From NCBI RefSeq assembly GCF_010730575.1, contig NZ_AP022614.1, positions 5,456,001 to 5,520,000 of the forward strand: 64,000 bases of DNA. The letters run 5' to 3'. The DNA comes from Mycobacterium parmense (GTDB lineage Bacteria > Actinomycetota > Actinomycetes > Mycobacteriales > Mycobacteriaceae). The translations under genes and the position numbers were made by a program. Below, piece by piece: positions 1 to 64,000 of the stretch. How positions within the stretch are numbered: the stretch's first letter is position 1; each line of letters begins with the position of its first letter. The notes under the pieces were generated by a model. It was not told the origin of the DNA, did not search any database, and saw only the letters and a list, made by a program, of their open reading frames with translations.

Positions 1-434
1 GCGAGAAGGTGACGCTACGCATCGCCGCGCGGTACGCGCAGTACACCAACTTCACCCCGGAACCCGAGGCGTTCGCCCACAAGTCGGAAGTGTTGGCCGG
101 GCATTGTGCGGCGGTCGGCACCGACTTCGACGCCATCGTGCGTTCGGTCAACGTGAACGCGGTCGTCGGCTCATCCGACGACGACGTGAAGGACCGGCTG
201 CGGCAGGTCCGCGACCGGATGACCGGCTATGTGCCGGACGCCGCGGCCGACGCGATGGTCGCCAACACCGCCGGACCGGACTCGGCGACGGGAACGCCGG
301 AACAGGTGGTCGAGCGCCTGACCAGGATCCGTGACCTCGGATGCGAGTACGTCATCTGCTACTTCCCGGAGGCCGCCTACGATCGCACCGGAATCGAGCT
401 GTTCGAACGCGAAGTGATTCCCGCGTTGAGCTGA
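1..434 (+). CDS. LLM-class F420-dependent oxidoreductase, C-terminal part
   Basis: This is the 3' end of a gene that begins before the window; the frame is open to base 1, reading EKVTLRIAARYAQYTN. That stretch and the ending with GTPEQVVERLTRIRDLGCEYVICYF are typical of the C-terminal part of luciferase-like monooxygenase family proteins that use F420. The (A)RYAQYTN motif follows the GGGGEK-type loop of the family, of which only the last residues are in the window. A GTG at base 9 could be mistaken for a start, but the homology runs through it. Substrate cannot be told from this part. Confidence 0.8.
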   Translation, partial: EKVTLRIAARYAQYTNFTPEPEAFAHKSEVLAGHCAAVGTDFDAIVRSVNVNAVVGSSDDDVKDRLRQVRDRMTGYVPDAAADAMVANTAGPDSATGTPEQVVERLTRIRDLGCEYVICYFPEAAYDRTGIELFEREVIPALS

Positions 435-439
435 GCCCG

Positions 440-733
440 TCAGATGTCGGCGACGGCGTACCTGATCTTGACCGGCGGCGCGGCGAGCAACGGCGGGAGC
501 TGGGTCACTTTGCCCTCCCCGGCGCGGAACGCGCGGTAAGCCTCGTCGGCCTCGACCGACTCCCAGAGCTCGTAGATGAGCCAGTGCGCCTCGTCGTCCT
601 GGTCGACCAGCACGTCGGTGCCGAGGTTGCCCTCGAAGGCGCGGGTCGCCTTGAGCGTCTCGCGCATGAGATCGCGGCCCGCGGCCACCGCTTCGGGCTT
701 GAACCTGAGTTCGAGTGTCACCGTGACCGGCAT
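440..733 (-). CDS. Antibiotic biosynthesis monooxygenase (ABM) domain protein
   Basis: A 97-residue single-domain protein of the ferredoxin-like ABM/dimeric alpha-beta barrel type. The pattern LELRFKPEA, then GNLGTDVLVDQDDEAHWLIYELWES, then AYRAFRAGEG is the usual one (helix, W-hYExW strand, helix). These proteins are small cofactor-less monooxygenases or stress-related enzymes, and the substrate is not predictable. It converges with the preceding oxidoreductase gene (5 bp between the stops) and reads away from the DUF35/thiolase pair. Length is normal for the family. Confidence 0.8.
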   Translation of the reverse strand: MPVTVTLELRFKPEAVAAGRDLMRETLKATRAFEGNLGTDVLVDQDDEAHWLIYELWESVEADEAYRAFRAGEGKVTQLPPLLAAPPVKIRYAVADI

Positions 734-896
734 CGTCGTCTCCTCGCTTCTTCAACAGTGCTGCGCGCGCAGATCCTCGCCAAGATAGCCCAGGCCGGGA
801 CGCTGTCGGTTGGCGAGAATGTGGTTTCCACTTTACGGAAACCTGTTATACGGTTCAGTGAGACCGATTCTGTTGGCGGAGACGGAGGATTCCTCG

Positions 897-1313
897 ATGC
901 AGAAGGCGCTCGCGCCCGAGATCTCGACCTGGCCCGACGAGAACCCACAGCTGATCGGCAGTCGTTGCGGCAGCTGCGGGGCGACCACCTTCCCGGTTCA
1001 GCAATGGTGCCCACGCTGCAGCGCCGGCGAGATGACCGACGTGCTGCTGCCCCGCCGCGGAACGCTGGTGGCGTGGACGACCCAGGGCTTCCCGCCCGGG
1101 GCTCCGTATGCGGGCCCGGCCGGCAAGGACTTCGTGCCGTTCGGCGTCGGTTTGGTCCAGCTCGACGACGTGATCCGCGTCGAGGGCCGGCTGACCGAGA
1201 ACGACCCCGCCAAGCTGCGGTTCGGCCAGGAGGTCGAGCTGACGATGGTGCCGCTGGTCAACGACGAAGACGGCGCCGAAATCATGACGTTCGCATTCCA
1301 GCCGGTTCAGTGA
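897..1313 (+). CDS. Zn-ribbon/OB-fold protein (DUF35)
   Basis: A 138-residue protein with an N-terminal zinc ribbon (C24, C27, C38, C41: RCGSCG and WCPRC) followed by an OB-fold. The ATG at 897 is chosen because GGAG lies 9 bp upstream; the frame stays open further upstream to 810 but that extension looks non-coding. DUF35 proteins are obligate partners of thiolase-like proteins. In the steroid side-chain aldolase Ltp2–ChsH2 the DUF35 domain stabilises the thiolase-fold subunit and contributes to acyl-CoA binding. The thiolase-like gene 60 bp downstream is therefore its likely partner. Function of the pair is inferred. Confidence 0.85.
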   Translation: MQKALAPEISTWPDENPQLIGSRCGSCGATTFPVQQWCPRCSAGEMTDVLLPRRGTLVAWTTQGFPPGAPYAGPAGKDFVPFGVGLVQLDDVIRVEGRLTENDPAKLRFGQEVELTMVPLVNDEDGAEIMTFAFQPVQ

Positions 1314-1373
1314 CGATCGCCGCGGCCGAGCCGGGCCAGGCGGTGCGCCACCATCCATCAGAGGAGCCACGAG

Positions 1374-2519
1374 ATGACTAACGATGTCGCCATCATCGGC
1401 GTCGGCCTGCACCCGTTCGGCAGGTTCGACAAGACCGCGATGCAGATGGGCGCCGAGGCGATCCAGGCCGCCCTCAAGGACGCCGGGGTGGATTGGAAGG
1501 ACATCCAATTCGGCTTCGGCGGCAGTCATGAGGTCTCCAACCCCGACGCCGTTACCCGCCTGGTCGGCCTGACCGGCATCACCTTCACCAACGTGTTCAA
1601 CGCCTGCGCCACCGCGGCCAGTGCCATCCAGCAGACCGCCGACACCATCCGGCTGGGCAAGTACGACATCGGCATCGCCATCGGCCTGGACAAGCACCCG
1701 CGCGGCGCGTTCACCGACGACCCCGCCAAACTCGCGCTGCCGCAGTGGTACGCGCAGAACGGTCAGTTCGTCACCACCAAGTTCTTCGGGATGAAGGCCA
1801 ACAAGTACCTGCACGACCACAACATCTCCCAGGCCACCCTGGCCAAGGTCGCCGCCAAGAACTTCCGCAACGGCGCGCTGAACCCGAACGCCTTCCGCCG
1901 CAAGCCCATTCCCGAGGAAGAGATCCTCAACTCGACGGTGCTGAACTACCCGCTGACGCAGTACATGTTCTGCGCGCCCGACGAGGGCGCCGCGGCGGTC
2001 GTCATGTGCCGCGCCGACCTCGCGCACAACTACACCGCCAAGCCGGTGTACGTGCGGGCCTGCGAGATTCGCACCCGCACGTTCGGTGCGTACGAAGTGC
2101 ACGCCACCTTCGCGCCGCTCGACGAGGACGTCTCGCCGACGGTGTACGCGTCCAGGGCGGCCTATGAGGCCGCCGGCATCGGACCCGAGGACGTCGACGT
2201 CGCCCAGCTGCAGGACACCGACGCCGGCAACGAGGTGATCCACATGGCCGAGACAGGCCTGTGCGCCGACGGCGAGCAGGAGAAGCTGGTGGCCGACGGG
2301 GCGACGGAGATCCACGGTTCGATGCCGGTCAACACCGACGGCGGGTTGATCGCCAACGGCGAGCCGATCGGCGCCTCGGGGTTGCGCCAGATGCACGAGC
2401 TGGTGCGGCAATTGCGCGGCGAGGCGGGCGAGCGTCAGGTTCCCGGCAACCCGCGCGTCGGCTTGGCGCAGGTGTACGGCGCGCCCGGCACCGCGTCCGC
2501 CACCCTGCTGTCGCTTTAG
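1374..2519 (+). CDS. Thiolase-like protein (SCP2-thiolase/Ltp family), atypical active site
   Basis: A 381-residue protein with the thiolase fold (N-terminal VAIIGVGLHPFG; NACATAAS around C78; GLIANG...GASG near the C terminus). The nucleophile-position Cys78 is present. The HDCF motif is replaced by LQDTDAGNE. The GHPxGA motif reads GEPIGASG, so the catalytic His is E330. The late catalytic Cys position appears to be Tyr (VYGAPG, Y368). A normal Claisen thiolase reaction is thus unlikely. Together with the upstream DUF35 gene it resembles Ltp2/ChsH2-type retro-aldolases or related lipid-transfer-annotated proteins that act on beta-hydroxyacyl-CoA. Substrate is unknown. The call of thiolase superfamily is sure; aldolase activity is inference. 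Confidence 0.85.
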   Translation: MTNDVAIIGVGLHPFGRFDKTAMQMGAEAIQAALKDAGVDWKDIQFGFGGSHEVSNPDAVTRLVGLTGITFTNVFNACATAASAIQQTADTIRLGKYDIGIAIGLDKHPRGAFTDDPAKLALPQWYAQNGQFVTTKFFGMKANKYLHDHNISQATLAKVAAKNFRNGALNPNAFRRKPIPEEEILNSTVLNYPLTQYMFCAPDEGAAAVVMCRADLAHNYTAKPVYVRACEIRTRTFGAYEVHATFAPLDEDVSPTVYASRAAYEAAGIGPEDVDVAQLQDTDAGNEVIHMAETGLCADGEQEKLVADGATEIHGSMPVNTDGGLIANGEPIGASGLRQMHELVRQLRGEAGERQVPGNPRVGLAQVYGAPGTASATLLSL

Positions 2520-2537
2520 AAGACGACGGCGACCCGC

Positions 2538-4187
2538 TCAGATCGGCGGGCCCAGCAAGTCGTCCGCGTCGCGGATGATGTACCCGTAGCCCTGCTCGGC
2601 GAGGAATCGCTGACGGTGCGCGGCGTACTCGGCGTCCAGGCTGTCGCGGGCCACCACCGAGTAGAAGATGGCGCCACCCCCGTCGGACTTGGGCCGCAGC
2701 AACCGGCCGAGCCGCTGCGCCTCCTCCTGACGCGACCCGAACGTTCCCGAAACCTGCACCGCGACGGAGGCTTCCGGCAGGTCGATGGAGAAGTTGGCCA
2801 CCTTGGACACCACCAGGGTGGACACCTCACCGCGACGGAAGGCGTCGAAGAGTTCCTCGCGTTCCTTGGTCCGGGTCGACCCCTGGATCACCGGCGCGTT
2901 CAGTTCGGCACCGAGCTCGTCGAGCTGATCCAGGTAGGCGCCGATCACCAGCGTCTGCTCCCCGGAATGCCGGCTCAGCACCGACTTCACCACGGCGATC
3001 TTCGAATGCGCCGTCGAGCAGACCTTGTAGCGCTCTTCGGGTTCGGCGGTGGCGTAGATCATGCGCTCGTTGTCGGTCATGGTGACCCGCACCTCGACGC
3101 ACTCCGCCGGCGCGATCCAGCCCTGTGCCTCGATGTCCTTCCACGGCGCGTCGTAGCGCTTCGGGCCGATCAGCGAGAACACGTCGCCCTCCCGGCCGTC
3201 CTCGCGGACCAGCGTGGCGGTCAGGCCCAGCCGTCGCTTGGACTGCAGGTCGGCGGTCATCCGGAACACCGGCGCGGGCAGCAGGTGCACCTCGTCGTAG
3301 ATGATGAGGCCCCAGTCGCGGCTGTCGAACAGCTCGAGATGCCGGTACTCGCCCTTGGTGCGGCGGGTGATCATCTGATACGTCGAGATGGTCACGGGCC
3401 GGATCTCCTTGCGCTCGCCGGAGTATTCGCCCACCTCGTCCTCGGTCAGCGACGTGCGGGCCACGAGCTCGCGCTTCCACTGCCGGGCCGCCACGACGTT
3501 GGTGACCAGGATCAGCGTCGTGGCACTGGCCTTGGCCATGGCGGCGGCACCGACCAGCGTCTTGCCGGCTCCGCACGGAAGCACCACCACCCCCGAGCCG
3601 CCGGCCCAGAACGAATCCGTCGCCATCTGCTGGTAGTCGCGCAGCTCCCAGCCGTCGGGTTGCAGGGCGATCGGATGCGCCTCGCCGTCGACGTAGCCGG
3701 CGAGGTCCTCGGCCGGCCAGCCGACCTTGAGCAGCATCTGCTTGACGCGGCCGCGCTCGCTGGGGTGGACGATGACGGTGTCGTCGTCGATCCGTGAACC
3801 CAGCATCGGAGCGATCTTCTTGTTGCGCAGCACCTCTTCGAGCACGGCCCGGTCCAGGCTGAGCAGGGTGAGGCCGTGGGCGGGGTGCTTGACCAGCTGC
3901 AGGCGGCCGTAGCGGGCCATGGTGTCGACGATGTCGACGAGCAGCGGCTGCGGGACCGCGTAGCGCGAGTAGCTGACCAGCGCGTCGACCACCTGTTCGG
4001 CGTCGTGGCCGGCGGCGCGCGCGTTCCACAGGGCGAGCGGGGTGATGCGGTAGGTGTGCACGTGTTCGGGCGCGCGCTCCAGCTCGGCGAAGGGCGCGAT
4101 CGCGGCCCGGGCCGCGCCGGCCTGCTCGTGGTCCACCTCGAGCAGCACCGTCTTATCGGACTGCACAATCAACGGTCCGTCAGTCAT
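2538..4187 (-). CDS. ercc3: XPB/Ercc3-type DNA repair helicase
   Basis: SF2 3'-to-5' DNA helicase of the XPB family, 549 residues when started at the second ATG (MTDGPLIVQSDK, matching the M. tuberculosis orthologue Rv0861c); an in-frame ATG at 4196 would add three residues. An N-terminal XPB-type domain is followed by Walker A GAGKT (206-210), the DEVH box (298-301) and the XPB-specific RED motif (328-330). Motif VI is QRLGRLLRP. It lies about 10 bp downstream of the helicase-associated gene on the same strand, so the two are probably co-transcribed. A role in DNA unwinding or repair is inferred from the family. Confidence 0.95.
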   Translation of the reverse strand: MTDGPLIVQSDKTVLLEVDHEQAGAARAAIAPFAELERAPEHVHTYRITPLALWNARAAGHDAEQVVDALVSYSRYAVPQPLLVDIVDTMARYGRLQLVKHPAHGLTLLSLDRAVLEEVLRNKKIAPMLGSRIDDDTVIVHPSERGRVKQMLLKVGWPAEDLAGYVDGEAHPIALQPDGWELRDYQQMATDSFWAGGSGVVVLPCGAGKTLVGAAAMAKASATTLILVTNVVAARQWKRELVARTSLTEDEVGEYSGERKEIRPVTISTYQMITRRTKGEYRHLELFDSRDWGLIIYDEVHLLPAPVFRMTADLQSKRRLGLTATLVREDGREGDVFSLIGPKRYDAPWKDIEAQGWIAPAECVEVRVTMTDNERMIYATAEPEERYKVCSTAHSKIAVVKSVLSRHSGEQTLVIGAYLDQLDELGAELNAPVIQGSTRTKEREELFDAFRRGEVSTLVVSKVANFSIDLPEASVAVQVSGTFGSRQEEAQRLGRLLRPKSDGGGAIFYSVVARDSLDAEYAAHRQRFLAEQGYGYIIRDADDLLGPPI

Positions 4188-4205
4188 GTCATCCATTATC
4201 GGGAG

Positions 4206-6449
4206 TCACGCCGACACCACCGACGTGATCCGGTGGATGGCGAAGTCGCGCAGCCGCCCGGAGGCGGAGTCGAAGGCCACCAGCTGGCCGCCGCGCACGC
4301 TGACGGGGGACACCACCCGCTGGCTGGCCACGCCGGCGGCGTCCAGGTAGCCGATGACCAGCGTGTCCTGCTTTTTGGCGGCGCGCTGCAGCACCGTCAT
4401 GGTGACCGCCGGATCGACGCGCAGGTTGCCGAACGGCGCGGCGGTGACCGTCCTGAGCACCGCCACCACCGCGTTGAGGCTCTCGCTGTTCGGGCGCGAC
4501 GGGGGCCGGTACGGCCGGCGTTGCTGCGGGGTGGGCACCCGTGCGCCCCGCGGGCGGACGTCGACGATGGCGCCGGTCGAGTCCTCGGCCGCGGGGGCGA
4601 AGCCGGCGCGCCGCAGCGCGACCAGCACCTCGGCGATCGGCGCGGGAGACACCGCCACCGTCGGGGCCAGGGCGCGCAGCTGTACGTCCTCGGCCGCCGC
4701 CACCGCCTGGGTCAGCAGCGTCGGGTCCTCGCATCGCACGAACGAGGCGGCCATGCCGATCCGCAATTGGCCGTGCCGGCGCGCGACGTCGTCGATCAGA
4801 TATGTAAGGCCTTGCGGCACAGGTGTTTTCGAGTGCGACGCAAAGAAGTTCTGCATCCAGTCGCGAGTTTTGCCGATGTCGAGCGCGTGCCGGATCGACT
4901 GTTCGCTGATGCGGTAGACCATTGCGGCGCCGGCGGATTCGACGACCGCGACGGTGGCCAGCTGCTCGGCGAGGTCGCGGTGCAGCGGACCGGGGACCAC
5001 CACCGTCAGGTCGGCCTGCAGCAGGAAGTGGTCGATCGGCTTGGGCAGGGCCCGCGCCATCGCGTCGACGGCGGCCCGCGGGTCGGCGCCCTCGTCGAGC
5101 AGCGCGCGGGCCGGTCCGCTGATGGCGCCCCGGCCCACCAGGCCCAACGCGTGGCACTCGGCCAGCAGGTCCCCGAGCGGTCCCGGTTGCAGGCGCTTGG
5201 CCCAGCGGGGGCGGCGCCAGATCAGCGCCGCCGATGCGGTGACGGCGTCCACGCCGGCGCCGGGCGGCAGGTCGGCGAGCATGCCGAGCAACAGTCGGCG
5301 GTCCAGTGGAGCGGCCGTCGAGTACAGCGAATCCGAGAGTGCGCCATACGGTTTGGCGTCGGGGCCGCGGCTGCCGATCAGCGCCGGCCGGGCCGGCAGG
5401 TCGAGCCAGGTGCCGGCCAGCAGGTGCCACCGCTCGGCCGAAGACAACGCGGTGAACCGGTCGGTCGCCGACGTCGGCGCCCAGAAAGGCGCCTCGCCGT
5501 CGGCCGGGACCGGATCCGGCGTGCCGCTGGCGATCAGCCCGGCCGCGGCGGCAACCTCGAGGATCAGCCCCAGGCGCGGCTCCGCTATCCCGGTCGTCTT
5601 GCTCAACCGCTTGACGTCGCGAATGCCCAGTCCGCCGGTGCGCAGCTCGGAAACGGGCGCGGCGCCCAGTGTTTGGAGCACGACGTCGAGCTCGCGCAGC
5701 AGGTCCAGGACCGCGCCGGCGGCCACCGCATCGGCGTCCTCGGCGGTGGTTGTGGACACCACCGGGTCGGGCGCCGTCAGCTGCATGGGCCCGGGTTGCT
5801 CGCCCCGCAGTACCTGCCCGACGTGGCGGGGGAGGATCACGGTGTCGGCGTCGACCCGGCGCAGCAGTCCCATCGCCAACAGCTGTGGCACCGGCCGGTC
5901 GGCCGGGGCGCCGGGTGCCGCGTCGCGGGTGCGGCCCATCGGCGAACCTTCGAGCAGTTTTTCCAGGACGTCGAGTTGCGCGGGCTCGAGATCGTCGATG
6001 AGTGCGGCGAGCTGTTCACCCGTGCGTGTGCTGTCTTCCAGGGTGACCTGTCCCGGGTACCACGGCAGGGCGGTGCCGGCGTCGGGGGCCACCCGCACCG
6101 CGGCATCGCCCCAGACCAGGACGCGCTCCCGGAGGTCGTCCAGCGCGCCGATCACGTCGGCCTCGGGGGCGCGGCCCCCGAGTGCGGCCAGCAGCTTCGT
6201 CGTGGCCACGGGAGCCGCGTCGGCCTGCAGGACCAGCAGCGCGTCGAGCACCGCGAGTCGCAGGAAGTCCAACTCGTCGGTGGCGGCCTTGACCGACTGG
6301 CGGGCCTGGGCGCGCGCGGCCAGCGCGGCAATGCTGCCGGGAGGCGGCTGCGCGAGGTCCGGCCGAAGCTCCAGCATCCGGATCAGCCGCTCGTCGGGCA
6401 GGTCGGCCAGCCAGGACCCCAGCGGGATGTCCGGGGTGTTGTCAGTCAT
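4206..6449 (-). CDS. Helicase-associated protein (Rv0862c type) with WYL-like C terminus
   Basis: A 747-residue protein orthologous in position and sequence to Rv0862c. The start ATG at 6449 (MTDNTPDIPLGSWLAD) is preferred; the frame is open for about 250 further codons upstream but that part has no coding character. The central region is the XPB-helicase-associated domain that often sits beside ercc3. The last ~60 residues (VIGYLDAAG, RVVSPVSVRGG, AFDSASGRLRDF, IHRITSV) closely follow the WYL-domain pattern. WYL domains sense ligands or nucleic acids in regulators of DNA repair and defence. It lies directly upstream of ercc3 and is probably in one transcript. The exact role is unknown. Confidence 0.88.
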   Translation of the reverse strand: MTDNTPDIPLGSWLADLPDERLIRMLELRPDLAQPPPGSIAALAARAQARQSVKAATDELDFLRLAVLDALLVLQADAAPVATTKLLAALGGRAPEADVIGALDDLRERVLVWGDAAVRVAPDAGTALPWYPGQVTLEDSTRTGEQLAALIDDLEPAQLDVLEKLLEGSPMGRTRDAAPGAPADRPVPQLLAMGLLRRVDADTVILPRHVGQVLRGEQPGPMQLTAPDPVVSTTTAEDADAVAAGAVLDLLRELDVVLQTLGAAPVSELRTGGLGIRDVKRLSKTTGIAEPRLGLILEVAAAAGLIASGTPDPVPADGEAPFWAPTSATDRFTALSSAERWHLLAGTWLDLPARPALIGSRGPDAKPYGALSDSLYSTAAPLDRRLLLGMLADLPPGAGVDAVTASAALIWRRPRWAKRLQPGPLGDLLAECHALGLVGRGAISGPARALLDEGADPRAAVDAMARALPKPIDHFLLQADLTVVVPGPLHRDLAEQLATVAVVESAGAAMVYRISEQSIRHALDIGKTRDWMQNFFASHSKTPVPQGLTYLIDDVARRHGQLRIGMAASFVRCEDPTLLTQAVAAAEDVQLRALAPTVAVSPAPIAEVLVALRRAGFAPAAEDSTGAIVDVRPRGARVPTPQQRRPYRPPSRPNSESLNAVVAVLRTVTAAPFGNLRVDPAVTMTVLQRAAKKQDTLVIGYLDAAGVASQRVVSPVSVRGGQLVAFDSASGRLRDFAIHRITSVVSA

Positions 6450-6581
6450 TGCTGACCAGCGTAAAGCAGGCGGCGGACGCGGGCGGGACAGTGCATGGGC
6501 GCGTGTGGACGGCCGGCCGTGGTTGACGTGGACTCGCCCAAACGACGCCTCACGCGGCGGGCGCGTGCGCCATTTGCCAGA

Positions 6582-6791
6582 ATGGACGGCGTGGCTGACA
6601 GTGCTGAGGGCAAGGCGCAGAAATCCAGGTACGTCGACAACGGCTGGCCGGCGTCGGATCCGGAGGATCATCCGGTGAGCGAACTGGCGACCGATCGCAC
6701 CGGCGCCCTGTCTCCCTACGGCGACCTGGAGTTCCCGCTGCCCGCGAACGACCTGCCGTACGTGCACCCGGTAACCGTCGTCAACAAGTAG
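6582..6791 (+). CDS. Conserved hypothetical small protein (Rv0863 position)
   Basis: A 69-residue acidic protein ([21 protein letters not shown], ending [13 protein letters not shown]) at the position of Rv0863. An alternative GTG start lies at 6591. It has no recognisable domain, signal peptide or membrane segment. Its stop codon abuts the moaC2 start with no gap, so it is translationally linked to the molybdenum cofactor genes. Function is unknown. Confidence 0.7.
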
Positions 6792-7358
6792 ATGTCCGCT
6801 AGGGCCCCTAGGGCCGCTGGGGTCCCGAAAGCCTCGAAGGCCTCGGAGGCCTCGGATTCTTCGGCGAGCCGGGCTCCGGTCGAGTCCGGCCCGGGCGTTC
6901 TCTCGCACCTCGATCACCGCGGGGCTGCGCACATGGTCGATGTCAGTAGCAAAAGCGCCACGAAGCGGACCGCCGTCGCCGCAGGCGCCCTGCGCACGAC
7001 GACCGCGGTGGTGGAGCTGATCTCGACCGGCGGGCTGCCCAAGGGCGATGCGCTGGCCACCGCGCGGGTGGCGGGGATTCTGGCCGCCAAGCGCACCAGC
7101 GACCTCATCCCGCTGTGCCACCAACTCGCGCTGACCGGAGTGGACGTCGACTTCACCGTGGCCGGCCCGGACATCGAGATCGTCGCGACGGTGCACAGCA
7201 CCGACCGCACGGGTGTGGAGATGGAAGCCCTGACCGCCGTCACCGTGGCCGCGCTCACGCTCTACGACATGATCAAAGCGGTCGACGCGGCCGCACGGAT
7301 CGACGACATCCGTGTGCTGCGCAAGGAAGGCGGCAAAAGCGGAACCTGGGCCCGGTGA
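6792..7358 (+). CDS. moaC2: Cyclic pyranopterin monophosphate synthase MoaC2
   Basis: MoaC converts the MoaA product (3',8-cyclo-7,8-dihydro-GTP) into cyclic pyranopterin monophosphate in molybdenum cofactor synthesis. The MoaC core is complete: [51 protein letters not shown] and [10 protein letters not shown]. The protein is 188 residues, about 20 longer than MoaC2 of M. tuberculosis. The excess is a low-complexity N-terminal stretch rich in Ala/Ser/Lys encoded by short direct repeats (gcctcgga units). The stop codon overlaps the mog start as ATGA, so moaC2, mog and moaE2 form one operon. Confidence 0.95.
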
Positions 7359-7840
7359 TGAGCGCCCGCCGCGCGCGAGTCATCGTCGCCTCTACCCGGG
7401 CGTCGGCCGGGGTCTACGACGACCGATGCGGACCGATCATCGTCGAATGGCTTGAGGCTCGTGGCTTTTCGGCCGCAAAACCGGAAGTGGTCGCCGACGG
7501 GCGTCCGGTTGGCGAGGCGCTGCGCAAGGCGGTCGACGACGACGTCGACCTCATCATCACCTCGGGTGGCACCGGCATCTCGCCCAGCGACAGCACCCCG
7601 GACCAGACGGTGGCGGTCCTGGACTACATGATCCCCGGATTGGCCGACGCCATTCGCCGCTCCGGGCTGCCGAAAGTGCCGACGTCGGTGCTGTCGCGGG
7701 GTGTCTGCGGCGTCGCGGGGCGGACCCTGATCGTCAACCTGCCCGGCTCGCCCGGCGGCGTCCGTGACGGCCTCGGAGTGCTCGCCGACGTGGTGGACCA
7801 CGCGCTCGACCAACTCGCCGGCGAAGACCACCGACGATGA
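7358..7840 (+). CDS. mog: Molybdopterin adenylyltransferase-type protein Mog/MoaB
   Basis: A 160-residue MoaB/Mog protein that binds molybdopterin and adenylates it before molybdate insertion. Motifs include [18 protein letters not shown] and the later [16 protein letters not shown], both typical of the family. The start is the ATG that overlaps the moaC2 stop (ATGA), giving the same length as the M. tuberculosis protein; the frame remains open upstream inside moaC2 but is not used. The stop overlaps the start of moaE2 in the same manner. Confidence 0.95.
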
Positions 7841-8262
7841 CGCTCGTCGTGCGCGCGGCGATCACCGCGACCCCGATCTTCCTGAGGGACCACGAGGAAC
7901 TGGTCAGCCATCGATCGGCCGGGGCGGTCGTGGGATTCGTCGGCATGATCCGCGACCACGACGGCGGACGCCGCGTGGTGCGGCTCGAATACACCGCGCA
8001 CCCGACGGCCGAACAGGTGCTGGCCGACGTCGTCGCCGAGGTCGCCGAGCGGTCCGGCGGCCTGCGCGCCATCGCGGCCAGTCACCGGATCGGCGTCTTG
8101 CACATCGGAGAGGCCGCGCTGGTGGCGGCGGTGGCCGCCGACCACCGACAGGAGGCGTTCGCGACCTGCGCCGAACTGGTCGACACGATCAAGGCGCGGC
8201 TGCCGGTCTGGAAGCACCAGTTCTTCGACGACGGCACCGAGGAGTGGGTGGGCTCGGCCTGA
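7837..8262 (+). CDS. moaE2: Molybdopterin synthase large subunit MoaE2
   Basis: The catalytic subunit that, with thiocarboxylated MoaD, inserts sulfur into cyclic pyranopterin monophosphate. The 141-residue protein has [13 protein letters not shown], a central [20 protein letters not shown], and the C-terminal [10 protein letters not shown]...EWVGSA with the conserved substrate-binding lysine. It overlaps mog by ATGA and is the last gene of this three-gene Moco operon; a strong hairpin follows 9 bp after the stop. Its partner moaD2 lies on the opposite strand on the far side of rpfA. Confidence 0.95.
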
Positions 8263-8271
8263 CCGCGCAGA

Positions 8272-8302
8272 ACGCCCCGCAAGCGCGAGGCTTGCGGGGC
8301 GT
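8272..8302. terminator. Bidirectional hairpin terminator between moaE2 and rpfA
   Basis: Perfect 13-bp inverted repeat (ACGCCCCGCAAGC / GCTTGCGGGGCGT) with a 5-base loop, lying between the convergent stops of moaE2 (8262) and rpfA (8321). It has no U-tract, as is common in mycobacteria. It can end transcription from both directions. Confidence 0.8.
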
Positions 8303-8320
8303 GCCGCTTCTGAACGTCGG

Positions 8321-9403
<1,083 letters not shown>

Positions 9404-9486
9404 AGCCGGAGGAGGAACGCCAACTGGGTTGGCTTGGCGAACCTTGGGAGACGGTAACGGTTTCTGTCGGACCCGTCACGTTTGGC

Positions 9487-9501
9487 GAAACGCGGCGTTT
9501 C
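9487..9501. promoter_or_regulatory. Inverted repeat GAAACGC-N-GCGTTTC in the rpfA leader region
   Basis: A perfect 7-bp inverted repeat with one central base, between the Crp-like site and the riboswitch. It may be an operator near the rpfA transcription start or part of the RNA fold. The binding protein is not known. Confidence 0.35.
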
Positions 9502-9598
9502 CCCCGCGGACACCTCGCAAAACCCCAGGAACATTTCGCGTTCGCGCAGGTCATACCACCCGCAATCCGAACGTGTCCTTGTCGTTATCTTTCCGTTA

Positions 9599-9614
9599 TG
9601 TGAGGTTTTTCACA
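9599..9614 (-). promoter_or_regulatory. Crp (Rv3676-type) binding site upstream of rpfA
   Basis: TGTGAGGTTTTTCACA matches the Crp consensus TGTGA-N6-TCACA in both arms. The site begins 3 bp beyond the moaD2 stop and lies about 410 bp upstream of the rpfA start codon, ahead of the riboswitch. Regulation of rpfA by the cAMP receptor Rv3676 is established in M. tuberculosis, so a conserved role is likely. The region 9188-9617 (430 bp) holds this site, the inverted repeat at 9487 and the riboswitch but no gene. Confidence 0.8.
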
Positions 9615-9617
9615 GTT

Positions 9618-9908
9618 TTAGCCGCCGGCAAACGGGGGCAGGACGTCGACTGTGTTTCCGTGCCGTAACGAAGCGGTCTCGTCGCGGACCGCGACGCCGT
9701 CGCACAGATACGAGCATCGGGCCAGCACGCCGGCCAGCCGCGTCCCCGGAGCGGCGAGGCGTTCGACCAGCTCGGCCACCGTGGTGCCCGGACGAAGGAT
9801 GACGGTCTCGGAATCGGACCCCGCGGCGGCGCGTGCGGCCGCGAAGTACCTGACCGTCACTACCACGCCGTCCATTTCGGCCTTGCCCGGACCCGTCGCG
9901 CTAGCCAC
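9618..9908 (-). CDS. moaD2: Molybdopterin synthase small subunit MoaD2
   Basis: A ubiquitin-fold sulfur carrier ending in FAGG, whose C-terminal Gly is thiocarboxylated and donates sulfur to the MoaE subunit. Motifs are VTVRYFAAARAAAG at the N terminus and HGNTVDVLPPFAGG at the end. The GTG start at 9908 overlaps the end of moaA2 by 8 bp, suggesting coupled translation; an internal ATG at 9875 would still give an 85-residue complete carrier. Confidence 0.92.
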   Translation of the reverse strand: MASATGPGKAEMDGVVVTVRYFAAARAAAGSDSETVILRPGTTVAELVERLAAPGTRLAGVLARCSYLCDGVAVRDETASLRHGNTVDVLPPFAGG

Positions 9909-10977
9909 CGATCGCGCTCATCGGGCGGTCGGGCTGGATGAAATCGGGGTCGTTGATGCCGTGACCGGCCGGTTTTCCCCACATCGCGGCGCGCCACGCA
10001 GTTTCAATCGCATCGTCGGGCGCGCCGCTTCGCAGCAGACCCCGCAGATCGGTCTCCTGCGCGGAGAACAGACAGCTGCGGACCTGGCCGTCGGCCGTCA
10101 GCCGGGTGCGATCGCAGGTCGAGCAGAACGCGTGCGAGACCGAAGCGATGAGGCCGAACTTCCCGCCCGGAGTGTGCGAGTCGCCGTCCACCAGCCAGAG
10201 CTGAGCGGGTGCCGATCCCCGGGGCGCCGGGTCGGGGCGCAGCCGAAAATGTGGTCGCAGCGCCGCCAGCACATCGTCGGCGCTCAGCGCGGCGTCCCGG
10301 TGCCACTCGTGCCCGGCGTCCAGCGGCATCTGCTCGATGACCCGTAGCTGATAGCCGTTCTCGAGGCAGAACCGCAACAGGTCGACCACGTCGTGGCGTC
10401 CGGTCGCGGGGTCGAGCACGGCGTTCACCTTGACCGGTGCCAGGCCCGCGTCCCTGGCGGCCGCCAGGCCGGCCACCACGTCGGCGAGCCGGTCGCGGCG
10501 GGTGATGGCAGCGAAGTGCCGGCGGTTCACGCTGTCCAGCGACACGTTGACCCGGTCGAGGCCGGCATGGGCGAGACCGGCCGCCCGCCGCGCCAGGCCG
10601 ACCCCGTTGGTCGTGAGCGAAATCTCCGGGCGCGGCCGCAGCTGCGCCGCCACGGCGACCGCCTCTTCGAGGTGCGGCGCCAGCAGGGGTTCGCCGCCGG
10701 TGAACCGGACACTGGTGACGCCCAGGCGGGTGACCGCGATCTTCAAAAGCCTGGCCAGCTCCTCGGCGCACAACACCTGCTCGCCGGGCAACCACTTGAG
10801 ACCCTCGGCCGGCATGCAGTAGGTGCAGCGCAGGTTGCAGCGGTCGGTCAGCGAAACGCGGAGATCGGTCGCGACCCGCCCGTAGGTGTCCACGAGCGGC
10901 CCCGCGGCCGGGGCGGCGCCCGTAGCGCCGGCTTCCCGGCTCGGCACGAGCGGCACTCCCAGCGCCGTCAGCGTCAT
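9901..10977 (-). CDS. moaA2: GTP 3',8-cyclase MoaA2
   Basis: Radical-SAM enzyme for the first step of molybdenum cofactor synthesis, 358 residues. The radical SAM cluster motif is CNLRCTYC, followed by FTGGEPLL. The C-terminal second 4Fe-4S site includes HAFCSTCDRTRLTADG and SCLF. The protein ends in two glycines (SAIGG), needed for activity in MoaA. The start at 10977 (MTLTALGVPLVPS) overlaps the stop of the YccF gene as ATGA; the frame is open further upstream but that is a shadow of the YccF gene. The order YccF protein–moaA2–moaD2 forms one operon. Confidence 0.95.
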   Translation of the reverse strand: MTLTALGVPLVPSREAGATGAAPAAGPLVDTYGRVATDLRVSLTDRCNLRCTYCMPAEGLKWLPGEQVLCAEELARLLKIAVTRLGVTSVRFTGGEPLLAPHLEEAVAVAAQLRPRPEISLTTNGVGLARRAAGLAHAGLDRVNVSLDSVNRRHFAAITRRDRLADVVAGLAAARDAGLAPVKVNAVLDPATGRHDVVDLLRFCLENGYQLRVIEQMPLDAGHEWHRDAALSADDVLAALRPHFRLRPDPAPRGSAPAQLWLVDGDSHTPGGKFGLIASVSHAFCSTCDRTRLTADGQVRSCLFSAQETDLRGLLRSGAPDDAIETAWRAAMWGKPAGHGINDPDFIQPDRPMSAIGG

Positions 10978-11378
10978 GCGGCCACCGGTTCCGATCGCGC
11001 GGGATCGCCCACGGGAACGATCCGCTTGCCCAACGGCATCAACGACACCGGGATCAGCTTGAGATTCGCCAGTGCCAGGGGAAGGCCGACGATCGTTAGC
11101 GCCATCGCCGCGGCGCTCAGCAGATGGCCGATCGCGAGCCACAGACCGAACAACACCACCCAGATGACGTTCCCGACGAGGGCCCCGGTGCCGGCGGTCG
11201 GCTTGTCGATGACCGTGCGGCCGAACGGCCACAGCGCATAGGAGGCGATGCGCAGCGACGCGAAGCCGAAGGGGATCGTGATGATGAGCAGGAAGCTCAG
11301 GAGCGCGGCCAACAGGTATCCGACGGCCATCCAGAGGCCGCCGAATACCAGCCAGATGACGTTCAGGACCAGGCGCAT
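10974..11378 (-). CDS. YccF-domain membrane protein (Rv0870c type)
   Basis: A 134-residue membrane protein made of two YccF (inner membrane component) repeats. Each has a hydrophobic helix pair around NVIWLVFGGLWMAVGYLLAALL and NVIWVVLFGLWLAIGHLLSAAA, with ITIPFGFASLRIA and IVGLPLALANLKL after them. The ATG at 11378 is preceded by a clear GGAGGAG. It is the first gene of the operon with moaA2 and moaD2. Function of YccF proteins is unknown. Confidence 0.88.
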   Translation of the reverse strand: MRLVLNVIWLVFGGLWMAVGYLLAALLSFLLIITIPFGFASLRIASYALWPFGRTVIDKPTAGTGALVGNVIWVVLFGLWLAIGHLLSAAAMALTIVGLPLALANLKLIPVSLMPLGKRIVPVGDPARSEPVAA

Positions 11379-11539
11379 GATCTCCTCCCGCGGTACCCGC
11401 CAGCCTACCGAGTGGGCGATAGACGGGGGTGCTTGTCGGTCCGGCATCCGAGTAGGATCAGAATCCAATACGGCGTCCTGCGCAGGCGGGACGCTTCTTC
11501 TGTTGGTTTAGTGATCCGTCAGACAAGCAGGTGAGACCA

Positions 11540-11947
11540 GTGCCGACCGGCAAGGTTAAGTGGTACGACGCCGACAAGGGGTTTGGCTTCTTGTCGCAGG
11601 AGGACGGCGAAGACGTTTACGTTCGCTCGTCGGCGTTGCCCGCCGGTGTCGAGGGTCTGAAGGCGGGCCAGCGGGTCGAGTTCGGCGTGGCCTCCGGCCG
11701 GCGCGGACCGCAAGCGTTGAGCCTGAAGCTGATCGATCCGCCGCCCACCCTGGCGAAGGCCCGGCGCGAGACACCCGCCGAGCACAAGCACAGCCCCGAC
11801 GAGTTGCACGGCATGGTCGAGGACATGATCACGCTGCTGGAGAGCACCGTGCAGCCCGAACTGCGCAAAGGCCGCTACCCGGACCGCAAGACCGCTCGCC
11901 GGGTCTCCGAGGTGGTCAAGGCCGTCGCGCGGGAATTGGACTCCTGA
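11540..11947 (+). CDS. cspB: Cold-shock-like protein CspB
   Basis: An RNA/DNA-binding protein with an N-terminal cold-shock domain: [28 protein letters not shown], with RNP1-like KGFGF and the RNP2-like DVYV. A 70-residue C-terminal extension is well conserved in mycobacteria ([18 protein letters not shown]...[16 protein letters not shown]). The GTG at 11540 (VPTGKVKW) is preferred over 11531 because AGGTGAG lies just upstream and the result is 135 residues, the length known for the M. tuberculosis protein. Confidence 0.9.
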
Positions 11948-11994
11948 CACGGCCCCTGGTCGCACCGGGCCGACTTTGAGCGAGGATGGGAGGC

Positions 11995-12999
11995 ATGGCC
12001 TCCTACGTCGCACCGGCGGGCGAGTTCACCCGCGACACCGAATACATCACGACCCGCATCACCGCTGACGGGCGCGACGGCTATCCGGTGCAACCGGGCC
12101 GCTACCGGCTCATCGTTGCCCGGGCCTGCCCGTGGGCGAACCGCGCGATCATTGTGCGGCGGCTGCTGGGCCTGGAAGATGCTGTCTCCATTGGGTTTTG
12201 CGGCCCGACCCATGACGAGCGGAGTTGGACGTTCGACCTCGATCCGGGTGGCGTCGACCCGGTGCTCGGCATCCCGCGTCTGCAGGACGCGTACTTCAAG
12301 CGCTTCCCGGACTACCCCAAAGGCATCACCGTTCCCGCGCTCGTCGACGTCACGACCGGCGCGGTGGTGACCAACGACTTCGCGCAGATGACGCTGGATT
12401 TTTCGACGGAGTGGAGTGCCTACCACCGTGAGGGCGCGCCCGAGCTGTATCCGGAGCGGTCGCGCGCCGAGATCGACGAGGTGAACGGGCGGGTCTACAC
12501 CGAAATCAACAACGGCGTCTATCGTTGCGGATTCGCCGGCTCACAAAAGGCCTACGAGGCGGCCTACGACCGGCTGTTCGCGGCGTTGGATTGGGTCAGC
12601 GAACGCCTGAGCGGGCAGCGATATCTGGTGGGGGAGAGCATCACCGAGGCGGACGTCCGGCTTTTCACGACGCTGGCCCGCTTCGATCCGGTCTACCACG
12701 GGCACTTCAAATGCAACCGAAGCAAACTCAGCGAGCTGCCGGTGCTGTGGGCCTACGCGCGCGACCTGTTCCAGACGCCCGGCTTCGGCGACACCGTCGA
12801 CTTCGTCCAGATCAAGCAGCACTACTACATGGTGCACGCCGACATCAACCCCACCCGGATCGTGCCCAAGGGCCCGGACCTGACCAACTGGCTGTCCGCG
12901 CATGGACGAGAGGCGTTGGGGGGCAGACCGTTCGGTGACGGGACACCGCCCGGGCCGCCCCGGGAGAGCGAACGGGTCGCCCGCGGTCACGGCGCGTGA
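11995..12999 (+). CDS. Xi-class glutathione S-transferase-like protein (S-glutathionyl-hydroquinone reductase family)
   Basis: A 334-residue thioredoxin-fold/GST protein of the YqjG/ECM4 type. The N-terminal half has the redox-active motif ARACPWANRA with the catalytic Cys. The C-terminal helical domain includes SEWSAYHREGAPELYP, NNGVYRCGFAGSQKAYE, GESITEADVRLFTTLARFDPVYHGHFKCN and the helix DINPTRIVPKGP. ATG 11995 has GGGAGG just upstream. Mycobacteria make mycothiol rather than glutathione, so the physiological thiol is probably different; that is inference. At this place M. tuberculosis carries PE_PGRS15, fadE10 and Rv0874c, which are absent here. Confidence 0.88.
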   Translation: MASYVAPAGEFTRDTEYITTRITADGRDGYPVQPGRYRLIVARACPWANRAIIVRRLLGLEDAVSIGFCGPTHDERSWTFDLDPGGVDPVLGIPRLQDAYFKRFPDYPKGITVPALVDVTTGAVVTNDFAQMTLDFSTEWSAYHREGAPELYPERSRAEIDEVNGRVYTEINNGVYRCGFAGSQKAYEAAYDRLFAALDWVSERLSGQRYLVGESITEADVRLFTTLARFDPVYHGHFKCNRSKLSELPVLWAYARDLFQTPGFGDTVDFVQIKQHYYMVHADINPTRIVPKGPDLTNWLSAHGREALGGRPFGDGTPPGPPRESERVARGHGA

Positions 13000-13015
13000 G
13001 CCGTCATTCCGGTGC

Positions 13016-13516
13016 TCAAAAAGTCAGCCGCACAGACCATTCCGCGTGTGGCACGTCGCGCAGTTCGCCGGACGGGTCGATCACCAGCGTCAGCAATTGC
13101 ACGACGATGCCGCTCAGGCGGCCGCGCTGTGGGTCGACCGTGGGAATGGTGACGGCGAACCGGGTGCCCGGGCGGAACATCGTGGTGGTGGTGTTGGCCG
13201 GGTCCTCGAACACTTTCAGCAACCGCCACGGCGCCCGGTAGATCGCGTCGGGCACCGACAGCTGGACCGGATCGCGGCCGCTGACCGCGAGCTCGCCCTG
13301 GGTCTGTGGGGTCTGGCAGTCGTCGAGGTTGAGCACGTTGCAATACATGTACGGCCCCACCCGGGTGAGGTGTCCGTGGGAATAGGCGCTGATCTCGGGA
13401 CGCGGCGGGCCGGGCCGATGCACCAGCAGGTAGGCCCCGACTCCCGCCGCCACGCACAGCACCGTCACCACGACGGCGAGCAGCACCGCCACGCCGCGGC
13501 TCTTACGCGGTTTCAC
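13016..13516 (-). CDS. DUF2771-type membrane-anchored protein (Rv0875c type)
   Basis: A 166-residue protein with an N-terminal membrane anchor or signal (RGVAVLLAVVVTVLCVAAGVGAYLLV) and an extracytoplasmic domain with two cysteines (YCNVLNLDDCQ). The GTG start overlaps the stop of the upstream MFS gene (GTGA), so the two are co-translated. This family is conserved next to the transporter in mycobacteria. The role is unknown; a partner of the transporter at the cell surface is possible. Confidence 0.82.
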   Translation of the reverse strand: MKPRKSRGVAVLLAVVVTVLCVAAGVGAYLLVHRPGPPRPEISAYSHGHLTRVGPYMYCNVLNLDDCQTPQTQGELAVSGRDPVQLSVPDAIYRAPWRLLKVFEDPANTTTTMFRPGTRFAVTIPTVDPQRGRLSGIVVQLLTLVIDPSGELRDVPHAEWSVRLTF

Positions 13517-15225
13517 TCCGGCACCGCCGCGGGGCGGGCGGTGCGGCGGCGCATGCCCTCCTGTTCGACCATGACCGGCCGGTTTCCGCCCAGGCCGGGG
13601 ATGAGGGAATCCCCGCGGAAACTCATCAGCGTCTGCGCCAGGCCCAGGATGAGCAGGGCGGTGACCGCGGTGAATCCGACCCACAGCTCGGTGTAGACCA
13701 GGACGCCCAGCGCGCCGCCCAGCACCCACGCCAGCTGCAGCGTCGACTCGGAACGCCCGAATCCGGAAGCCCGCGACTCCTCGGGCAGGTCATGCTGCAG
13801 CGAGGCGTCCAGCGAAGCCTTGGCGATGGCGCTCGAGCCCGAGGTGACCAGGGTCGCGATCGCGGCCAGCATCAGGTTGCCGGCTACCGACGCCGCCAGC
13901 GACACCGCGGTGACGGCGACCGTGCAGCGCACCACGAGCACCGCCGGCCGGCCCAGCCGCATGCGGGCGCTGGTGAAATTGCCGGCGAAGTTGCCGATGC
14001 CCGCCGCGGCCCCGATGACCCCGAGGATCGCGACCTGAGCCCAGCCGCTGGCCTGGTGGGATTTCGCCACGAACGCCGGGTACAGGAACAGGAAGCCGAC
14101 CATCACCTTGATGGTGCAATTGCCCCACAACGACGTGATGATGTTGCGGCCCAACGGTTGCGTGAGGGTGCCGCCGACCTTCTTGACCTGCTGCGGCCAA
14201 TTGCGGCGCTGCGGGCCGCTACCGCCGCGGTAGCTCAGGGTGGCGGGCACCTCGCCGGCCGTCACCTCCACCCAGCGGGGGATCCGCATCGACAGCGACG
14301 CACCGGCGAGCGTGACGGCGACGACCACGAACAGGGCGCCGGGCAGCTTCAACAGGTGCGTGCAGGCGTATTCGACGCCGGCGGCCGCCGCGCCGCCGGC
14401 GATGGTGCCGCCCAGCAGACCGAAGATGGTCAGCCGCGAGTTGACCCGCACCAGGTCGATCGTCGGCGGCATCACCCGGGGAGTCACCGCGCTGCGCAGC
14501 ACGCTGAACGACTTCGAGAGCACCATCATGGCCAGCGCGCAGGGATACAGCACCCACGACGGGTAGCTCCCGGTGGCGCCGTCGTAGTTCATGATCAGCA
14601 CCAGTGCGAGCGCCGTGCGCAGCGCGAACGATGCCGCGAGCGCAACCCGGCGGCCGTGTTGCAGCCGGTCCAGCGCCGGACCGATCAGCGGCGCGATGAC
14701 CGCGAACGGCGCGATGGTGATCAGCAGATAGAGGGCCACCCTGCCCTTGCTCTCGCCGGTGGCCGCGGCGAAGAAAAGTGTGTTGGCCAACGCGACGGCC
14801 ATGGCGGCGTCCACCGCGAAGTTCGCGACCACCGGCCACGTCAGGGCCGTGAGGCCCGACTTGTCGGCGCCGTCGGCGGTGGCGGCCCGCTGGACCATCC
14901 AGTACATCCGCGAACCCATCTCGCGGCTGCGTTGCGCCGCGGCGCGGGTGACGGTGATCCGTTCGCCCGGGGCGGGACCGGGCGGCGGCGGTGCACCACC
15001 GCGTTCGGGCTCCGGCTGGCGGTTCAGGGGCGGGAGGTAGCGGTTGGCGCTCGGCATCGGCGACGTGCGGCGCCCGCGCCGGTCGTCGGCGCCGTCGGCC
15101 CCACCTTCGGCCGGATAGTTGGCCATCCCGGGATGCTGGTTGGCCGATCCCCTGAGGTCCGAGCGGGTCCGGCGGCCCGGGTTGGAGGGCGCACGGCCCG
15201 GATCGTCACGTCGCCGTCCAGACAC
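13513..15225 (-). CDS. MFS transporter (Rv0876c type)
   Basis: A 570-residue major-facilitator-like protein with a ~105-residue Pro/Arg-rich cytoplasmic N terminus, then about 12 hydrophobic segments from ALTWPVVANFAVDAAMAVALA onward (GRVALYLLITIAPFAVIAPLIGPALDR, the motif-A-like loop, and the late SSAIAKASLDASLQHDLPEESRASGFGRSE). The substrate is unknown. It shares its stop codon bases with the DUF2771 gene. Divergent from the DUF3027 gene with 95 bp between, where a TAGTAT -10-like element lies. Confidence 0.88.
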   Translation of the reverse strand: MSGRRRDDPGRAPSNPGRRTRSDLRGSANQHPGMANYPAEGGADGADDRRGRRTSPMPSANRYLPPLNRQPEPERGGAPPPPGPAPGERITVTRAAAQRSREMGSRMYWMVQRAATADGADKSGLTALTWPVVANFAVDAAMAVALANTLFFAAATGESKGRVALYLLITIAPFAVIAPLIGPALDRLQHGRRVALAASFALRTALALVLIMNYDGATGSYPSWVLYPCALAMMVLSKSFSVLRSAVTPRVMPPTIDLVRVNSRLTIFGLLGGTIAGGAAAAGVEYACTHLLKLPGALFVVVAVTLAGASLSMRIPRWVEVTAGEVPATLSYRGGSGPQRRNWPQQVKKVGGTLTQPLGRNIITSLWGNCTIKVMVGFLFLYPAFVAKSHQASGWAQVAILGVIGAAAGIGNFAGNFTSARMRLGRPAVLVVRCTVAVTAVSLAASVAGNLMLAAIATLVTSGSSAIAKASLDASLQHDLPEESRASGFGRSESTLQLAWVLGGALGVLVYTELWVGFTAVTALLILGLAQTLMSFRGDSLIPGLGGNRPVMVEQEGMRRRTARPAAVPE

Positions 15226-15320
15226 CCATCAATTCTCGCCCATGGCCGCTCCTTGCGTCCGCAGGCGGCGGGGTGTGGCCGCAACCTAGTATTGGGAACG
15301 ATATGCAGGAGGAAAACAGA

Positions 15321-16244
15321 GTGACCGGACCCCCGGAGGAATCCGCCGTGGCCACCGTGGACGATTGGCCCGAAGGGTTGGCCGCGGTGCTCAGGGGTGC
15401 GGCCGACCAGGCCAGGGCCGCCGTCGTCGAATTCAGCGGGCCCGACGCGGTGGGTGACTACCTTGGTGTCGGCTTCGAGGACCCGACCGCCGCCACTCAC
15501 CGGTTTCTGGCGCACCTGCCCGGTTATCAGGGATGGCAATGGGCCGTCGTCGTCGCCGCCGTCCCGGGCGCCGAACACGCCACTGTCAGCGAAGTGGTGC
15601 TGGTTCCCGGACCGACGGCGCTGTTGGCGCCGCAGTGGGTTCCGTGGGATCAACGGGTGCGGCCCGGTGACCTGGGCCCCGGCGACCTGCTGGCACCGGC
15701 TGCCGACGACCCGCGGCTGGTGCCCGGTTACACCGCAAGTGGCGACCCGCAGGTCGACGAGACTGCGGCCGAGGTGGGGCTGGGCCGGCGCTGGGTGATG
15801 AGCGCCGAGGGCCGATTCGAGGCCGCCGAGCGATGGCACACCGGTGACTACGGTCCCGAGTCGCCGATGGCGCGGGCCACCAAGCGTGTGTGCCGCGACT
15901 GCGGTTTCTTCCTGCCGCTGGCCGGTTCGCTCGGGGTGATGTTCGGAGTGTGCGGCAACGAACTGTCCGCGGACGGGCATGTGGTCGACAAGCAGTACGG
16001 CTGCGGTGCGCATTCGGACACCCCCGCGCCCGCCGGCACCGGTTCGCCGGTGTACGAGCCGTTCGACGACAGCGTGCTCGACGTCACGGACAAACCGCCC
16101 GCGCCGCAGGAGGCGCAAGAGGCTCAGCCGGAGTCCGCCGAGCCCGAGCCGCCCGAGCCGCCCGAGGCGCCTGAGCCGCCTGAGTCGGCTGGTTCGCCGC
16201 AGGACTCGCGGGACCAGCAGGACCCGCAGGACCCGCAGGACTAG
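15321..16244 (+). CDS. DUF3027 protein (Rv0877 type)
   Basis: A 307-residue soluble protein. GTG 15321 is chosen because GGAGG lies 7-8 bp upstream; ATG 15303 is a possible alternative. The DUF3027 core includes HLPGYQGWQWAVVVA, VLVPGPTALLAPQWVPW, RVRPGDLGPGDLL, and a late CRDCGFFLPLAGSLG...FGVCGNEL...QYGCGAHSD, a cysteine-rich stretch that may bind metal. The tail is low complexity: PEPPEPPEAPEPPE then QDPQDPQD, encoded by 9-bp repeats. Function is unknown. Confidence 0.88.
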   Translation: MTGPPEESAVATVDDWPEGLAAVLRGAADQARAAVVEFSGPDAVGDYLGVGFEDPTAATHRFLAHLPGYQGWQWAVVVAAVPGAEHATVSEVVLVPGPTALLAPQWVPWDQRVRPGDLGPGDLLAPAADDPRLVPGYTASGDPQVDETAAEVGLGRRWVMSAEGRFEAAERWHTGDYGPESPMARATKRVCRDCGFFLPLAGSLGVMFGVCGNELSADGHVVDKQYGCGAHSDTPAPAGTGSPVYEPFDDSVLDVTDKPPAPQEAQEAQPESAEPEPPEPPEAPEPPESAGSPQDSRDQQDPQDPQD

Positions 16245-16322
16245 GCGTCTTCGGCGGAGGCTTTGCTCTTCGCCAGCGTGGCGTCATACCGTCGAGCAAC
16301 TCGCGCTCGCGCGGCCCGAAGA

Positions 16323-16598
16323 CTACTGACGCCGCAGGTAGGTCTCGAGACCGGTCTGGGCGCCACGCGCGCCGCGGCGGGCCCCGGCGAGCTGCAACAG
16401 GAAGATGCTGGTGCCGAGGACGCCGACCCCGAGGCCCGCGAGCGTCACCGGCCGCCAGCTCTGCAGGGCGGGAACCAGGAATGCGGCGAGCGCCGCGAGC
16501 GTCCATCCCGCGGCGCCGACCCCGATGAACGGCCAGGCATTCAGCAGCGCTCGCGGCAGCGGTGGCACCTCGCGGCTGTGGCCAGGCTCGACAGTCAT
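16323..16598 (-). CDS. DUF2530 two-helix membrane protein (Rv0879c type)
   Basis: A 91-residue protein with two transmembrane helices (AWPFIGVGAAGWTLAALAAFLV and PVTLAGLGVGVLGTSIFLLQL) and a basic C terminus. The ATG at 16598 gives the same length as Rv0879c. The region between it and the DUF3027 gene is 78 bp. In M. tuberculosis PPE13 lies between these two genes and is missing here. Function is unknown. Confidence 0.82.
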   Translation of the reverse strand: MTVEPGHSREVPPLPRALLNAWPFIGVGAAGWTLAALAAFLVPALQSWRPVTLAGLGVGVLGTSIFLLQLAGARRGARGAQTGLETYLRRQ

Positions 16599-16618
16599 CG
16601 CCCCCAAACATAGACCGG

Positions 16619-16661
16619 GGGCGGTATTCGTGCCGCGTGGCCCGCAGCACGAATACCGCCC
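16619..16661. terminator. Long inverted repeat between the methyltransferase and DUF2530 genes
   Basis: A 19-bp inverted repeat with one mismatch (GGGCGGTATTCGTGCCGCG against its complement CGCAGCACGAATACCGCCC) around a 5-base loop. It starts 64 bp beyond the stop of the methyltransferase gene and 21 bp before the start of the DUF2530 gene, both on the minus strand. A terminator without U-tract is the simplest reading; an operator for the DUF2530 gene is also possible. Confidence 0.6.
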
Positions 16662-16724
16662 GCACCAGAGCAGGCCGGCCACCGCGTCCCTGGCCGTGCG
16701 GACGCTGCGAGGGTGACCGGCCGC

Positions 16725-17408
16725 TCAGCCCTTGTGGGCGATGACGACCCAGGACGGCAGCTGCGCGCGACCATCCGCACCGATGGTCACGTTGCGGTAT
16801 TCGAAGCCCGCGGGAAGGACCGCCGGCACGTTGATCCAGGCGCGCGCGGGCCGGACGTCTTCGACCTCGAGGTGCGCACCGACGATGTCCCGCAACTGCT
16901 TCTCGGAGAACGGACGCGGGCCGAATTCGGCACCGGGCGGGAAGGCTTCGGTGGCGAACACGAGCGCGAAGAAGCTCCCCCCGGGCTTGAGGGCGCGGGC
17001 ACTGGATTCGACGTAGCCCTCGCGCAACTCCTCCGGCAGGCAGTGGAAGACCAGGCCGTCGACCACGGTTGCGAAGTAGTTCTCGTATCCGGTGGACCGA
17101 CTCAGGTCGGCGACGTCGAATTTGACGCTCAGACCCTGCTCCATCGCGGACTGACGCGCGCGGTCGATGGCGGCGGCGGACAGGTCCAGGCCCACCGCGT
17201 CGTATCCTTTGGCCGCGAGGGCCAGGGTCGTGACGCCGACGCCACAGCCCGAGTCGAGAATCGGGCTTCCGAAGCGGCCCTGCATCTCCAGCGCTGCGAG
17301 TTCTGGCTGCAGGTTGCCGATGTTCCAGCCGGGATCGCCCGGCGCATACGAAGCCTCGCCCCGGTAAAGCTCGTCCCAGTCAACGGTGTTCACGTTAAAT
17401 GTTGGCAT
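16725..17408 (-). CDS. SAM-dependent class I methyltransferase
   Basis: A 227-residue small-molecule methyltransferase. Start MPTFNVNTVDWDELYRGE resembles thiopurine/halide methyltransferase-like proteins. Motif I is ILDSGCGVGVTTLAL, then VGLDLSAAAIDRA, then the acidic VADLSR and VVDGLVFHCLPEE, and ALKPGGSFFALVF. The last ~40 residues repeat a family-typical end. The acceptor is unknown. It has no equivalent at this place in M. tuberculosis and sits next to an AT-rich gap, so it may be an acquired gene. Confidence 0.82.
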   Translation of the reverse strand: MPTFNVNTVDWDELYRGEASYAPGDPGWNIGNLQPELAALEMQGRFGSPILDSGCGVGVTTLALAAKGYDAVGLDLSAAAIDRARQSAMEQGLSVKFDVADLSRSTGYENYFATVVDGLVFHCLPEELREGYVESSARALKPGGSFFALVFATEAFPPGAEFGPRPFSEKQLRDIVGAHLEVEDVRPARAWINVPAVLPAGFEYRNVTIGADGRAQLPSWVVIAHKG

Positions 17409-18121
17409 GCCACGAGATTAAATGCGGTCGTCGCCTAAATGGCTGGCGGTGAGCGTTAATTTACACATCGGAAATGTTCGAATACGGCTGAAATAGACTT
17501 GCTGTAAATTGGCTGAAATGCTGCTACCAATTTCCGTATCGAGCATCGCTTTATCGTCGAGGGAAGCCCCGAAACCTGAAAGTACCTCCCCAAGAAACTG
17601 GTAATTCGCTTGTAGCGCAGCAGCACGGTGTTACGGGACCGCGACGGCCCTGGTCAGACGGCCGAGCAGTGGCCGGTGGCTCGCGTCGGCCCCGTCCAAC
17701 ACGCGCACGAGAGCCGGGCGTCAAAAGTACCCAAGGGTTTTGTTCGCCGCGATTTGAATTTGCCGCAGCGCACTACCGCCGAAAACATGGGTCGCGTCCG
17801 ATTCGGCGAATGCGCCGCTTGCCGGGCTTTTCCCTGACGGCCCGTGCGGCATCGTCCCATTCCGGGACTTCGGAATCGCAGAGCTGATTGTGGCGTGATT
17901 TCGTGCGCCACGGTATAAGCGCACTCCGGGGGGGCGGCGGAAGTGAAAGCCGTCGATGCGCTCATGACGACGCCGCGACCCGGCGGACCTCGGGGCACCC
18001 GGATCTCGATCACCGGGGCCGTCGCAGCTGTGCTGGCGGGCTGCCCGCGGACGGGGTGGTCGCCGCCCGCCGCGCGCAGTTTCGTATCCCGAATTTCTGG
18101 CCTTCCGTGTAACCTCGCGCC
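17409..18121. other. 713-bp intergenic region, AT-rich at one end
   Basis: No convincing gene. Bases 17409-17620 are clearly richer in A/T than the surroundings and contain a repeated GGCTGAAAT. This end presumably holds the promoter of the methyltransferase gene. Short open frames (for example 17721-17924 on the minus strand and 17943-18269 on the plus strand) have no recognisable motifs and the latter runs into the MarR gene. The plus-strand end holds the promoter of the MarR gene. Confidence 0.6.
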
Positions 18122-18553
18122 ATGCCCGACAGCGATGCGCGGCTGGCCAGCGACTTGTCGCTGGCCGTCATGCGGCTGGCCCGCCAACTGCGGTTTCGCA
18201 ACCCGTCCTCGCCGGTGTCGCTGTCCCAGTTTTCCGCGCTGGCAACCCTGGCCAACGAGGGCCCGATGACGCCGGGCGCGCTGGCGATCCGGGAACGCGT
18301 GCGGCCGCCGTCGATGACCCGTGTGATCGCCTCGCTCGCCGACATGGGGCTGGTCGACCGCGCTCCCCACCCCGTCGACGGCCGGCAGGTGCTGGTCTCG
18401 GTGTCCGATTCGGGCGCCGATCTGGTCAAGGCGAACCGGCGCGCCCGCCAGGAGTGGCTGGCCAAGCGACTCGCGACCCTGGACAGCGAGCAGCGCGAGA
18501 CGCTGCGGCATGCGGCCGACCTGATGTTGGCGCTGGTCGACAAAGGCCCGTGA
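18122..18553 (+). CDS. MarR-family transcriptional regulator (Rv0880 type)
   Basis: A 143-residue MarR regulator. The winged helix runs from [48 protein letters not shown] (recognition helix [10 protein letters not shown]) to the wing [17 protein letters not shown]. The C-terminal helix is for dimerisation. Its ligand is unknown. The stop codon overlaps the GTG start of the downstream RNA methylase, so they form an operon. The likely operator is in the AT-rich gap upstream. Confidence 0.92.
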
Positions 18554-19377
18554 GCCGCGACGCCAACGGCCCGGACATTCAGGACGTCGACGATCCCGAT
18601 GACCCGCGGCTCGATGACTTCCGCGACCTGAACAGCGTGGATCGGCGCCCCGATCTGCCCAGCGGCAAGGGGCTGGTGATCGCCGAAGGGGTGCTGGTGG
18701 TGCAACGCATGCTGGCGTCCCGGTTCCGTCCGCACGCCCTGCTGGGCACCGAACGCCGCCTCGTCGAGCTCGACGGCGACCTGGTGGGCCGGGCGCTGCC
18801 GTTCTACCGAGCGTCCGCCGACGTGATGGCCCGGGTGGTCGGCTTTCACCTCAACCGCGGCGTGCTCGCGGCGGCCAGGCGGGTGCCCGAGCCTGCGGTC
18901 GCGCAGGTGGTCGAGAACGCCGGAACCGTCGCCGTCCTCGAGGGCGTCAACGATCACGAGAACCTGGGGTCGATCTTCCGCAACGCTGCCGGGCTGGGGG
19001 TCGACGCCGTGGTATTCGGCAGCGGCTGTGCGGATCCGCTGTACCGTCGCGCGGTACGGGTGTCGATGGGGCATGCGCTGCTGGTGCCGTTCGCCCGGGC
19101 AACCTGTTGGCCGCACGAGCTCACCATGCTGAAGGAAGCGGGGTTCCGGTTGCTGGCGATGACCCCGGACGCCCGCGCCCGCCCGCTGCCGGAGGCGATG
19201 GCGGACGTCGACGGCGGACGCGTCGCCGTTGTGGTGGGCGCCGAGGGCCCGGGTCTGACGCCGGCCACGCTGCGGTTGTGCGACACGCGGGTGCGTATCC
19301 CGATGTCTCGGGGAACGGACTCACTCAACGTCGCCACGGCGGCCGCGCTGGCGTTCTACGAGCGGGCCCGCTCCTAG
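18550..19377 (+). CDS. SpoU-family RNA 2'-O-methyltransferase (Rv0881 type)
   Basis: A 275-residue SPOUT methyltransferase. Motif 1: [16 protein letters not shown]. Motif 2: [11 protein letters not shown]. Motif 3: [20 protein letters not shown], which together form the trefoil knot that binds SAM. The N-terminal region ([19 protein letters not shown]) is the L30e-like substrate-binding part. Target RNA position is not predictable. The GTG start at 18550 overlaps the MarR stop codon (GTGA). Confidence 0.92.
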
Positions 19378-19393
19378 CCGCTAGGCTCGGCCC

Positions 19394-19669
19394 GTGCGTG
19401 ACGATTCCGTGCCCTGGGCAACGGGTTTGACGGTGGCGGGGTTCGTGGCCGCGGTGACTGGAGTCGGCATCGTGGTGCTCAGCCTCGGCCTGGTGCGGGT
19501 GCATCCGCTCTTGGCGGTGGGGCTCAACGTGGTGGCGGCCGGCGGCCTGGCCCCGACGTTGTGGGGCTGGCGTCGCAGGCCGGTGGTGCGCTGGTTCGTG
19601 CTGGGTGCGGGAGCCGGGGTGATCGTGGCCTGGCTGGCGTTGCTCGCGCTGCTGGCCGCGCGCGCTTAG
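19394..19669 (+). CDS. DUF2537 membrane protein (Rv0882 type)
   Basis: A 91-residue protein with three hydrophobic helices (LTVAGFVAAVTGVGIVVLSLGL, PLLAVGLNVVAAGGLA and WFVLGAGAGVIVAWLALLALLA). It starts at GTG 19394 and follows the SpoU gene at 16 bp, so probably shares its transcript. The stop overlaps the stop codon of the convergent sepH gene. Function is unknown. Confidence 0.82.
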   Translation: MRDDSVPWATGLTVAGFVAAVTGVGIVVLSLGLVRVHPLLAVGLNVVAAGGLAPTLWGWRRRPVVRWFVLGAGAGVIVAWLALLALLAARA

Positions 19670-20454
19670 CGCTGACCACCTGATCGCACCCCGAGCAGCA
19701 CGTCCTCCCATGCGGGAATGACGGGCTTGCCCCGTCGGGTGTGTACGGGCTGCTCGGGTGGTGTGCTCTCGTCGGGCGGGTTCGGCCTCGCGGGCGCCTC
19801 GCCAACGGGAGGCGGCCCCGCCTCGAAGTCGACGTGCGCCACGCGCGCGACCGGCCGCAGCGGTCGTTCAAAGTTCGGGTCGATCAGCTCACTGGCCCCG
19901 TCGTCGACCGCCGCGACCGTTCCGCCATGCGCGCCGGGTGTGAAGCTGAAGTGCGCGATGTTGTCGGAGCGGCCGACCTTCCACGCGAGCTGCACCGTCC
20001 AGCGGCTGTCCTCGTTGCGCCAGGCGTCCCAGCTGAGCCGGTCCGGATTGAGGCCGCGCGCCACGAACGCGGTGGTGACCGTCTCCAGCAAGGTCAGCAC
20101 CGCGGGGCCGTCAGCCAGCACGGGATGAGCGGCCGTTGCCAGCTCTGCCGCGCGGGCCCGCTCGAGCAGCACGGGGTGGGCGAACCGGCGGACCCGGGAG
20201 ATGTCGGAGCCCGACGCCGCAGCCACCTGCTCAACGGACGCGCCGGCACGGATCTTGGCCTGAATTTCCTTGGGGCTCAACATGTTAGTGACTTCCATGT
20301 CGAGATGCGGCTGCTCCGGCTGGAGCGGATCGCCGCGCAGCGCAGCCTTCAGGCGTTGATCGGCGGCCAGCTTGAACTGCTCGGCGGGCTCGTCAGTCTC
20401 GCAGATGACGTGTTTGCCGTCGGCGTCGAGTCCAACCAATCTGAGTTCCCGCAT
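19666..20454 (-). CDS. sepH: Septation protein SepH
   Basis: A 262-residue homologue of SepH (DUF3071, Rv0883c), which binds FtsZ and helps filament assembly at the septum in actinobacteria. The N-terminal domain MRELRLVGLDADGKHVICETD is followed by a helix-turn-helix (SPKEIQAKIRAGASVEQVAAASGSDISRVRRF), then a conserved region WRNEDSRWTVQLAWKVGRSDNIAHFSFTP, a Pro-rich variable linker, and a conserved C-terminal end RGKPVIPAWEDVLLGVR. Assignment by domain order is strong. Confidence 0.9.
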   Translation of the reverse strand: MRELRLVGLDADGKHVICETDEPAEQFKLAADQRLKAALRGDPLQPEQPHLDMEVTNMLSPKEIQAKIRAGASVEQVAAASGSDISRVRRFAHPVLLERARAAELATAAHPVLADGPAVLTLLETVTTAFVARGLNPDRLSWDAWRNEDSRWTVQLAWKVGRSDNIAHFSFTPGAHGGTVAAVDDGASELIDPNFERPLRPVARVAHVDFEAGPPPVGEAPARPNPPDESTPPEQPVHTRRGKPVIPAWEDVLLGVRSGGQR

Positions 20455-20574
20455 GGCTTCTCCTCGCAGGCTCCGTGCAGGTCGGCGACGGACGCCTCAG
20501 GTCGGCACTTTAGTGCAGCCGGCGCCCATCACTGTGCTGACACGCTGGGCGGTTGCGTGCGGATTGCGGCGCGG

Positions 20575-21926
<1,352 letters not shown>

Positions 21927-22952
21927 ATGGACAGGACGCGATTGGTCCGGCGGTGGCGCCGCAACATGGAAGTCCGCGACGACGCCGAGTACGTGGAAAT
22001 GCTGGCGACATTGTCCGAAGGCTCTGTTCGGCGAAACTTCAACCCCTACACAGACATTGACTGGGACTCGCCCGAATTCGCCGTCACCGACAACGATCCG
22101 CGCTGGATTCTGCCGGCGACGGACCCGCTCGGTCGTCACCCCTGGTACCAAGCGCAGTCGCACGAGCGCCAGGTCAAGATCGGTATGTGGCGCCAGGCGA
22201 ACGTCGCCAAGGTCGGCCTGCACTTCGAATCCATCCTGATCCGCGGCCTGATGAACTACACGTTCTGGGTGCCGAACGGGTCTCCGGAATACCGGTACTG
22301 CCTGCACGAATCGGTCGAAGAGTGCAACCACACCATGATGTTCCAGGAGATGGTGAACCGCGTGGGGGCAGACGTCCCGGGCATGCCTCGCATGCTGCGC
22401 TGGCTTTCGCCGCTCGTGCCGCTGGTGGCCGGTCCGCTGCCGGTCGCGTTCTTCATCGGCGTGCTCGCGGGCGAGGAGCCCATCGACCACACGCAGAAGA
22501 ACGTGTTGCGCGAAGGCAAGTCGTTGCACCCGATCATGGAGCGGGTCATGGCGATCCACGTTGCCGAAGAGGCGCGCCACATCTCTTTTGCGCACGAGTT
22601 CTTGCGCCGGCGGCTGCCGCAGCTGACCAAGCGTCAGCGGTTCTGGACGGCGTTGTACCTGCCGCTGGTCATGCGGGCTCTGTGCCAGGCGATCGTCGTG
22701 CCGCCCAAGGGGTTCTGGCAGGAGTTCGACATTCCCCGTGAGGTCAAGAAGGAACTCTTCTTCCGGTCGCCGGAATCGCGGAAGTGGTTGAGCGACATGT
22801 TCGCCGACGTGCGGATGCTGTCTCACGACACCGGGCTGATGGAATCGCGTTCGGCGCGGCTCATGTGGCGGCTCTGCAAGATCGACGGCAAGCCGTCGCG
22901 CTACCGCAGCGAGCCGCAACGCCAGCACCTGGCTTCCGTGCCGGCCGCCTAG
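21927..22952 (+). CDS. AurF-like diiron oxygenase (Rv0885 type)
   Basis: A 341-residue ferritin-like diiron protein of the AurF/N-oxygenase family. Metal-ligand motifs can be seen in order: GLHFESILIRG, HESVEECNHTMMF, GEEPIDHTQ, and HVAEEARHISFAHEFL. A hydrophobic stretch (LSPLVPLVAGPLPVAFFIGVLAG) lies between. It is followed after 20 bp by fprB, a ferredoxin/ferredoxin reductase fusion, which could deliver its electrons; that pairing is inference. Natural substrate is unknown. Confidence 0.88.
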   Translation: MDRTRLVRRWRRNMEVRDDAEYVEMLATLSEGSVRRNFNPYTDIDWDSPEFAVTDNDPRWILPATDPLGRHPWYQAQSHERQVKIGMWRQANVAKVGLHFESILIRGLMNYTFWVPNGSPEYRYCLHESVEECNHTMMFQEMVNRVGADVPGMPRMLRWLSPLVPLVAGPLPVAFFIGVLAGEEPIDHTQKNVLREGKSLHPIMERVMAIHVAEEARHISFAHEFLRRRLPQLTKRQRFWTALYLPLVMRALCQAIVVPPKGFWQEFDIPREVKKELFFRSPESRKWLSDMFADVRMLSHDTGLMESRSARLMWRLCKIDGKPSRYRSEPQRQHLASVPAA

Positions 22953-22972
22953 CACCTGCGGGCTGGAAGTCA

Positions 22973-24673
22973 ATGCCGCACGTCATCACCCAGTCGTGCT
23001 GTAACGACGGGTCCTGCGTTTTCGCCTGCCCGGTGAACTGCATTCACCCGACACCGGACGAGCCCGGCTTCGCCACGTCGGAGATGCTGCACATCGACCC
23101 GGTCGCCTGCGTCGACTGCGGTGCCTGCGTGAGCGCCTGCCCGGTCGGGGCGATCGCTCCCGACACCCGGCTGGAGCCTCGGCAGCTGCCGTTCGTCGAG
23201 ATCAACGCGTCGTTCTACCCGGAGCGGCCGGCGGACGTGAAGCTGCCGCCCACATCGAAGCTGGCGCCCGTGATTCCGGCTGCCGAGGTCAGCGTCCGGC
23301 ATCGGCCGCTGACAGTGGCCATCGTGGGCTCGGGCCCAGCGGCCATGTACGCCGCCGACGAGCTGCTCACCCAGCACCACGTGCGGGTCAACGTCTTCGA
23401 GAAGCTGCCGACGCCCTACGGGCTGGTGCGGGCAGGGGTGGCGCCCGACCATCAGAACACCAAGAAGGTCACCCGGCTCTTCGATCGGGTCGCCCGTCAT
23501 CGCCGGTTCCGCTTCTTCCTCAACGTCGAGGTGGGCAAGCACCTCAGCCACGCCGACCTGCTGGCCCATCACCACGCGGTGCTGTACGCCGTCGGTGCGC
23601 CCAACGACCGTCGGCTCGACATCGACGGCATGGGTCTGCCCGGCACCGGCACCGCCACCGAACTCGTGGCGTGGATCAACGGTCATCCCGAATTCGCTTC
23701 TCTGCCAGTTGATTTGAGCCACGAGCGGGTGGTGGTCATCGGCAATGGCAACGTGGCCCTCGACGTGGCCCGTGTGCTGACCGCCGATCCCGACGACTTG
23801 GCGCGCACCGACATCGCCGACCACGCACTGCAAGCATTGCGCTGCGCGGCGGTGCGCGAGGTGGTGATCGCCGCCCGTCGCGGGCCCGCGCAGTCGGCGT
23901 TCACCCTGCCCGAGCTCATCGGCCTCACGGGCAGCGCCGATGTGGTGCTCAGCGCCGACGACCACGACCTGGTGGCACGCGACCTCGCGTCGGTCTCCGA
24001 CAAGCTGACCAAGACCAAGCTCGAGATCCTGAGCAAACTCGGTGAGGCGGCGGCACCCCCGCGTTCGGGCCGTCCCCGAATCAGGCTGGCCTATCGACTC
24101 ACCCCGAAGCGGGTGCTGGGCGACCAGCGCGCCACCGGGGTGGAGTTCACGGTCACCGGCACCGACGCGTCGCGCCGGCTGGACGCGGGTTTGGTGCTGA
24201 CGTCGATCGGCTACCGCGGCAAGCCGATTCGGGACCTTCCGTTCGACGAATCCGCCGACGCCGTGCCCAACCGGGACGGTCGCGTCGTCGATCCCGGCTC
24301 CGGCCGGGCGGTGCCCGGCACGTACGTCGCGGGCTGGATCAAACGCGGACCGACCGGCTTCATCGGCACCAACAAGTCTTGCTCGTTTCAAACGGTGCAG
24401 TCGCTGGTCGCCGACTTCAACGCCGGCAAGTTGACCGATCCCACCGCGAAACCCGAGGCCCTGGCCGCGCTGGTGCGCGCGCGCCAGCCCGACGTCGTGG
24501 ACTCCGGGGGCTGGCGGGCCATCGACTCCGCCGAGGTCGAACGCGGCAGCACCGAGGGACGGCCCCGCAACAAGTTCACCGCCGTCGCCGACATGCTCGC
24601 GGCCGCGGCCGACGCGCCGCCGGTGCCGCTGCGCCGGAGGCTTCTCGACCGGCTGCTGGACCCCTCCGGGTAG
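22973..24673 (+). CDS. fprB: Ferredoxin/ferredoxin-NADP reductase FprB
   Basis: A 566-residue fusion. The N-terminal ~70 residues are a bacterial ferredoxin with two cluster motifs (CCNDGSCVFACPVNC and C46-x2-C49-x2-C52-x3-C56-P). After a linker comes an adrenodoxin-reductase-like domain with the FAD motif VAIVGSGPAAMYAADELL, PYGLVRAGVAPDH, the NADP motif VVVIGNGNVALDVARVL, and the late GWIKRGPTGFIGTNK. ATG 22973 begins the ferredoxin. It passes electrons between NADPH and iron-sulfur or P450 partners; the upstream diiron protein is a candidate. Its stop directly abuts the stop of the convergent VOC gene. Confidence 0.95.
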   Translation: MPHVITQSCCNDGSCVFACPVNCIHPTPDEPGFATSEMLHIDPVACVDCGACVSACPVGAIAPDTRLEPRQLPFVEINASFYPERPADVKLPPTSKLAPVIPAAEVSVRHRPLTVAIVGSGPAAMYAADELLTQHHVRVNVFEKLPTPYGLVRAGVAPDHQNTKKVTRLFDRVARHRRFRFFLNVEVGKHLSHADLLAHHHAVLYAVGAPNDRRLDIDGMGLPGTGTATELVAWINGHPEFASLPVDLSHERVVVIGNGNVALDVARVLTADPDDLARTDIADHALQALRCAAVREVVIAARRGPAQSAFTLPELIGLTGSADVVLSADDHDLVARDLASVSDKLTKTKLEILSKLGEAAAPPRSGRPRIRLAYRLTPKRVLGDQRATGVEFTVTGTDASRRLDAGLVLTSIGYRGKPIRDLPFDESADAVPNRDGRVVDPGSGRAVPGTYVAGWIKRGPTGFIGTNKSCSFQTVQSLVADFNAGKLTDPTAKPEALAALVRARQPDVVDSGGWRAIDSAEVERGSTEGRPRNKFTAVADMLAAAADAPPVPLRRRLLDRLLDPSG

Positions 24674-25129
24674 CTACCCGGCTGCGCCGGACATCAACGC
24701 CTGTATCTCCTCGGGGCTGACCTCGCGGACCGGCTGTCCCATCGACCAGCGGTGGCCGAACGGGTCCTCGACCACGCCGTAACGATCTCCCCAGAACTGG
24801 TCGGCCAGCTCGGCCACCACCGTGGCGCCCGCGTCCAGCGCCCGCTGGAACTTGGCATCGACGTCGGTGACGGTCAGGTGGATCGTGACCGGGGTGCCGC
24901 CGAGCGATTTCGGCGTCATGGACGTGCCACCACACGTCTCCGGGAAGTCGTCGTTGAGCATCACCGTGGAGCCGTTGATGCGCACCGCGGCGTTGACCAG
25001 CCTGCCGTCCGGACCGGGCACCCGGCCCAGCTCGGTCGCGTCGAAAGCCTTGACGTAGAAGTCGATCGCGGCGGCGGCGTCGCCGACCACGAGGTGGGGT
25101 ATCACTGCGGGTTCGATGTTGATCGCCAT
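24674..25129 (-). CDS. VOC/glyoxalase-fold protein (Rv0887c type)
   Basis: A 151-residue protein with two beta-alpha-beta-beta-beta units: PHLVVGDAAAAIDFYVKAFDATELGRV... and VTIHLTVTDVDAKFQRALDAGATVV...WGDRYGVVEDPFGHRWSMG. This is the PhnB/DinB-like end (YGVVEDPFGHRWSM) of the family. The ATG at 25129 is preferred to the GTG at 25132 because of its distance from AGGAGACC. The substrate is unknown. Confidence 0.88.
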   Translation of the reverse strand: MAINIEPAVIPHLVVGDAAAAIDFYVKAFDATELGRVPGPDGRLVNAAVRINGSTVMLNDDFPETCGGTSMTPKSLGGTPVTIHLTVTDVDAKFQRALDAGATVVAELADQFWGDRYGVVEDPFGHRWSMGQPVREVSPEEIQALMSGAAG

Positions 25130-25260
25130 CACGGTCTCCTGAGCTGTCGGTCTGCCGCCGGCCCGGGAGAGGGCCGGCTCACGGATATCGACTCGGCCCG
25201 CGACGCAAACTCATCGCGGCCGAGTTGAGTAAACCGCCGGGCACCGACAACGAAAACCCG

Positions 25261-26382
25261 TCAGGCGTTGGTGAGGACCCTGTCCCAGCCCTCGACCGAC
25301 TGGGGGCTGCGCGGACCGGGCCCCACGTAGATGGCCGACGGCCGGACCAGCTTGCCGAGCCGCTTCTGCTCGAGAATGTGGGCACACCAGCCCGCGGTGC
25401 GCCCGCAGGTGAACATCGCGGGCATCATGTTGGCCGGCACCCGGGCGAAATCGAGGATCACCGCCGCCCAGAACTCGACGTTGGTCTCGATGGCCCGGTC
25501 CGGGCGGCGCTCCCGCAACTCGGCCAGGGCGGCCTGCTCGAGGGCGACCGCGACCTCGTGGCGCGGTGCGCCCAGCCGCTCGGCGGTGGCGCGCAGCACC
25601 CGCGCCCGCGGGTCTTCGGCCCGGTAGACGCGGTGCCCGAAGCCCATCAACTTGTCGCCACGGTCCAGGATGTCCTTCACCAGGGCGCGGGCGTCGCCGG
25701 TGCGCTCGACCTCCTCGAGCATCGGCAGCACCCGTGCGGGCGCCCCGCCGTGCAACGGCCCGCTCATCGCGCCGATGGCGCCCGAGAGCGCGGCCGCGAC
25801 GTCGGCGCCGGTCGAAGCGATGACCCGCGCGGTGAACGTCGAGGCGTTCATGCCGTGCTCGGCCGCCGACACCCAGTAGGCGTCGATGGCCTCGACATGC
25901 CTCGGGTCCGGCTCACCCTGCCAGCGGGTCATGAAACGGGCTGTCACGGTTGGGCATTCGTCGATGACTCGCTGCGGGACCGCCGGCTGGTAGATCCCAC
26001 GCGCCGACTGCGCGACGTAGGACAGCGCCATCACCGACGCTCGGGCCAGCTGGTCGCGGGCGGTGGCCTCGTCGGTATCGAGCAGCGGCTTGTAGCCCCA
26101 GATAGGAGCCAGCATCGCCAGGCCCGCCTGCACGTCGACGCGCACGTCGCCGGTGTGAATGGGCAGCGGGAACGGTTCCGCGGGAGGTAACCCGTGGCCG
26201 AACTTGCCGTCGACCAGCAACGCCCACACGTCACCGAAAGTGACGTGCTGATCCACCAGATCCTGGATGTCGACGCCGCGGTACCGCAGAGCGCCACCGT
26301 CTTTGTCCGGCTCGGCGATCTCGGTGGTGAAAGCCACCACACCCTCGAGACCGGGGACGAAGTTTTCGGGGACCACAGTCAT
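25261..26382 (-). CDS. citA: Citrate synthase 2 (CitA)
   Basis: A 373-residue citrate synthase family enzyme of the shorter type II-like/methylcitrate-synthase-like group, same length as Rv0889c. Motifs: [44 protein letters not shown] (catalytic His), [17 protein letters not shown] (second His) and [16 protein letters not shown] (around the Asp/Arg region). In M. tuberculosis Rv0888 lies downstream; it is absent here. It is divergent from pdxH, with a striking palindrome in the shared promoter. gltA2 nearby is the main citrate synthase, so citA probably has an accessory role. Confidence 0.93.
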
Positions 26383-26415
26383 GGGGAAAATTCTCGCACC
26401 CCACCTTCGGGCCGA

Positions 26416-26445
26416 CGCTACCGGCCGGTAGCTACCCCGGTAGCG
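26416..26445. promoter_or_regulatory. Tandem palindromic operator between citA and pdxH
   Basis: CGCTACCGGCCGGTAGC followed directly by TACCCCGGTAGCG. The first part contains a perfect 16-bp palindrome GCTACCGGCCGGTAGC (26417-26432). It shares its right arm with a second inverted repeat GCTACC-CC-GGTAGC (26431-26444), so the half-site GCTACC/GGTAGC occurs four times in 28 bp. It lies between the divergent starts of citA (26382) and pdxH (26454), so a dimeric repressor controlling both is plausible. The protein is unknown. Confidence 0.6.
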
Positions 26446-26453
26446 TGGGAGCG

Positions 26454-27113
26454 ATGGCAGGATCAGAAGCCGAACACCTGCAGAGAATGCGCGTCGAGTA
26501 CGGATCCACCGAGAAAGACGGCAGCCCGGATCTCGACGTGAACTGGTTGGAAGATGGCTGGCTCGCGTTGTTGCGCAAGTGGATTGACGACGCCGAACGA
26601 TCAGGGGTTGCCGAGCCCAACGCCATGGTGGTCGCCACCGTCGCGGACGGCCGCCCTGCGAGCCGGTCGGTGCTGTGCAAGAGCGTCGACGAGACCGGAA
26701 TCACTTTTTTCACCAATTACGACTCGGCCAAGGGCCTCGAGCTGGCCGCGACGCCGTATGCCTCGGCGACTTTTCCCTGGTACCAGCTGGGCCGACAGGT
26801 TCATCTGCGCGGTCCGGTCAGCAGGGTCGCCCCCGAGGTGACCGAGGACTACTGGTCCAAGCGACCACGCGGTTCGCAATTGGGCGCGTGGGCGTCGCAT
26901 CAGTCCCAGCCGATCGCCTCGCGCGCGGCGTTGCTCGACCAGCTGGCGGAGGTCACCGAGCGATTCGCCGGCGATGACCGGATCCCGGTGCCCCCGGCCT
27001 GGGGTGGATACCTGATCGCACCGGAGCTGATCGAATTCTGGCAGGGCCGAGAAAATCGGCTGCACAACCGGATTCGGGTGGTCGGTGCTCGCGTCGAGCG
27101 GCTGCAGCCCTGA
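26454..27113 (+). CDS. pdxH: Pyridoxine/pyridoxamine 5'-phosphate oxidase
   Basis: FMN enzyme that makes pyridoxal phosphate, 219 residues. Motifs: [76 protein letters not shown], and the end [18 protein letters not shown] 26454 has GTGGGAG just before it; GTG 26445 would add three residues. In M. tuberculosis pdxH is elsewhere (Rv2607), while the position next to gltA2 is what I recall for M. leprae. Confidence 0.93.
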
Positions 27114-27157
27114 CGCGGCGCACTCCGGCGCGGCGCGGCACGGCCGGCCTGACGGCG

Positions 27158-27190
27158 GGCGCGTCCCGGCACGGCGCCGGCGCGCCTTTT
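27158..27190 (+). terminator. Intrinsic terminator of pdxH
   Basis: Stem GGCGCG/CGCGCC with an inner CCGGC/GCCGG, followed by TTTT, 45 bp past the pdxH stop. The remaining part of the 259-bp gap up to gltA2 holds no gene; it presumably carries the gltA2 promoter. Confidence 0.7.
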
Positions 27191-27372
27191 GCTGGCGGAC
27201 TGGGCGGACCGGAGGCTTCCTTCGCCGAACCCGACAGCCGCGCACCCGTGCGGGTCGTGGCGCTGACAGGCGGAGGTGACCCCGCGCAGGCGCCGCGTCG
27301 CGATAACGACTACCTTCAGCAGTAAGCACCGAGTCAGGGCAGCCATATCAGCCAGAGCGCAAAGGGGTTCTC

Positions 27373-28668
<1,296 letters not shown>

Positions 28669-28697
28669 GCGCCCGCGTTCGCCGGCACCGGGGGCGG

Positions 28698-30278
28698 CTA
28701 GTCCGAGGCGAGCACGGCCATCGCGGCGTTGTGCCCGCCGATGCCCGACACCGCGCCGCCGCGGCGGGCGCCCGAGCCACACAGCATGATCCGCTCGTGG
28801 GCTGTGGCCACTCCCCATCGCCGCGCCGGGGTGTCCATGGGCTCGCCGTCGTCGGCGAACGGCCAGGACAGCCCGCCGTGGAAGATGTTGCCGCCGCTCA
28901 TGCGCAGCGTGCGCTCCAAGTCCAGCGTCGTCGTGGTCTCGATGCAGGGCCGACCCTGCGCGTCCGGCAGCAGGAGTTCTTGAATCGGTTCGGCCAGAAC
29001 GGAATTCAGCGACGTCAGCACCGACTCGGTGAGCCGGTCACGCAGTGCGTCGGCGTCGGCGCCGTCGAACAGCGAGTGCGGGGTCTGCAGGCTGAACACC
29101 GTCATGGTGTGCGCGCCGCGGGCGCGCAGGTCGGCCGACAGGATGCCGGGATCGGTCAGCGAATGGCAGTAGGCCTCACACGGCAACGGATCCGGTAGCT
29201 CGCCTGCGCCGGCGCGCGTGTACGCGGCGTGCAGTTGGCTCCACGTCTCGTTGACATGAAACGTCCCGGCAAACGCCTGCTCGGGCGCGACGGCGTCGTC
29301 GCGCAGCCGGGGCAGCCGCCGCAGCGCCATGTTCACCTTGACCTGCGCGCCCTGAGCCAGGGTCGGCGGTGTTTCACCGAGCAGTGCGGCCAGGACCGCG
29401 GGTGTGACGCCCGCCAGCACGTAGCGCGCCCGCACGACGTGCTCCTGTTCACCGGTGCGGAAGAGCACCCGGCCGTCCGGGTCGATACGGTAAACGTCTG
29501 CGCCGGTGAGGATTTCGGCACCCCGGGCGGTGGCGGCCGCCGCCAGCGAGGTGGTCACCGCGCCCATGCCGCCGACGGGGACGTCCCAATCTCCACTGCC
29601 CCCGCCGAGCACGTGGTAGAGCAGGCAGACATTCTGTAGCAACGAGGGGTCGTCGAGGGAAGCGAAGGTGCCGATCAACGCGTCGGTCGCGATCACCCCG
29701 CGCACCACGTCGTTGCCCACCGCACCGGCGATGGCGCGGCCGATCGGCTCGTCGATCAGTGCCCGCCAGGCGGCCGGCGCGTCACGGTCGCCGCCCGCCA
29801 GGACGTGGCTGCGCGCCTGGTCGCGGGTGGGCAACGGCTCCAGCAGCGTCGGCCAGAGCCGTTGGGTCACCAGCCCGCAGCGCCGGTAGAACGCCGCGAA
29901 GCCACGGCGATCGCCGGCGGCGCCGATCGCCGCGAACGTGTCCGCGTGGGCGCCGTCCGCGGGAACCAGCAAGCCGCGCCGGCCGCCGGTCGCCGGTTCC
30001 GGCGTGTAGGACGAGAAGGGTCGCCGCGCCAACCGCACCGGGGCGCCCAGGTCCTCGACGATGCGCCGGGGCAGCAGGCTGACCAGGTAGGAGTACCGAG
30101 AGACCCGGATGTCCACACCGTCGAACGCGTGCGCCGAGACCGCTGCCCCGCCGACGTGGTCCAACCGTTCGAGCAGCCGCACCCGCAGACCCGCCCGGGC
30201 CAGATAGCCGGCGGCGACCAGGCCGTTGTGGCCCCCGCCGACGACGACGACGTCGACGTCGGCCGCCTGCTCGGTCAG
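28698..30278 (-). CDS. FAD-dependent oxidoreductase, phytoene dehydrogenase-like (Rv0897c type)
   Basis: A ~526-residue protein with an N-terminal FAD-binding motif ([39 protein letters not shown]), a central [21 protein letters not shown] typical of CrtI-like desaturases, and the C-terminal [31 protein letters not shown] that contacts FAD. The start is unclear: the only ATG in frame (30380) lies 100 bp inside the upstream DUF2630 gene, and no GTG or TTG lies near the domain start. A CTG at 30278 overlaps the upstream stop codon as CTGA, like the many ATGA junctions here, and is given as the likely start. The substrate is unknown. Confidence 0.85.
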
Positions 30279-30538
30279 CTCAGGTAGTCCTCGACCTGGC
30301 CGGCGGGACGCACCTGGGCCTCGCGCGGGTCGCCACCGGTCTCGCGCAGGGCACGGCGTTGCCGCAGCAGGTCCCAGCACTGGTCGAGTTCGACTTCCAG
30401 CCGGCGCAGGCGGTCATGCTCCTCGGATGTGCTGATGTCACCGTGCTGCAGCTGGCCCCGCAGGGCTTTTTCCTCGGCGACCAGTTCGCGGATGTGTGCC
30501 AGCGTGTCGCGCTCGATCGGATTTGTGCCATCGGCCAT
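30275..30538 (-). CDS. DUF2630 small protein (Rv0898c type)
   Basis: An 87-residue helical protein (MADGTNPIERDTLAHIRELVAEEKALR, then EHDRLRRLEVELDQCWDLLRQRRALRE, ending in [14 protein letters not shown]). It matches the length of Rv0898c and looks like a short coiled coil. It is upstream of and overlaps the oxidoreductase gene. Function is unknown. Confidence 0.85.
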   Translation of the reverse strand: MADGTNPIERDTLAHIRELVAEEKALRGQLQHGDISTSEEHDRLRRLEVELDQCWDLLRQRRALRETGGDPREAQVRPAGQVEDYLS

Positions 30539-30654
30539 TGCTCCAGTGTGCCCGACTTCAAATCTTCGGCGGGCGCGACTCGGTAGGCTGCATATCGCCT
30601 GCATGACGCTCAACTGCGCGTGAGGCATCGGGTGGGGTAACGAGGAGGGGGATC

Positions 30655-31638
30655 GTGGCTTCAGGGGCGGGTCTGCGCCCAGCGGCCGAAAATGTGGACG
30701 CGCCGCGGGCTCAGGAGTTCTATCGGCGTTCGCTGGGCGTTCCCTGGCTGATCGCGCTGGGGGCCATTCCTTTGCTGATAGCGGTCATCGGCGCCGGCGG
30801 ATTGGACCGACCGCGATCGGTCAGCGGGCCGGCCGGGCCGGTGCCGACCCTCGCGGCGCCCACCGCAGTCGCTGCGGCGAATACTTCATTATCGCCGTTC
30901 TCGATTATTCGCAGCGGCAACGACATCACCGTCAGCGGCGATTTGCCCGACGATTCCGCGAAAGCGGCTCTGATGAAATCGCTCACCGGATCGCTGCCGC
31001 CCGGCATCAACGTGACCGACCAAGTGCACATCAATCCCAATACCCATGCGCTCGATTTCTCGAAGTCGGCGCCCATTTTCGCCGACAGCGCGTCAATCTC
31101 CGATTTCACCCTCACGGTCAGCCAAGACGTCATCATTCTGACGGGCACCGCCACATCCCAAGATTGCAAGAGTGCGGTCGAAGGCGACGTCAAGCATGTC
31201 TGGTCGAACCTGAACGTGGTGGATAACCTAGTGGTCAACGCGTCGTCACCGCCTGCTTCCGCTGCTGCCGGGTCGTCGTGCACCGATCTGCAAACGGCAA
31301 TCAATGTCGCGACAGGAGGACCAATCACCTTTGACAACGACGGGTTCAGCCTGACACCTGTCGATCAGCAGGTTTTGACGCGGGTGGCGGCCGAGCTGAA
31401 GGCGTGTCCGAGGGCTCACGCGGCGATCAACGGTTACACCGACAACTCCGCCGCCGACAAAGTCACCGTGGCATCGAGCAGCCAGCGGGCACAAAAGGTC
31501 GCCGACTTCCTTCTTGCCCTCGGCGTGGCGGGTGATCAACTGGCCGTCAACGGTCTGGGCTCGGTGCATCCGGTCGCCCCGAACGGCACGGCCGAGGGTC
31601 AGGCCAAGAATCGCCGAGTCGAAATCGTCGTGAGCTAA
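30655..31638 (+). CDS. arfA: Peptidoglycan-associated OmpA-family protein ArfA
   Basis: A 327-residue membrane-anchored protein (Rv0899 orthologue). One TM helix (VPWLIALGAIPLLIAVIGAGG) is followed by a Pro/Ala linker, a BON domain-like region (FSIIRSGNDITVSGDLPDDSAKAALMKSL...) and a C-terminal OmpA domain (ITFDNDGFSLTPVDQQVLTRVA...INGYTDNSAADKVTVASSSQRAQKVADFLLALGV...GSVHPVAPNGTAEGQAKNRRVEIVVS), which binds peptidoglycan. In M. tuberculosis the arfABC operon is needed for fast ammonia secretion and growth in acid. GTG start; RBS GGAGGGGG. Confidence 0.93.
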   Translation: MASGAGLRPAAENVDAPRAQEFYRRSLGVPWLIALGAIPLLIAVIGAGGLDRPRSVSGPAGPVPTLAAPTAVAAANTSLSPFSIIRSGNDITVSGDLPDDSAKAALMKSLTGSLPPGINVTDQVHINPNTHALDFSKSAPIFADSASISDFTLTVSQDVIILTGTATSQDCKSAVEGDVKHVWSNLNVVDNLVVNASSPPASAAAGSSCTDLQTAINVATGGPITFDNDGFSLTPVDQQVLTRVAAELKACPRAHAAINGYTDNSAADKVTVASSSQRAQKVADFLLALGVAGDQLAVNGLGSVHPVAPNGTAEGQAKNRRVEIVVS

Positions 31639-31651
31639 GGAGACTCCCAGC

Positions 31652-31807
31652 ATGGATTTCGTGATCCAGTGGCTCTGGTATCTGCTTGCTTTCGTGGCGG
31701 GCTCGGCCGCCGCCGGGCTGGTCGGCGCCAAGCTCGCCGCCCGCACCGTTCACCGACGCGCGCGCGCCGACGTGACCGGATCTGCCCACGCGGGTGCCTG
31801 GCAATGA
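31652..31807 (+). CDS. arfB: ArfB, small membrane protein
   Basis: A 51-residue protein with one N-terminal transmembrane helix (VIQWLWYLLAFVAGSAAAGLVGA) and a basic tail (KLAARTVHRRARADVTG). It begins 13 bp after arfA, with AGGAG upstream, and its stop TGA overlaps the arfC ATG. Equivalent to Rv0900 (50 residues), second gene of the arf operon. Membrane function unknown. Confidence 0.85.
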   Translation: MDFVIQWLWYLLAFVAGSAAAGLVGAKLAARTVHRRARADVTGSAHAGAWQ

Positions 31808-33549
31808 TGCATGTCCACTGGTGGCTCGTCGGACTCGCCTTTTTGGCGGGTTTCGGGGTGACGCTTGTGCTGGTGCTCCGGCCCGTGAAGGGTCGGACGC
31901 AGACGATGGCGCGCGCCGAACCGCGCTGGCCGAGCGTCCCCATGGCCGGCGCGGAGGAGTTCTTCGCGACGAGCGGTTCCGCCGGCGACGAAGTTCCTGC
32001 GCCGAAGCCTCCGCCCGAGCCGGCCGCTGACGTTGCGGCGGAGTCGCAGTGGCCGGCGGCTCACGCTGCGGCGGAGCCCGAATGGCCCGAGGTCGCGCGC
32101 GTCGAATCCGAGTGCCCAGCCAGTGGTGTCGAGGTCAAGCCGGGGATCCTGGACCTTCTGCTGCCGGTCGAGCCGCGCGGGGCTCCCGCCGAGGTTGCGG
32201 CGGAATCGAACGATTCGACCACCCGGCTCCCGGTTGAGCCGGACGTCCCCGACCTTGCGCTGGTCGACGCCGAGCCCGACGCCACCGACGTCCCGGCAGA
32301 GCCGGCATCGCCGGCGCCCGAGGCTGTCGACGAGCCTGAGCATCCCGAGGTCGCTCCCGTCGAATCGGAGTCTCCGGCGGCCGAGGTCGCGGCCGAGACC
32401 AGCGTCCATGCGGCCTCGCGGGTCGAAGCGGAGTTCTTCGCGCGTCTTGCGCCTGACGGGGTGGGGAAGCCGTCGTTGCCGACCGCCAGGATCCCCGTCG
32501 AGCCGGTGCACCCGGCGAAGCTCGCGTTCGACTCGGGGTTCGCCGGCACCGGCGTCTCGTTGCAGGCCGATCTCGTGACGGCCGAGCATGAGCCTGAGGT
32601 CTCACCCGTTGAGGCGGAATCGTTCGGGCCGGACGTGCCGGTCGAGCCGGATTTGGCGGCGGTGTCGTCGGTGGAGGTGGATCCCCCGGCGCCCATCGTC
32701 TCGGAAGAACCGGAGCACCCGACGGGCGCAATCCCGATCGAGCCGGACCACGCGGAGGCGTCGCCGGTCGAGCCGGAGTGTCCGACGGCCCGAATCCCGG
32801 TTCAGCCCGACTATCCCGATTTCTCGCGCGGCGAATCGGACTCCGCTGCGGCCGATGCCTCGGTCGAGCCAGAGCTGCCGACCACGAAGGACCCCGACGA
32901 CTCCGAGGTCGCGACGAGGGAGACGTCGCGCGACGACCTTGCGGCGACCGAGCCGCCGGTGGTCGAAGCGCCGCCGAAGTCCAAGGTCCCCTTCTTCAAG
33001 AGGCTGCTCGCCAAGAAGGTCCCGGCCGAGAAAGAGGCGCCGCCGACCCGGGCGCCGGCCCGGAAACGCGCGACCGGCGCCAGACGCATCCCTGACGAGC
33101 CGCCGACCAAGAAGATGCCGGCCGCCAAGGCGGCGCCGGCCCGGAAGGCTCCGAACGCCAGAACCGGCGCACCGAAGAAACCGCCGCCCGCCAAGGTCTG
33201 GCCCGCGAAGAAAGTCCCGCCCGCCGCTCCTGCCGCGTCCGCCGCTCCCGCCCCGTCCGCCAAGGCGCCCCCGGCAAAGAAAGCCGCGCCGGCCAAGCAA
33301 CCACCCTCACGAGGGATGAAGCTGCCCTACGAACCCTTCGGCCCCGGCTCGGCGCGCGCCACATCCGACGGCGGGGGACCGGCGGGATGGTTCGTGAAAG
33401 GCCGCTCGGATACCCGGCTCTACTACACGCCCGACGACCCGACATACGAGCTGACGATCGCGCAGGTGTGGTTCAAGAACGAGGAAGCCGCGGCGCGTGC
33501 GCACTTCACGCCGTGGTGCAAGAGCTCGAAGAACATCCGCCGGCGTTGA
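31804..33549 (+). CDS. arfC: ArfC with a greatly enlarged repeat region
   Basis: A 581-residue protein where Rv0901 has 175. The N terminus MMHVHWWLVGLAFLAGFGVTLVLVL is the ArfC membrane anchor. The last ~70 residues (EPFGPGSARATSDGGGPAGW, VKGRSDTRLYYTPDDPTYELT, AQVWFKNEEAAARAHFTPW) match the ArfC end. Between lie ~350 residues of degenerate Pro-Glu-Val-Ala repeats (VEPEHPEV/VESESPAAEV-like units) and a ~110-residue Lys/Ala/Pro-rich stretch (PAKKVPPAAPAA). The first part is strongly acidic and the second strongly basic, like a wall-spanning spacer and a cell-wall or nucleic-acid-binding segment. It overlaps arfB by ATGA. Confidence 0.9.
   Translation: MMHVHWWLVGLAFLAGFGVTLVLVLRPVKGRTQTMARAEPRWPSVPMAGAEEFFATSGSAGDEVPAPKPPPEPAADVAAESQWPAAHAAAEPEWPEVARVESECPASGVEVKPGILDLLLPVEPRGAPAEVAAESNDSTTRLPVEPDVPDLALVDAEPDATDVPAEPASPAPEAVDEPEHPEVAPVESESPAAEVAAETSVHAASRVEAEFFARLAPDGVGKPSLPTARIPVEPVHPAKLAFDSGFAGTGVSLQADLVTAEHEPEVSPVEAESFGPDVPVEPDLAAVSSVEVDPPAPIVSEEPEHPTGAIPIEPDHAEASPVEPECPTARIPVQPDYPDFSRGESDSAAADASVEPELPTTKDPDDSEVATRETSRDDLAATEPPVVEAPPKSKVPFFKRLLAKKVPAEKEAPPTRAPARKRATGARRIPDEPPTKKMPAAKAAPARKAPNARTGAPKKPPPAKVWPAKKVPPAAPAASAAPAPSAKAPPAKKAAPAKQPPSRGMKLPYEPFGPGSARATSDGGGPAGWFVKGRSDTRLYYTPDDPTYELTIAQVWFKNEEAAARAHFTPWCKSSKNIRRR
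32000..33320 (+). repeat. Degenerate repeat region of arfC
   Basis: Bases encoding alternating GAG/GTC/CCG-rich units, first acidic (VEPE, VESE, VEPD repeated about every 15-20 codons) and then basic KKxPAAK-type. There is no exact tandem repeat; the units have diverged, which points to an old expansion. Confidence 0.6.
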
Positions 33550-33553
33550 CGAT

Positions 33554-34894
33554 CTAGGAGGGGGCGGGCAGGCGCAGCACCAGCCGCGCCCCGCCCAATT
33601 CGCTGTCCTCCAGCGCAGCCGTCCCACCGTGCAGGTGCGCCTGCTGGGCGACCAGTGCCAGCCCCAGGCCGGAGCCCGTGTGCGAGGCGGTCGACCCGCG
33701 GGAGAACCGCTCGAACACCACGTGCCGCTCGGCTTCGGGCACTCCGCTGCCGTTGTCGTCGACGGCAATCTCCACGCCGGCCCGCGAGCTGACCGCCGAC
33801 AGCAGGACCCGGGTGGCGCCCCCGTGCTTGACCGCGTTGGCGATCGCATTGTCGACGGCCAGGCGCAGCCCGGCCGGCAGCCCGACGATGATGCAGGTTG
33901 GGGACGGCACCAGCGAAACATCGAGGTCGGGATAGACGCGCATCGCATCGTGGGCGGCACGGTCGAGCAACTCGGTGATGTCGACCGGCACGTGGTCGTC
34001 GGACGTCGACAGCTCACCCTGGGCCAGCCGCTCGAGGGCGCTCAGCGTGGCCTCTATCCGCGACTGCGTGCGCACGACGTCGCCGAGAACCTCTTTGCGC
34101 TGCTCGTCGGCCAGTTCCAGCGTCGAGAGCACCTCGAGGTTGGTGCGCATCGCGGTCAGGGGAGTGCGCAGTTCGTGGGAGGAGACCGCGGCGAAGTCAC
34201 GGGCCGACGCGAGCGCCTCCTTGGTCCGGTTCTGCTCGTTCCAGATGCGCTGCAACATGCCGCGCATCGCCTCGGCTATCTCGACGGCTTCGGTGGCGCC
34301 GTGCACCTCGACCACGGGGGCCTCGTCCCCGGCGTCGATCGACCGGGTCTGCTGGGCGAGCTGCTTGAACGGGCGCACCGCGAAGGCGGCCAGCAGCCAG
34401 GCGAACACCGCCGCCGCGCCGATGGCGAACCCGCAGATCAGCAGCACCCGGCGGTGCAGGTTGTTGGTTTCGGCGATGGTCGCGTCGTAAGTGGCGCCCA
34501 CGGCCAGCGACGTCGGCTCCGGGCCGGGGATCTGGACGGTCCTGACCCGGTAGCGCACCCCGTCGACGTAGGTGTCGGCGTAGTCGACGTCGAGCTTGGG
34601 CAGCGTCACGTCGGAGTTCGACTTGACCAGATCGCCGCGGCGAACCGTCATGATCGCGTCGTTGTCGTTGGGCGAGCGGGGGATCTCGTCCAGGCCGCGC
34701 GGCAGGAACGGGATCGCGAAGCCCGCGACCTCGTCGAGGCGGCGGTCCAGCCGCTCCTTGCGGTCGTTGGTGATGCCGACCCACACGACCGCGCCCACGA
34801 TGAGCACGGGGATGGCGGCGCCGATCACTGTCGCGACCACCACGCGCGTCCGCAGCGAGGGCGTACGGGCGAGCAGGCGGGACAGCATTTTCAT
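33554..34894 (-). CDS. prrB: Sensor histidine kinase PrrB
   Basis: A 446-residue membrane histidine kinase, same length as Rv0902c. Two transmembrane helices (VVVATVIGAAIPVLIVGAVVWVG and VLLICGFAIGAAAVFAWLLAAFAV) frame an extracytoplasmic sensor. A HAMP linker follows, then the phospho-accepting His240 in AVSSHELRTPLTAM, the N-box DNAIANAVKHGG, G1 DDNGSGVPEAE, F-box and G2 GSGLGLALVA. The start at 34894 gives MKMLSRLLARTP. It lies 16 bp downstream of prrA in one operon. PrrAB is essential in M. tuberculosis and links to respiration, nitrogen and early infection. Confidence 0.96.
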   Translation of the reverse strand: MKMLSRLLARTPSLRTRVVVATVIGAAIPVLIVGAVVWVGITNDRKERLDRRLDEVAGFAIPFLPRGLDEIPRSPNDNDAIMTVRRGDLVKSNSDVTLPKLDVDYADTYVDGVRYRVRTVQIPGPEPTSLAVGATYDATIAETNNLHRRVLLICGFAIGAAAVFAWLLAAFAVRPFKQLAQQTRSIDAGDEAPVVEVHGATEAVEIAEAMRGMLQRIWNEQNRTKEALASARDFAAVSSHELRTPLTAMRTNLEVLSTLELADEQRKEVLGDVVRTQSRIEATLSALERLAQGELSTSDDHVPVDITELLDRAAHDAMRVYPDLDVSLVPSPTCIIVGLPAGLRLAVDNAIANAVKHGGATRVLLSAVSSRAGVEIAVDDNGSGVPEAERHVVFERFSRGSTASHTGSGLGLALVAQQAHLHGGTAALEDSELGGARLVLRLPAPS

Positions 34895-34910
34895 GGCGCC
34901 GCGATCAGCC

Positions 34911-35612
34911 CTACTGCATGCGCAGCACGAACCCGACTCCGCGGACGGTGTGCAGCAGCCGCGGGCCGCCGTTGGCCTCGAGCTTGCGGCGCAGGTACCC
35001 GATGAAGACGTCGACGACGTTGGTGTCGGCGGCGAAGTCGTACCCCCACACCAGCTCGAGCAGCTGCGCGCGGGACAGCACCGCCGTCTTGTGCTCGGCG
35101 AGCACGGCCAGCAAGTCGAACTCCCGCTTGGTGAGGTCCACATCGACCCCGTTGACCCGGGCCCGCCGACCGGGGATGTCCACCTCCAGCGGCCCGACCG
35201 TGATGGTCTCCGACGAGGACGTCGCGGTGGCGCCGCGGCGCCGCAACAGCGCCTTGACGCGGGCGACGAGCTCCGCCAGCACGAACGGTTTCACCAGATA
35301 GTCGTCGGCGCCGGCCTCCAGACCGGCGACCCGGTCGTCGACCGAGCTGCGGGCCGACAGCACGCAGACCGGGACGTCGTTGTCCATTGCCCTCAGGGCC
35401 GTGACGACGCTGACGCCGTCCAGCACCGGCATGTTGATGTCCAGGACGATCGCGTCCGGCCGCGTCTCGGTGGCGCTGCGCAACGCCTCGGCGCCGTCGA
35501 CGGCCGTCGACACCTCGAAGCCGGACAGCCGCAATCCGCGTTCCAATGAGGCGAGCACATCGGAGTCGTCGTCGACGACCAGGACCCGCGGCGAGCCCAG
35601 GGGAGTGTCCAT
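34911..35612 (-). CDS. prrA: Response regulator PrrA (OmpR family)
   Basis: A 233-residue response regulator. The receiver has the acidic pocket VVDDDSD, phospho-acceptor D58 in [12 protein letters not shown] and the conserved Lys in DDYLVKPF. The C-terminal winged-helix DNA-binding domain includes [33 protein letters not shown] and [10 protein letters not shown]. It is first in the prrA-prrB operon and nearly identical in sequence to the M. tuberculosis protein as I recall it. 88 bp upstream (35613-35700) should hold its promoter, at which autoregulation is known in M. tuberculosis. Confidence 0.97.
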
Positions 35613-35700
35613 GCCGCCATTTTGCCTGACTGCAGGCCATCACAGTGGGAGGAACACCGCTGGATTAGGCAGAACGTCGCAGGGTGTCGTGCGCGGCTAC

Positions 35701-37188
35701 TCAACCATCGCGGGGCAACCCGATGCGGCGGTAGCGCCGCAGTCGCATGGCCAGCCGCTCGTCGGCGGGGATGCCCCGCAGCGCGTGCACTTCGGCGGCA
35801 ATGGCGTGTGCCAGGCGGTGCGCGAACTCCGTGGGCTCGTCGGCCGCGTCGGGATGCTCGGGCACTATGGCGTCGACGATCCCGGAGGCAAGCAGGTCGG
35901 CCGATCGAATGCCCTGGGCCGCAGCGAGTTCCGGCGCGTGCTCGATGTCGCGGAAGACGATGGCGCTCGCGCCCTCCGGTGGCAGCGGCGCCAGCCAGCC
36001 GTGCAACGCGGCCAGCACCCGGTCGGCGGGCACCATCGCCAGCGCAGGGCCGCCGCTGCCCTGCCCCAGCAGCACCGACACCGTCGGCGTGTCCAGGGTC
36101 ACCAGCTCGGCGACGCATTGGGCAATCTGCCCCGCCAGCCCGCCCTGCTCGGCTTCGGCCGACAACGCAGGACCCGCCGTGTCGATCAGCAGCACCAGCG
36201 GCAGCCGCAGCTCCGCTGCCAGTGCCATGCCGCGGCGCGCCTCCCGCAGCGACGCGGGCCCGACGGTGTTGCCTACACCGCCTATCGTGCGTCGCTGGCC
36301 GAGCACGACGGTGGGCTGGCCGGCGAAGCGGGCCAGGGCCAACAGCGTCGTCGCTGCCTCGCCCTGCCCGCCGGACAACACCACCCGGTCGGTGGCGCCG
36401 TCGCGCAGCAGGGCCGCGACGCCCGGTCGGTCCGCCCGTCGCGACGCCACCACCGAGTCCCATGCCGGCACGTCGGGCGTCGGTTCGGGCGGCTGGGGCG
36501 CCGGCAGCGGTCGCGGTGGGTCGGCGACCACCGTCAGCGCGCGGTCCAGCGTCCGGCGCAGCTCGCCGAGGGCGACGACGTCGTCGATCACCCCGTGGCG
36601 CTGCAGGTTCTCCGCGGTCTGCACGCCCTCGGGGAACGGCTCCCCGTAAAGCAGCTGGTAGACGCGCGGGCCGAGGAAGCCGATGAGGGCGCCCGGCTGC
36701 GCCAGGGTGACGTGTCCCAGCGAGCCCCACGACGCGAACACCCCGCCGGTGGTCGGGTTGCGCAGATAGACCAGGTAGGGCAGGTGCGCCCGCTTGTGCA
36801 GCCGGACCGCGGCGGCGATCTTGACCATCTGCAGGAACGCGACGGTGCCCTCCTGCATGCGGGTGCCGCCGGAGCTCGGCGACGCCAGCAGCGGAAGCCG
36901 CTCGGCCGTCGCCCGCTGCACGGCGGTGGTGATCCGTTCGGCCGCCGCGACGCCGATCGACCCGCCCAGGAAGCCGAACTCGCAGACGATGACGGCGACG
37001 CGACGCCCGAATATGCGCCCTTCGCCGGTCAGCACGGATTCGTCCATCCCGGTGGCGGCCCGGGCGTCGGCCAGTTCGCGGGCGTAGGACGCGGTCGTCG
37101 GCACCGCCAGCGGAGCGCTGTCCCAGCTGATGAACGAACCTTCGTCGAGGACTGCGTCGCGCAGTTGTCCGGTCGTGACACGACTCAC
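35701..37188 (-). CDS. accD3: Acyl-CoA carboxylase carboxyltransferase AccD3
   Basis: A 495-residue fused carboxyltransferase. The first half is a beta-subunit-like domain (GEGRIFGRRVAVIVCEFGFLGGSIGVAAAERI, SPSSGGTRMQEG, NPTTGGVFASWG). The second is an alpha-like domain (GGVGNTVGPASLREARR, LLIDTAGPALSAEAEQ, VSVLLGQGSGGPALA). It matches Rv0904c in length. Its exact substrate among acyl-CoAs is not settled. GTG start; it diverges from echA6 with only 26 bp between the start codons. Confidence 0.93.
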   Translation of the reverse strand: MSRVTTGQLRDAVLDEGSFISWDSAPLAVPTTASYARELADARAATGMDESVLTGEGRIFGRRVAVIVCEFGFLGGSIGVAAAERITTAVQRATAERLPLLASPSSGGTRMQEGTVAFLQMVKIAAAVRLHKRAHLPYLVYLRNPTTGGVFASWGSLGHVTLAQPGALIGFLGPRVYQLLYGEPFPEGVQTAENLQRHGVIDDVVALGELRRTLDRALTVVADPPRPLPAPQPPEPTPDVPAWDSVVASRRADRPGVAALLRDGATDRVVLSGGQGEAATTLLALARFAGQPTVVLGQRRTIGGVGNTVGPASLREARRGMALAAELRLPLVLLIDTAGPALSAEAEQGGLAGQIAQCVAELVTLDTPTVSVLLGQGSGGPALAMVPADRVLAALHGWLAPLPPEGASAIVFRDIEHAPELAAAQGIRSADLLASGIVDAIVPEHPDAADEPTEFAHRLAHAIAAEVHALRGIPADERLAMRLRRYRRIGLPRDG

Positions 37189-37197
37189 GAAACGAGG

Positions 37198-37205
37198 CTA
37201 TATAG
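37198..37205. promoter_or_regulatory. Shared palindromic -10-like element for accD3 and echA6
   Basis: CTATATAG is an exact 8-bp palindrome in the middle of the 26-bp gap between divergent start codons. It contains a TATA-type -10 hexamer in both directions. Transcripts from it would begin only a few bases before each start codon, so both mRNAs would be leaderless or nearly so, and the -35 of each would lie inside the other gene. Inferred from sequence only. Confidence 0.45.
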
Positions 37206-37214
37206 GCTGGCCGC

Positions 37215-37946
37215 ATGATCGGTATCACCCGGGCCGAAGGCGTCATGACCGTCGAGCTGCAGCGCCCGGAGCGGCGCAATGCCCTGAATTCCCAGCTCGT
37301 CGAGGAGCTGCGGGAAACCTTCGAGAAGGCCGCCGACGGGTCCGTGCGGGCCATCGTGCTGACCGGCCAGGGCACGGCGTTCTGCGCCGGCGCCGACCTG
37401 AGCGGCGATGCCTTCGCCGCCGACTACCCCGACCGCCTCATCGAACTGCACAAGGTGATGGACACGACGCTGATCCCGGTGATCGGCGCCATCAACGGCC
37501 CGGCCATTGGCGCGGGCCTGCAGCTGGCCATGCGCTGTGACCTGCGGGTCGTCGAGCCGGAGGCTTTCTTCCAATTCCCGACGTCGAAATATGGCCTCGC
37601 GCTTGATAATTGGAGTATCCGCCGGCTGTCATCGCTGGTCGGCCACGGGCGGGCCAGCGCGATGCTGCTGACCGCGGAGAAGCTGTCCGGCGAAGCGGCG
37701 CTGCAGACGGGCATGGCCAACCGCCTCGGGACACTCGCCGACGCCCAGCAGTGGGCCGTCGAGATCGCCGGGTTGGCCCCGCTGGCCATCCAGCACGCCA
37801 AGCGGGTGCTCAACGACGACGGTGCGATGGAGGAGCAGCGCCCGGAGCACAAGGAGCTCTTCGACAGGGCATGGGCCAGCCAGGACGTCATCGAGGCGCA
37901 GGTCGCCCGGGTGGAGAAGCGGCCGCCGAAGTTCCAGGGGGCCTGA
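37215..37946 (+). CDS. echA6: Crotonase-fold acyl-CoA-binding protein EchA6
   Basis: A 243-residue enoyl-CoA hydratase-family protein, same length as Rv0905. The oxyanion-hole region [22 protein letters not shown] is present, but the usual catalytic glutamates are not (the [14 protein letters not shown] region where other family members have PE). In M. tuberculosis EchA6 is a non-catalytic acyl-CoA shuttle to the FAS-II system for mycolic acids and the target of THPP/spiro compounds. Its stop is followed after 5 bp by the metallo-hydrolase gene. Confidence 0.95.
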
Positions 37947-37951
37947 CACCG

Positions 37952-39070
37952 ATGGCGCGGGGGACGCTGCGGCTGGCGGCCGGTACAGCCTCGCTGGCGG
38001 CCGGCGGTTGGCTGATGCGGGCGCTGCACGGCGCCCCGGCCGCGCTCGGCGCCGGCCCCGGATCGATCCGGGCGGTCGCCCAGGGATCACCGAACTACCG
38101 CGACGGCGTCTTCGTCAACCTCGATCCCGCCTCCATCTACAAGATGGACGCCGAGCAGCTGCGGCTCATCGTGTGGGAATTGCTGGGCGGGCGCGGCGGC
38201 AGCAAGCCGACGGGCCCGATCCCGCTGGCGGCGCCGGCGATCTTCGACGGCGACCCGCAGCGGCTGGCCGTCAGCTGGTTCGGCCACTCCACGGCGCTGG
38301 TGGAGATCGACGGGTATCGCGTGCTCACCGATCCCGTGTGGAGTGAGAGGTGCTCGCCGTCCGACGTCGTCGGGCCGCGTCGCCTGCACCCACCCCCGGT
38401 TCAGCTGGAAGGGCTGCCGGCCGTCGACGCCGTCGTCATCAGCCATGATCATTACGACCACCTCGATATCGACACCGTCATGGCGCTGGCCCGCACCCAG
38501 CGGGCCCCGTTCGTGGTGCCGCTGGGAGTCGGAGCCCACCTGCGTGCGTGGGGGATTCCCGAGCACCGCATCGTCGAACTCGACTGGCACCAAAGCGCGA
38601 AGGTCGACGAGCTGACGCTGATCTGCATGCCGGCGCGCCACTTCTCCGGGCGCCTGCTCGACCGCAACACCACGCTGTGGGCGTCGTGGGCGTTCGTGGG
38701 ACCCAACCATCGCGTGTACTTCGGTGGCGACACCGGCTACACCAAGAGCTTCGCCCAAATCGGGGCCGACCACGGGCCTTTCGACCTGACGTTGTTGCCC
38801 ATCGGCGCCTACAACACCGCGTGGCCGGACATCCACATGAACCCCGAGGAGGCGGTCCGTGCGCACCTCGACGTCACCGACCCCCGCTCGGGGCTGTTGG
38901 TGCCGATCCACTGGGGCACGTTCCGGCTCGCCCCGCATCCGTGGGCCGAGCCGGTCGAGCGCCTGCTCGCTGCTGCGGGGCCCGCCCACGTCGAGGTGGC
39001 GGTGCCCACGCCCGGGCAGCGCGTCGACAGCGCGACGCCCGACCAATTGAGTCCGTGGTGGCGGCTGTGA
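37952..39070 (+). CDS. Metallo-beta-lactamase-fold hydrolase (Rv0906, UlaG/NAPE-PLD-like)
   Basis: A 372-residue MBL-fold protein. Metal-binding motif ISHDHYDHLD, plus RHFSGR, the bridging FGGDTGYTK and the late LVPIHWGTF. SWFGHSTALVEIDGYRVLTDPVW at the start of the domain is typical of NAPE-PLD-like phosphodiesterases. The N terminus ATASLAAGGWLMR is moderately hydrophobic. The ATG at 37952 gives the same length as Rv0906; the frame is open further upstream inside echA6. Substrate unknown; the resemblance to NAPE-PLD suggests a phosphodiester lipid. It is co-transcribed with echA6. Confidence 0.9.
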   Translation: MARGTLRLAAGTASLAAGGWLMRALHGAPAALGAGPGSIRAVAQGSPNYRDGVFVNLDPASIYKMDAEQLRLIVWELLGGRGGSKPTGPIPLAAPAIFDGDPQRLAVSWFGHSTALVEIDGYRVLTDPVWSERCSPSDVVGPRRLHPPPVQLEGLPAVDAVVISHDHYDHLDIDTVMALARTQRAPFVVPLGVGAHLRAWGIPEHRIVELDWHQSAKVDELTLICMPARHFSGRLLDRNTTLWASWAFVGPNHRVYFGGDTGYTKSFAQIGADHGPFDLTLLPIGAYNTAWPDIHMNPEEAVRAHLDVTDPRSGLLVPIHWGTFRLAPHPWAEPVERLLAAAGPAHVEVAVPTPGQRVDSATPDQLSPWWRL

Positions 39071-39109
39071 TCTGAGCGGCGCGCCTCCTCGCCGCGTTAG
39101 GGTTCCGCC

Positions 39110-40693
39110 ATGACGAAACCCGCGGCGTTCGCCGCCGCTGTCGTGCTCCTGCTCGCGCCGACGGGATGCGAGCAAGCCCAACACCTCAGCAGCCCGCCGC
39201 CCCCGGCGTTCGCCGGGCCGCCCAACGAGGTGTCGGGAGTGCAGATCCCCGCAGGGCGTGTCGAGGAGGCCGTCGCCAAGATCGACGGCCTGGTCGGCGA
39301 CCTGATGAAAACCAGCGGCATCCCGGGAATGGCGGTGGCCGTCGTGCACGCAGGAAAGACGCTGTACGCCAAGGGTTTCGGTGTCAGAGACGCAACCAAA
39401 GGCGGCGGGCAGGCCAACGCGGTCGACGCCGACACGGTCTTTCAGTTGGCCTCGGTGTCCAAATCGGTCGGCACGACGGTGATCGCGCACGAAGTCACCG
39501 AGAAGGCCGTGTCGTGGGATACGCCCGTCGCGTCCCAGCTGCCCTGGTTCGCCCTGAACGACCCCTACGTCACCGGCCACGTGACCATCGCCGATTTGTA
39601 CTCGCACCACTCCGGGTTGCCCGACCATGCCGGCGACCAGCTCGAAGACCTGGGATACGACCGCCGGCAGACGCTCGAACGGTTGAAGTACCTGCCGCTG
39701 AGGCCTTTTCGGGCCAGCTACGCGTACACCAACTTCGGGGTTACCGCGGCCGCGGAGGCGGTGGCCGCGGCCGCGCACAGGTCGTGGGAAGACCTCTCCG
39801 ACGAGGTGCTCTACCGCCCGCTCGGGATGTCGTCGACGAGTTCGCGATTTTCCGAGTTCATCGCGCGGCCCGACCATGCCGTCAACCACGTGAAGGTGGG
39901 CGACGGCTGGCAGCCCCGCTACCAACGTGACCCGGATGCCCAATCGCCCGCGGGTGGGGTCAGTTCGTCGGTCAACGACATGGCGCGCTGGCTGACGACG
40001 CTGCTGGGCAACGGGACCTTCGACGGCCGGACCATCTCGTCACCGGAGGCCCTGTTGCCCGCCACCACCGCGCAGGTCGTGTCGACACCGGCGACGACGC
40101 CGACGGCGCGGTCGGGCTTCTACGGGTACGGATTCAACGTGTCGGTGACGTCGTCGGGGCGCACCGAGTACAGCCATTCCGGCGCCTTCGCTTTGGGGGC
40201 CGCCACGAACTTCGTGGTGATGCCCTCGCAGGACGTGGCCATCATCGCGCTGACCAACGCCGCGCCCATCGGTGTGCCCGAAACCCTGACCGCCGAATTC
40301 ATGGATCTGGTTCAGTACGGCCAGGTTCGGGAGGATTGGGCGACCGCGTACAAGAACGCCTTCGCGTCGATGAGCGCGCCGGAGGGGGCGCTGGTGGGCA
40401 AGCGGCCGCCGGCCGACCCGGTGCCGCCCAAACCCTTCAACGACTACCAAGGCGTGTACGCCAACGACTACTGGGGTCCCGCCGTCGTGAGCACGCGCGG
40501 GGGCGCCCTGCAGCTCACGATGGGACCGAAGGGCCAGACCTTCCCCTTGACCCACTGGGACGGTGACACGTTCACCTTCGCGTTGATGGATGAAAACGCA
40601 CCCCCCGGCACGACTTCCACGGCCACCTTTGCCGGCAACACCCTCAGACTGGAGTACTTCGACTCGGACAAGCTGGGAACGTTCACCCGATGA
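39110..40693 (+). CDS. Serine beta-lactamase/class C-like esterase, exported (Rv0907 type)
   Basis: A 527-residue protein with a signal peptide ([16 protein letters not shown]); the Cys at position 20 could be lipid-modified but the lipobox (APTGC) is weak. The penicillin-binding-protein-like fold has SxxK (S115-V-S-K118), the YxN motif in YAYTNFG and a late HSG ([10 protein letters not shown]). The C-terminal ~110 residues ([16 protein letters not shown]...) form a separate beta domain. Family members are D-aminopeptidases, esterases and lipases; activity cannot be told. Its end overlaps the ctpE start by ATGA. Confidence 0.88.
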
Positions 40694-43065
40694 ACGCCGG
40701 CCTGAGCGACGCCGAGGTCGCGCAGCGGGTCGCCGACGGCAAGACCAACGCGGTCGCCGGGCGTGCCACGCGCAGCGTGGCCGACATCGTGCGGGCCAAC
40801 GTGTTCACGCGCATCAATGCCATCCTCGGGGTGCTGCTGCTGATCGTGCTGGCGACGGGCTCGCTGATCAACGGGCTGTTCGGCCTGCTCATCGTCGCCA
40901 ACAGCGTCATCGGCATGGTCCAGGAGATCCGTGCCAAGCAGACGCTGGACAAGCTGGCGATCGTCGGGCAGGCACGGCCTCTGGTGCGCAGGCGATCCGG
41001 AACCCGAGCGTTGGCGCCGGACGAGGTGGTGCTCGACGACATCATCGAGCTGGGCCCCGGCGACCAGATCGTCGTCGACGGCGAAGTGGCCGAAGAGGCG
41101 AGCCTGGAAATCGACGAGTCGCTGTTGACCGGCGAGGCCGACCCCATCGGCAAGCGGGTCGGCGACGCGGTGATGTCGGGCAGCTTCGTCGTCGCCGGAA
41201 GTGGCGCCTACCGGGCCACCAGGGTCGGGCGAGATGCCTACGCCGCCAAGCTCGCCGACGAGGCCAGCAAGTTCACCCTGGTGAAGTCCGAGCTGCGCAA
41301 CGGCATCGACAGGATCCTGAAGTTCATCACCTACCTGTTGGTCCCGGCCGGCCTGCTGACCATCTACACCCAGTTGTTCACCACGCACGCCGGATGGCGG
41401 CAATCCGTGCTGCGGACCGTCGGCGCGCTGGTCCCGATGGTGCCGGAAGGCCTGGTGCTGCTGACGTCGGTCGCGTTCGCGGTCGGGGTGGTCAGGCTGG
41501 GCCAGCGCCGGTGCCTGGTGCAGGAGCTGCCCGCCATCGAGGGGTTGGCGCGGGTCGACGTGGTCTGCGCCGACAAGACGGGCACCCTGACCGAGACCGG
41601 CATGCGGGTCGCTCGCGTCGAGGCGCTCGGCCCGGATGCACTGGGGGACAACGTTGCCGATGTGCTGGCCGCACTGGCCGCCGCCGACCCGCGGCCCAAC
41701 GCCAGCATGCGGGCCATCGCTGAGGCCTATCGCGAGCCGCCGGCCTGGACCGCCACCGCGACCGCGCCGTTCAAGTCGGCCACCAAATGGAGTGGCGTGT
41801 CCTTCGGCGACCACGGGGACTGGGTGATCGGGGCCCCCGACGTGCTGCTCGATCCCCGTTCGGCCGCCGCCGAACAAGCCGAACGACTCGGGGGGCTCGG
41901 GTTGCGGGTGCTGCTGGTGGGCGCCGCCGACACGACCGTCGACGCGCCGGGCGCACCGGGCAATGTCACGCCCACCGCGTTGGTGCTGCTCGAGCAGAAG
42001 GTGCGGCCGGATGCGCGTGAAACAATCGAGTTCTTCGCCGCACAAGGAGTTTCGGTCAAGGTTTTGTCCGGCGACAACGCAGTCTCGGTCGGTGCGGTCG
42101 CACGCAGGCTCGGGCTGCAGGGTGACACTATGGACGCGCGTGCGCTGCCGCAGGACCCCGCGGGAGTCGCGGAAGCGCTGGACTCCCACACCACCTTCGG
42201 GCGGGTGCGCCCGGACCAGAAGCGTGTCATCGTCAATGCCCTGCAGTCACACGGGCACGCCGTGGCCATGACCGGCGACGGCGTCAACGACGTGCTGGCC
42301 CTCAAGGACGCCGATATCGGCGTGGCGATGGGATCCGGCAGCCCCGCTTCGCGCGCGGTGGCGCAGATCGTGTTGTTGGACAACCGATTCGCCACGCTGC
42401 CCTATGTCGTCGGCGAGGGACGCCGCGTGATAGGCAACGTCGAGCGCGTCGCCAACCTCTTCCTCACCAAGACCGTCTACTCGGTGCTGCTGGCCCTCTT
42501 CGTCGGTATCGAGTGCCTGCTTGCACCGTCGGTTCACGCGGACCCGCTGCTGTACCCGTTCCAACCCATCCACGTCACCATCGCGGCGTGGTTCACCATC
42601 GGGATCCCGTCGTTCATTCTGTCGCTGGCACCCAACAACGAACGCGCGCACCCGGGGTTCGTGCGGCGGGTGCTCAGCGTCGCCCTGCCCTGCGGGCTGG
42701 TCGTCGGGCTCGCGACTTTCGTCTCCTACCTGCTGGCCTATCACGGCCGCCATGCCACTTTCGCGCAGCAGGAGCAGGCGTCGACGGCGGCGCTCATCAC
42801 GTTGCTGACGACGGCGCTGTGGGTGCTCGCGGTGGTGGCGCGCCCCTACCAGTGGTGGCGCGTCGCGCTGATCGCGGCGTCGGGGCTGGCCTACGTGGTG
42901 ATCTTTAACGTGCCGCTGGCTCGTCGGGAGTTCCTGCTGGATCCGTCGGACGCGGCGGTGACCGCGACGGCGCTGGGCACCGGGGTGGCGGGGGCCGCGT
43001 TGATCGAGCTCATGTGGTGGGTTCGCGCCCGGATGCTGGGGGTAGAGCCGCGGTTGTGGCGCTGA
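40690..43065 (+). CDS. ctpE: P-type cation ATPase CtpE
   Basis: A 791-residue P-type ATPase. Actuator domain: [14 protein letters not shown]. Phosphorylation motif DKTGT with Asp295. TM4 ion site: [14 protein letters not shown] domain: KSATKWSGV. Hinge: [22 protein letters not shown]. About 10 TM segments in all ([37 protein letters not shown] and others). In M. smegmatis CtpE is a calcium importer needed for cell-wall integrity. It overlaps the upstream beta-lactamase-like gene by four bases, so both are co-translated. Confidence 0.95.
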
Positions 43066-43078
43066 TCGCGGGCATTGG

Positions 43079-43098
43079 GCGCCGGGGGGTGCCGGCGC
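43079..43098 (+). terminator. Hairpin after ctpE
   Basis: Stem GCGCCGG/CCGGCGC with a 6-base loop, 13 bp past the ctpE stop and 36 bp ahead of the antitoxin gene. No U-tract. It could end or slow transcription before the toxin–antitoxin pair. Confidence 0.5.
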
Positions 43099-43133
43099 GC
43101 CAAGTAAGATCCTCGCGGGGAAAGGACGGGCTG

Positions 43134-43322
43134 ATGGGATTCTTGGACAAGGCGAAGGACCTGTTGTCGCAGAACGCCGACAAAGTCGAGATGGCGATCG
43201 ATAAGGCCGGCGAGTTCGTCGACGACAAGACGCAGGGCAAGTACTCCGACACCATTCACAAGGTGGCCGACGAGGCCAAGAAGGCTGCGGACTCCGCCGC
43301 CGCGGGCGACCAGAAGAACTGA
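43134..43322 (+). CDS. Antitoxin of the Rv0909/Rv0910 pair (MT0933-like)
   Basis: A 62-residue, charged, helical protein ([44 protein letters not shown]...). It matches the small antitoxin family of Rv0909 (59 residues), which pairs with a START/SRPBCC-fold toxin. The ATG at 43134 has AAAGGACGGG upstream. The toxin gene follows after 4 bp. Confidence 0.82.
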
Positions 43323-43326
43323 GCTC

Positions 43327-43788
43327 ATGGCCAAACTCTCCGGATCGATCGACGTCCCGCTGCCTCCCGAGACCGCGTGGAAGCACGCGTCGGACCTGTC
43401 CCGTTTCAAGGAATGGCTGACCATTCACCGCGTGTGGCGCAGCAAGTTGCCCGACGACATCGACAAGGGCACGGTTGTCGAGTCCATCGTCGAGGTGAAG
43501 GGCATGTACAACCGGATCAAATGGACCGTGGTGCGCTACAAGCCGCCGGAAGGCATGACGCTCAACGGAGAGGGCGTCGGCGGTGTGAAGGTCAAGCTGA
43601 TGGCCAAGATTCAGCCCAAGGAACAGGGGTCGGTCGTCGCGTTCGATGTCCACCTGGGCGGTCCGGCGCTGTTCGGACCGATCGGCATGATCGTCGCCGC
43701 CGCGCTGCGAAGCGACATCGACGCGTCCCTGCAGAACTTCGTCACGGTGTTCACCAGGCCCGATCCGGCCACGAACGGACACCGCTGA
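43327..43788 (+). CDS. SRPBCC-fold toxin (Rv0910 type)
   Basis: A 153-residue START/polyketide-cyclase-like protein: GSIDVPLPPETAWKHASDLSRFKEWLTIHRVWRS at the N terminus, a central KGMYNRIKWTVVRYKPPEGMTLNGEG and the long C-terminal helix GPIGMIVAAALRSDIDASLQNFVTVF. Rv0910 is listed as the toxin of a toxin–antitoxin pair that blocks growth. The hydrophobic pocket of the fold may bind a lipid. Co-transcribed with the small antitoxin gene. Confidence 0.85.
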   Translation: MAKLSGSIDVPLPPETAWKHASDLSRFKEWLTIHRVWRSKLPDDIDKGTVVESIVEVKGMYNRIKWTVVRYKPPEGMTLNGEGVGGVKVKLMAKIQPKEQGSVVAFDVHLGGPALFGPIGMIVAAALRSDIDASLQNFVTVFTRPDPATNGHR

Positions 43789-43821
43789 CCCCCGCCCCGA
43801 CGGCCCACTAATGTCGCTTCC

Positions 43822-44256
43822 ATGACTCGCCGGCTGAGCCCTGGTTGGCTGGTCGCCTTCTGCGCCCTCGTCGTTTCGGCCAGCGCGTGGATGCCCTGGC
43901 TGACCACCGCGGTCGGCGGCGGAGGCTGGGCAAGTGCCATCGGGGGCACCCACGGCAGCCTGCGGTTGCCGCGGGGGTTCGGGGCGGGCCAGCTGATCGT
44001 CTTGTTGTCGGCGGTCCTGCTGGTCCTCGGGGCGATGGTCGGCCGCCGACTGTCAACCAGACTGGCTTCGGTTGCCGCGCTGGTTGTTTCGCTGCTCATC
44101 GTCGCCCTCACCGCGTGGTACTACAAGCTCAACGTCAACCCCCCGGTGTCGGCCGAGTACGGCTTCTACGCCGGCGCGGCCGGGGCGGTGTGCGCGGTCG
44201 CATGCTCGCTGGTGGCGGTGGTCGTGGCACTCGCCTCGGGCCCGTCGCGCCGCTGA
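43822..44256 (+). CDS. Four-helix membrane protein (Rv0912 type)
   Basis: A 144-residue protein with four hydrophobic helices (LVAFCALVVSASAWMPWLTTAV, LIVLLSAVLLVLGAMVG, ASVAALVVSLLIVALTAWYY, AGAVCAVACSLVAVVVALA). It has no known domain. Two-gene neighbourhood with the VOC protein on the other strand, stops 5 bp apart. It is likely the equivalent of Rv0912. Function unknown. Confidence 0.78.
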   Translation: MTRRLSPGWLVAFCALVVSASAWMPWLTTAVGGGGWASAIGGTHGSLRLPRGFGAGQLIVLLSAVLLVLGAMVGRRLSTRLASVAALVVSLLIVALTAWYYKLNVNPPVSAEYGFYAGAAGAVCAVACSLVAVVVALASGPSRR

Positions 44257-44260
44257 GTCG

Positions 44261-44749
44261 TCACCTCGAGGGGAACTGGTGTTTGCCGGATGCCCCATCG
44301 CCTGGTTCGTTCACGCCGAACACGAAGGGCGCGAACACCACCTCGCGTCCGTCGGGGTCGCGATACGTCACCGCTCCGGTCGCCTCCCAGTACGGGTGCT
44401 GCTGAACGGTTTCGGCGCCCGATTCGCGCAGGCGGGCGATAGCCGCCGACATGGCCTGCTCGTCCGGAAAGTACAGGCACAACTGTTCGTGGTGGTCCAC
44501 CGCAACCGGTTCGGCGGACTCGACGATCTCCAGGGTGAGGTTCCAGCTGGGCAGCCCGAAGATCGCACCGCTGCTGCCGAAGCTGGCCTCGAACGTCTCG
44601 TAGAGCGGCAGGCCGACCAGTTCCCGATAGAAACGCACCGTTGCCTCGAAGTTCGACGACCGGCGCGCGAACCAGATGGCGCCGATCGGCGCCAACGGCG
44701 GTGGCCAGTGCGTCGTGCGGCGGCGTGAGCTGTGTTCGTCGGCCGCCAT
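44261..44749 (-). CDS. VOC-family protein (glyoxalase fold)
   Basis: A 162-residue single VOC domain: IGAIWFARRSSNFEATVRFYRELVGLPLYETFEASFGSSGAIFGLPSW, then ARLRESGAETVQQHPYWEATGAVTYRDPDGREVVFAPF. The ATG at 44749 overlaps by one base the stop of the carotenoid oxygenase gene upstream (TGATG); a GTG at 44752 is also possible. It is therefore the third gene of a thiolase–oxygenase–VOC operon. It may act on or protect against products of the oxygenase; this is inference. Confidence 0.85.
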   Translation of the reverse strand: MAADEHSSRRRTTHWPPPLAPIGAIWFARRSSNFEATVRFYRELVGLPLYETFEASFGSSGAIFGLPSWNLTLEIVESAEPVAVDHHEQLCLYFPDEQAMSAAIARLRESGAETVQQHPYWEATGAVTYRDPDGREVVFAPFVFGVNEPGDGASGKHQFPSR

Positions 44750-46281
44750 CACAGCCCGACGGCGCTCGGTGCCGATTCGGCGGTATGCCAGCGCCGCAAC
44801 CGTGCGCCCGGCGCCCACGTCGAATGCGTGCCGCTGGAGATGCGCTCCGGCAGTTGAAGTTTGCACACCGGGCCATCGCAGACCCGGGCGGCGTCGAACA
44901 CCACGCAGTAGGAGGCGTCGGCAGTCATGTCGGTGGTGAGGGTGACCAGGTAGCCGTCGTCCTCGCCGTGGGCGCCGACCCGGGGCGCCATCGCGGTCTC
45001 GCTTCCGTAGACGCCGTCGCCGAAGGCGAAGCTCTGTTCGGTGCCGGTGAGCAGGTCGTGTCTGACCAGTCCGTCGAACAGGAACCAGCCGGGCTTGCCG
45101 GTGGCGGCGTAGGTGTAGCGGTAGCTGCGCGCCGCGTAATCGGGGTTGATGGTGCCGAACTCCGTGATCGACTCCGAGAGCCGCTCCTCGCGGACCGCGC
45201 CGGTCACCAGGTTGAGCCGCCAGCGGTGCAGCCGGGTCTGCAACCGGTCCAGCGCGAGGAAGCGAAAGAGCTTGTCCCACTTCTCCCCGAGGGGCCCCAC
45301 CGTTCCGCCATTGTCCAGCGGAGAGGGATCGCCTTCGAAGAAGCCGTCGAGCACGATCTCGTCCCCGTCCTCGTAGGCGTTGACGAAGTGCAGCACGAAC
45401 GTCGGGTCGGCCTCGAACCACCGGATGTCGTCGGTCCCGCCCCGGCGGGGGAGCACCGCGAAGCGCGACGGGATGTCCGGATAGAACCGGGGCAGGTGGA
45501 CGCCGTGCTCGAGGAGTCCCGGATCCCAGAACAGCGGGAAATCGTTGAGGACGACGTAGTTTTCGGTGAATGCCATATCGTGCGGCAGCCGCGGGCCGGG
45601 CAGCGGGACGTCCACGTAGTGCGCCAGCTCGTTGCCGGCGTCCACCACGCCGTAGCGCATGTACGGGTCCTGCTTGCTGTAGTTGAAGAACAGCAATTCG
45701 CCGGTTCTGTTGTCCACCTTGGGATGTGCGGACACCCCCCAGTCGGCGGGGAAGCGTCCGTTCCAGGTTTCCTTACCGAGCGTATCGGCCGAGTACGGGT
45801 CGATGCGGTACAGGTCGCCGCATTGGTAGAAGCTGGTCAATGCGACGCCCCGGTGCACGATCACGTCGGTGCTCGAGGCGTCCTTCATCAGGGTGCGAGC
45901 GCCCCAGCCGTTCTCGCGTCGGGCCAGTTGCACCGGCTCGGCCAGGCCCGGCCACAGGGGTACCCCCGCCTCGTTTTCCGCCAGGAAGCCGTCCGTGCGA
46001 ATGAACCGATTGCGGTAGAAGGCTTTTCCGTCACGGAAGCCGACCACGTGGAGCATGCCGTCGCCGTCGAACGGGTGGTAGGTCTTCAACGCCGGGTGCA
46101 GCGGATTCTCGGTGTTGCGAAGGTATACGCCGTCGAGGTCGCGCGGGATCTCGCCCTCCACGGGGGCCAGATCCCCGGCGTCCCACTCGGTGGTCTGCGG
46201 CCGCCACGGCCCGGTGCGGTACGGGTGGTCGTCGTCCTCGGGCAGGGTGGACAGGAACTTGCCGACGATCTCCACGTCCAT
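44749..46281 (-). CDS. Carotenoid/stilbene cleavage oxygenase (Rv0913c type)
   Basis: A 510-residue non-haem iron dioxygenase of the RPE65/apocarotenoid family with a seven-bladed propeller. The four iron-binding His can be placed in VSAHPKVD, LPHDMAFTENY, FVLHFVNAYED and SSGTHSTWAP; the family start GVYLRNTENPLHPALKTYHPFDGDGMLH is clear. The ATG at 46281 is preferred because GAGG lies 9 bp upstream; a GTG at 46287 overlapping the thiolase stop is an alternative. Substrate is unknown; carotenoid or lignostilbene-like compounds are typical of the family. Confidence 0.9.
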   Translation of the reverse strand: MDVEIVGKFLSTLPEDDDHPYRTGPWRPQTTEWDAGDLAPVEGEIPRDLDGVYLRNTENPLHPALKTYHPFDGDGMLHVVGFRDGKAFYRNRFIRTDGFLAENEAGVPLWPGLAEPVQLARRENGWGARTLMKDASSTDVIVHRGVALTSFYQCGDLYRIDPYSADTLGKETWNGRFPADWGVSAHPKVDNRTGELLFFNYSKQDPYMRYGVVDAGNELAHYVDVPLPGPRLPHDMAFTENYVVLNDFPLFWDPGLLEHGVHLPRFYPDIPSRFAVLPRRGGTDDIRWFEADPTFVLHFVNAYEDGDEIVLDGFFEGDPSPLDNGGTVGPLGEKWDKLFRFLALDRLQTRLHRWRLNLVTGAVREERLSESITEFGTINPDYAARSYRYTYAATGKPGWFLFDGLVRHDLLTGTEQSFAFGDGVYGSETAMAPRVGAHGEDDGYLVTLTTDMTADASYCVVFDAARVCDGPVCKLQLPERISSGTHSTWAPGARLRRWHTAESAPSAVGL

Positions 46282-46283
46282 GG

Positions 46284-47519
46284 TCACCAACCTCGGGTTG
46301 TGCGCACGATGAAACTCACGGTGGTGGCGGTGCTGCCGCCGAAGTTGAGCGTGCCGAAGGCGGTCGCGCCGTCAACCTGATAGTCGCCGGCCGCCCCACT
46401 GACCTGTTTGGCCGCGTCGAGCAGCATGCGCACGCCGGACGCTCCGACCGGGTGGCCGCCGCCGATCAGTCCGCCGCTGGGGTTGATCGGCAGTCGGCCG
46501 CCGATCTCGATCTCGCCGTTTTCGATCGCCTTCCACGACTCACCCGGTCCGGTCAGGCCGATGTGGTCGATGGCGAGGTACTCGCTGGGGGTGAAGCAAT
46601 CGTGCACCTCGAAGCCGTCGACGTCGTCGAGCGTGAGCTCGGCGCGGCGCAACGCGTCCAGCACCGCGGCGCGTACGTGCGGAAGGACGTACGGCTGGTC
46701 GGCGGCGCGGCGCAGTTTCTGCTGCAGGCCAAGCCCCACGGTGCGGTGTCCCCAGCCGTCGATGCGCGCGATCGGGCGGGTGCCGGGGTGGTCTCGCAGA
46801 AAAGCGTCGTTGACCAGGACGAGTCCGGCGCCACCGTCGGTCATCTGGCTGCAGTCGAAGCGCCGCAGCCGCCCCTCCGTGACCGGGTTGGTGCCGTCGT
46901 CGTCGGTGATCGGGTCCGGAACGCTCCACCGGCGGGTCTGGGCATTGGGGTTGCGCCGGGCGTTGGCGAAGTTGAGCTGCGCGATGGCCCGCAGGTGCGT
47001 GTCGTCCAGGCCGTAGCGCCGGTCGTACTCCCCGGCGACCTCGTCGAACATCGACGGCCACAGGTAGCGCGCGCCCGTCCCCTCATGACCCGTCCATGCC
47101 GCCGCGCCGAGGTGTCCGGCGGCGGTGTCACCGGGCACCGTCTTCTCCAGCTCGATCCCGATGACCAGCGCGCTGTCGTAGGCGCCCGACCGCAGATCGG
47201 CGGCCGCCGACAGCACCGCCACGCCCCCGGAGGCGCACGCCGCTTCGTGCCGGGTGGCGGGGGTGTCCCAGAGGCCGTCACACACCGTCGCCGGCATCGC
47301 GCCGAGGTGCCCTTGGCCGGCGAACAGCTCGCCGAAGGCGTTCGCCACATGGACGACTCCGATGCCGTCGGCCGTCAGGCTGGCCGCGGCGAGCGTGTGC
47401 TCGACGATCTCCGCGGTCAGCGCAGCGAAGTCCAGACCCTCTTTGGTGACGTTGCGCGCGAAGTCGCTTTGGTAGCCGCCGAGGATCCATACGCCTGTCG
47501 AGCCGTCCACATGCGGCAC
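46284..47519 (-). CDS. Thiolase/acetyl-CoA acetyltransferase (Rv0914c type)
   Basis: A 411-residue SCP2-type thiolase with intact catalytic residues: Cys in EAACASGGVAVL, VHDCFTPSEY and GGGHPVGASGV. GTG start at 47519 (VPHVDGSTGVWILGGYQSDF) with AGGAG before it gives the M. tuberculosis length. It probably makes or cleaves a beta-ketoacyl-CoA, possibly of a sterol or branched chain. First gene of the operon with the carotenoid oxygenase and the VOC protein. Compare with the thiolase-like gene at 1374, where these residues are changed. Confidence 0.9.
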   Translation of the reverse strand: MPHVDGSTGVWILGGYQSDFARNVTKEGLDFAALTAEIVEHTLAAASLTADGIGVVHVANAFGELFAGQGHLGAMPATVCDGLWDTPATRHEAACASGGVAVLSAAADLRSGAYDSALVIGIELEKTVPGDTAAGHLGAAAWTGHEGTGARYLWPSMFDEVAGEYDRRYGLDDTHLRAIAQLNFANARRNPNAQTRRWSVPDPITDDDGTNPVTEGRLRRFDCSQMTDGGAGLVLVNDAFLRDHPGTRPIARIDGWGHRTVGLGLQQKLRRAADQPYVLPHVRAAVLDALRRAELTLDDVDGFEVHDCFTPSEYLAIDHIGLTGPGESWKAIENGEIEIGGRLPINPSGGLIGGGHPVGASGVRMLLDAAKQVSGAAGDYQVDGATAFGTLNFGGSTATTVSFIVRTTRGW

Positions 47520-47970
47520 GGTACTCCTGAGCGAACACCTCGCCCAGGGGATCCGGAAGCTGGTTGTCACGTTTGCTGACCCCGAATGAGGGCGGCCCCG
47601 TCGGCTCTCGGGCTGAACCGACGGGACCTAGGCGAGCACGCAGGCCGGCCCACATGCGCGCCTCTCATGCATCATTGCCCTCAGCAGCGGCGCACAAACA
47701 TGCTCGCGCAACGTCGCAACCGACCTCACCGGTCGGTGCTGACCTGGCGACACAAGATTTGCCCAGCTCAGGGCGCGCTCAGCCGCAACGGCGCCCTGGG
47801 CGGGCACGCCTCGATCCGTGCGGGCCGCGGGCAGAACCACTGCGTTGCGACCCGGTCTCGGATGGATACCTTTTCGCAGATCACTGGTCACACGTGACCC
47901 GTGGATCACTATCGTCACATGAGCTAGCTGCGAATCTCAGGTTGCGACGGCCTGTCTCGAAAGGTGTTAC
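47520..47970. other. 451-bp divergent promoter region of the thiolase and DUF4185 genes
   Basis: No gene is seen; short open frames here lack coding features. It holds a CCCGTCGG/CCGACGGG inverted repeat (47597-47625) and the operator-like repeat at 47886. AAAGGTG precedes the ATG of the DUF4185 gene at 47971. This marks the point where gene order stops following M. tuberculosis. Confidence 0.6.
47886..47899. promoter_or_regulatory. Inverted repeat GGTCAC-N2-GTGACC upstream of the DUF4185 gene
   Basis: 6-bp arms around two bases, 72 bp before the start codon, flanked by two direct copies of GATCACT. This is a plausible operator for a dimeric regulator. Confidence 0.4.
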
Positions 47971-49470
47971 ATGTCGGCGATTCTTCGAAGTGTGTCGCTC
48001 TCGATGGCATCGGCGGCCGCTGTCGGGCTCGTCCTTGCGATCGGGCCGGCACCGACGGCGAACGCCACCCCGTGCGGGGCACCCGAAGCGAACGTGGACC
48101 CTCCGGCGGTGACGCCCGCCATTCCCGCACCTCAGCCGGTCGTCCAACCGCCCACCGGGCGCAGGCCCACTCACACCAACGACTCGGCGCCGCTGCCCAA
48201 GCTCGGCCCGCTGATCTCGTCCTTCCTCAAGCCCACCCCGGGGCAGCGCTACGCCGCCCCGATCCAGCCCCAGGCCGGGGTGGCACCGCCCAACCCCAAT
48301 CCGCCCGCCCCGGGGTTGCCCCAACAGCCGAACGCCACCCAAATGCAGCCCAACGCGGCGCCGGTGCATCCCCAGCCGGCGCCGAAGCCGGCGCCGGACG
48401 CCGCACCCGCGCCTCCCGTCTCGATCGCGGGCGCCCCGACGTCGCTGGTCGACTGGGTGACCGGACCGAACGGCCCGAACAGGACCCTGCAGCGTTTCGG
48501 CATCTCGGGGACCGACCTCGGGATCGTCTGGGACAACGGCGATCCGAGTAACCACCAAGCGCTGATGGCCTTCGGTGACACGTTCGGCTACTGCAAGGTC
48601 CACGGCCAGGAATGGCGTTACAACGTCTTGTTCCGCAGTTCGGACCACGACCTGTCGCACGGCATCCACATCGCCGACGGCGTGCCCAACAACCCCTACT
48701 CCGGGTCACCGGTGTGGTCGAACGGCCTGTCCAAGCAGGTCGTCAACACCATCCACAAGGCGACGCACGAGACGGGCATCATCCCGACGGCGGCGATGTC
48801 CCTCGGCAGAACCCAGTACATGAGCTACATGTCGATCCGGCAGTGGGGTCGGGACGGCGAATGGTCGACCAACTACTCGGCGATCGCCCGGTCCAACGAC
48901 AACGGCCAGAACTGGGGGATCTTTCCCACCAGCATCCGCACGGCTTCGCCCGATGCCATCCCGGGTGCCGGCTTCACGCCCGGAAACGAGAATTTCCAGA
49001 TGGGCGCGTTCATGAAGGGCAACGACGGCTACATCTACCAGTTCGGGACCCCGTCGGGGCGCGGTGGCGCGGCTTTCCTGTCACGGGTTCAGCCGGGCCA
49101 GTTGCCCGACGTCACGAAGTATCAATACTGGAACGGCGACGGAGAGGGGCGCTGGGTCCCGAGCAATCCGGGGGCGGCCACGCCGATCTTCCCCGGCCCC
49201 GTGGGCGAGATGTCGGCGCAGTACAACGACTACCTCAAGCAGTACCTGGTGCTCTACACCAACGGTGGCAGCAACGACGTCGTCGCAAGGACCGCGCCGA
49301 GCCCGCAGGGGCCGTGGAGCCCGGAACAGCCGCTGGTGTCGTCGTTCTCGATGCCGGGCGGGATCTACGCGCCGATGATCCACCCGTGGTCGTCGGGGCG
49401 GGATCTGTACTTCAACTTGTCGCTGTGGTCGGCATACGACGTGATGCTGATGCATACCGAGCTCCCCTAG
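47971..49470 (+). CDS. Secreted DUF4185 protein, candidate endo-D-arabinanase (GH183-like)
   Basis: A 499-residue exported protein: signal peptide (SMASAAAVGLVLAIGPAPTANA) then a 100-residue Pro-rich linker and a beta-propeller domain of the DUF4185 type (ISGTDLGIVWDNGD, MAFGDTFGYCKVHGQEWRYNVLFRSSDHDLSHGI, MSYMSIRQWGRDGEWSTNYSAIARSNDNGQNW, and a late GGIYAPMIHPW). DUF4185 proteins, including a mycobacterial one, have been assigned to glycoside hydrolase family GH183, endo-D-arabinofuranases acting on cell-wall arabinan. Whether this copy is active is inference; acidic residues in IVWDNGD and FGDTF are candidates. It lies 236 bp before the megasynthase, on the same strand. Confidence 0.8.
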   Translation: MSAILRSVSLSMASAAAVGLVLAIGPAPTANATPCGAPEANVDPPAVTPAIPAPQPVVQPPTGRRPTHTNDSAPLPKLGPLISSFLKPTPGQRYAAPIQPQAGVAPPNPNPPAPGLPQQPNATQMQPNAAPVHPQPAPKPAPDAAPAPPVSIAGAPTSLVDWVTGPNGPNRTLQRFGISGTDLGIVWDNGDPSNHQALMAFGDTFGYCKVHGQEWRYNVLFRSSDHDLSHGIHIADGVPNNPYSGSPVWSNGLSKQVVNTIHKATHETGIIPTAAMSLGRTQYMSYMSIRQWGRDGEWSTNYSAIARSNDNGQNWGIFPTSIRTASPDAIPGAGFTPGNENFQMGAFMKGNDGYIYQFGTPSGRGGAAFLSRVQPGQLPDVTKYQYWNGDGEGRWVPSNPGAATPIFPGPVGEMSAQYNDYLKQYLVLYTNGGSNDVVARTAPSPQGPWSPEQPLVSSFSMPGGIYAPMIHPWSSGRDLYFNLSLWSAYDVMLMHTELP

Positions 49471-49706
49471 GCCGCCGGGTCGGCCCCGGCGGGCGTGTCG
49501 TTTCGGCTCGCACGTCTCCGGCGTCGCGGTAAACGGCGCGATCGCCATTGCGCACGAACGGCATTCGCGGCGCGGGCCGACGGCCGCGACGGCCGTCCGC
49601 GACTCCCGGCGCTGCCGACCGCGAGCAAAGCGCCGGCCGGCGGCAGATTGGCCTGAGCTGCCGGTTCCGCCGACGCCCGGAGTGTTCATGGGTATCGTCA
49701 AGCGCT

Positions 49707-52700
49707 GTGTTCGAGTCTTCGATTCCCGCCGTGTTGCGGGAGCGCGCCAGCCTGCAGCCCAGCGAGGTGGCGTTCACCTACGTCGATTACGAACACGACT
49801 GGGCGGGCGTCGCCGAGACGCTGACCTGGTCGCAGCTGTATCGGCGCACGTCGAACCTGGCGCGGGAGCTCGAAGCCCTCGGGTCGACGGGTGACCGCGC
49901 CGTCATCCTGGCGCCGCAAGGACTCGAGTACGTCGTCGCGTTTCTCGGCGCACTGCAGGCCGGCCAGATTGCGGTGCCGCTGTCGATGCCACTCGGCGGC
50001 GCCAGCGACGAGCGGGTCAGCGCCGTCCTGAACGACGCGTCGCCCTCGTCCATCCTGACGACATCACCCGTGGCCGGCGACATTGCCGGGTACATCAAGG
50101 CCGGGCCGGGAGCTGCCGCGCCATCGGTCATCGAGGTCGACCTGCTGGACCTGGACTCCGACCACGCGGCCCCCGCCGAGGGCTACGGGACCACCGACAT
50201 TGCGCACCTGCAGTACACCTCGGGGTCCACCCGCACGCCCGCGGGAGTCATGGTGTCCCACCGCAACATTCAGGTCAATTGCGAGCAGATCATGGCCGCC
50301 TACTACCCGGACGCGGTCGCTCCGCAGGACACCACCGTGGTGTCGTGGCTGCCGCTCTTTCACGACATGGGCTTGATCTTCGGCATCGCCTTCCCGGTGC
50401 TGGGGGGTTTTCGCACCGTACTGACCAGCCCGCCGGCCTTCCTGCAGCGACCGGCGCGGTGGATACAGATGCTGGCCGGCAACCCGCACACGTTCTCGGC
50501 GGGACCGAATGTCGCTTTCGAGTTGGCGGCGCGCAAGACGTCGGACGACGACATGGCGGGGCTCGACCTCGGGGGGGTGCGCAACATCCTCAACGGTGCC
50601 GAGCGCGTGAACCCCCCCACCCTGCGGCGCTTCGCCGAGCGGTTCGCCCGCTTCAACCTGCGTCCCGAGGTACTGAGGGCGTCCTACGGGCTCGCAGAAG
50701 CGACGTTGTACGTGGCGACCCTGGACACCGGCAAACCACCGCTCACCGTCGCCTTCGAGCCCGAGAAACTGACCGCCGGACAGGCGGTCCGGTCCGCGAC
50801 CGCGGACGGCCCGCCGCTGGTCAGCTACGGCATGCCGCAGTCGCCCACGGTGCGCATCGTCGACCCCGAGACCGGCGTCGAGTGCCCGACGGGGACGGTC
50901 GGGGAGATTTGGGTGCACGGCGACAACGTCTGCGCCGGCTATTGGCAAAGGCCTGACGACACCCAACGCACCTTCGGCGCAACGCTTGTCGGCGCGTCGG
51001 GCGACGCGCCGGAGGCGCCCTGGCTGCGGACCGGAGACCTGGGCTTCTTCTCCGAGTGTGAGATGTTCATCGTCGGCCGCATCAAGGACCTCCTGATCGT
51101 CTACGGGCGCAACCACGCGCCCGACGACATCGAGGCGACAATCCAGGAAATCACCGCGGGCCGGGTCGTGGCGATCGCGGTTCCCGACGACGAGGGCGTC
51201 GAACAGCTGGTCACCATCGTCGAACTCAAGCCGGTTGGCGACTCCGAAGAGGCGGTGGGGCAGAAGCTGACCGCGGCCAGGCGGGAGATCACCGCGGCGA
51301 TATCGAGGTCGCACGGCCTGAGCGTGTCGGATCTCGTTCTGGTGCCGCCTCATTCGATACCGCTCACTACGAGCGGCAAGGTCAGGCGCCGAGATTGCTT
51401 GCAGCGGTACCTGCACGGGGAGTTCACCCGCCTGGACGCGCTGGCCCGGCCGCCCAAGCGGCGCACGGCAACTGATGTCACCGACGCCGCTGCGGGCGGC
51501 GCGGGTCTGGCCCAGCGCCTGCGCACGCTGCAGCAGCAGCAACACGACCTGCTGCTCGAGACGGTGTGCTCGCAGGCGGCAACGGTACTGGGCCACGACG
51601 CCGACGAGATCGACCCCGAGTCCGCGTTCCGCGAACTAGGGTTCGACTCGGTGAAAGCCACCGAGCTGCTCGACAGGCTCAAAACGATCACCGAGTTGGC
51701 ACTCTCGCCGACCCTGGCCTTCGACCACCCCACGCCGGTCGCGCTGGCCACCCACCTGAGTCAGCTGCTGAGCGGATCGGTCGCGGCGGCTCCGCCGGCG
51801 GAGGCGCGGGTGGCGTCCGACGAGCCGGTGGCCGTCGTGGGGATGGCGTGCCGCTTTCCCGGGGGGGTCGATTCGGCTGCGGCGCTGTGGGATCTCGTGT
51901 CGGGTGGCGTCGACGCGGTCGGCGCATTCCCCGCCGACCGCGGCTGGGACCTGGCGAATCTGTTCGATCCCGATCCCGACGCCGTCGGCAAGACCTACAC
52001 CCGCGCCGGGGGGTTCCTGGCGGAGGCGGCCGAGTTCGACGCCGACTTCTTCGGGATCTCCGCGCGGGAGGCCCAGACGATGGATCCCCAGCAACGGTTG
52101 CTGCTGGAGGTGTGCTGGGAAGCGTTGGAAACAGCCCGCATCGATCCGGCCGCATTGGCCCGCTCGGAGACAGGGGTGTTCGTCGGCGCCTGGTCGCAGT
52201 CCTACGGCGGCGGCGGTTCCGACGGTGTCGAGGGGTACGCCCTGACCGGTCTGTCCACCAGCGTGGCCTCGGGGCGTGTCGCCTACGCGCTGGGTTTGCA
52301 GGGCCCCGCCATCACCGTGGACACCGCATGCTCGTCGTCGTTGGTGGCCACGCACCTGGCATGTCAGTCGCTGCGCAACGGCGAGTCGGTTCTCGCCCTG
52401 GCCGGCGGTGTGACGGTGATGACCACACCGTCGGTGTTCACCGAGTTCGCCCGGCAACGCGGGCTGGCCGCCGACGGTCGCTGTAAAGCCTTCTCCGCCA
52501 ACGCCGATGGCACCGGCTGGGGTGAAGGCGCCGCGGTGCTGGTGCTGGAGCGGCTCAGCGACGCGCAGCGCAACAACCACCCCGTGCTCGCGGTCATCGC
52601 GGGGTCGGCGATCAACCAGGACGGCGCCTCCAACGGTCTGACCGCCCCCAACGGGCCCGCCCAGCAACGCGTCATCGCCCAGGCCGTGGCCAACGCCGGC

Positions 52701-55700
52701 ATCGCATTCGACCAGGTCGACGTCGTCGAGGCGCACGGCACCGGCACCACTCTGGGCGACCCGATCGAAGCCGGCGCCCTGATCGCCACCTATGGGGCCG
52801 CGCGCACCGCCGAGCAGCCCCTATGGCTGGGATCGATCAAATCCAACATCGGTCACACCCAGGCCGCCGCCGGCGCCGCCGGGATCATCAAAATGGTTGC
52901 GGCGCTTGGGCACGACAGCCTGCCCCCCACGCTGAACGTCGACCGGCCCAGCCCGCACATCGACTGGTCGACCGGCACCGTTCGCCTGCTCACCGAGGCG
53001 GTGCCCTGGCCGGCCACCGAGCATCCGCGCACCGCCGCGGTGTCGTCGTTCGGGATCAGCGGCACCAACGCGCACCTGATCCTGCGGCAGCCGCCCACCC
53101 CGCCGCCGGACGCCACCCCGCCGGCGGCGGCCGATGTCGGGCCGCGGATGTGGCCGGTGTCGGCGTTCACCCCCGCGGCGCTGGCGGCGCAGGCCGACCG
53201 ACTGCACCGCCACCTGGTCAGCCACCCCGACCTCGACCTCACCGACGTGGCCTACAGCCTGGGCGCCACCCGCACGCATCACTCCCATCGCGCAGTGATC
53301 ACCGCATCGGCGGCCACCGCCGATCAACGCGAAGAACTGCTGGACGCCCTCGATGCGCTGCGCGCCGGCCGGCCGCACCCGCAGCTGACCCGACACCACC
53401 ATCTCGCCCACCTGCGCGGCAAAACGGTGTTCGTCCTGCCCGGGCAGGGCGGCCAGCATCCCGGCATGGGCACCGAGCTCTACGAACACCACCCGGCCTT
53501 CGCCGACATGGTCGACCGCTGCGACCAGGCGTTGCGCCCCTTCACCGGCTGGTCGGTGCGCGACGTGCTGTGCGCAGCCGAGGGGGCCCCGCCGCTGGAT
53601 CGAGTCGACGTCGTCCAGCCGGCGCTGTTCACGATGATGGTGTCACTCGCAGAGGTGCTGGGCCGCAACGGCATTGTCCCCGACGCGGTGATCGGCCACT
53701 CGCAGGGAGAGATCGCCGCGGCCTACATCGCCGGGGCGCTTTCGCTGCCCGAGGCCGCCAAGGTGGTGGCACTGCGCAGTCAGGCGTTGAGCTCGCTGCG
53801 CGGCGCCGGCGGCATGGCGTCGGTCCTGCTGAGCGCCGACGAACTGCGCCCCCGCCTGCAACCGTGGGGTGAGGCGTTGAGCATCTCGGCGATCAACGGG
53901 CCGACGCACACCATCGTCAGCGGCCGGCCGGCCGCACTGGACGAGTTCATCGCGGCGTGCGAACGTGACGGCGTCCACGTCCGGGCCATCGCGGTCGATT
54001 ACGCCTCGCATTCGGCCCAGGTCGAGCCCCTGCGGGAGAAGCTGCTGGCCGAGCTTGCCGACCTGACTCCGGCGCCTGCCCGCATCCCGCTGTATTCCAC
54101 GGTGGGAGAAGCGCTTTCGGCCGGGCCCCTCGACGCCACCACCATGGACGCCGACTACTGGTACCGCAACCTGCGCGAGCCGGTCCGGTTCCACGACCGC
54201 GTCACCGAAGTCTTGGCGGCCGGGGAGCGCATCTTCGTGGAACTGGCCCCGCACCCGGTGCTGGCCCCGGGCATCACCGACACCCTGGCCCAGGCCGCGG
54301 GACGGATCCAGTCCGCGGTGATCCCCACCTTGCACCGGGACCGGCCCGACCGCGACGGCCTGGCCATCGCGCTGGCCGAGCTGCACAACCACGGCCACAG
54401 CCCGTCGTGGCCGGCCCTTTATCCCCACGCCCGCACCGTCGCGCTGCCCACCTATCCCTTCGAGCACCGCCGCTACTGGCTGGCCCCCGCGCCGGCCGGC
54501 GACGCCACCGGACTCGGCCTGGACCCCGCCGAACATCCCCTGCTGGGGGCGGTGGCCGCGCTGGCGGACCAGGACCAGGTCATGGCCAGCGGGCGGCTGT
54601 CGGCGAGCACCCAGGCCTGGCTTGCCGGCCATCGGGTCAACGACACCGTCGTGTTCCCGGCGACCGGGTTCATCGAGGTGATCCTGCGGGCCGGTGAGCT
54701 GACCGGTTGCCCGGCGATCAGCGAACTCGTCCTGCACACGGCCCTGGTCCTGCCGGAACAGGTGCCGGCCGACCTGCAGGTGCTGGTGCAACCGTCCGAC
54801 GAGCACGGCCGGCGCCCGTTCAGTGTGCACTCGCGCCCCGCCGGCCAGCACGGCGCCGAGTGGACGTTGCATGCCAGCGGCGAGCTCGGCGCCCACCAGG
54901 CCGCCGCCCGACCCGCGCCCGCGCCGGTGCCGGATGTGCAGGCCGTGGACCAGGAAGACTTCTACGACCTGCTGGCCAAGAAGGGGTACCACTACAGCGG
55001 TCTATTCCGGTCCCTGCGCGGTGTCGGCACCGACCCCGCCCGTCCCGAGGCGGTCTACGCCGAGGTCGCGTTGCCCGCCGGCGCGGACGTCGCGGGCTAC
55101 GGAATCCACCCCGCCCTGCTCGACGCCGCCCTGCACCCGCTGGCGTCCGTGCTGGACCCGGCCGGGGACACCGAAACGCTCCGGCTCCCGTACACGTTCA
55201 GCGGGGTCGCCCTGTACGCCACGGCGGCCACCAAGCTGCACGTTCACTTGACCCGCACCGGCGAGGACACCTACGCGCTGCACGCGGCCGACCCCACCGG
55301 CGCCCCGGTGATCACCATCGACGCGTTGACCCTGCGCGCGGTCTCGGACCAGATCGGCCGGCCGGTCCCCGCGGCGTCCCAGAGCCTGTTCGAGCTGACC
55401 TGGCCGCCCATGCCGGAGCAGCCCGGCCCGTCGGCGAGCCGGCCCCAGGCGTGGGCGGTATGCGCCGAGTCGCCCGAGGACCTGCCGGCCGGCCTCGCCG
55501 GCGGCACCATTTACGCCGAGCTGGCCACCCTGGCCCCCTGTCCGGACGTGGTGATCTGGTCGCTGCCCCGGCCCGAAAGCGCTGTCGCGGAAGAGGATCC
55601 GGTGCGACGAGCGCACGGCCTCACCCGGCGCGTGCTGGCCGGGCTGCAGAGCTGGCTGGCCCGGCCCGACACGGCCGACGCCCGCCTGCTGATCGTCACG

Positions 55701-58700
55701 CGCGGCGCCGTCAGCGTCAGCCCCTACGACTGCGTCCCCGATCTGGCGCACGCCGCGGCCTGGGCGCTGCTCCACACCGCCCAGAACGAGCATCCCGACC
55801 GGATCACTCTGGTCGACACCGATGCCTTCGCCACCGCCGACCACCTGCTCGCCATCGCCGCCGCGGGGGCGGCCGGCGAGCCCGAAATGGCCCTGCGCAA
55901 CGGCGTCGTGCACCTGCCCCGCCTGGCCCGCGCCCCGATCCTGACGCCGCCGGAATCCTCCGCGTGGCAGCTGGGCAGCACCGGGGGAGGCGACCTGGCC
56001 CACCTGGGCCTGCTGCCCACCGAACCCCCGAACACGCTGTCCGCCGGGCAGATTCGCGTCCAGGTGCGGGCCGCCGGACTGAACTTCCGCGATGTGGTCG
56101 TCGCGCTCGGCGCCATCTCCGATGAGGGGATGGGCAGCGAAGCCGCCGGGGTCGTTCTCGACGTCGGCCCCGGCGAGACGAGGCTGCGTCGCGGCGACGC
56201 GGTGATGGGCCTCTTCCCGCACAACGCGTTCGCGCCGACCGCGATCACCGATGAGCGCATGGTGGTGCCCCTGCCCGCCGGGTGGACGTTCACCCAGGCC
56301 GCGTCCGTGCCGATCGCCTACCTGACCGCCTACATCGCTCTGGTCGAGATCGCGGGGCTGTCGGCCGGGCAGCGCGTGCTCGTCCACGCCGGTGCCGGGG
56401 GCGTGGGTCAGGCCGCCATCGCGATCGCCCGCCACCTCGGCGCGGAGGTCTTCGCCACCGCACACCCCACCAAGCATCGCGTGCTCGAAGGCCTGGGGGT
56501 CGATCCAGCGCACATCGCCTCTTCGCGCACACTGCAATTCGCCGACACGTTTCGCGACGCCACCAACGGGCAGGGGATGGACGTCGTACTCAACAGCCTC
56601 AGCGGGGAATTCGTCGACGCGTCGTTGCGACTGCTGCCCCGCGGCGGCAGCTTCGTCGAGATCGGCAAGACCGACATCCGCCGGGCCGGTGACATCGCGG
56701 CCGCCCACCCCGGAGTCGACTACCAGGCCTACGACCTGGCCAGCGCGCCGGCCGAATCGCTGCGGCCGGCCTGGGCCGCCCTGACGCCCCTGTTCGACGC
56801 CGGGGTCCTCGAGCCGCTGCCGACCACCAGCTATGGACTACTGGACGCCACCCAGGCATTCCGTGACATGAGCCAGGCCCGCCACACCGGGAAGATCGTC
56901 CTCATCCCACCCGCGGTGCTCGATCCCGACGGCACGGTGTTGATCACCGGCGGCACCGGCATGCTGGGCACGATCTTCGCCGAATATCTCGTCACCCACC
57001 ACGGCGTCGAGCACCTGCTGCTGTTGTCGCGCACGGGGCCCGGCGCCGCTGGGGCCGTCGAACTGCGTGAACGTCTGGCCCGCCTGGGCGCCCACGTCGA
57101 GATCGAAGCCTGCGACACCAGCGACCCGGCCGCGCTCGCGTCGGCACTCGACACGATCCCCGACGACCACCCGCTGACCGCCGTGCTCCACGCCACCGGC
57201 GTCCTGGATGACGCCGTGGTGACCGATTTGAGCCCCGGACAACTCGACGCCGTCCTGGCCGCCAAAGCCGACGCCGCCTGGCATCTGCACCGGCTCACCG
57301 CCGACCGCGACCTGGCCGCGTTCGTCCTGTTCTCCTCGGCGGCCGCAACGTTGGGCAGCCCGGGGCAGGCCAACTACGCCGCCGCCAACGCGTTCCTCGA
57401 CGCGCTGGCACGCCTGCGCCATCGCGCCCAGCTCCCGGCCACGAGCATCGCCTGGGGTTACTGGCAAACCCCCACCGGGATGACCGCGCACCTCAACACT
57501 GCCGACCTGACCCGCCTGACCAGCACGGGCCTGACCCCCATCGCCAGCGAGCACGGTCTGGCCCTGTTCGACGCGGCGCTCGGCAGTCAGCGGCCTGACC
57601 TGCTGGCCAGCCCGGTCAATATCGGCGCGCTGACCCGCCGCGCGCGCACCAACACGCTGGACCCGATCCTGTCCGCCCTGGTCACCAGCCGCCGTCAGGC
57701 CGCCACCGGCAGTCCCCGGACCCTGGCCGCGACCTTGGCCACCCAAACGCCGCACCAGCGGCTGGACACCCTGACGGCGATGGTCACCGCCACCACCGCC
57801 GCCGTGCTGGCCCATCCCGACCCGGCCGCGCTCGACGCCGATCGTCCTTTCAAAGACCTCGGCATCGACTCACTGACGGCCCTGGAACTGCGCAACACTC
57901 TCAACCAGCACACCGGACTGGTCCTGCCGGCGACCCTGGCATTCGACCACCCCAGCCCCACCGAGCTGGCCGCGTACCTGGCCGGCCTGCTGACCGAAGC
58001 CGGCACGCCCGGGGCCCCGCCGACCGCGGCCGGCGCGCGCGCCGAGCGGGCGGTGGACAACCGGCTCGCCTACCTGGACCAAGCGGCTTTCCTCGCGCTG
58101 CGCGCGGTTCACGGCGCCCTGATCCAGGTCACCTGGATCTATGACCGCGCCGTCGACATGGACGGACTGCGGCGATTCCACCGCAACCTGGGCGGCGGGT
58201 TGCTGGGACGCAGGATCGAACGGTCGCCGTTGCCGTTCGCGCGTGACCGCTGGGTCACGGCGCCGGCGTCGGAGGACATCGCCGTCGCCCCGGCGCCGCG
58301 GCGGCGCGACGAGGTGACCGCGTGGGCGGACGAGCGCGCTCGGCTGCCGATCGACCCGGAGTGGGGCCCTGGCTGGCATCTCGGGGTGCTCCCGCTTCAG
58401 GACGGCGGGACCGCGGTCAGTTTGGTGGCTTCGCACACGATCGTCGACGCGATCGCCCTCGGGCAGGCGATTGCCGACGCCGCCGAGGGCAGGACGCGCG
58501 ACCTCGGATACCCACCCGCGGGATCGCGCACCCGAAAGTCGGCGCTGCGCGAGGACTTGCGGCAGACGCTCAAGGAGATGCCCGACATCGCGCGGGCGAT
58601 GGGTGCCGTGGTGCGGCGGGCCCGTCGCGACCGCGCCGAGCTCCGGTCGTCGATTACCGCGGCGCCCTCCTCACCGCGGACGACCCGCGCCGACGAGGTC

Positions 58701-59390
58701 GTGCAGGTGCCCGCCTTGACCGCGTCCATCGACCTGGCGGAGTGGGACGCGCGCGCCAAGAGCCTTGGCGCGAGCAGCAATTCGCTGGTCGCGGGGGTGG
58801 CGTCGCGGCTCGCGGTACGGCTCGGACGGGTCGGTGACGACGGCACGGTGACGCTGCGATTCATGGTCACACTGCGCACCGAAGGCGATACCCGCGGCAA
58901 CGCGCTCACGAGCATCGACATCCCCGTCGACCCGACGCACGCCACGACGGACCTCAGCGAGACGCACGTCAAGATCACCCAGGCGACCCTCGCGGCGATG
59001 GAGAACCCCGACGACGAGTTCCTCGCCCCGCTGCCCTTGGCCCCGCTCACGCCCGTGCGGGTGGCCAGACGGCTGGCGGGGATGGCAGCCGGCGGCAGCA
59101 CCCTGCCGGTCACCTGCTCCAATGTCGGTGACCTGTCCCCGTCGGCGAACCGTCCCGACGGCACCGATGCCGACTACGCGTACCTGAGATTGATCGAGCC
59201 GGACGCCAAGAGGAGCACGATCGAGGCGATGGGTGGCCAGCTGTTCCTGGGTTCGGGCCGCGGCCGGGGGAAGATGTCCATCAGAATCTCCGCGTACCTG
59301 CTCGACAGGCCGAACACCGTAGCGGACCTGCGCGACGCCGTGTCGCGGACCTTTGCCGAATTCGACCTGGTTGCCGATATCGACGGCTGA
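49707..59390 (+). CDS. FAAL–ACP–KS–AT–DH–ER–KR–ACP–acyltransferase megasynthase (single polypeptide)
   Basis: 3,227 residues in one frame, GTG start at 49707. Residues 1-580 are a fatty acyl-AMP ligase close to FadD26/FadD28 ([16 protein letters not shown] near 169; [26 protein letters not shown]). ACP1 has GFDS with Ser648. KS: Cys875 (DTACSSS), His1010, His1050. AT: GHSQG with Ser1332 and YASH at 1432-1435, the pattern for methylmalonyl-CoA. DH: His1642 in [10 protein letters not shown], Asp1806. ER: NADPH loop GAGGVGQ near 2229. KR: GGTGMLG from 2415, LDD (B-type), Tyr2557. ACP2: Ser2722 in GIDS. The last ~440 residues are a condensation/WS-DGAT-like acyltransferase with SHTIVDA (His2910, Asp2914). 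There is no thioesterase or transmembrane part. Product inferred: methyl-branched acyl chain transferred to an unknown acceptor. Confidence 0.93.
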
Positions 59391-59405
59391 ACCCGGCTTC
59401 TCGCG

Positions 59406-60050
59406 ATGACCGTCCTGCCGCAGAACGCGAGGCGACGGTTCGTCAGGGGTGCCGTCGCGGCGTGGACCGTCGCGGGGCTGAGCTATCTGGTGCTCGAAGC
59501 CGTTGCGGCCGCGGCCTTCCCGGTGCATTACAGCTATTCCCACAACCTCGTCAGCGACCTCGGTGCCGCCCCAGGGGCGTGTCTGATCAACGCGGCGTTC
59601 TGTGTGCAGGGCACGTTGTTCCTCGCGGGTGCCGTGCTCGTCGTCCGGGGGCTGGCGGCCCGCGGCTCAACGGTTTTCGCGGCTTTCGCCGCCGCTGACG
59701 CCGTCGGCAACTATCTCGTCGCCGCGTTTCACAGCGCCCCTGCGGGGCAGACAGGCCAGACCGCCTGGCTGCATCAGACCGGTGCGTTGCTCGCGATAGT
59801 GGGCGGCAACCTGGCCGTGTTGTCCGGCTCTTCGGTCCTCGGCTGCGTCTGCGGGCGGTGCTACCGCGGCGTGTCCGTCGGTCTCGCTTCGCTCGGCTTG
59901 CTGGCCTTCGTGGTGTTCGCGACCGGATTGAAAACCGGCGCGGCGTGCGTTGTGCCGCTTGCGGTTTGGGAACGGTCGAGCATCTACTCGATCATCGGCT
60001 GGCAGGTGCTCACCGCCGGCTGCCTTGTTGTGCGGGATCGCCGCACATGA
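59406..60050 (+). CDS. DUF998-type membrane protein
   Basis: A 214-residue protein with about six hydrophobic helices (AAWTVAGLSYLVLEAVAAAAF, NAAFCVQGTLFLAGAVLVVRGL, VFAAFAAADAVGNYLVAAF, GALLAIVGGNLAVLSGSSVLGCVCG, VGLASLGLLAFVVFATGL, SIIGWQVLTAGCLVV). The sequence YSYSHNLVSDLGA is a hallmark of the DUF998 family. It begins 15 bp after the megasynthase stop, so it is co-transcribed and a role in moving or accepting the lipid product is possible. This is inference only. Confidence 0.85.
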   Translation: MTVLPQNARRRFVRGAVAAWTVAGLSYLVLEAVAAAAFPVHYSYSHNLVSDLGAAPGACLINAAFCVQGTLFLAGAVLVVRGLAARGSTVFAAFAAADAVGNYLVAAFHSAPAGQTGQTAWLHQTGALLAIVGGNLAVLSGSSVLGCVCGRCYRGVSVGLASLGLLAFVVFATGLKTGAACVVPLAVWERSSIYSIIGWQVLTAGCLVVRDRRT

Positions 60051-60087
60051 CGCGGTGGTGTCAATAGCGGAGCTAGGGAGTGTAGCG

Positions 60088-60690
60088 ATGCTATGGTTGC
60101 ACATGCCCATCGAGGAGCGTCGCGCGCGCGAGCGAGCGGAGCGGCGTCGGCTGATCATCACCACGGCGCGGCGGCTGGCCGAGGCCGAGGGTTGGGAAGC
60201 CGTCACCACGCGTCGGCTGTCCGCCGAGATCGAGTACAGCCAGCCCGTCATCTATTCGCACTTCGCCAACATGGATCAGCTCGCGCAGGCCGTCGCCGTC
60301 GACGGATTCGCCGAACTCGCCGAGGCACTGCGCACCGCGCGCGCGGGCGCCGCGTCGAGCGCCGACGCGCTGACGCGGCTTGCGCGCGCCTACGTCGACT
60401 TCGCCCGGCACAAGCCGGCCCTCTACGACGTGATGTTCACCCGCTCGACCACTCTGCATTTCGCGGCGAAAGACACCCCGCCCGAGTTGGAGGCGGCGTT
60501 CGCCGAGCTACGCGGAGCCGTGGCAGCACATGCAGAACAGCGCGATGCCGACACACTGGCCGAGGTGTTCTGGTCAGCGCTGCACGGACTGATCACCCTG
60601 GCCCGCAATCACCGGCTGCGTCCCGACCACGACGCCGACCGCGTCGACCTTCTGATCGCTCAGTTCTGCACCCAGCCCGCCGGGCGCTGA
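60088..60690 (+). CDS. TetR-family regulator
   Basis: A 200-residue TetR/AcrR regulator: N-terminal helix-turn-helix RRLIITTARRLAEAEGWEAVTTRRLSAEIEYSQPVIYSHFANMDQLAQAVAVDGF, and a C-terminal ligand domain of the WHG type (LARAYVDFARHKPALYDVMF; FWSALHGLITLARNHRL). ATG 60088 has AGGGAG 7 bp upstream; ATG 60103 is an alternative. Across the start is TAGC-GAT-GCTA, which might be its own operator. It follows the DUF998 gene by 37 bp and is likely to regulate the megasynthase operon. Confidence 0.9.
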   Translation: MLWLHMPIEERRARERAERRRLIITTARRLAEAEGWEAVTTRRLSAEIEYSQPVIYSHFANMDQLAQAVAVDGFAELAEALRTARAGAASSADALTRLARAYVDFARHKPALYDVMFTRSTTLHFAAKDTPPELEAAFAELRGAVAAHAEQRDADTLAEVFWSALHGLITLARNHRLRPDHDADRVDLLIAQFCTQPAGR

Positions 60691-60899
60691 ACGATACCAG
60701 GTCGGCGATCCGGCCCCGCTCGGTCATTTCTGCTGCGCCACCCGGGGATTCGCGCCCGCCGTCACGGGGGACCACGGCAGGCGCCCGATGAGATCCTCCC
60801 GGCCATAATCGGGTGGCATAGCCTGTGGCTGTCTGTACGTGACCCGGACCCGTCGTCGCGCCGCGTCGCCTACATCCGCATCGATCTCAAGGAGCCGCG

Positions 60900-60947
60900 A
60901 TGACCTCACCACCGCACTGCTCGGGAAGCGGTACGGACAGTGGGTAG
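60900..60947 (+). CDS. Possible 15-codon leader peptide before the phosphatase-like gene
   Basis: ATG at 60900 with an ideal AAGGAG five bases upstream opens a short frame (MTSPPHCSGSGTDSG, stop TAG 60945-60947). The stop overlaps the GTG start of the downstream gene at 60940, as expected for translational coupling. The downstream GTG itself has no clear ribosome binding site. The peptide has no known match; it might instead reflect a frameshift. Confidence 0.4.
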   Translation: MTSPPHCSGSGTDSG

Positions 60948-61911
60948 CGCTCGGCTGCACGTCGCGTTCGTATGCAGTTTCAATCGCGCCCGGTCGGTGA
61001 TGGCCGCGGCGATGTTCGCTGAGCAACTGCGGGAGCGTGGCCTGGGTGACCTGGTTCGGGTATCCAGCGCGGGCACTGTCGCGTGCGTGGGTGATCGCGC
61101 CGACGAGCAAGCTTGCTCGGTGCTGAGCCAGGCCGGTTACCCGGTGCCGGCGGACCATCGGGCCGCGCTGGTGGGTGCCGAGCACCTCGCAGCCGACCTG
61201 GTCGTCGCGTTGGGCCGCGAACACGTCGAGGTGTTGCAGGCAAGCGGAGTCGATGACGACCGGCTCGGGTGCGTCGACGTCCGCAACCCCATCTTCGGGG
61301 CTGATTTCGACGACGCCTTCGCAGCCATCGAGGCCGCGATGCCCGGGCTGCACGACTGGCTGGACGGGCGCCTGACCGCACCCGGCTTCGGCCGGCTGGA
61401 GACCGCCATCGGCTTTCGGTTTTGGACGGGGATCGCCGGGGATGTGCTGAGGTCGCCGTACCACTCGGACATTTCCTGGCCGACGAAGTGGACCGAGGCC
61501 AGATGCCGCCTCGACCCGGGGCACGCCCCGCCGGCGCCGGGGTGCGAGTGCGGCTGGTACGCCGATATCTCGGTCGAGGACCTGATCTCGCGTGCGCGCG
61601 GGTTCCCGGCAACGTCGCTACTGGCCTCCCAACTGGGGGTGGTGGATCCACCGTGGACCTACCTGGTCGTCGGCAAAGTCGTCTTGCACGACGTGTTGCC
61701 GTTCAAGCCGCCACCGACGATGAAGATCAGCCCCCGTGCCGAATACCGTGCGCGCGCGGGGGGGATTGTCGAGCTCGGCCTTTTGGACACAGACGGGGGA
61801 CCGGAGGCCACGGCGTTCGGCCAGGAGTTGTCGGACAGGTACGACGTCGAGGTCCTCGACATCAGCGATCGCGACGAACTCGGCGAGTTCGCCACCGACA
61901 TCGGCGGTTGA
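60940..61911 (+). CDS. Low-molecular-weight phosphatase/arsenate-reductase-like protein fused to an uncharacterised CxCGWYA domain
   Basis: 323 residues. Residues 1-150 match LMW protein tyrosine phosphatases: P-loop VCSFNRARSVMAAAMF (C-x5-R-S kept), then VSSAGTVACVGDRADEQACSVLSQAGYPVPADHRAALV. The usual Asp-Pro general-acid loop reads RNP (VDVRNPIFGADFDDAFAAI), so phosphatase chemistry is doubtful. Residues ~175-323 hold a second domain: GHAPPAPGCECGWYADIS then VVGKVVLHDVLPF...EYRARAGGIVEL, a pattern seen in uncharacterised bacterial proteins with a CxCGxYA motif. The role is unknown. Confidence 0.75.
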   Translation: MGSARLHVAFVCSFNRARSVMAAAMFAEQLRERGLGDLVRVSSAGTVACVGDRADEQACSVLSQAGYPVPADHRAALVGAEHLAADLVVALGREHVEVLQASGVDDDRLGCVDVRNPIFGADFDDAFAAIEAAMPGLHDWLDGRLTAPGFGRLETAIGFRFWTGIAGDVLRSPYHSDISWPTKWTEARCRLDPGHAPPAPGCECGWYADISVEDLISRARGFPATSLLASQLGVVDPPWTYLVVGKVVLHDVLPFKPPPTMKISPRAEYRARAGGIVELGLLDTDGGPEATAFGQELSDRYDVEVLDISDRDELGEFATDIGG

Positions 61912-61954
61912 CCCGCATACCCGGTGCGCGCACGGTCCGAGGTGTCAGTTGCGG

Positions 61955-61971
61955 GCGCCGAAGTGCGGCGC
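61955..61971 (+). terminator. Possible terminator of the phosphatase-like gene
   Basis: GCGCCG-AAGTG-CGGCGC hairpin 43 bp past the stop codon, without a U-tract. Confidence 0.4.
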
Positions 61972-62130
61972 GCCAAACCCGCTGCTTCCCAGCCGCTTTC
62001 CGGAAATGGAACAGCAGATGACTGAAGAACCAACAACTGGCGAAGCTCACGGTACTTGTTGAGCCGTAATCGGGTTCGTGCGATGCTTTGCTGGCCGATG
62101 CGTCGATGGCGATCACCTGAGAGGGAAGAA

Positions 62131-62667
62131 ATGTCGTTGATGTTTGCAGCCCCGGAGTCAATCACCACCGCGGCAGCGGATTTGGCTAACATCGGCTCGG
62201 CCGTCAGCGCAGCGCACATGGCCGCGGCGACCCCGACGACCGCGGTGATTCCCGCCGCCGCCGATGAGGTGTCGTCCGGCATCGCACAGCTGTTTTCCCA
62301 GCATGCCCAGGGCTACCAGGCGCTGGCAGGCCAGGCGGCGGCGTTTCAGGAGCAGTTCGTTCAGCACCTGACGTCCAGTGCGAGCGCCTACGTCAGTGCC
62401 GAGGCCGCTAACGCCGCCGCCCTGTTGCAACCCCTCACGGCGGGTGTGGGCTCGCTTGCCGCCGTACAGGATCAACTGGGTAATCTGATCGACGACGCAT
62501 TCACTATCGCAGTGGCGCTCATTGCCGCGCCATTCGTTGCTGTGCTGTTGCTGCCGTTATTGGGAACGATCTTGGTGGGCCTCGTCGGTGTTCTGCTGTT
62601 CTGGGGCGTCGGATCCCTGTTCATCTATGGCCTGGCATTGCTGGCCAGCCTGATTCCCGGAATCTGA
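62131..62667 (+). CDS. PE-family protein with a hydrophobic C-terminal domain
   Basis: 178 residues. The N-terminal 95-residue PE domain starts MSLMFAAPESITTAAADLANIGSAVSAAHMAAATPTTAVIPAAADEVS and carries the type VII secretion signal YxxxE (YVSAEAAN). The C-terminal 60 residues form two long hydrophobic segments (FTIAVALIAAPFVAVLLLPLLGTILVGLVGVLLFWGVG and SLFIYGLALLASLI), unusual for a PE protein and pointing to membrane insertion. GAGGGAAGAA lies upstream of the ATG. There is no PPE gene next to it. Substrate of an ESX system by family; role unknown. Confidence 0.9.
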   Translation: MSLMFAAPESITTAAADLANIGSAVSAAHMAAATPTTAVIPAAADEVSSGIAQLFSQHAQGYQALAGQAAAFQEQFVQHLTSSASAYVSAEAANAAALLQPLTAGVGSLAAVQDQLGNLIDDAFTIAVALIAAPFVAVLLLPLLGTILVGLVGVLLFWGVGSLFIYGLALLASLIPGI

Positions 62668-62993
62668 TAAAGCGCCTCCATCTACCAAATTGGTCAATTT
62701 CCAGCGTCTTAGCCCAAACGATGAGCAGCGGCCCCTGATACGGCCGCGACTGCCGCAATGCCGATGAAGCCGCCTCCACCACAGCGCTGGCTTCGGACAC
62801 GCACCCCGGCCGACGTATGGTCGGAGGAGTACAGAACGAACCGGGATGCGTTGTCAGCCAACGCTTTCACCGGGTCTTTAAGTGGTCGACTGTCGCGCGG
62901 CGCTCCGATGATCAGATGGGGACTTCCTGCGCCTGGGTGCCCTGGGTGCCCTGGGTGGCCTGGGTGGCCTGGGTGGCGACCCTCGTCGACTGA
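62668..62993. other. 326-bp intergenic region with a 9-bp tandem repeat
   Basis: Between the convergent PE and SDR genes. An open frame from 62758 lacks coding features. The end near the SDR stop contains the tandem repeat listed separately. No other site was seen. Confidence 0.6.
62932..62976. repeat. 9-bp tandem repeat (CCTGGGTGS)5
   Basis: Five head-to-tail copies of CCTGGGTGC/CCTGGGTGG, 17 bp downstream of the SDR stop codon. A short minisatellite likely to vary in number between strains. Confidence 0.85.
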
Positions 62994-63845
62994 TCAGGGA
63001 ATTTCACGACCCGCCCCGGTGGTGTCCGGGGCAGCGAACATTTTGGTGAGGTCGAGCTGGCCGGACTGCACGGCGCCGAAGAACCCACCGTCGGTAACCA
63101 ACGCTTCGCCGTTGATGTAGCTCGACCGGGGGCTGTTGAGGAAGATCAGCGGCCATGCCTGTTCCTCGGCGGTTGAGCGTCGCCGGATCGGGCCGACGAA
63201 CGCATCGATGATGTCCTGCCCGGCGAACTCCACGAAGTGGGGCAGCATGGCAGTGTCCGTCGGTCCGGGGTTGATGCAGTTGAGGCGGATGCCGTCGGTG
63301 ATCAGTGTCGCGGCCCGGGACGCGACCCAGGCGTTGATCGCCTTTTTCGAAAAGGGGTATGCGCCGACCGCTCCCATCTCGTCGTTGGCCTCGCACCATT
63401 GCTTGCCCTCGTCGAATCCGTCGGTGGACACCAATTCCATCAGCTGTTCCAGCTCCGTTTGCCACCCCATGGCGGCATTGGATGCGACCACGGCGATCGC
63501 ACCGCCGGCGGGAATCTTGGGCACGACCAGGTTCACCAGATGCCGAGCCCCCACGAAATTGACCAGCAACACGTCGAGGCCGGAGAACGGCGGGCCTGGG
63601 AGGCCCGCGCAGCCGAAATAGCCGTGAACGGGCCCGTCGATGGACTCGGCTGCCCGCTCGATGGATGCGCGGTCGCGCAGGTCTACCTCGAGCGCCCGGT
63701 CGACGGATGCCTCGGTTGGCCGGACGTCGAGCGCGGTGACCCGGGCCCCCAGCTTGGTCAATATCGCCGCCGTCGCTGCGCCCATGCCGGACGCGGCACC
63801 GGTAACCACGACGTGGCGCCCCGCATAACCCAATACGTCTTCCAT
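62994..63845 (-). CDS. Short-chain dehydrogenase/reductase (3-alpha-hydroxysteroid or alcohol dehydrogenase-like)
   Basis: 283-residue SDR: NAD-binding motif VVVTGAASGMGAATAAIL, ALDVRP acidic end of the second strand (NAD preference), NFVGARHLV, catalytic Ser in VVASNAAMGW, YxxxK in YPFSKKA and the late INPGPTDTAML. The ending SSYINGEALVTDGGFFG is typical of the family. Insertion LEQLMELVSTDGFDEGKQWCE before the catalytic Tyr is like coniferyl-alcohol and 3-alpha-hydroxysteroid dehydrogenases. ATG 63845 has GGAGG upstream. The promoter would be in the AT-rich stretch 63880-63960. Confidence 0.9.
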   Translation of the reverse strand: MEDVLGYAGRHVVVTGAASGMGAATAAILTKLGARVTALDVRPTEASVDRALEVDLRDRASIERAAESIDGPVHGYFGCAGLPGPPFSGLDVLLVNFVGARHLVNLVVPKIPAGGAIAVVASNAAMGWQTELEQLMELVSTDGFDEGKQWCEANDEMGAVGAYPFSKKAINAWVASRAATLITDGIRLNCINPGPTDTAMLPHFVEFAGQDIIDAFVGPIRRRSTAEEQAWPLIFLNSPRSSYINGEALVTDGGFFGAVQSGQLDLTKMFAAPDTTGAGREIP

Positions 63846-64000
63846 GCTTCCTCCGAGGTTGGTTCGCAGGAGATGTGGCCTGCTCGAAAGAAGATACATT
63901 AGGTGCTGCAGAAAAATATCACGTTCTCCTAAAATGGATAGGCTGCTACCGTCGTCTGACACGTAGCTGTGCCCGGGCATGCGGCGAGCAGCGAATTGGT

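What the first reader, a model, noticed from the sequence alone, without database searches (positions are those of the whole stretch)
49707..59390. One-polypeptide FAAL–PKS–acyltransferase megasynthase
Seen in sequence: a 9.7-kb uninterrupted frame carries starter activation (FAAL), two ACPs, a full reducing module and a condensation-type acyltransferase. In the characterised mycobacterial lipid pathways (FadD26/PpsA, FadD28/Mas/PapA5, FadD32/Pks13, FadD23/Pks2/PapA) these are separate proteins. Joining FAAL at one end and a PapA-like domain at the other would make a self-contained machine for building and delivering a branched lipid. I know of no described product for such an arrangement at this site.
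Basis: partly seen in the sequence, partly recalled or inferred. Interest (0 to 1): 0.85.

Follow-up and report, generated by a model that had tools for sequence, protein, structure and literature searches.

The report
One-protein branched-lipid factory in mycobacteria
A single giant mycobacterial protein appears to pick up a fatty acid, lengthen it with a methyl branch and hand it on by itself; related versions with parts added, lost or swapped occur in other mycobacteria, and what they make is unknown.

Summary
Window 49707-59390 encodes one 3,227-aa protein: FAAL-ACP-KS-AT-DH-ER-KR-ACP-CTD. It is not an assembly artefact: the same one-frame order occurs in other Mycobacterium species, M. 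kansasii among them. The family is a natural combinatorial set: no reduction, KR, DH-KR or full reduction; one or two modules; a version split into two proteins; and a relative with a FadD22-like p-hydroxybenzoate ligase in the FAAL position. The last 426 residues match no Pfam, NCBIfam or PDB sequence family acceptably, but their model has the condensation/BAHD/PapA fold with HxxxD. Free-standing relatives mostly lie near PapA, glycosyltransferase, MmpL, PKS or FAAL genes (22 of 26 loci). Trees put both ends of the fusion next to a divergent FAAL/acyltransferase gene pair. Best reading: a mostly modular machine that adds one methylmalonyl unit, reduces it fully and transfers the 2-methyl acyl chain to a hydroxyl acceptor, perhaps a glycolipid. 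Product and acceptor are unproved. FAAL-ACP-PKS fusions are known elsewhere (PMC11837247, passages); ten searches of open-access papers showed none with this ending.

The parts
49707..59390 (+). whole gene, 3,227 aa, GTG start
   Evidence: same start position in 56 of 86 relatives
49707..51440 (+). FAAL starter-activation domain (residues 1-578)
   Evidence: NCBIfam PRK05850 939.7 bits, cut-off 775; AMP-binding
51561..51758 (+). ACP1 (619-684)
   Evidence: PF00550; Ser in 86 of 86 relatives
51822..52940 (+). ketosynthase (706-1078)
   Evidence: PF00109/PF02801; Cys, His, His in 86 of 86
53427..54395 (+). acyltransferase domain AT (1241-1563), methylmalonyl-type motifs GHSQG and YASH
   Evidence: PF00698; motifs shared with Lsd14 and EryA2-Lsd14 chains; motif rule recalled
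54534..55355 (+). dehydratase (1610-1883)
   Evidence: PF21089/PF14765
56043..56903 (+). enoylreductase (2113-2399)
   Evidence: PF08240/PF00107/PF13602
56931..57467 (+). ketoreductase (2409-2587)
   Evidence: PF08659
57774..58061 (+). ACP2 (about 2690-2785; limits set by me, Ser 2722)
   Evidence: second PF00550 stretch; Ser in 84 of 84
58110..59387 (+). CTD: condensation-fold acyltransferase-like domain (2802-3227), HxxxD at 2910-2914
   Evidence: model pLDDT 86.5, fold matches, motif

Best explanation
A self-contained, mostly modular lipid synthase. Inferred steps: the FAAL makes a fatty acyl-AMP and loads the chain on ACP1; KS-AT adds one methylmalonyl unit; KR, DH and ER reduce it fully; the 2-methyl-branched saturated chain sits on ACP2; the CTD uses its HxxxD histidine to pass it from ACP2 to a hydroxyl acceptor, releasing an ester in place of a thioesterase. 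The acceptor is most likely a sugar or lipid alcohol of an envelope lipid. Shown here: domains and catalytic residues, the conserved architecture with module-number and reduction variants, the predicted CTD fold, and the kinship of both ends with a paired FAAL and acyltransferase gene. Not shown: any activity, chain length, acceptor or export route.
For: Domains, residues, variants with none, KR, DH-KR, DH-ER-KR, one or two modules and a two-protein split, which fit one extension per module; AT methylmalonyl-type motif in 79 of 86 relatives; KS-AT nearest in the own genome to a 4,201-codon two-module PKS, 58% and 51%, against 40-47% for the others; Pks2-type model not passed, 1,117.7 against 2,400; CTD fold, HxxxD, ACP2 Ser to CTD His spacing 182-190 in 67 proteins; CTD relatives beside PapA, Gtf, MmpL, PKS and FAAL genes; both fusion ends group with the same divergent FAAL/CTD loci.
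Against: No activity or product known. The fused gene itself mostly lacks glycolipid neighbours: in 28 loci Gtf 7, KS 4, PapA 3, MmpL 0. 4 of 26 free-standing CTD loci have none of the five partner genes. 13 of 121 long proteins are full FAAL modules without a CTD. Foldseek TM-scores of the CTD model are modest (0.42-0.61 by query length).
Confidence: 0.6

Rival explanations
1. The same machine works iteratively, like Mas or Pks5, and adds several methylmalonyl units before the CTD releases a multi-methyl chain.
For: Mycobacterial methyl-branched acids are often made iteratively (recalled); the domain order of the module is the same as in Mas-type enzymes (one search hits).
Against: Two-module and split relatives exist; KS-AT is nearer to a two-module PKS than to the roughly 2,100-codon PKS frames of the same genome (58% against 42-47%); Pks2-type model not passed.
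Confidence: 0.2
2. The CTD joins the chain to an amine, or performs another condensation-fold reaction, so the product is an amide or other lipid rather than an ester.
For: The best fold matches include NRPS condensation and heterocyclization domains and AzeD, a dehydratase.
Confidence: 0.14
3. The long frame is a frameshift or assembly join of separate genes.
For: In one record (L009) the frame is broken.
Against: Same frame and order in independent genomes; 48 junction-spanning matches in frames of 1,000 codons or more in 41 of 396 genus genomes.
Confidence: 0.01

Closest known systems
Mycobacterial LOS-type locus set (Pks2/5-type PKS, PapA, FAAL, Gtf, MmpL)
   Same: Closest relatives of both ends of the fusion are a divergent FAAL and CTD gene pair; in the own genome that pair lies in such a locus
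   Different: Separate proteins there; the PKS is Pks2/5-type, whereas the fused module is nearer to a two-module PKS
Cyanobacterial olefin synthase (OLS)
   Same: FAAL-ACP-KS-AT-KR-ACP order (PMC11837247, passages)
   Different: OLS ends in sulfotransferase-thioesterase and makes terminal olefins; here the end is a condensation-fold domain
Mas/FadD28/PapA5 pathway
   Same: FAAL, methyl-branching PKS and condensation-fold acyltransferase acting together (pathway recalled; PapA5 fold match)
   Different: Three proteins and an iterative PKS; the CTD is not in the Pfam family of PapA genes
Condensation-domain chain release in the enacyloxin PKS (6cgo)
   Same: A condensation-fold enzyme releases a polyketide chain (Foldseek hit and entry title)
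   Different: That one is an NRPS-type condensation domain; the CTD is a distinct sequence family fused behind ACP2

Membership tests
FAAL (fatty acyl-AMP ligase) | passes the curated fatty-acid--AMP ligase model | tested here: met
   PRK05850 939.7 bits, cut-off 775; the narrower FadD21 (886.5) and FadD28 (862.5) models are below their cut-off of 1,100
FAAL (fatty acyl-AMP ligase) | makes acyl-AMP and loads ACP rather than CoA | not testable with these tools
   needs an assay
Type I PKS, fully reducing module | KS, AT, DH, ER, KR and ACP with catalytic residues | tested here: met
   NF045894 1,766 bits, cut-off 1,740
Pks2/Pks5/Mas-type iterative PKS | passes the curated Pks2-type model | tested here: not met
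   NF041183 1,117.7 against 2,400; the LOS-locus PKS of the same genome scores 3,953.9
PapA acyltransferases | Pfam Condensation (PF00668) match, as PapA neighbours of the CTD family have | tested here: not met
   no match up to E 10; two neighbouring PapA genes give 54.9 and 76.8 bits, cut-off 30.6
PapA acyltransferases | condensation-type fold with HxxxD | tested here: met
WS/DGAT | Pfam WS_DGAT_cat above cut-off | tested here: not met
   window CTD: no match; three free-standing relatives score 14.6-20.0 against 23.6
Olefin synthase | C-terminal sulfotransferase-thioesterase | tested here: not met
   no such domain in the Pfam scan

The most novel reading that the evidence does not exclude
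A mycobacterial plug-and-play family of one- and two-module lipid synthases, born when a divergent FAAL/acyltransferase gene pair of LOS-type loci was joined around a Pks12-like module. It has since swapped starters (fatty acid or p-hydroxybenzoate), reduction level and module number, and most members end in a new acyltransferase family that esterifies the chains to envelope glycolipids. Each species would then make its own, still unseen, methyl-branched lipid.
Probability: 0.35. Interest if true: 0.78.

Novelty: new variant of a known kind. Interest (0 to 1): 0.6.

Why it matters
Methyl-branched envelope lipids shape how mycobacteria look to hosts and phages (recalled), and the characterised pathways use several proteins. 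A one-gene version with natural variants would make chain-building rules testable protein by protein. It would give a role to a large acyltransferase-like family (2,742 matches among 7,994 scored candidates; source names in the best 120 are mostly 'hypothetical protein'), and it points to possibly undescribed lipids in M. kansasii and its relatives.

Tried and rejected
Artefact or frameshift: rejected; one broken record, L009, is told above. PapA membership by sequence: rejected for PF00668, kept at fold level. Conserved gene cluster around the fused gene: looked for and not found. The 16 window-neighbour frames tested had no match beside fused genes of other species, and flanks differ between species. 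Consensus sigma-70 promoters and terminators: none found, uninformative. Literature: ten searches listed no paper that I could recognise as describing a mycobacterial FAAL-PKS-acyltransferase fusion. Only open-access papers are held and most were seen as titles, so this is weak evidence of absence. A link to 2-methyl fatty acids as species markers was sought and not found. Papers seen: PMC11837247, PMC13354803 and PMC7968739 as passages; PMC11139207 as passages and section 9; all others as search listings. That MSMEG_4729 and MSMEG_4730 are free-standing CTD relatives is a guess from recalled gene order; the tools did not test it.

Correction made on re-checking: branch supports first read from the re-rooted printouts were shifted by the re-rooting; the values given here are looked up split by split. 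Groupings did not change.

Full report
What is there. Window 49707-59390 is one open frame. Its 3,227 residues read FAAL, ACP, KS, AT, DH, ER, KR, ACP and a 426-residue C-terminal domain, here called CTD. The FAAL part passes the curated fatty-acid--AMP ligase model (939.7 bits, cut-off 775). The PKS part passes a general type I PKS model (1,766, cut-off 1,740) but not the Pks2-type model (1,117.7, cut-off 2,400). The catalytic motifs checked are present (which residues are catalytic is recalled).

It is real. A CTD search of named genomes returned 64 loci. One frame from FAAL to CTD with the window's full domain order appears in 13 of them: L004, L006, L007, L010, L011, L013, L015, L017, L023, L026, L028, L029 and L038, among them M. 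palustre, M. interjectum, M. terramassiliense, M. alsense and M. bohemicum. In L009 (M. interjectum ATCC 51457T) the frame is broken; several others are cut by contig ends. The protein search found M. kansasii (P0152, P0153, 3,247 aa), M. persicum and M. basiliense, all with the window's architecture. In 396 genomes of the genus, a 160-residue probe across the ACP2-CTD junction matched from its first residues (1-4) in 54 of the typed rows, from 44 genomes; 48 rows from 41 genomes lie in frames of at least 1,000 codons. The list was cut at weaker matches, so these are lower bounds. The wider CTD family is commoner: 314 of 396 genomes match the probe.

A combinatorial family. The 121 long proteins examined are P0001 plus the best 120 of 2,499 hits; 30 of them show only adenylation-type matches (one or more FAAL hits, two also an ACP), mostly NRPS of other bacteria. 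Among the 121, 40 have the window's architecture (P0001 and its database copy both counted), 13 have KR only with CTD, 7 no reduction with CTD, 4 DH-KR with CTD, 1 DH only with CTD, 2 two full modules with CTD, and 13 the full module without CTD. P0133 of M. ostraviense ends without CTD; in locus L018 of the same species the end of that protein is followed, nine bases on, by a frame that starts with a short helical-looking segment (by eye), has one module and ends in the CTD: a two-protein line. Mycolicibacterium locus L041 has the same order with a FadD22-like p-hydroxybenzoate--AMP ligase in the FAAL position (872.4 bits, below the 1,228 cut-off of the full-length model). L064 and L076 also lack a FAAL match and group with L041 in the CTD tree. 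AT motifs are GHSQG with YASH or YAAH in 79 of 86 relatives, GHSIG with HAFH in 5 and other in 2; by the recalled rule the first is methylmalonyl type and the second malonyl type. Such variation fits one extension per module.

Where the CTD family lives. In 26 loci with free-standing CTD genes, within the flanks held, 19 have the glycosyltransferase, 15 a PapA (four of them at 24-36% identity only), 12 a KS, 11 an MmpL and 9 a FAAL; L042, L051, L058 and L066 have none of these. The window's own genome has such a locus: ileS, a Pks2-type PKS (3,953.9 bits), PapA-like gene, Gtf, a Sap-like protein, a second glycosyltransferase (by eye), MmpL, then FAAL and CTD back to back. Its place near ileS fits the Pks5/LOS locus as I recall it; in M. 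smegmatis the LOS island is MSMEG_4727-4737 (PMC11139207, passages and section 9). By contrast, the flanks of 28 fused genes (mean 12.9 kb in all, raised by the window's long flank) hold Gtf in 7, KS in 4, PapA in 3 and MmpL in none; in the M. asiaticum loci L034-L036 a PapA lies about 70 bases downstream.

Both ends share an origin. I fetched 15 more stretches, five of them because searches already showed FAAL and CTD close together. Ten of the 14 that hold a CTD also hold a FAAL. With L070 that makes 11 pairs, all divergent; by matched ends 10 lie within about 130 bases and L110's 2.1 kb apart. In the CTD tree (95 sequences) the 49 fused ones form a clade (support 1.0), the 11 paired ones a clade (0.969), and the two join (0.978). 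In the FAAL tree (55 sequences) 31 of 33 fused ones form a clade (0.997) that joins the 11 paired FAALs plus P0200 (that group 1.0, the join 0.933). The two exceptions are P0200 of M. lacus, a FAAL module without CTD, which sits among the paired FAALs, and L039, which sits elsewhere. The simplest reading is that a FAAL and an acyltransferase already working together were joined around a module like the genome's 4,201-codon two-module PKS (58% and 51% over KS-AT; Pks12-like by recall), with later swaps.

Mechanism, with status. Fatty acid to acyl-AMP to ACP1: inferred from family. One methylmalonyl extension and full reduction: inferred from domains, motifs and family variation. Transfer from ACP2 to a hydroxyl by the CTD: inferred from fold, HxxxD, nearly fixed spacing (182-190 residues from ACP2 Ser to CTD His in 67 proteins) and the context of its relatives. 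Glycolipid as acceptor: plausible, not shown. Export: unknown.

Known or new. FAAL fused to ACP and a PKS module is known from cyanobacterial olefin synthase; Mtb FAALs load ACPs of type I PKSs (PMC11837247, passages). Ten literature searches of open-access papers showed me no description of this mycobacterial one-chain form with a condensation-fold end. I call it a new variant of a known kind.

Noticed in passing
   Followed up: yes
L043 7137-11278, L044, L053, L060: Up to three CTD-family genes in one locus beside PapA, which suggests several acyltransferases for one multiply acylated lipid.
   Followed up: partly
L041 1508-11278: Same megasynthase order with a FadD22-like p-hydroxybenzoate--AMP ligase as loading domain.
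   Followed up: partly
P0177 and P0210: Related long proteins whose precomputed Pfam lists include methyltransferase domains.
   Followed up: no
window 47971-49470 and 59406-60050: A DUF4185 protein just upstream and a DUF998 protein 15 bases after the stop of the megasynthase gene; neither was found beside fused genes of other species.
   Followed up: partly
window 39110-47570: Beta-lactamase-fold protein, P-type ATPase, carotenoid-cleaving-dioxygenase-like and thiolase-like genes; they look like ordinary chromosomal neighbours.
   Followed up: no
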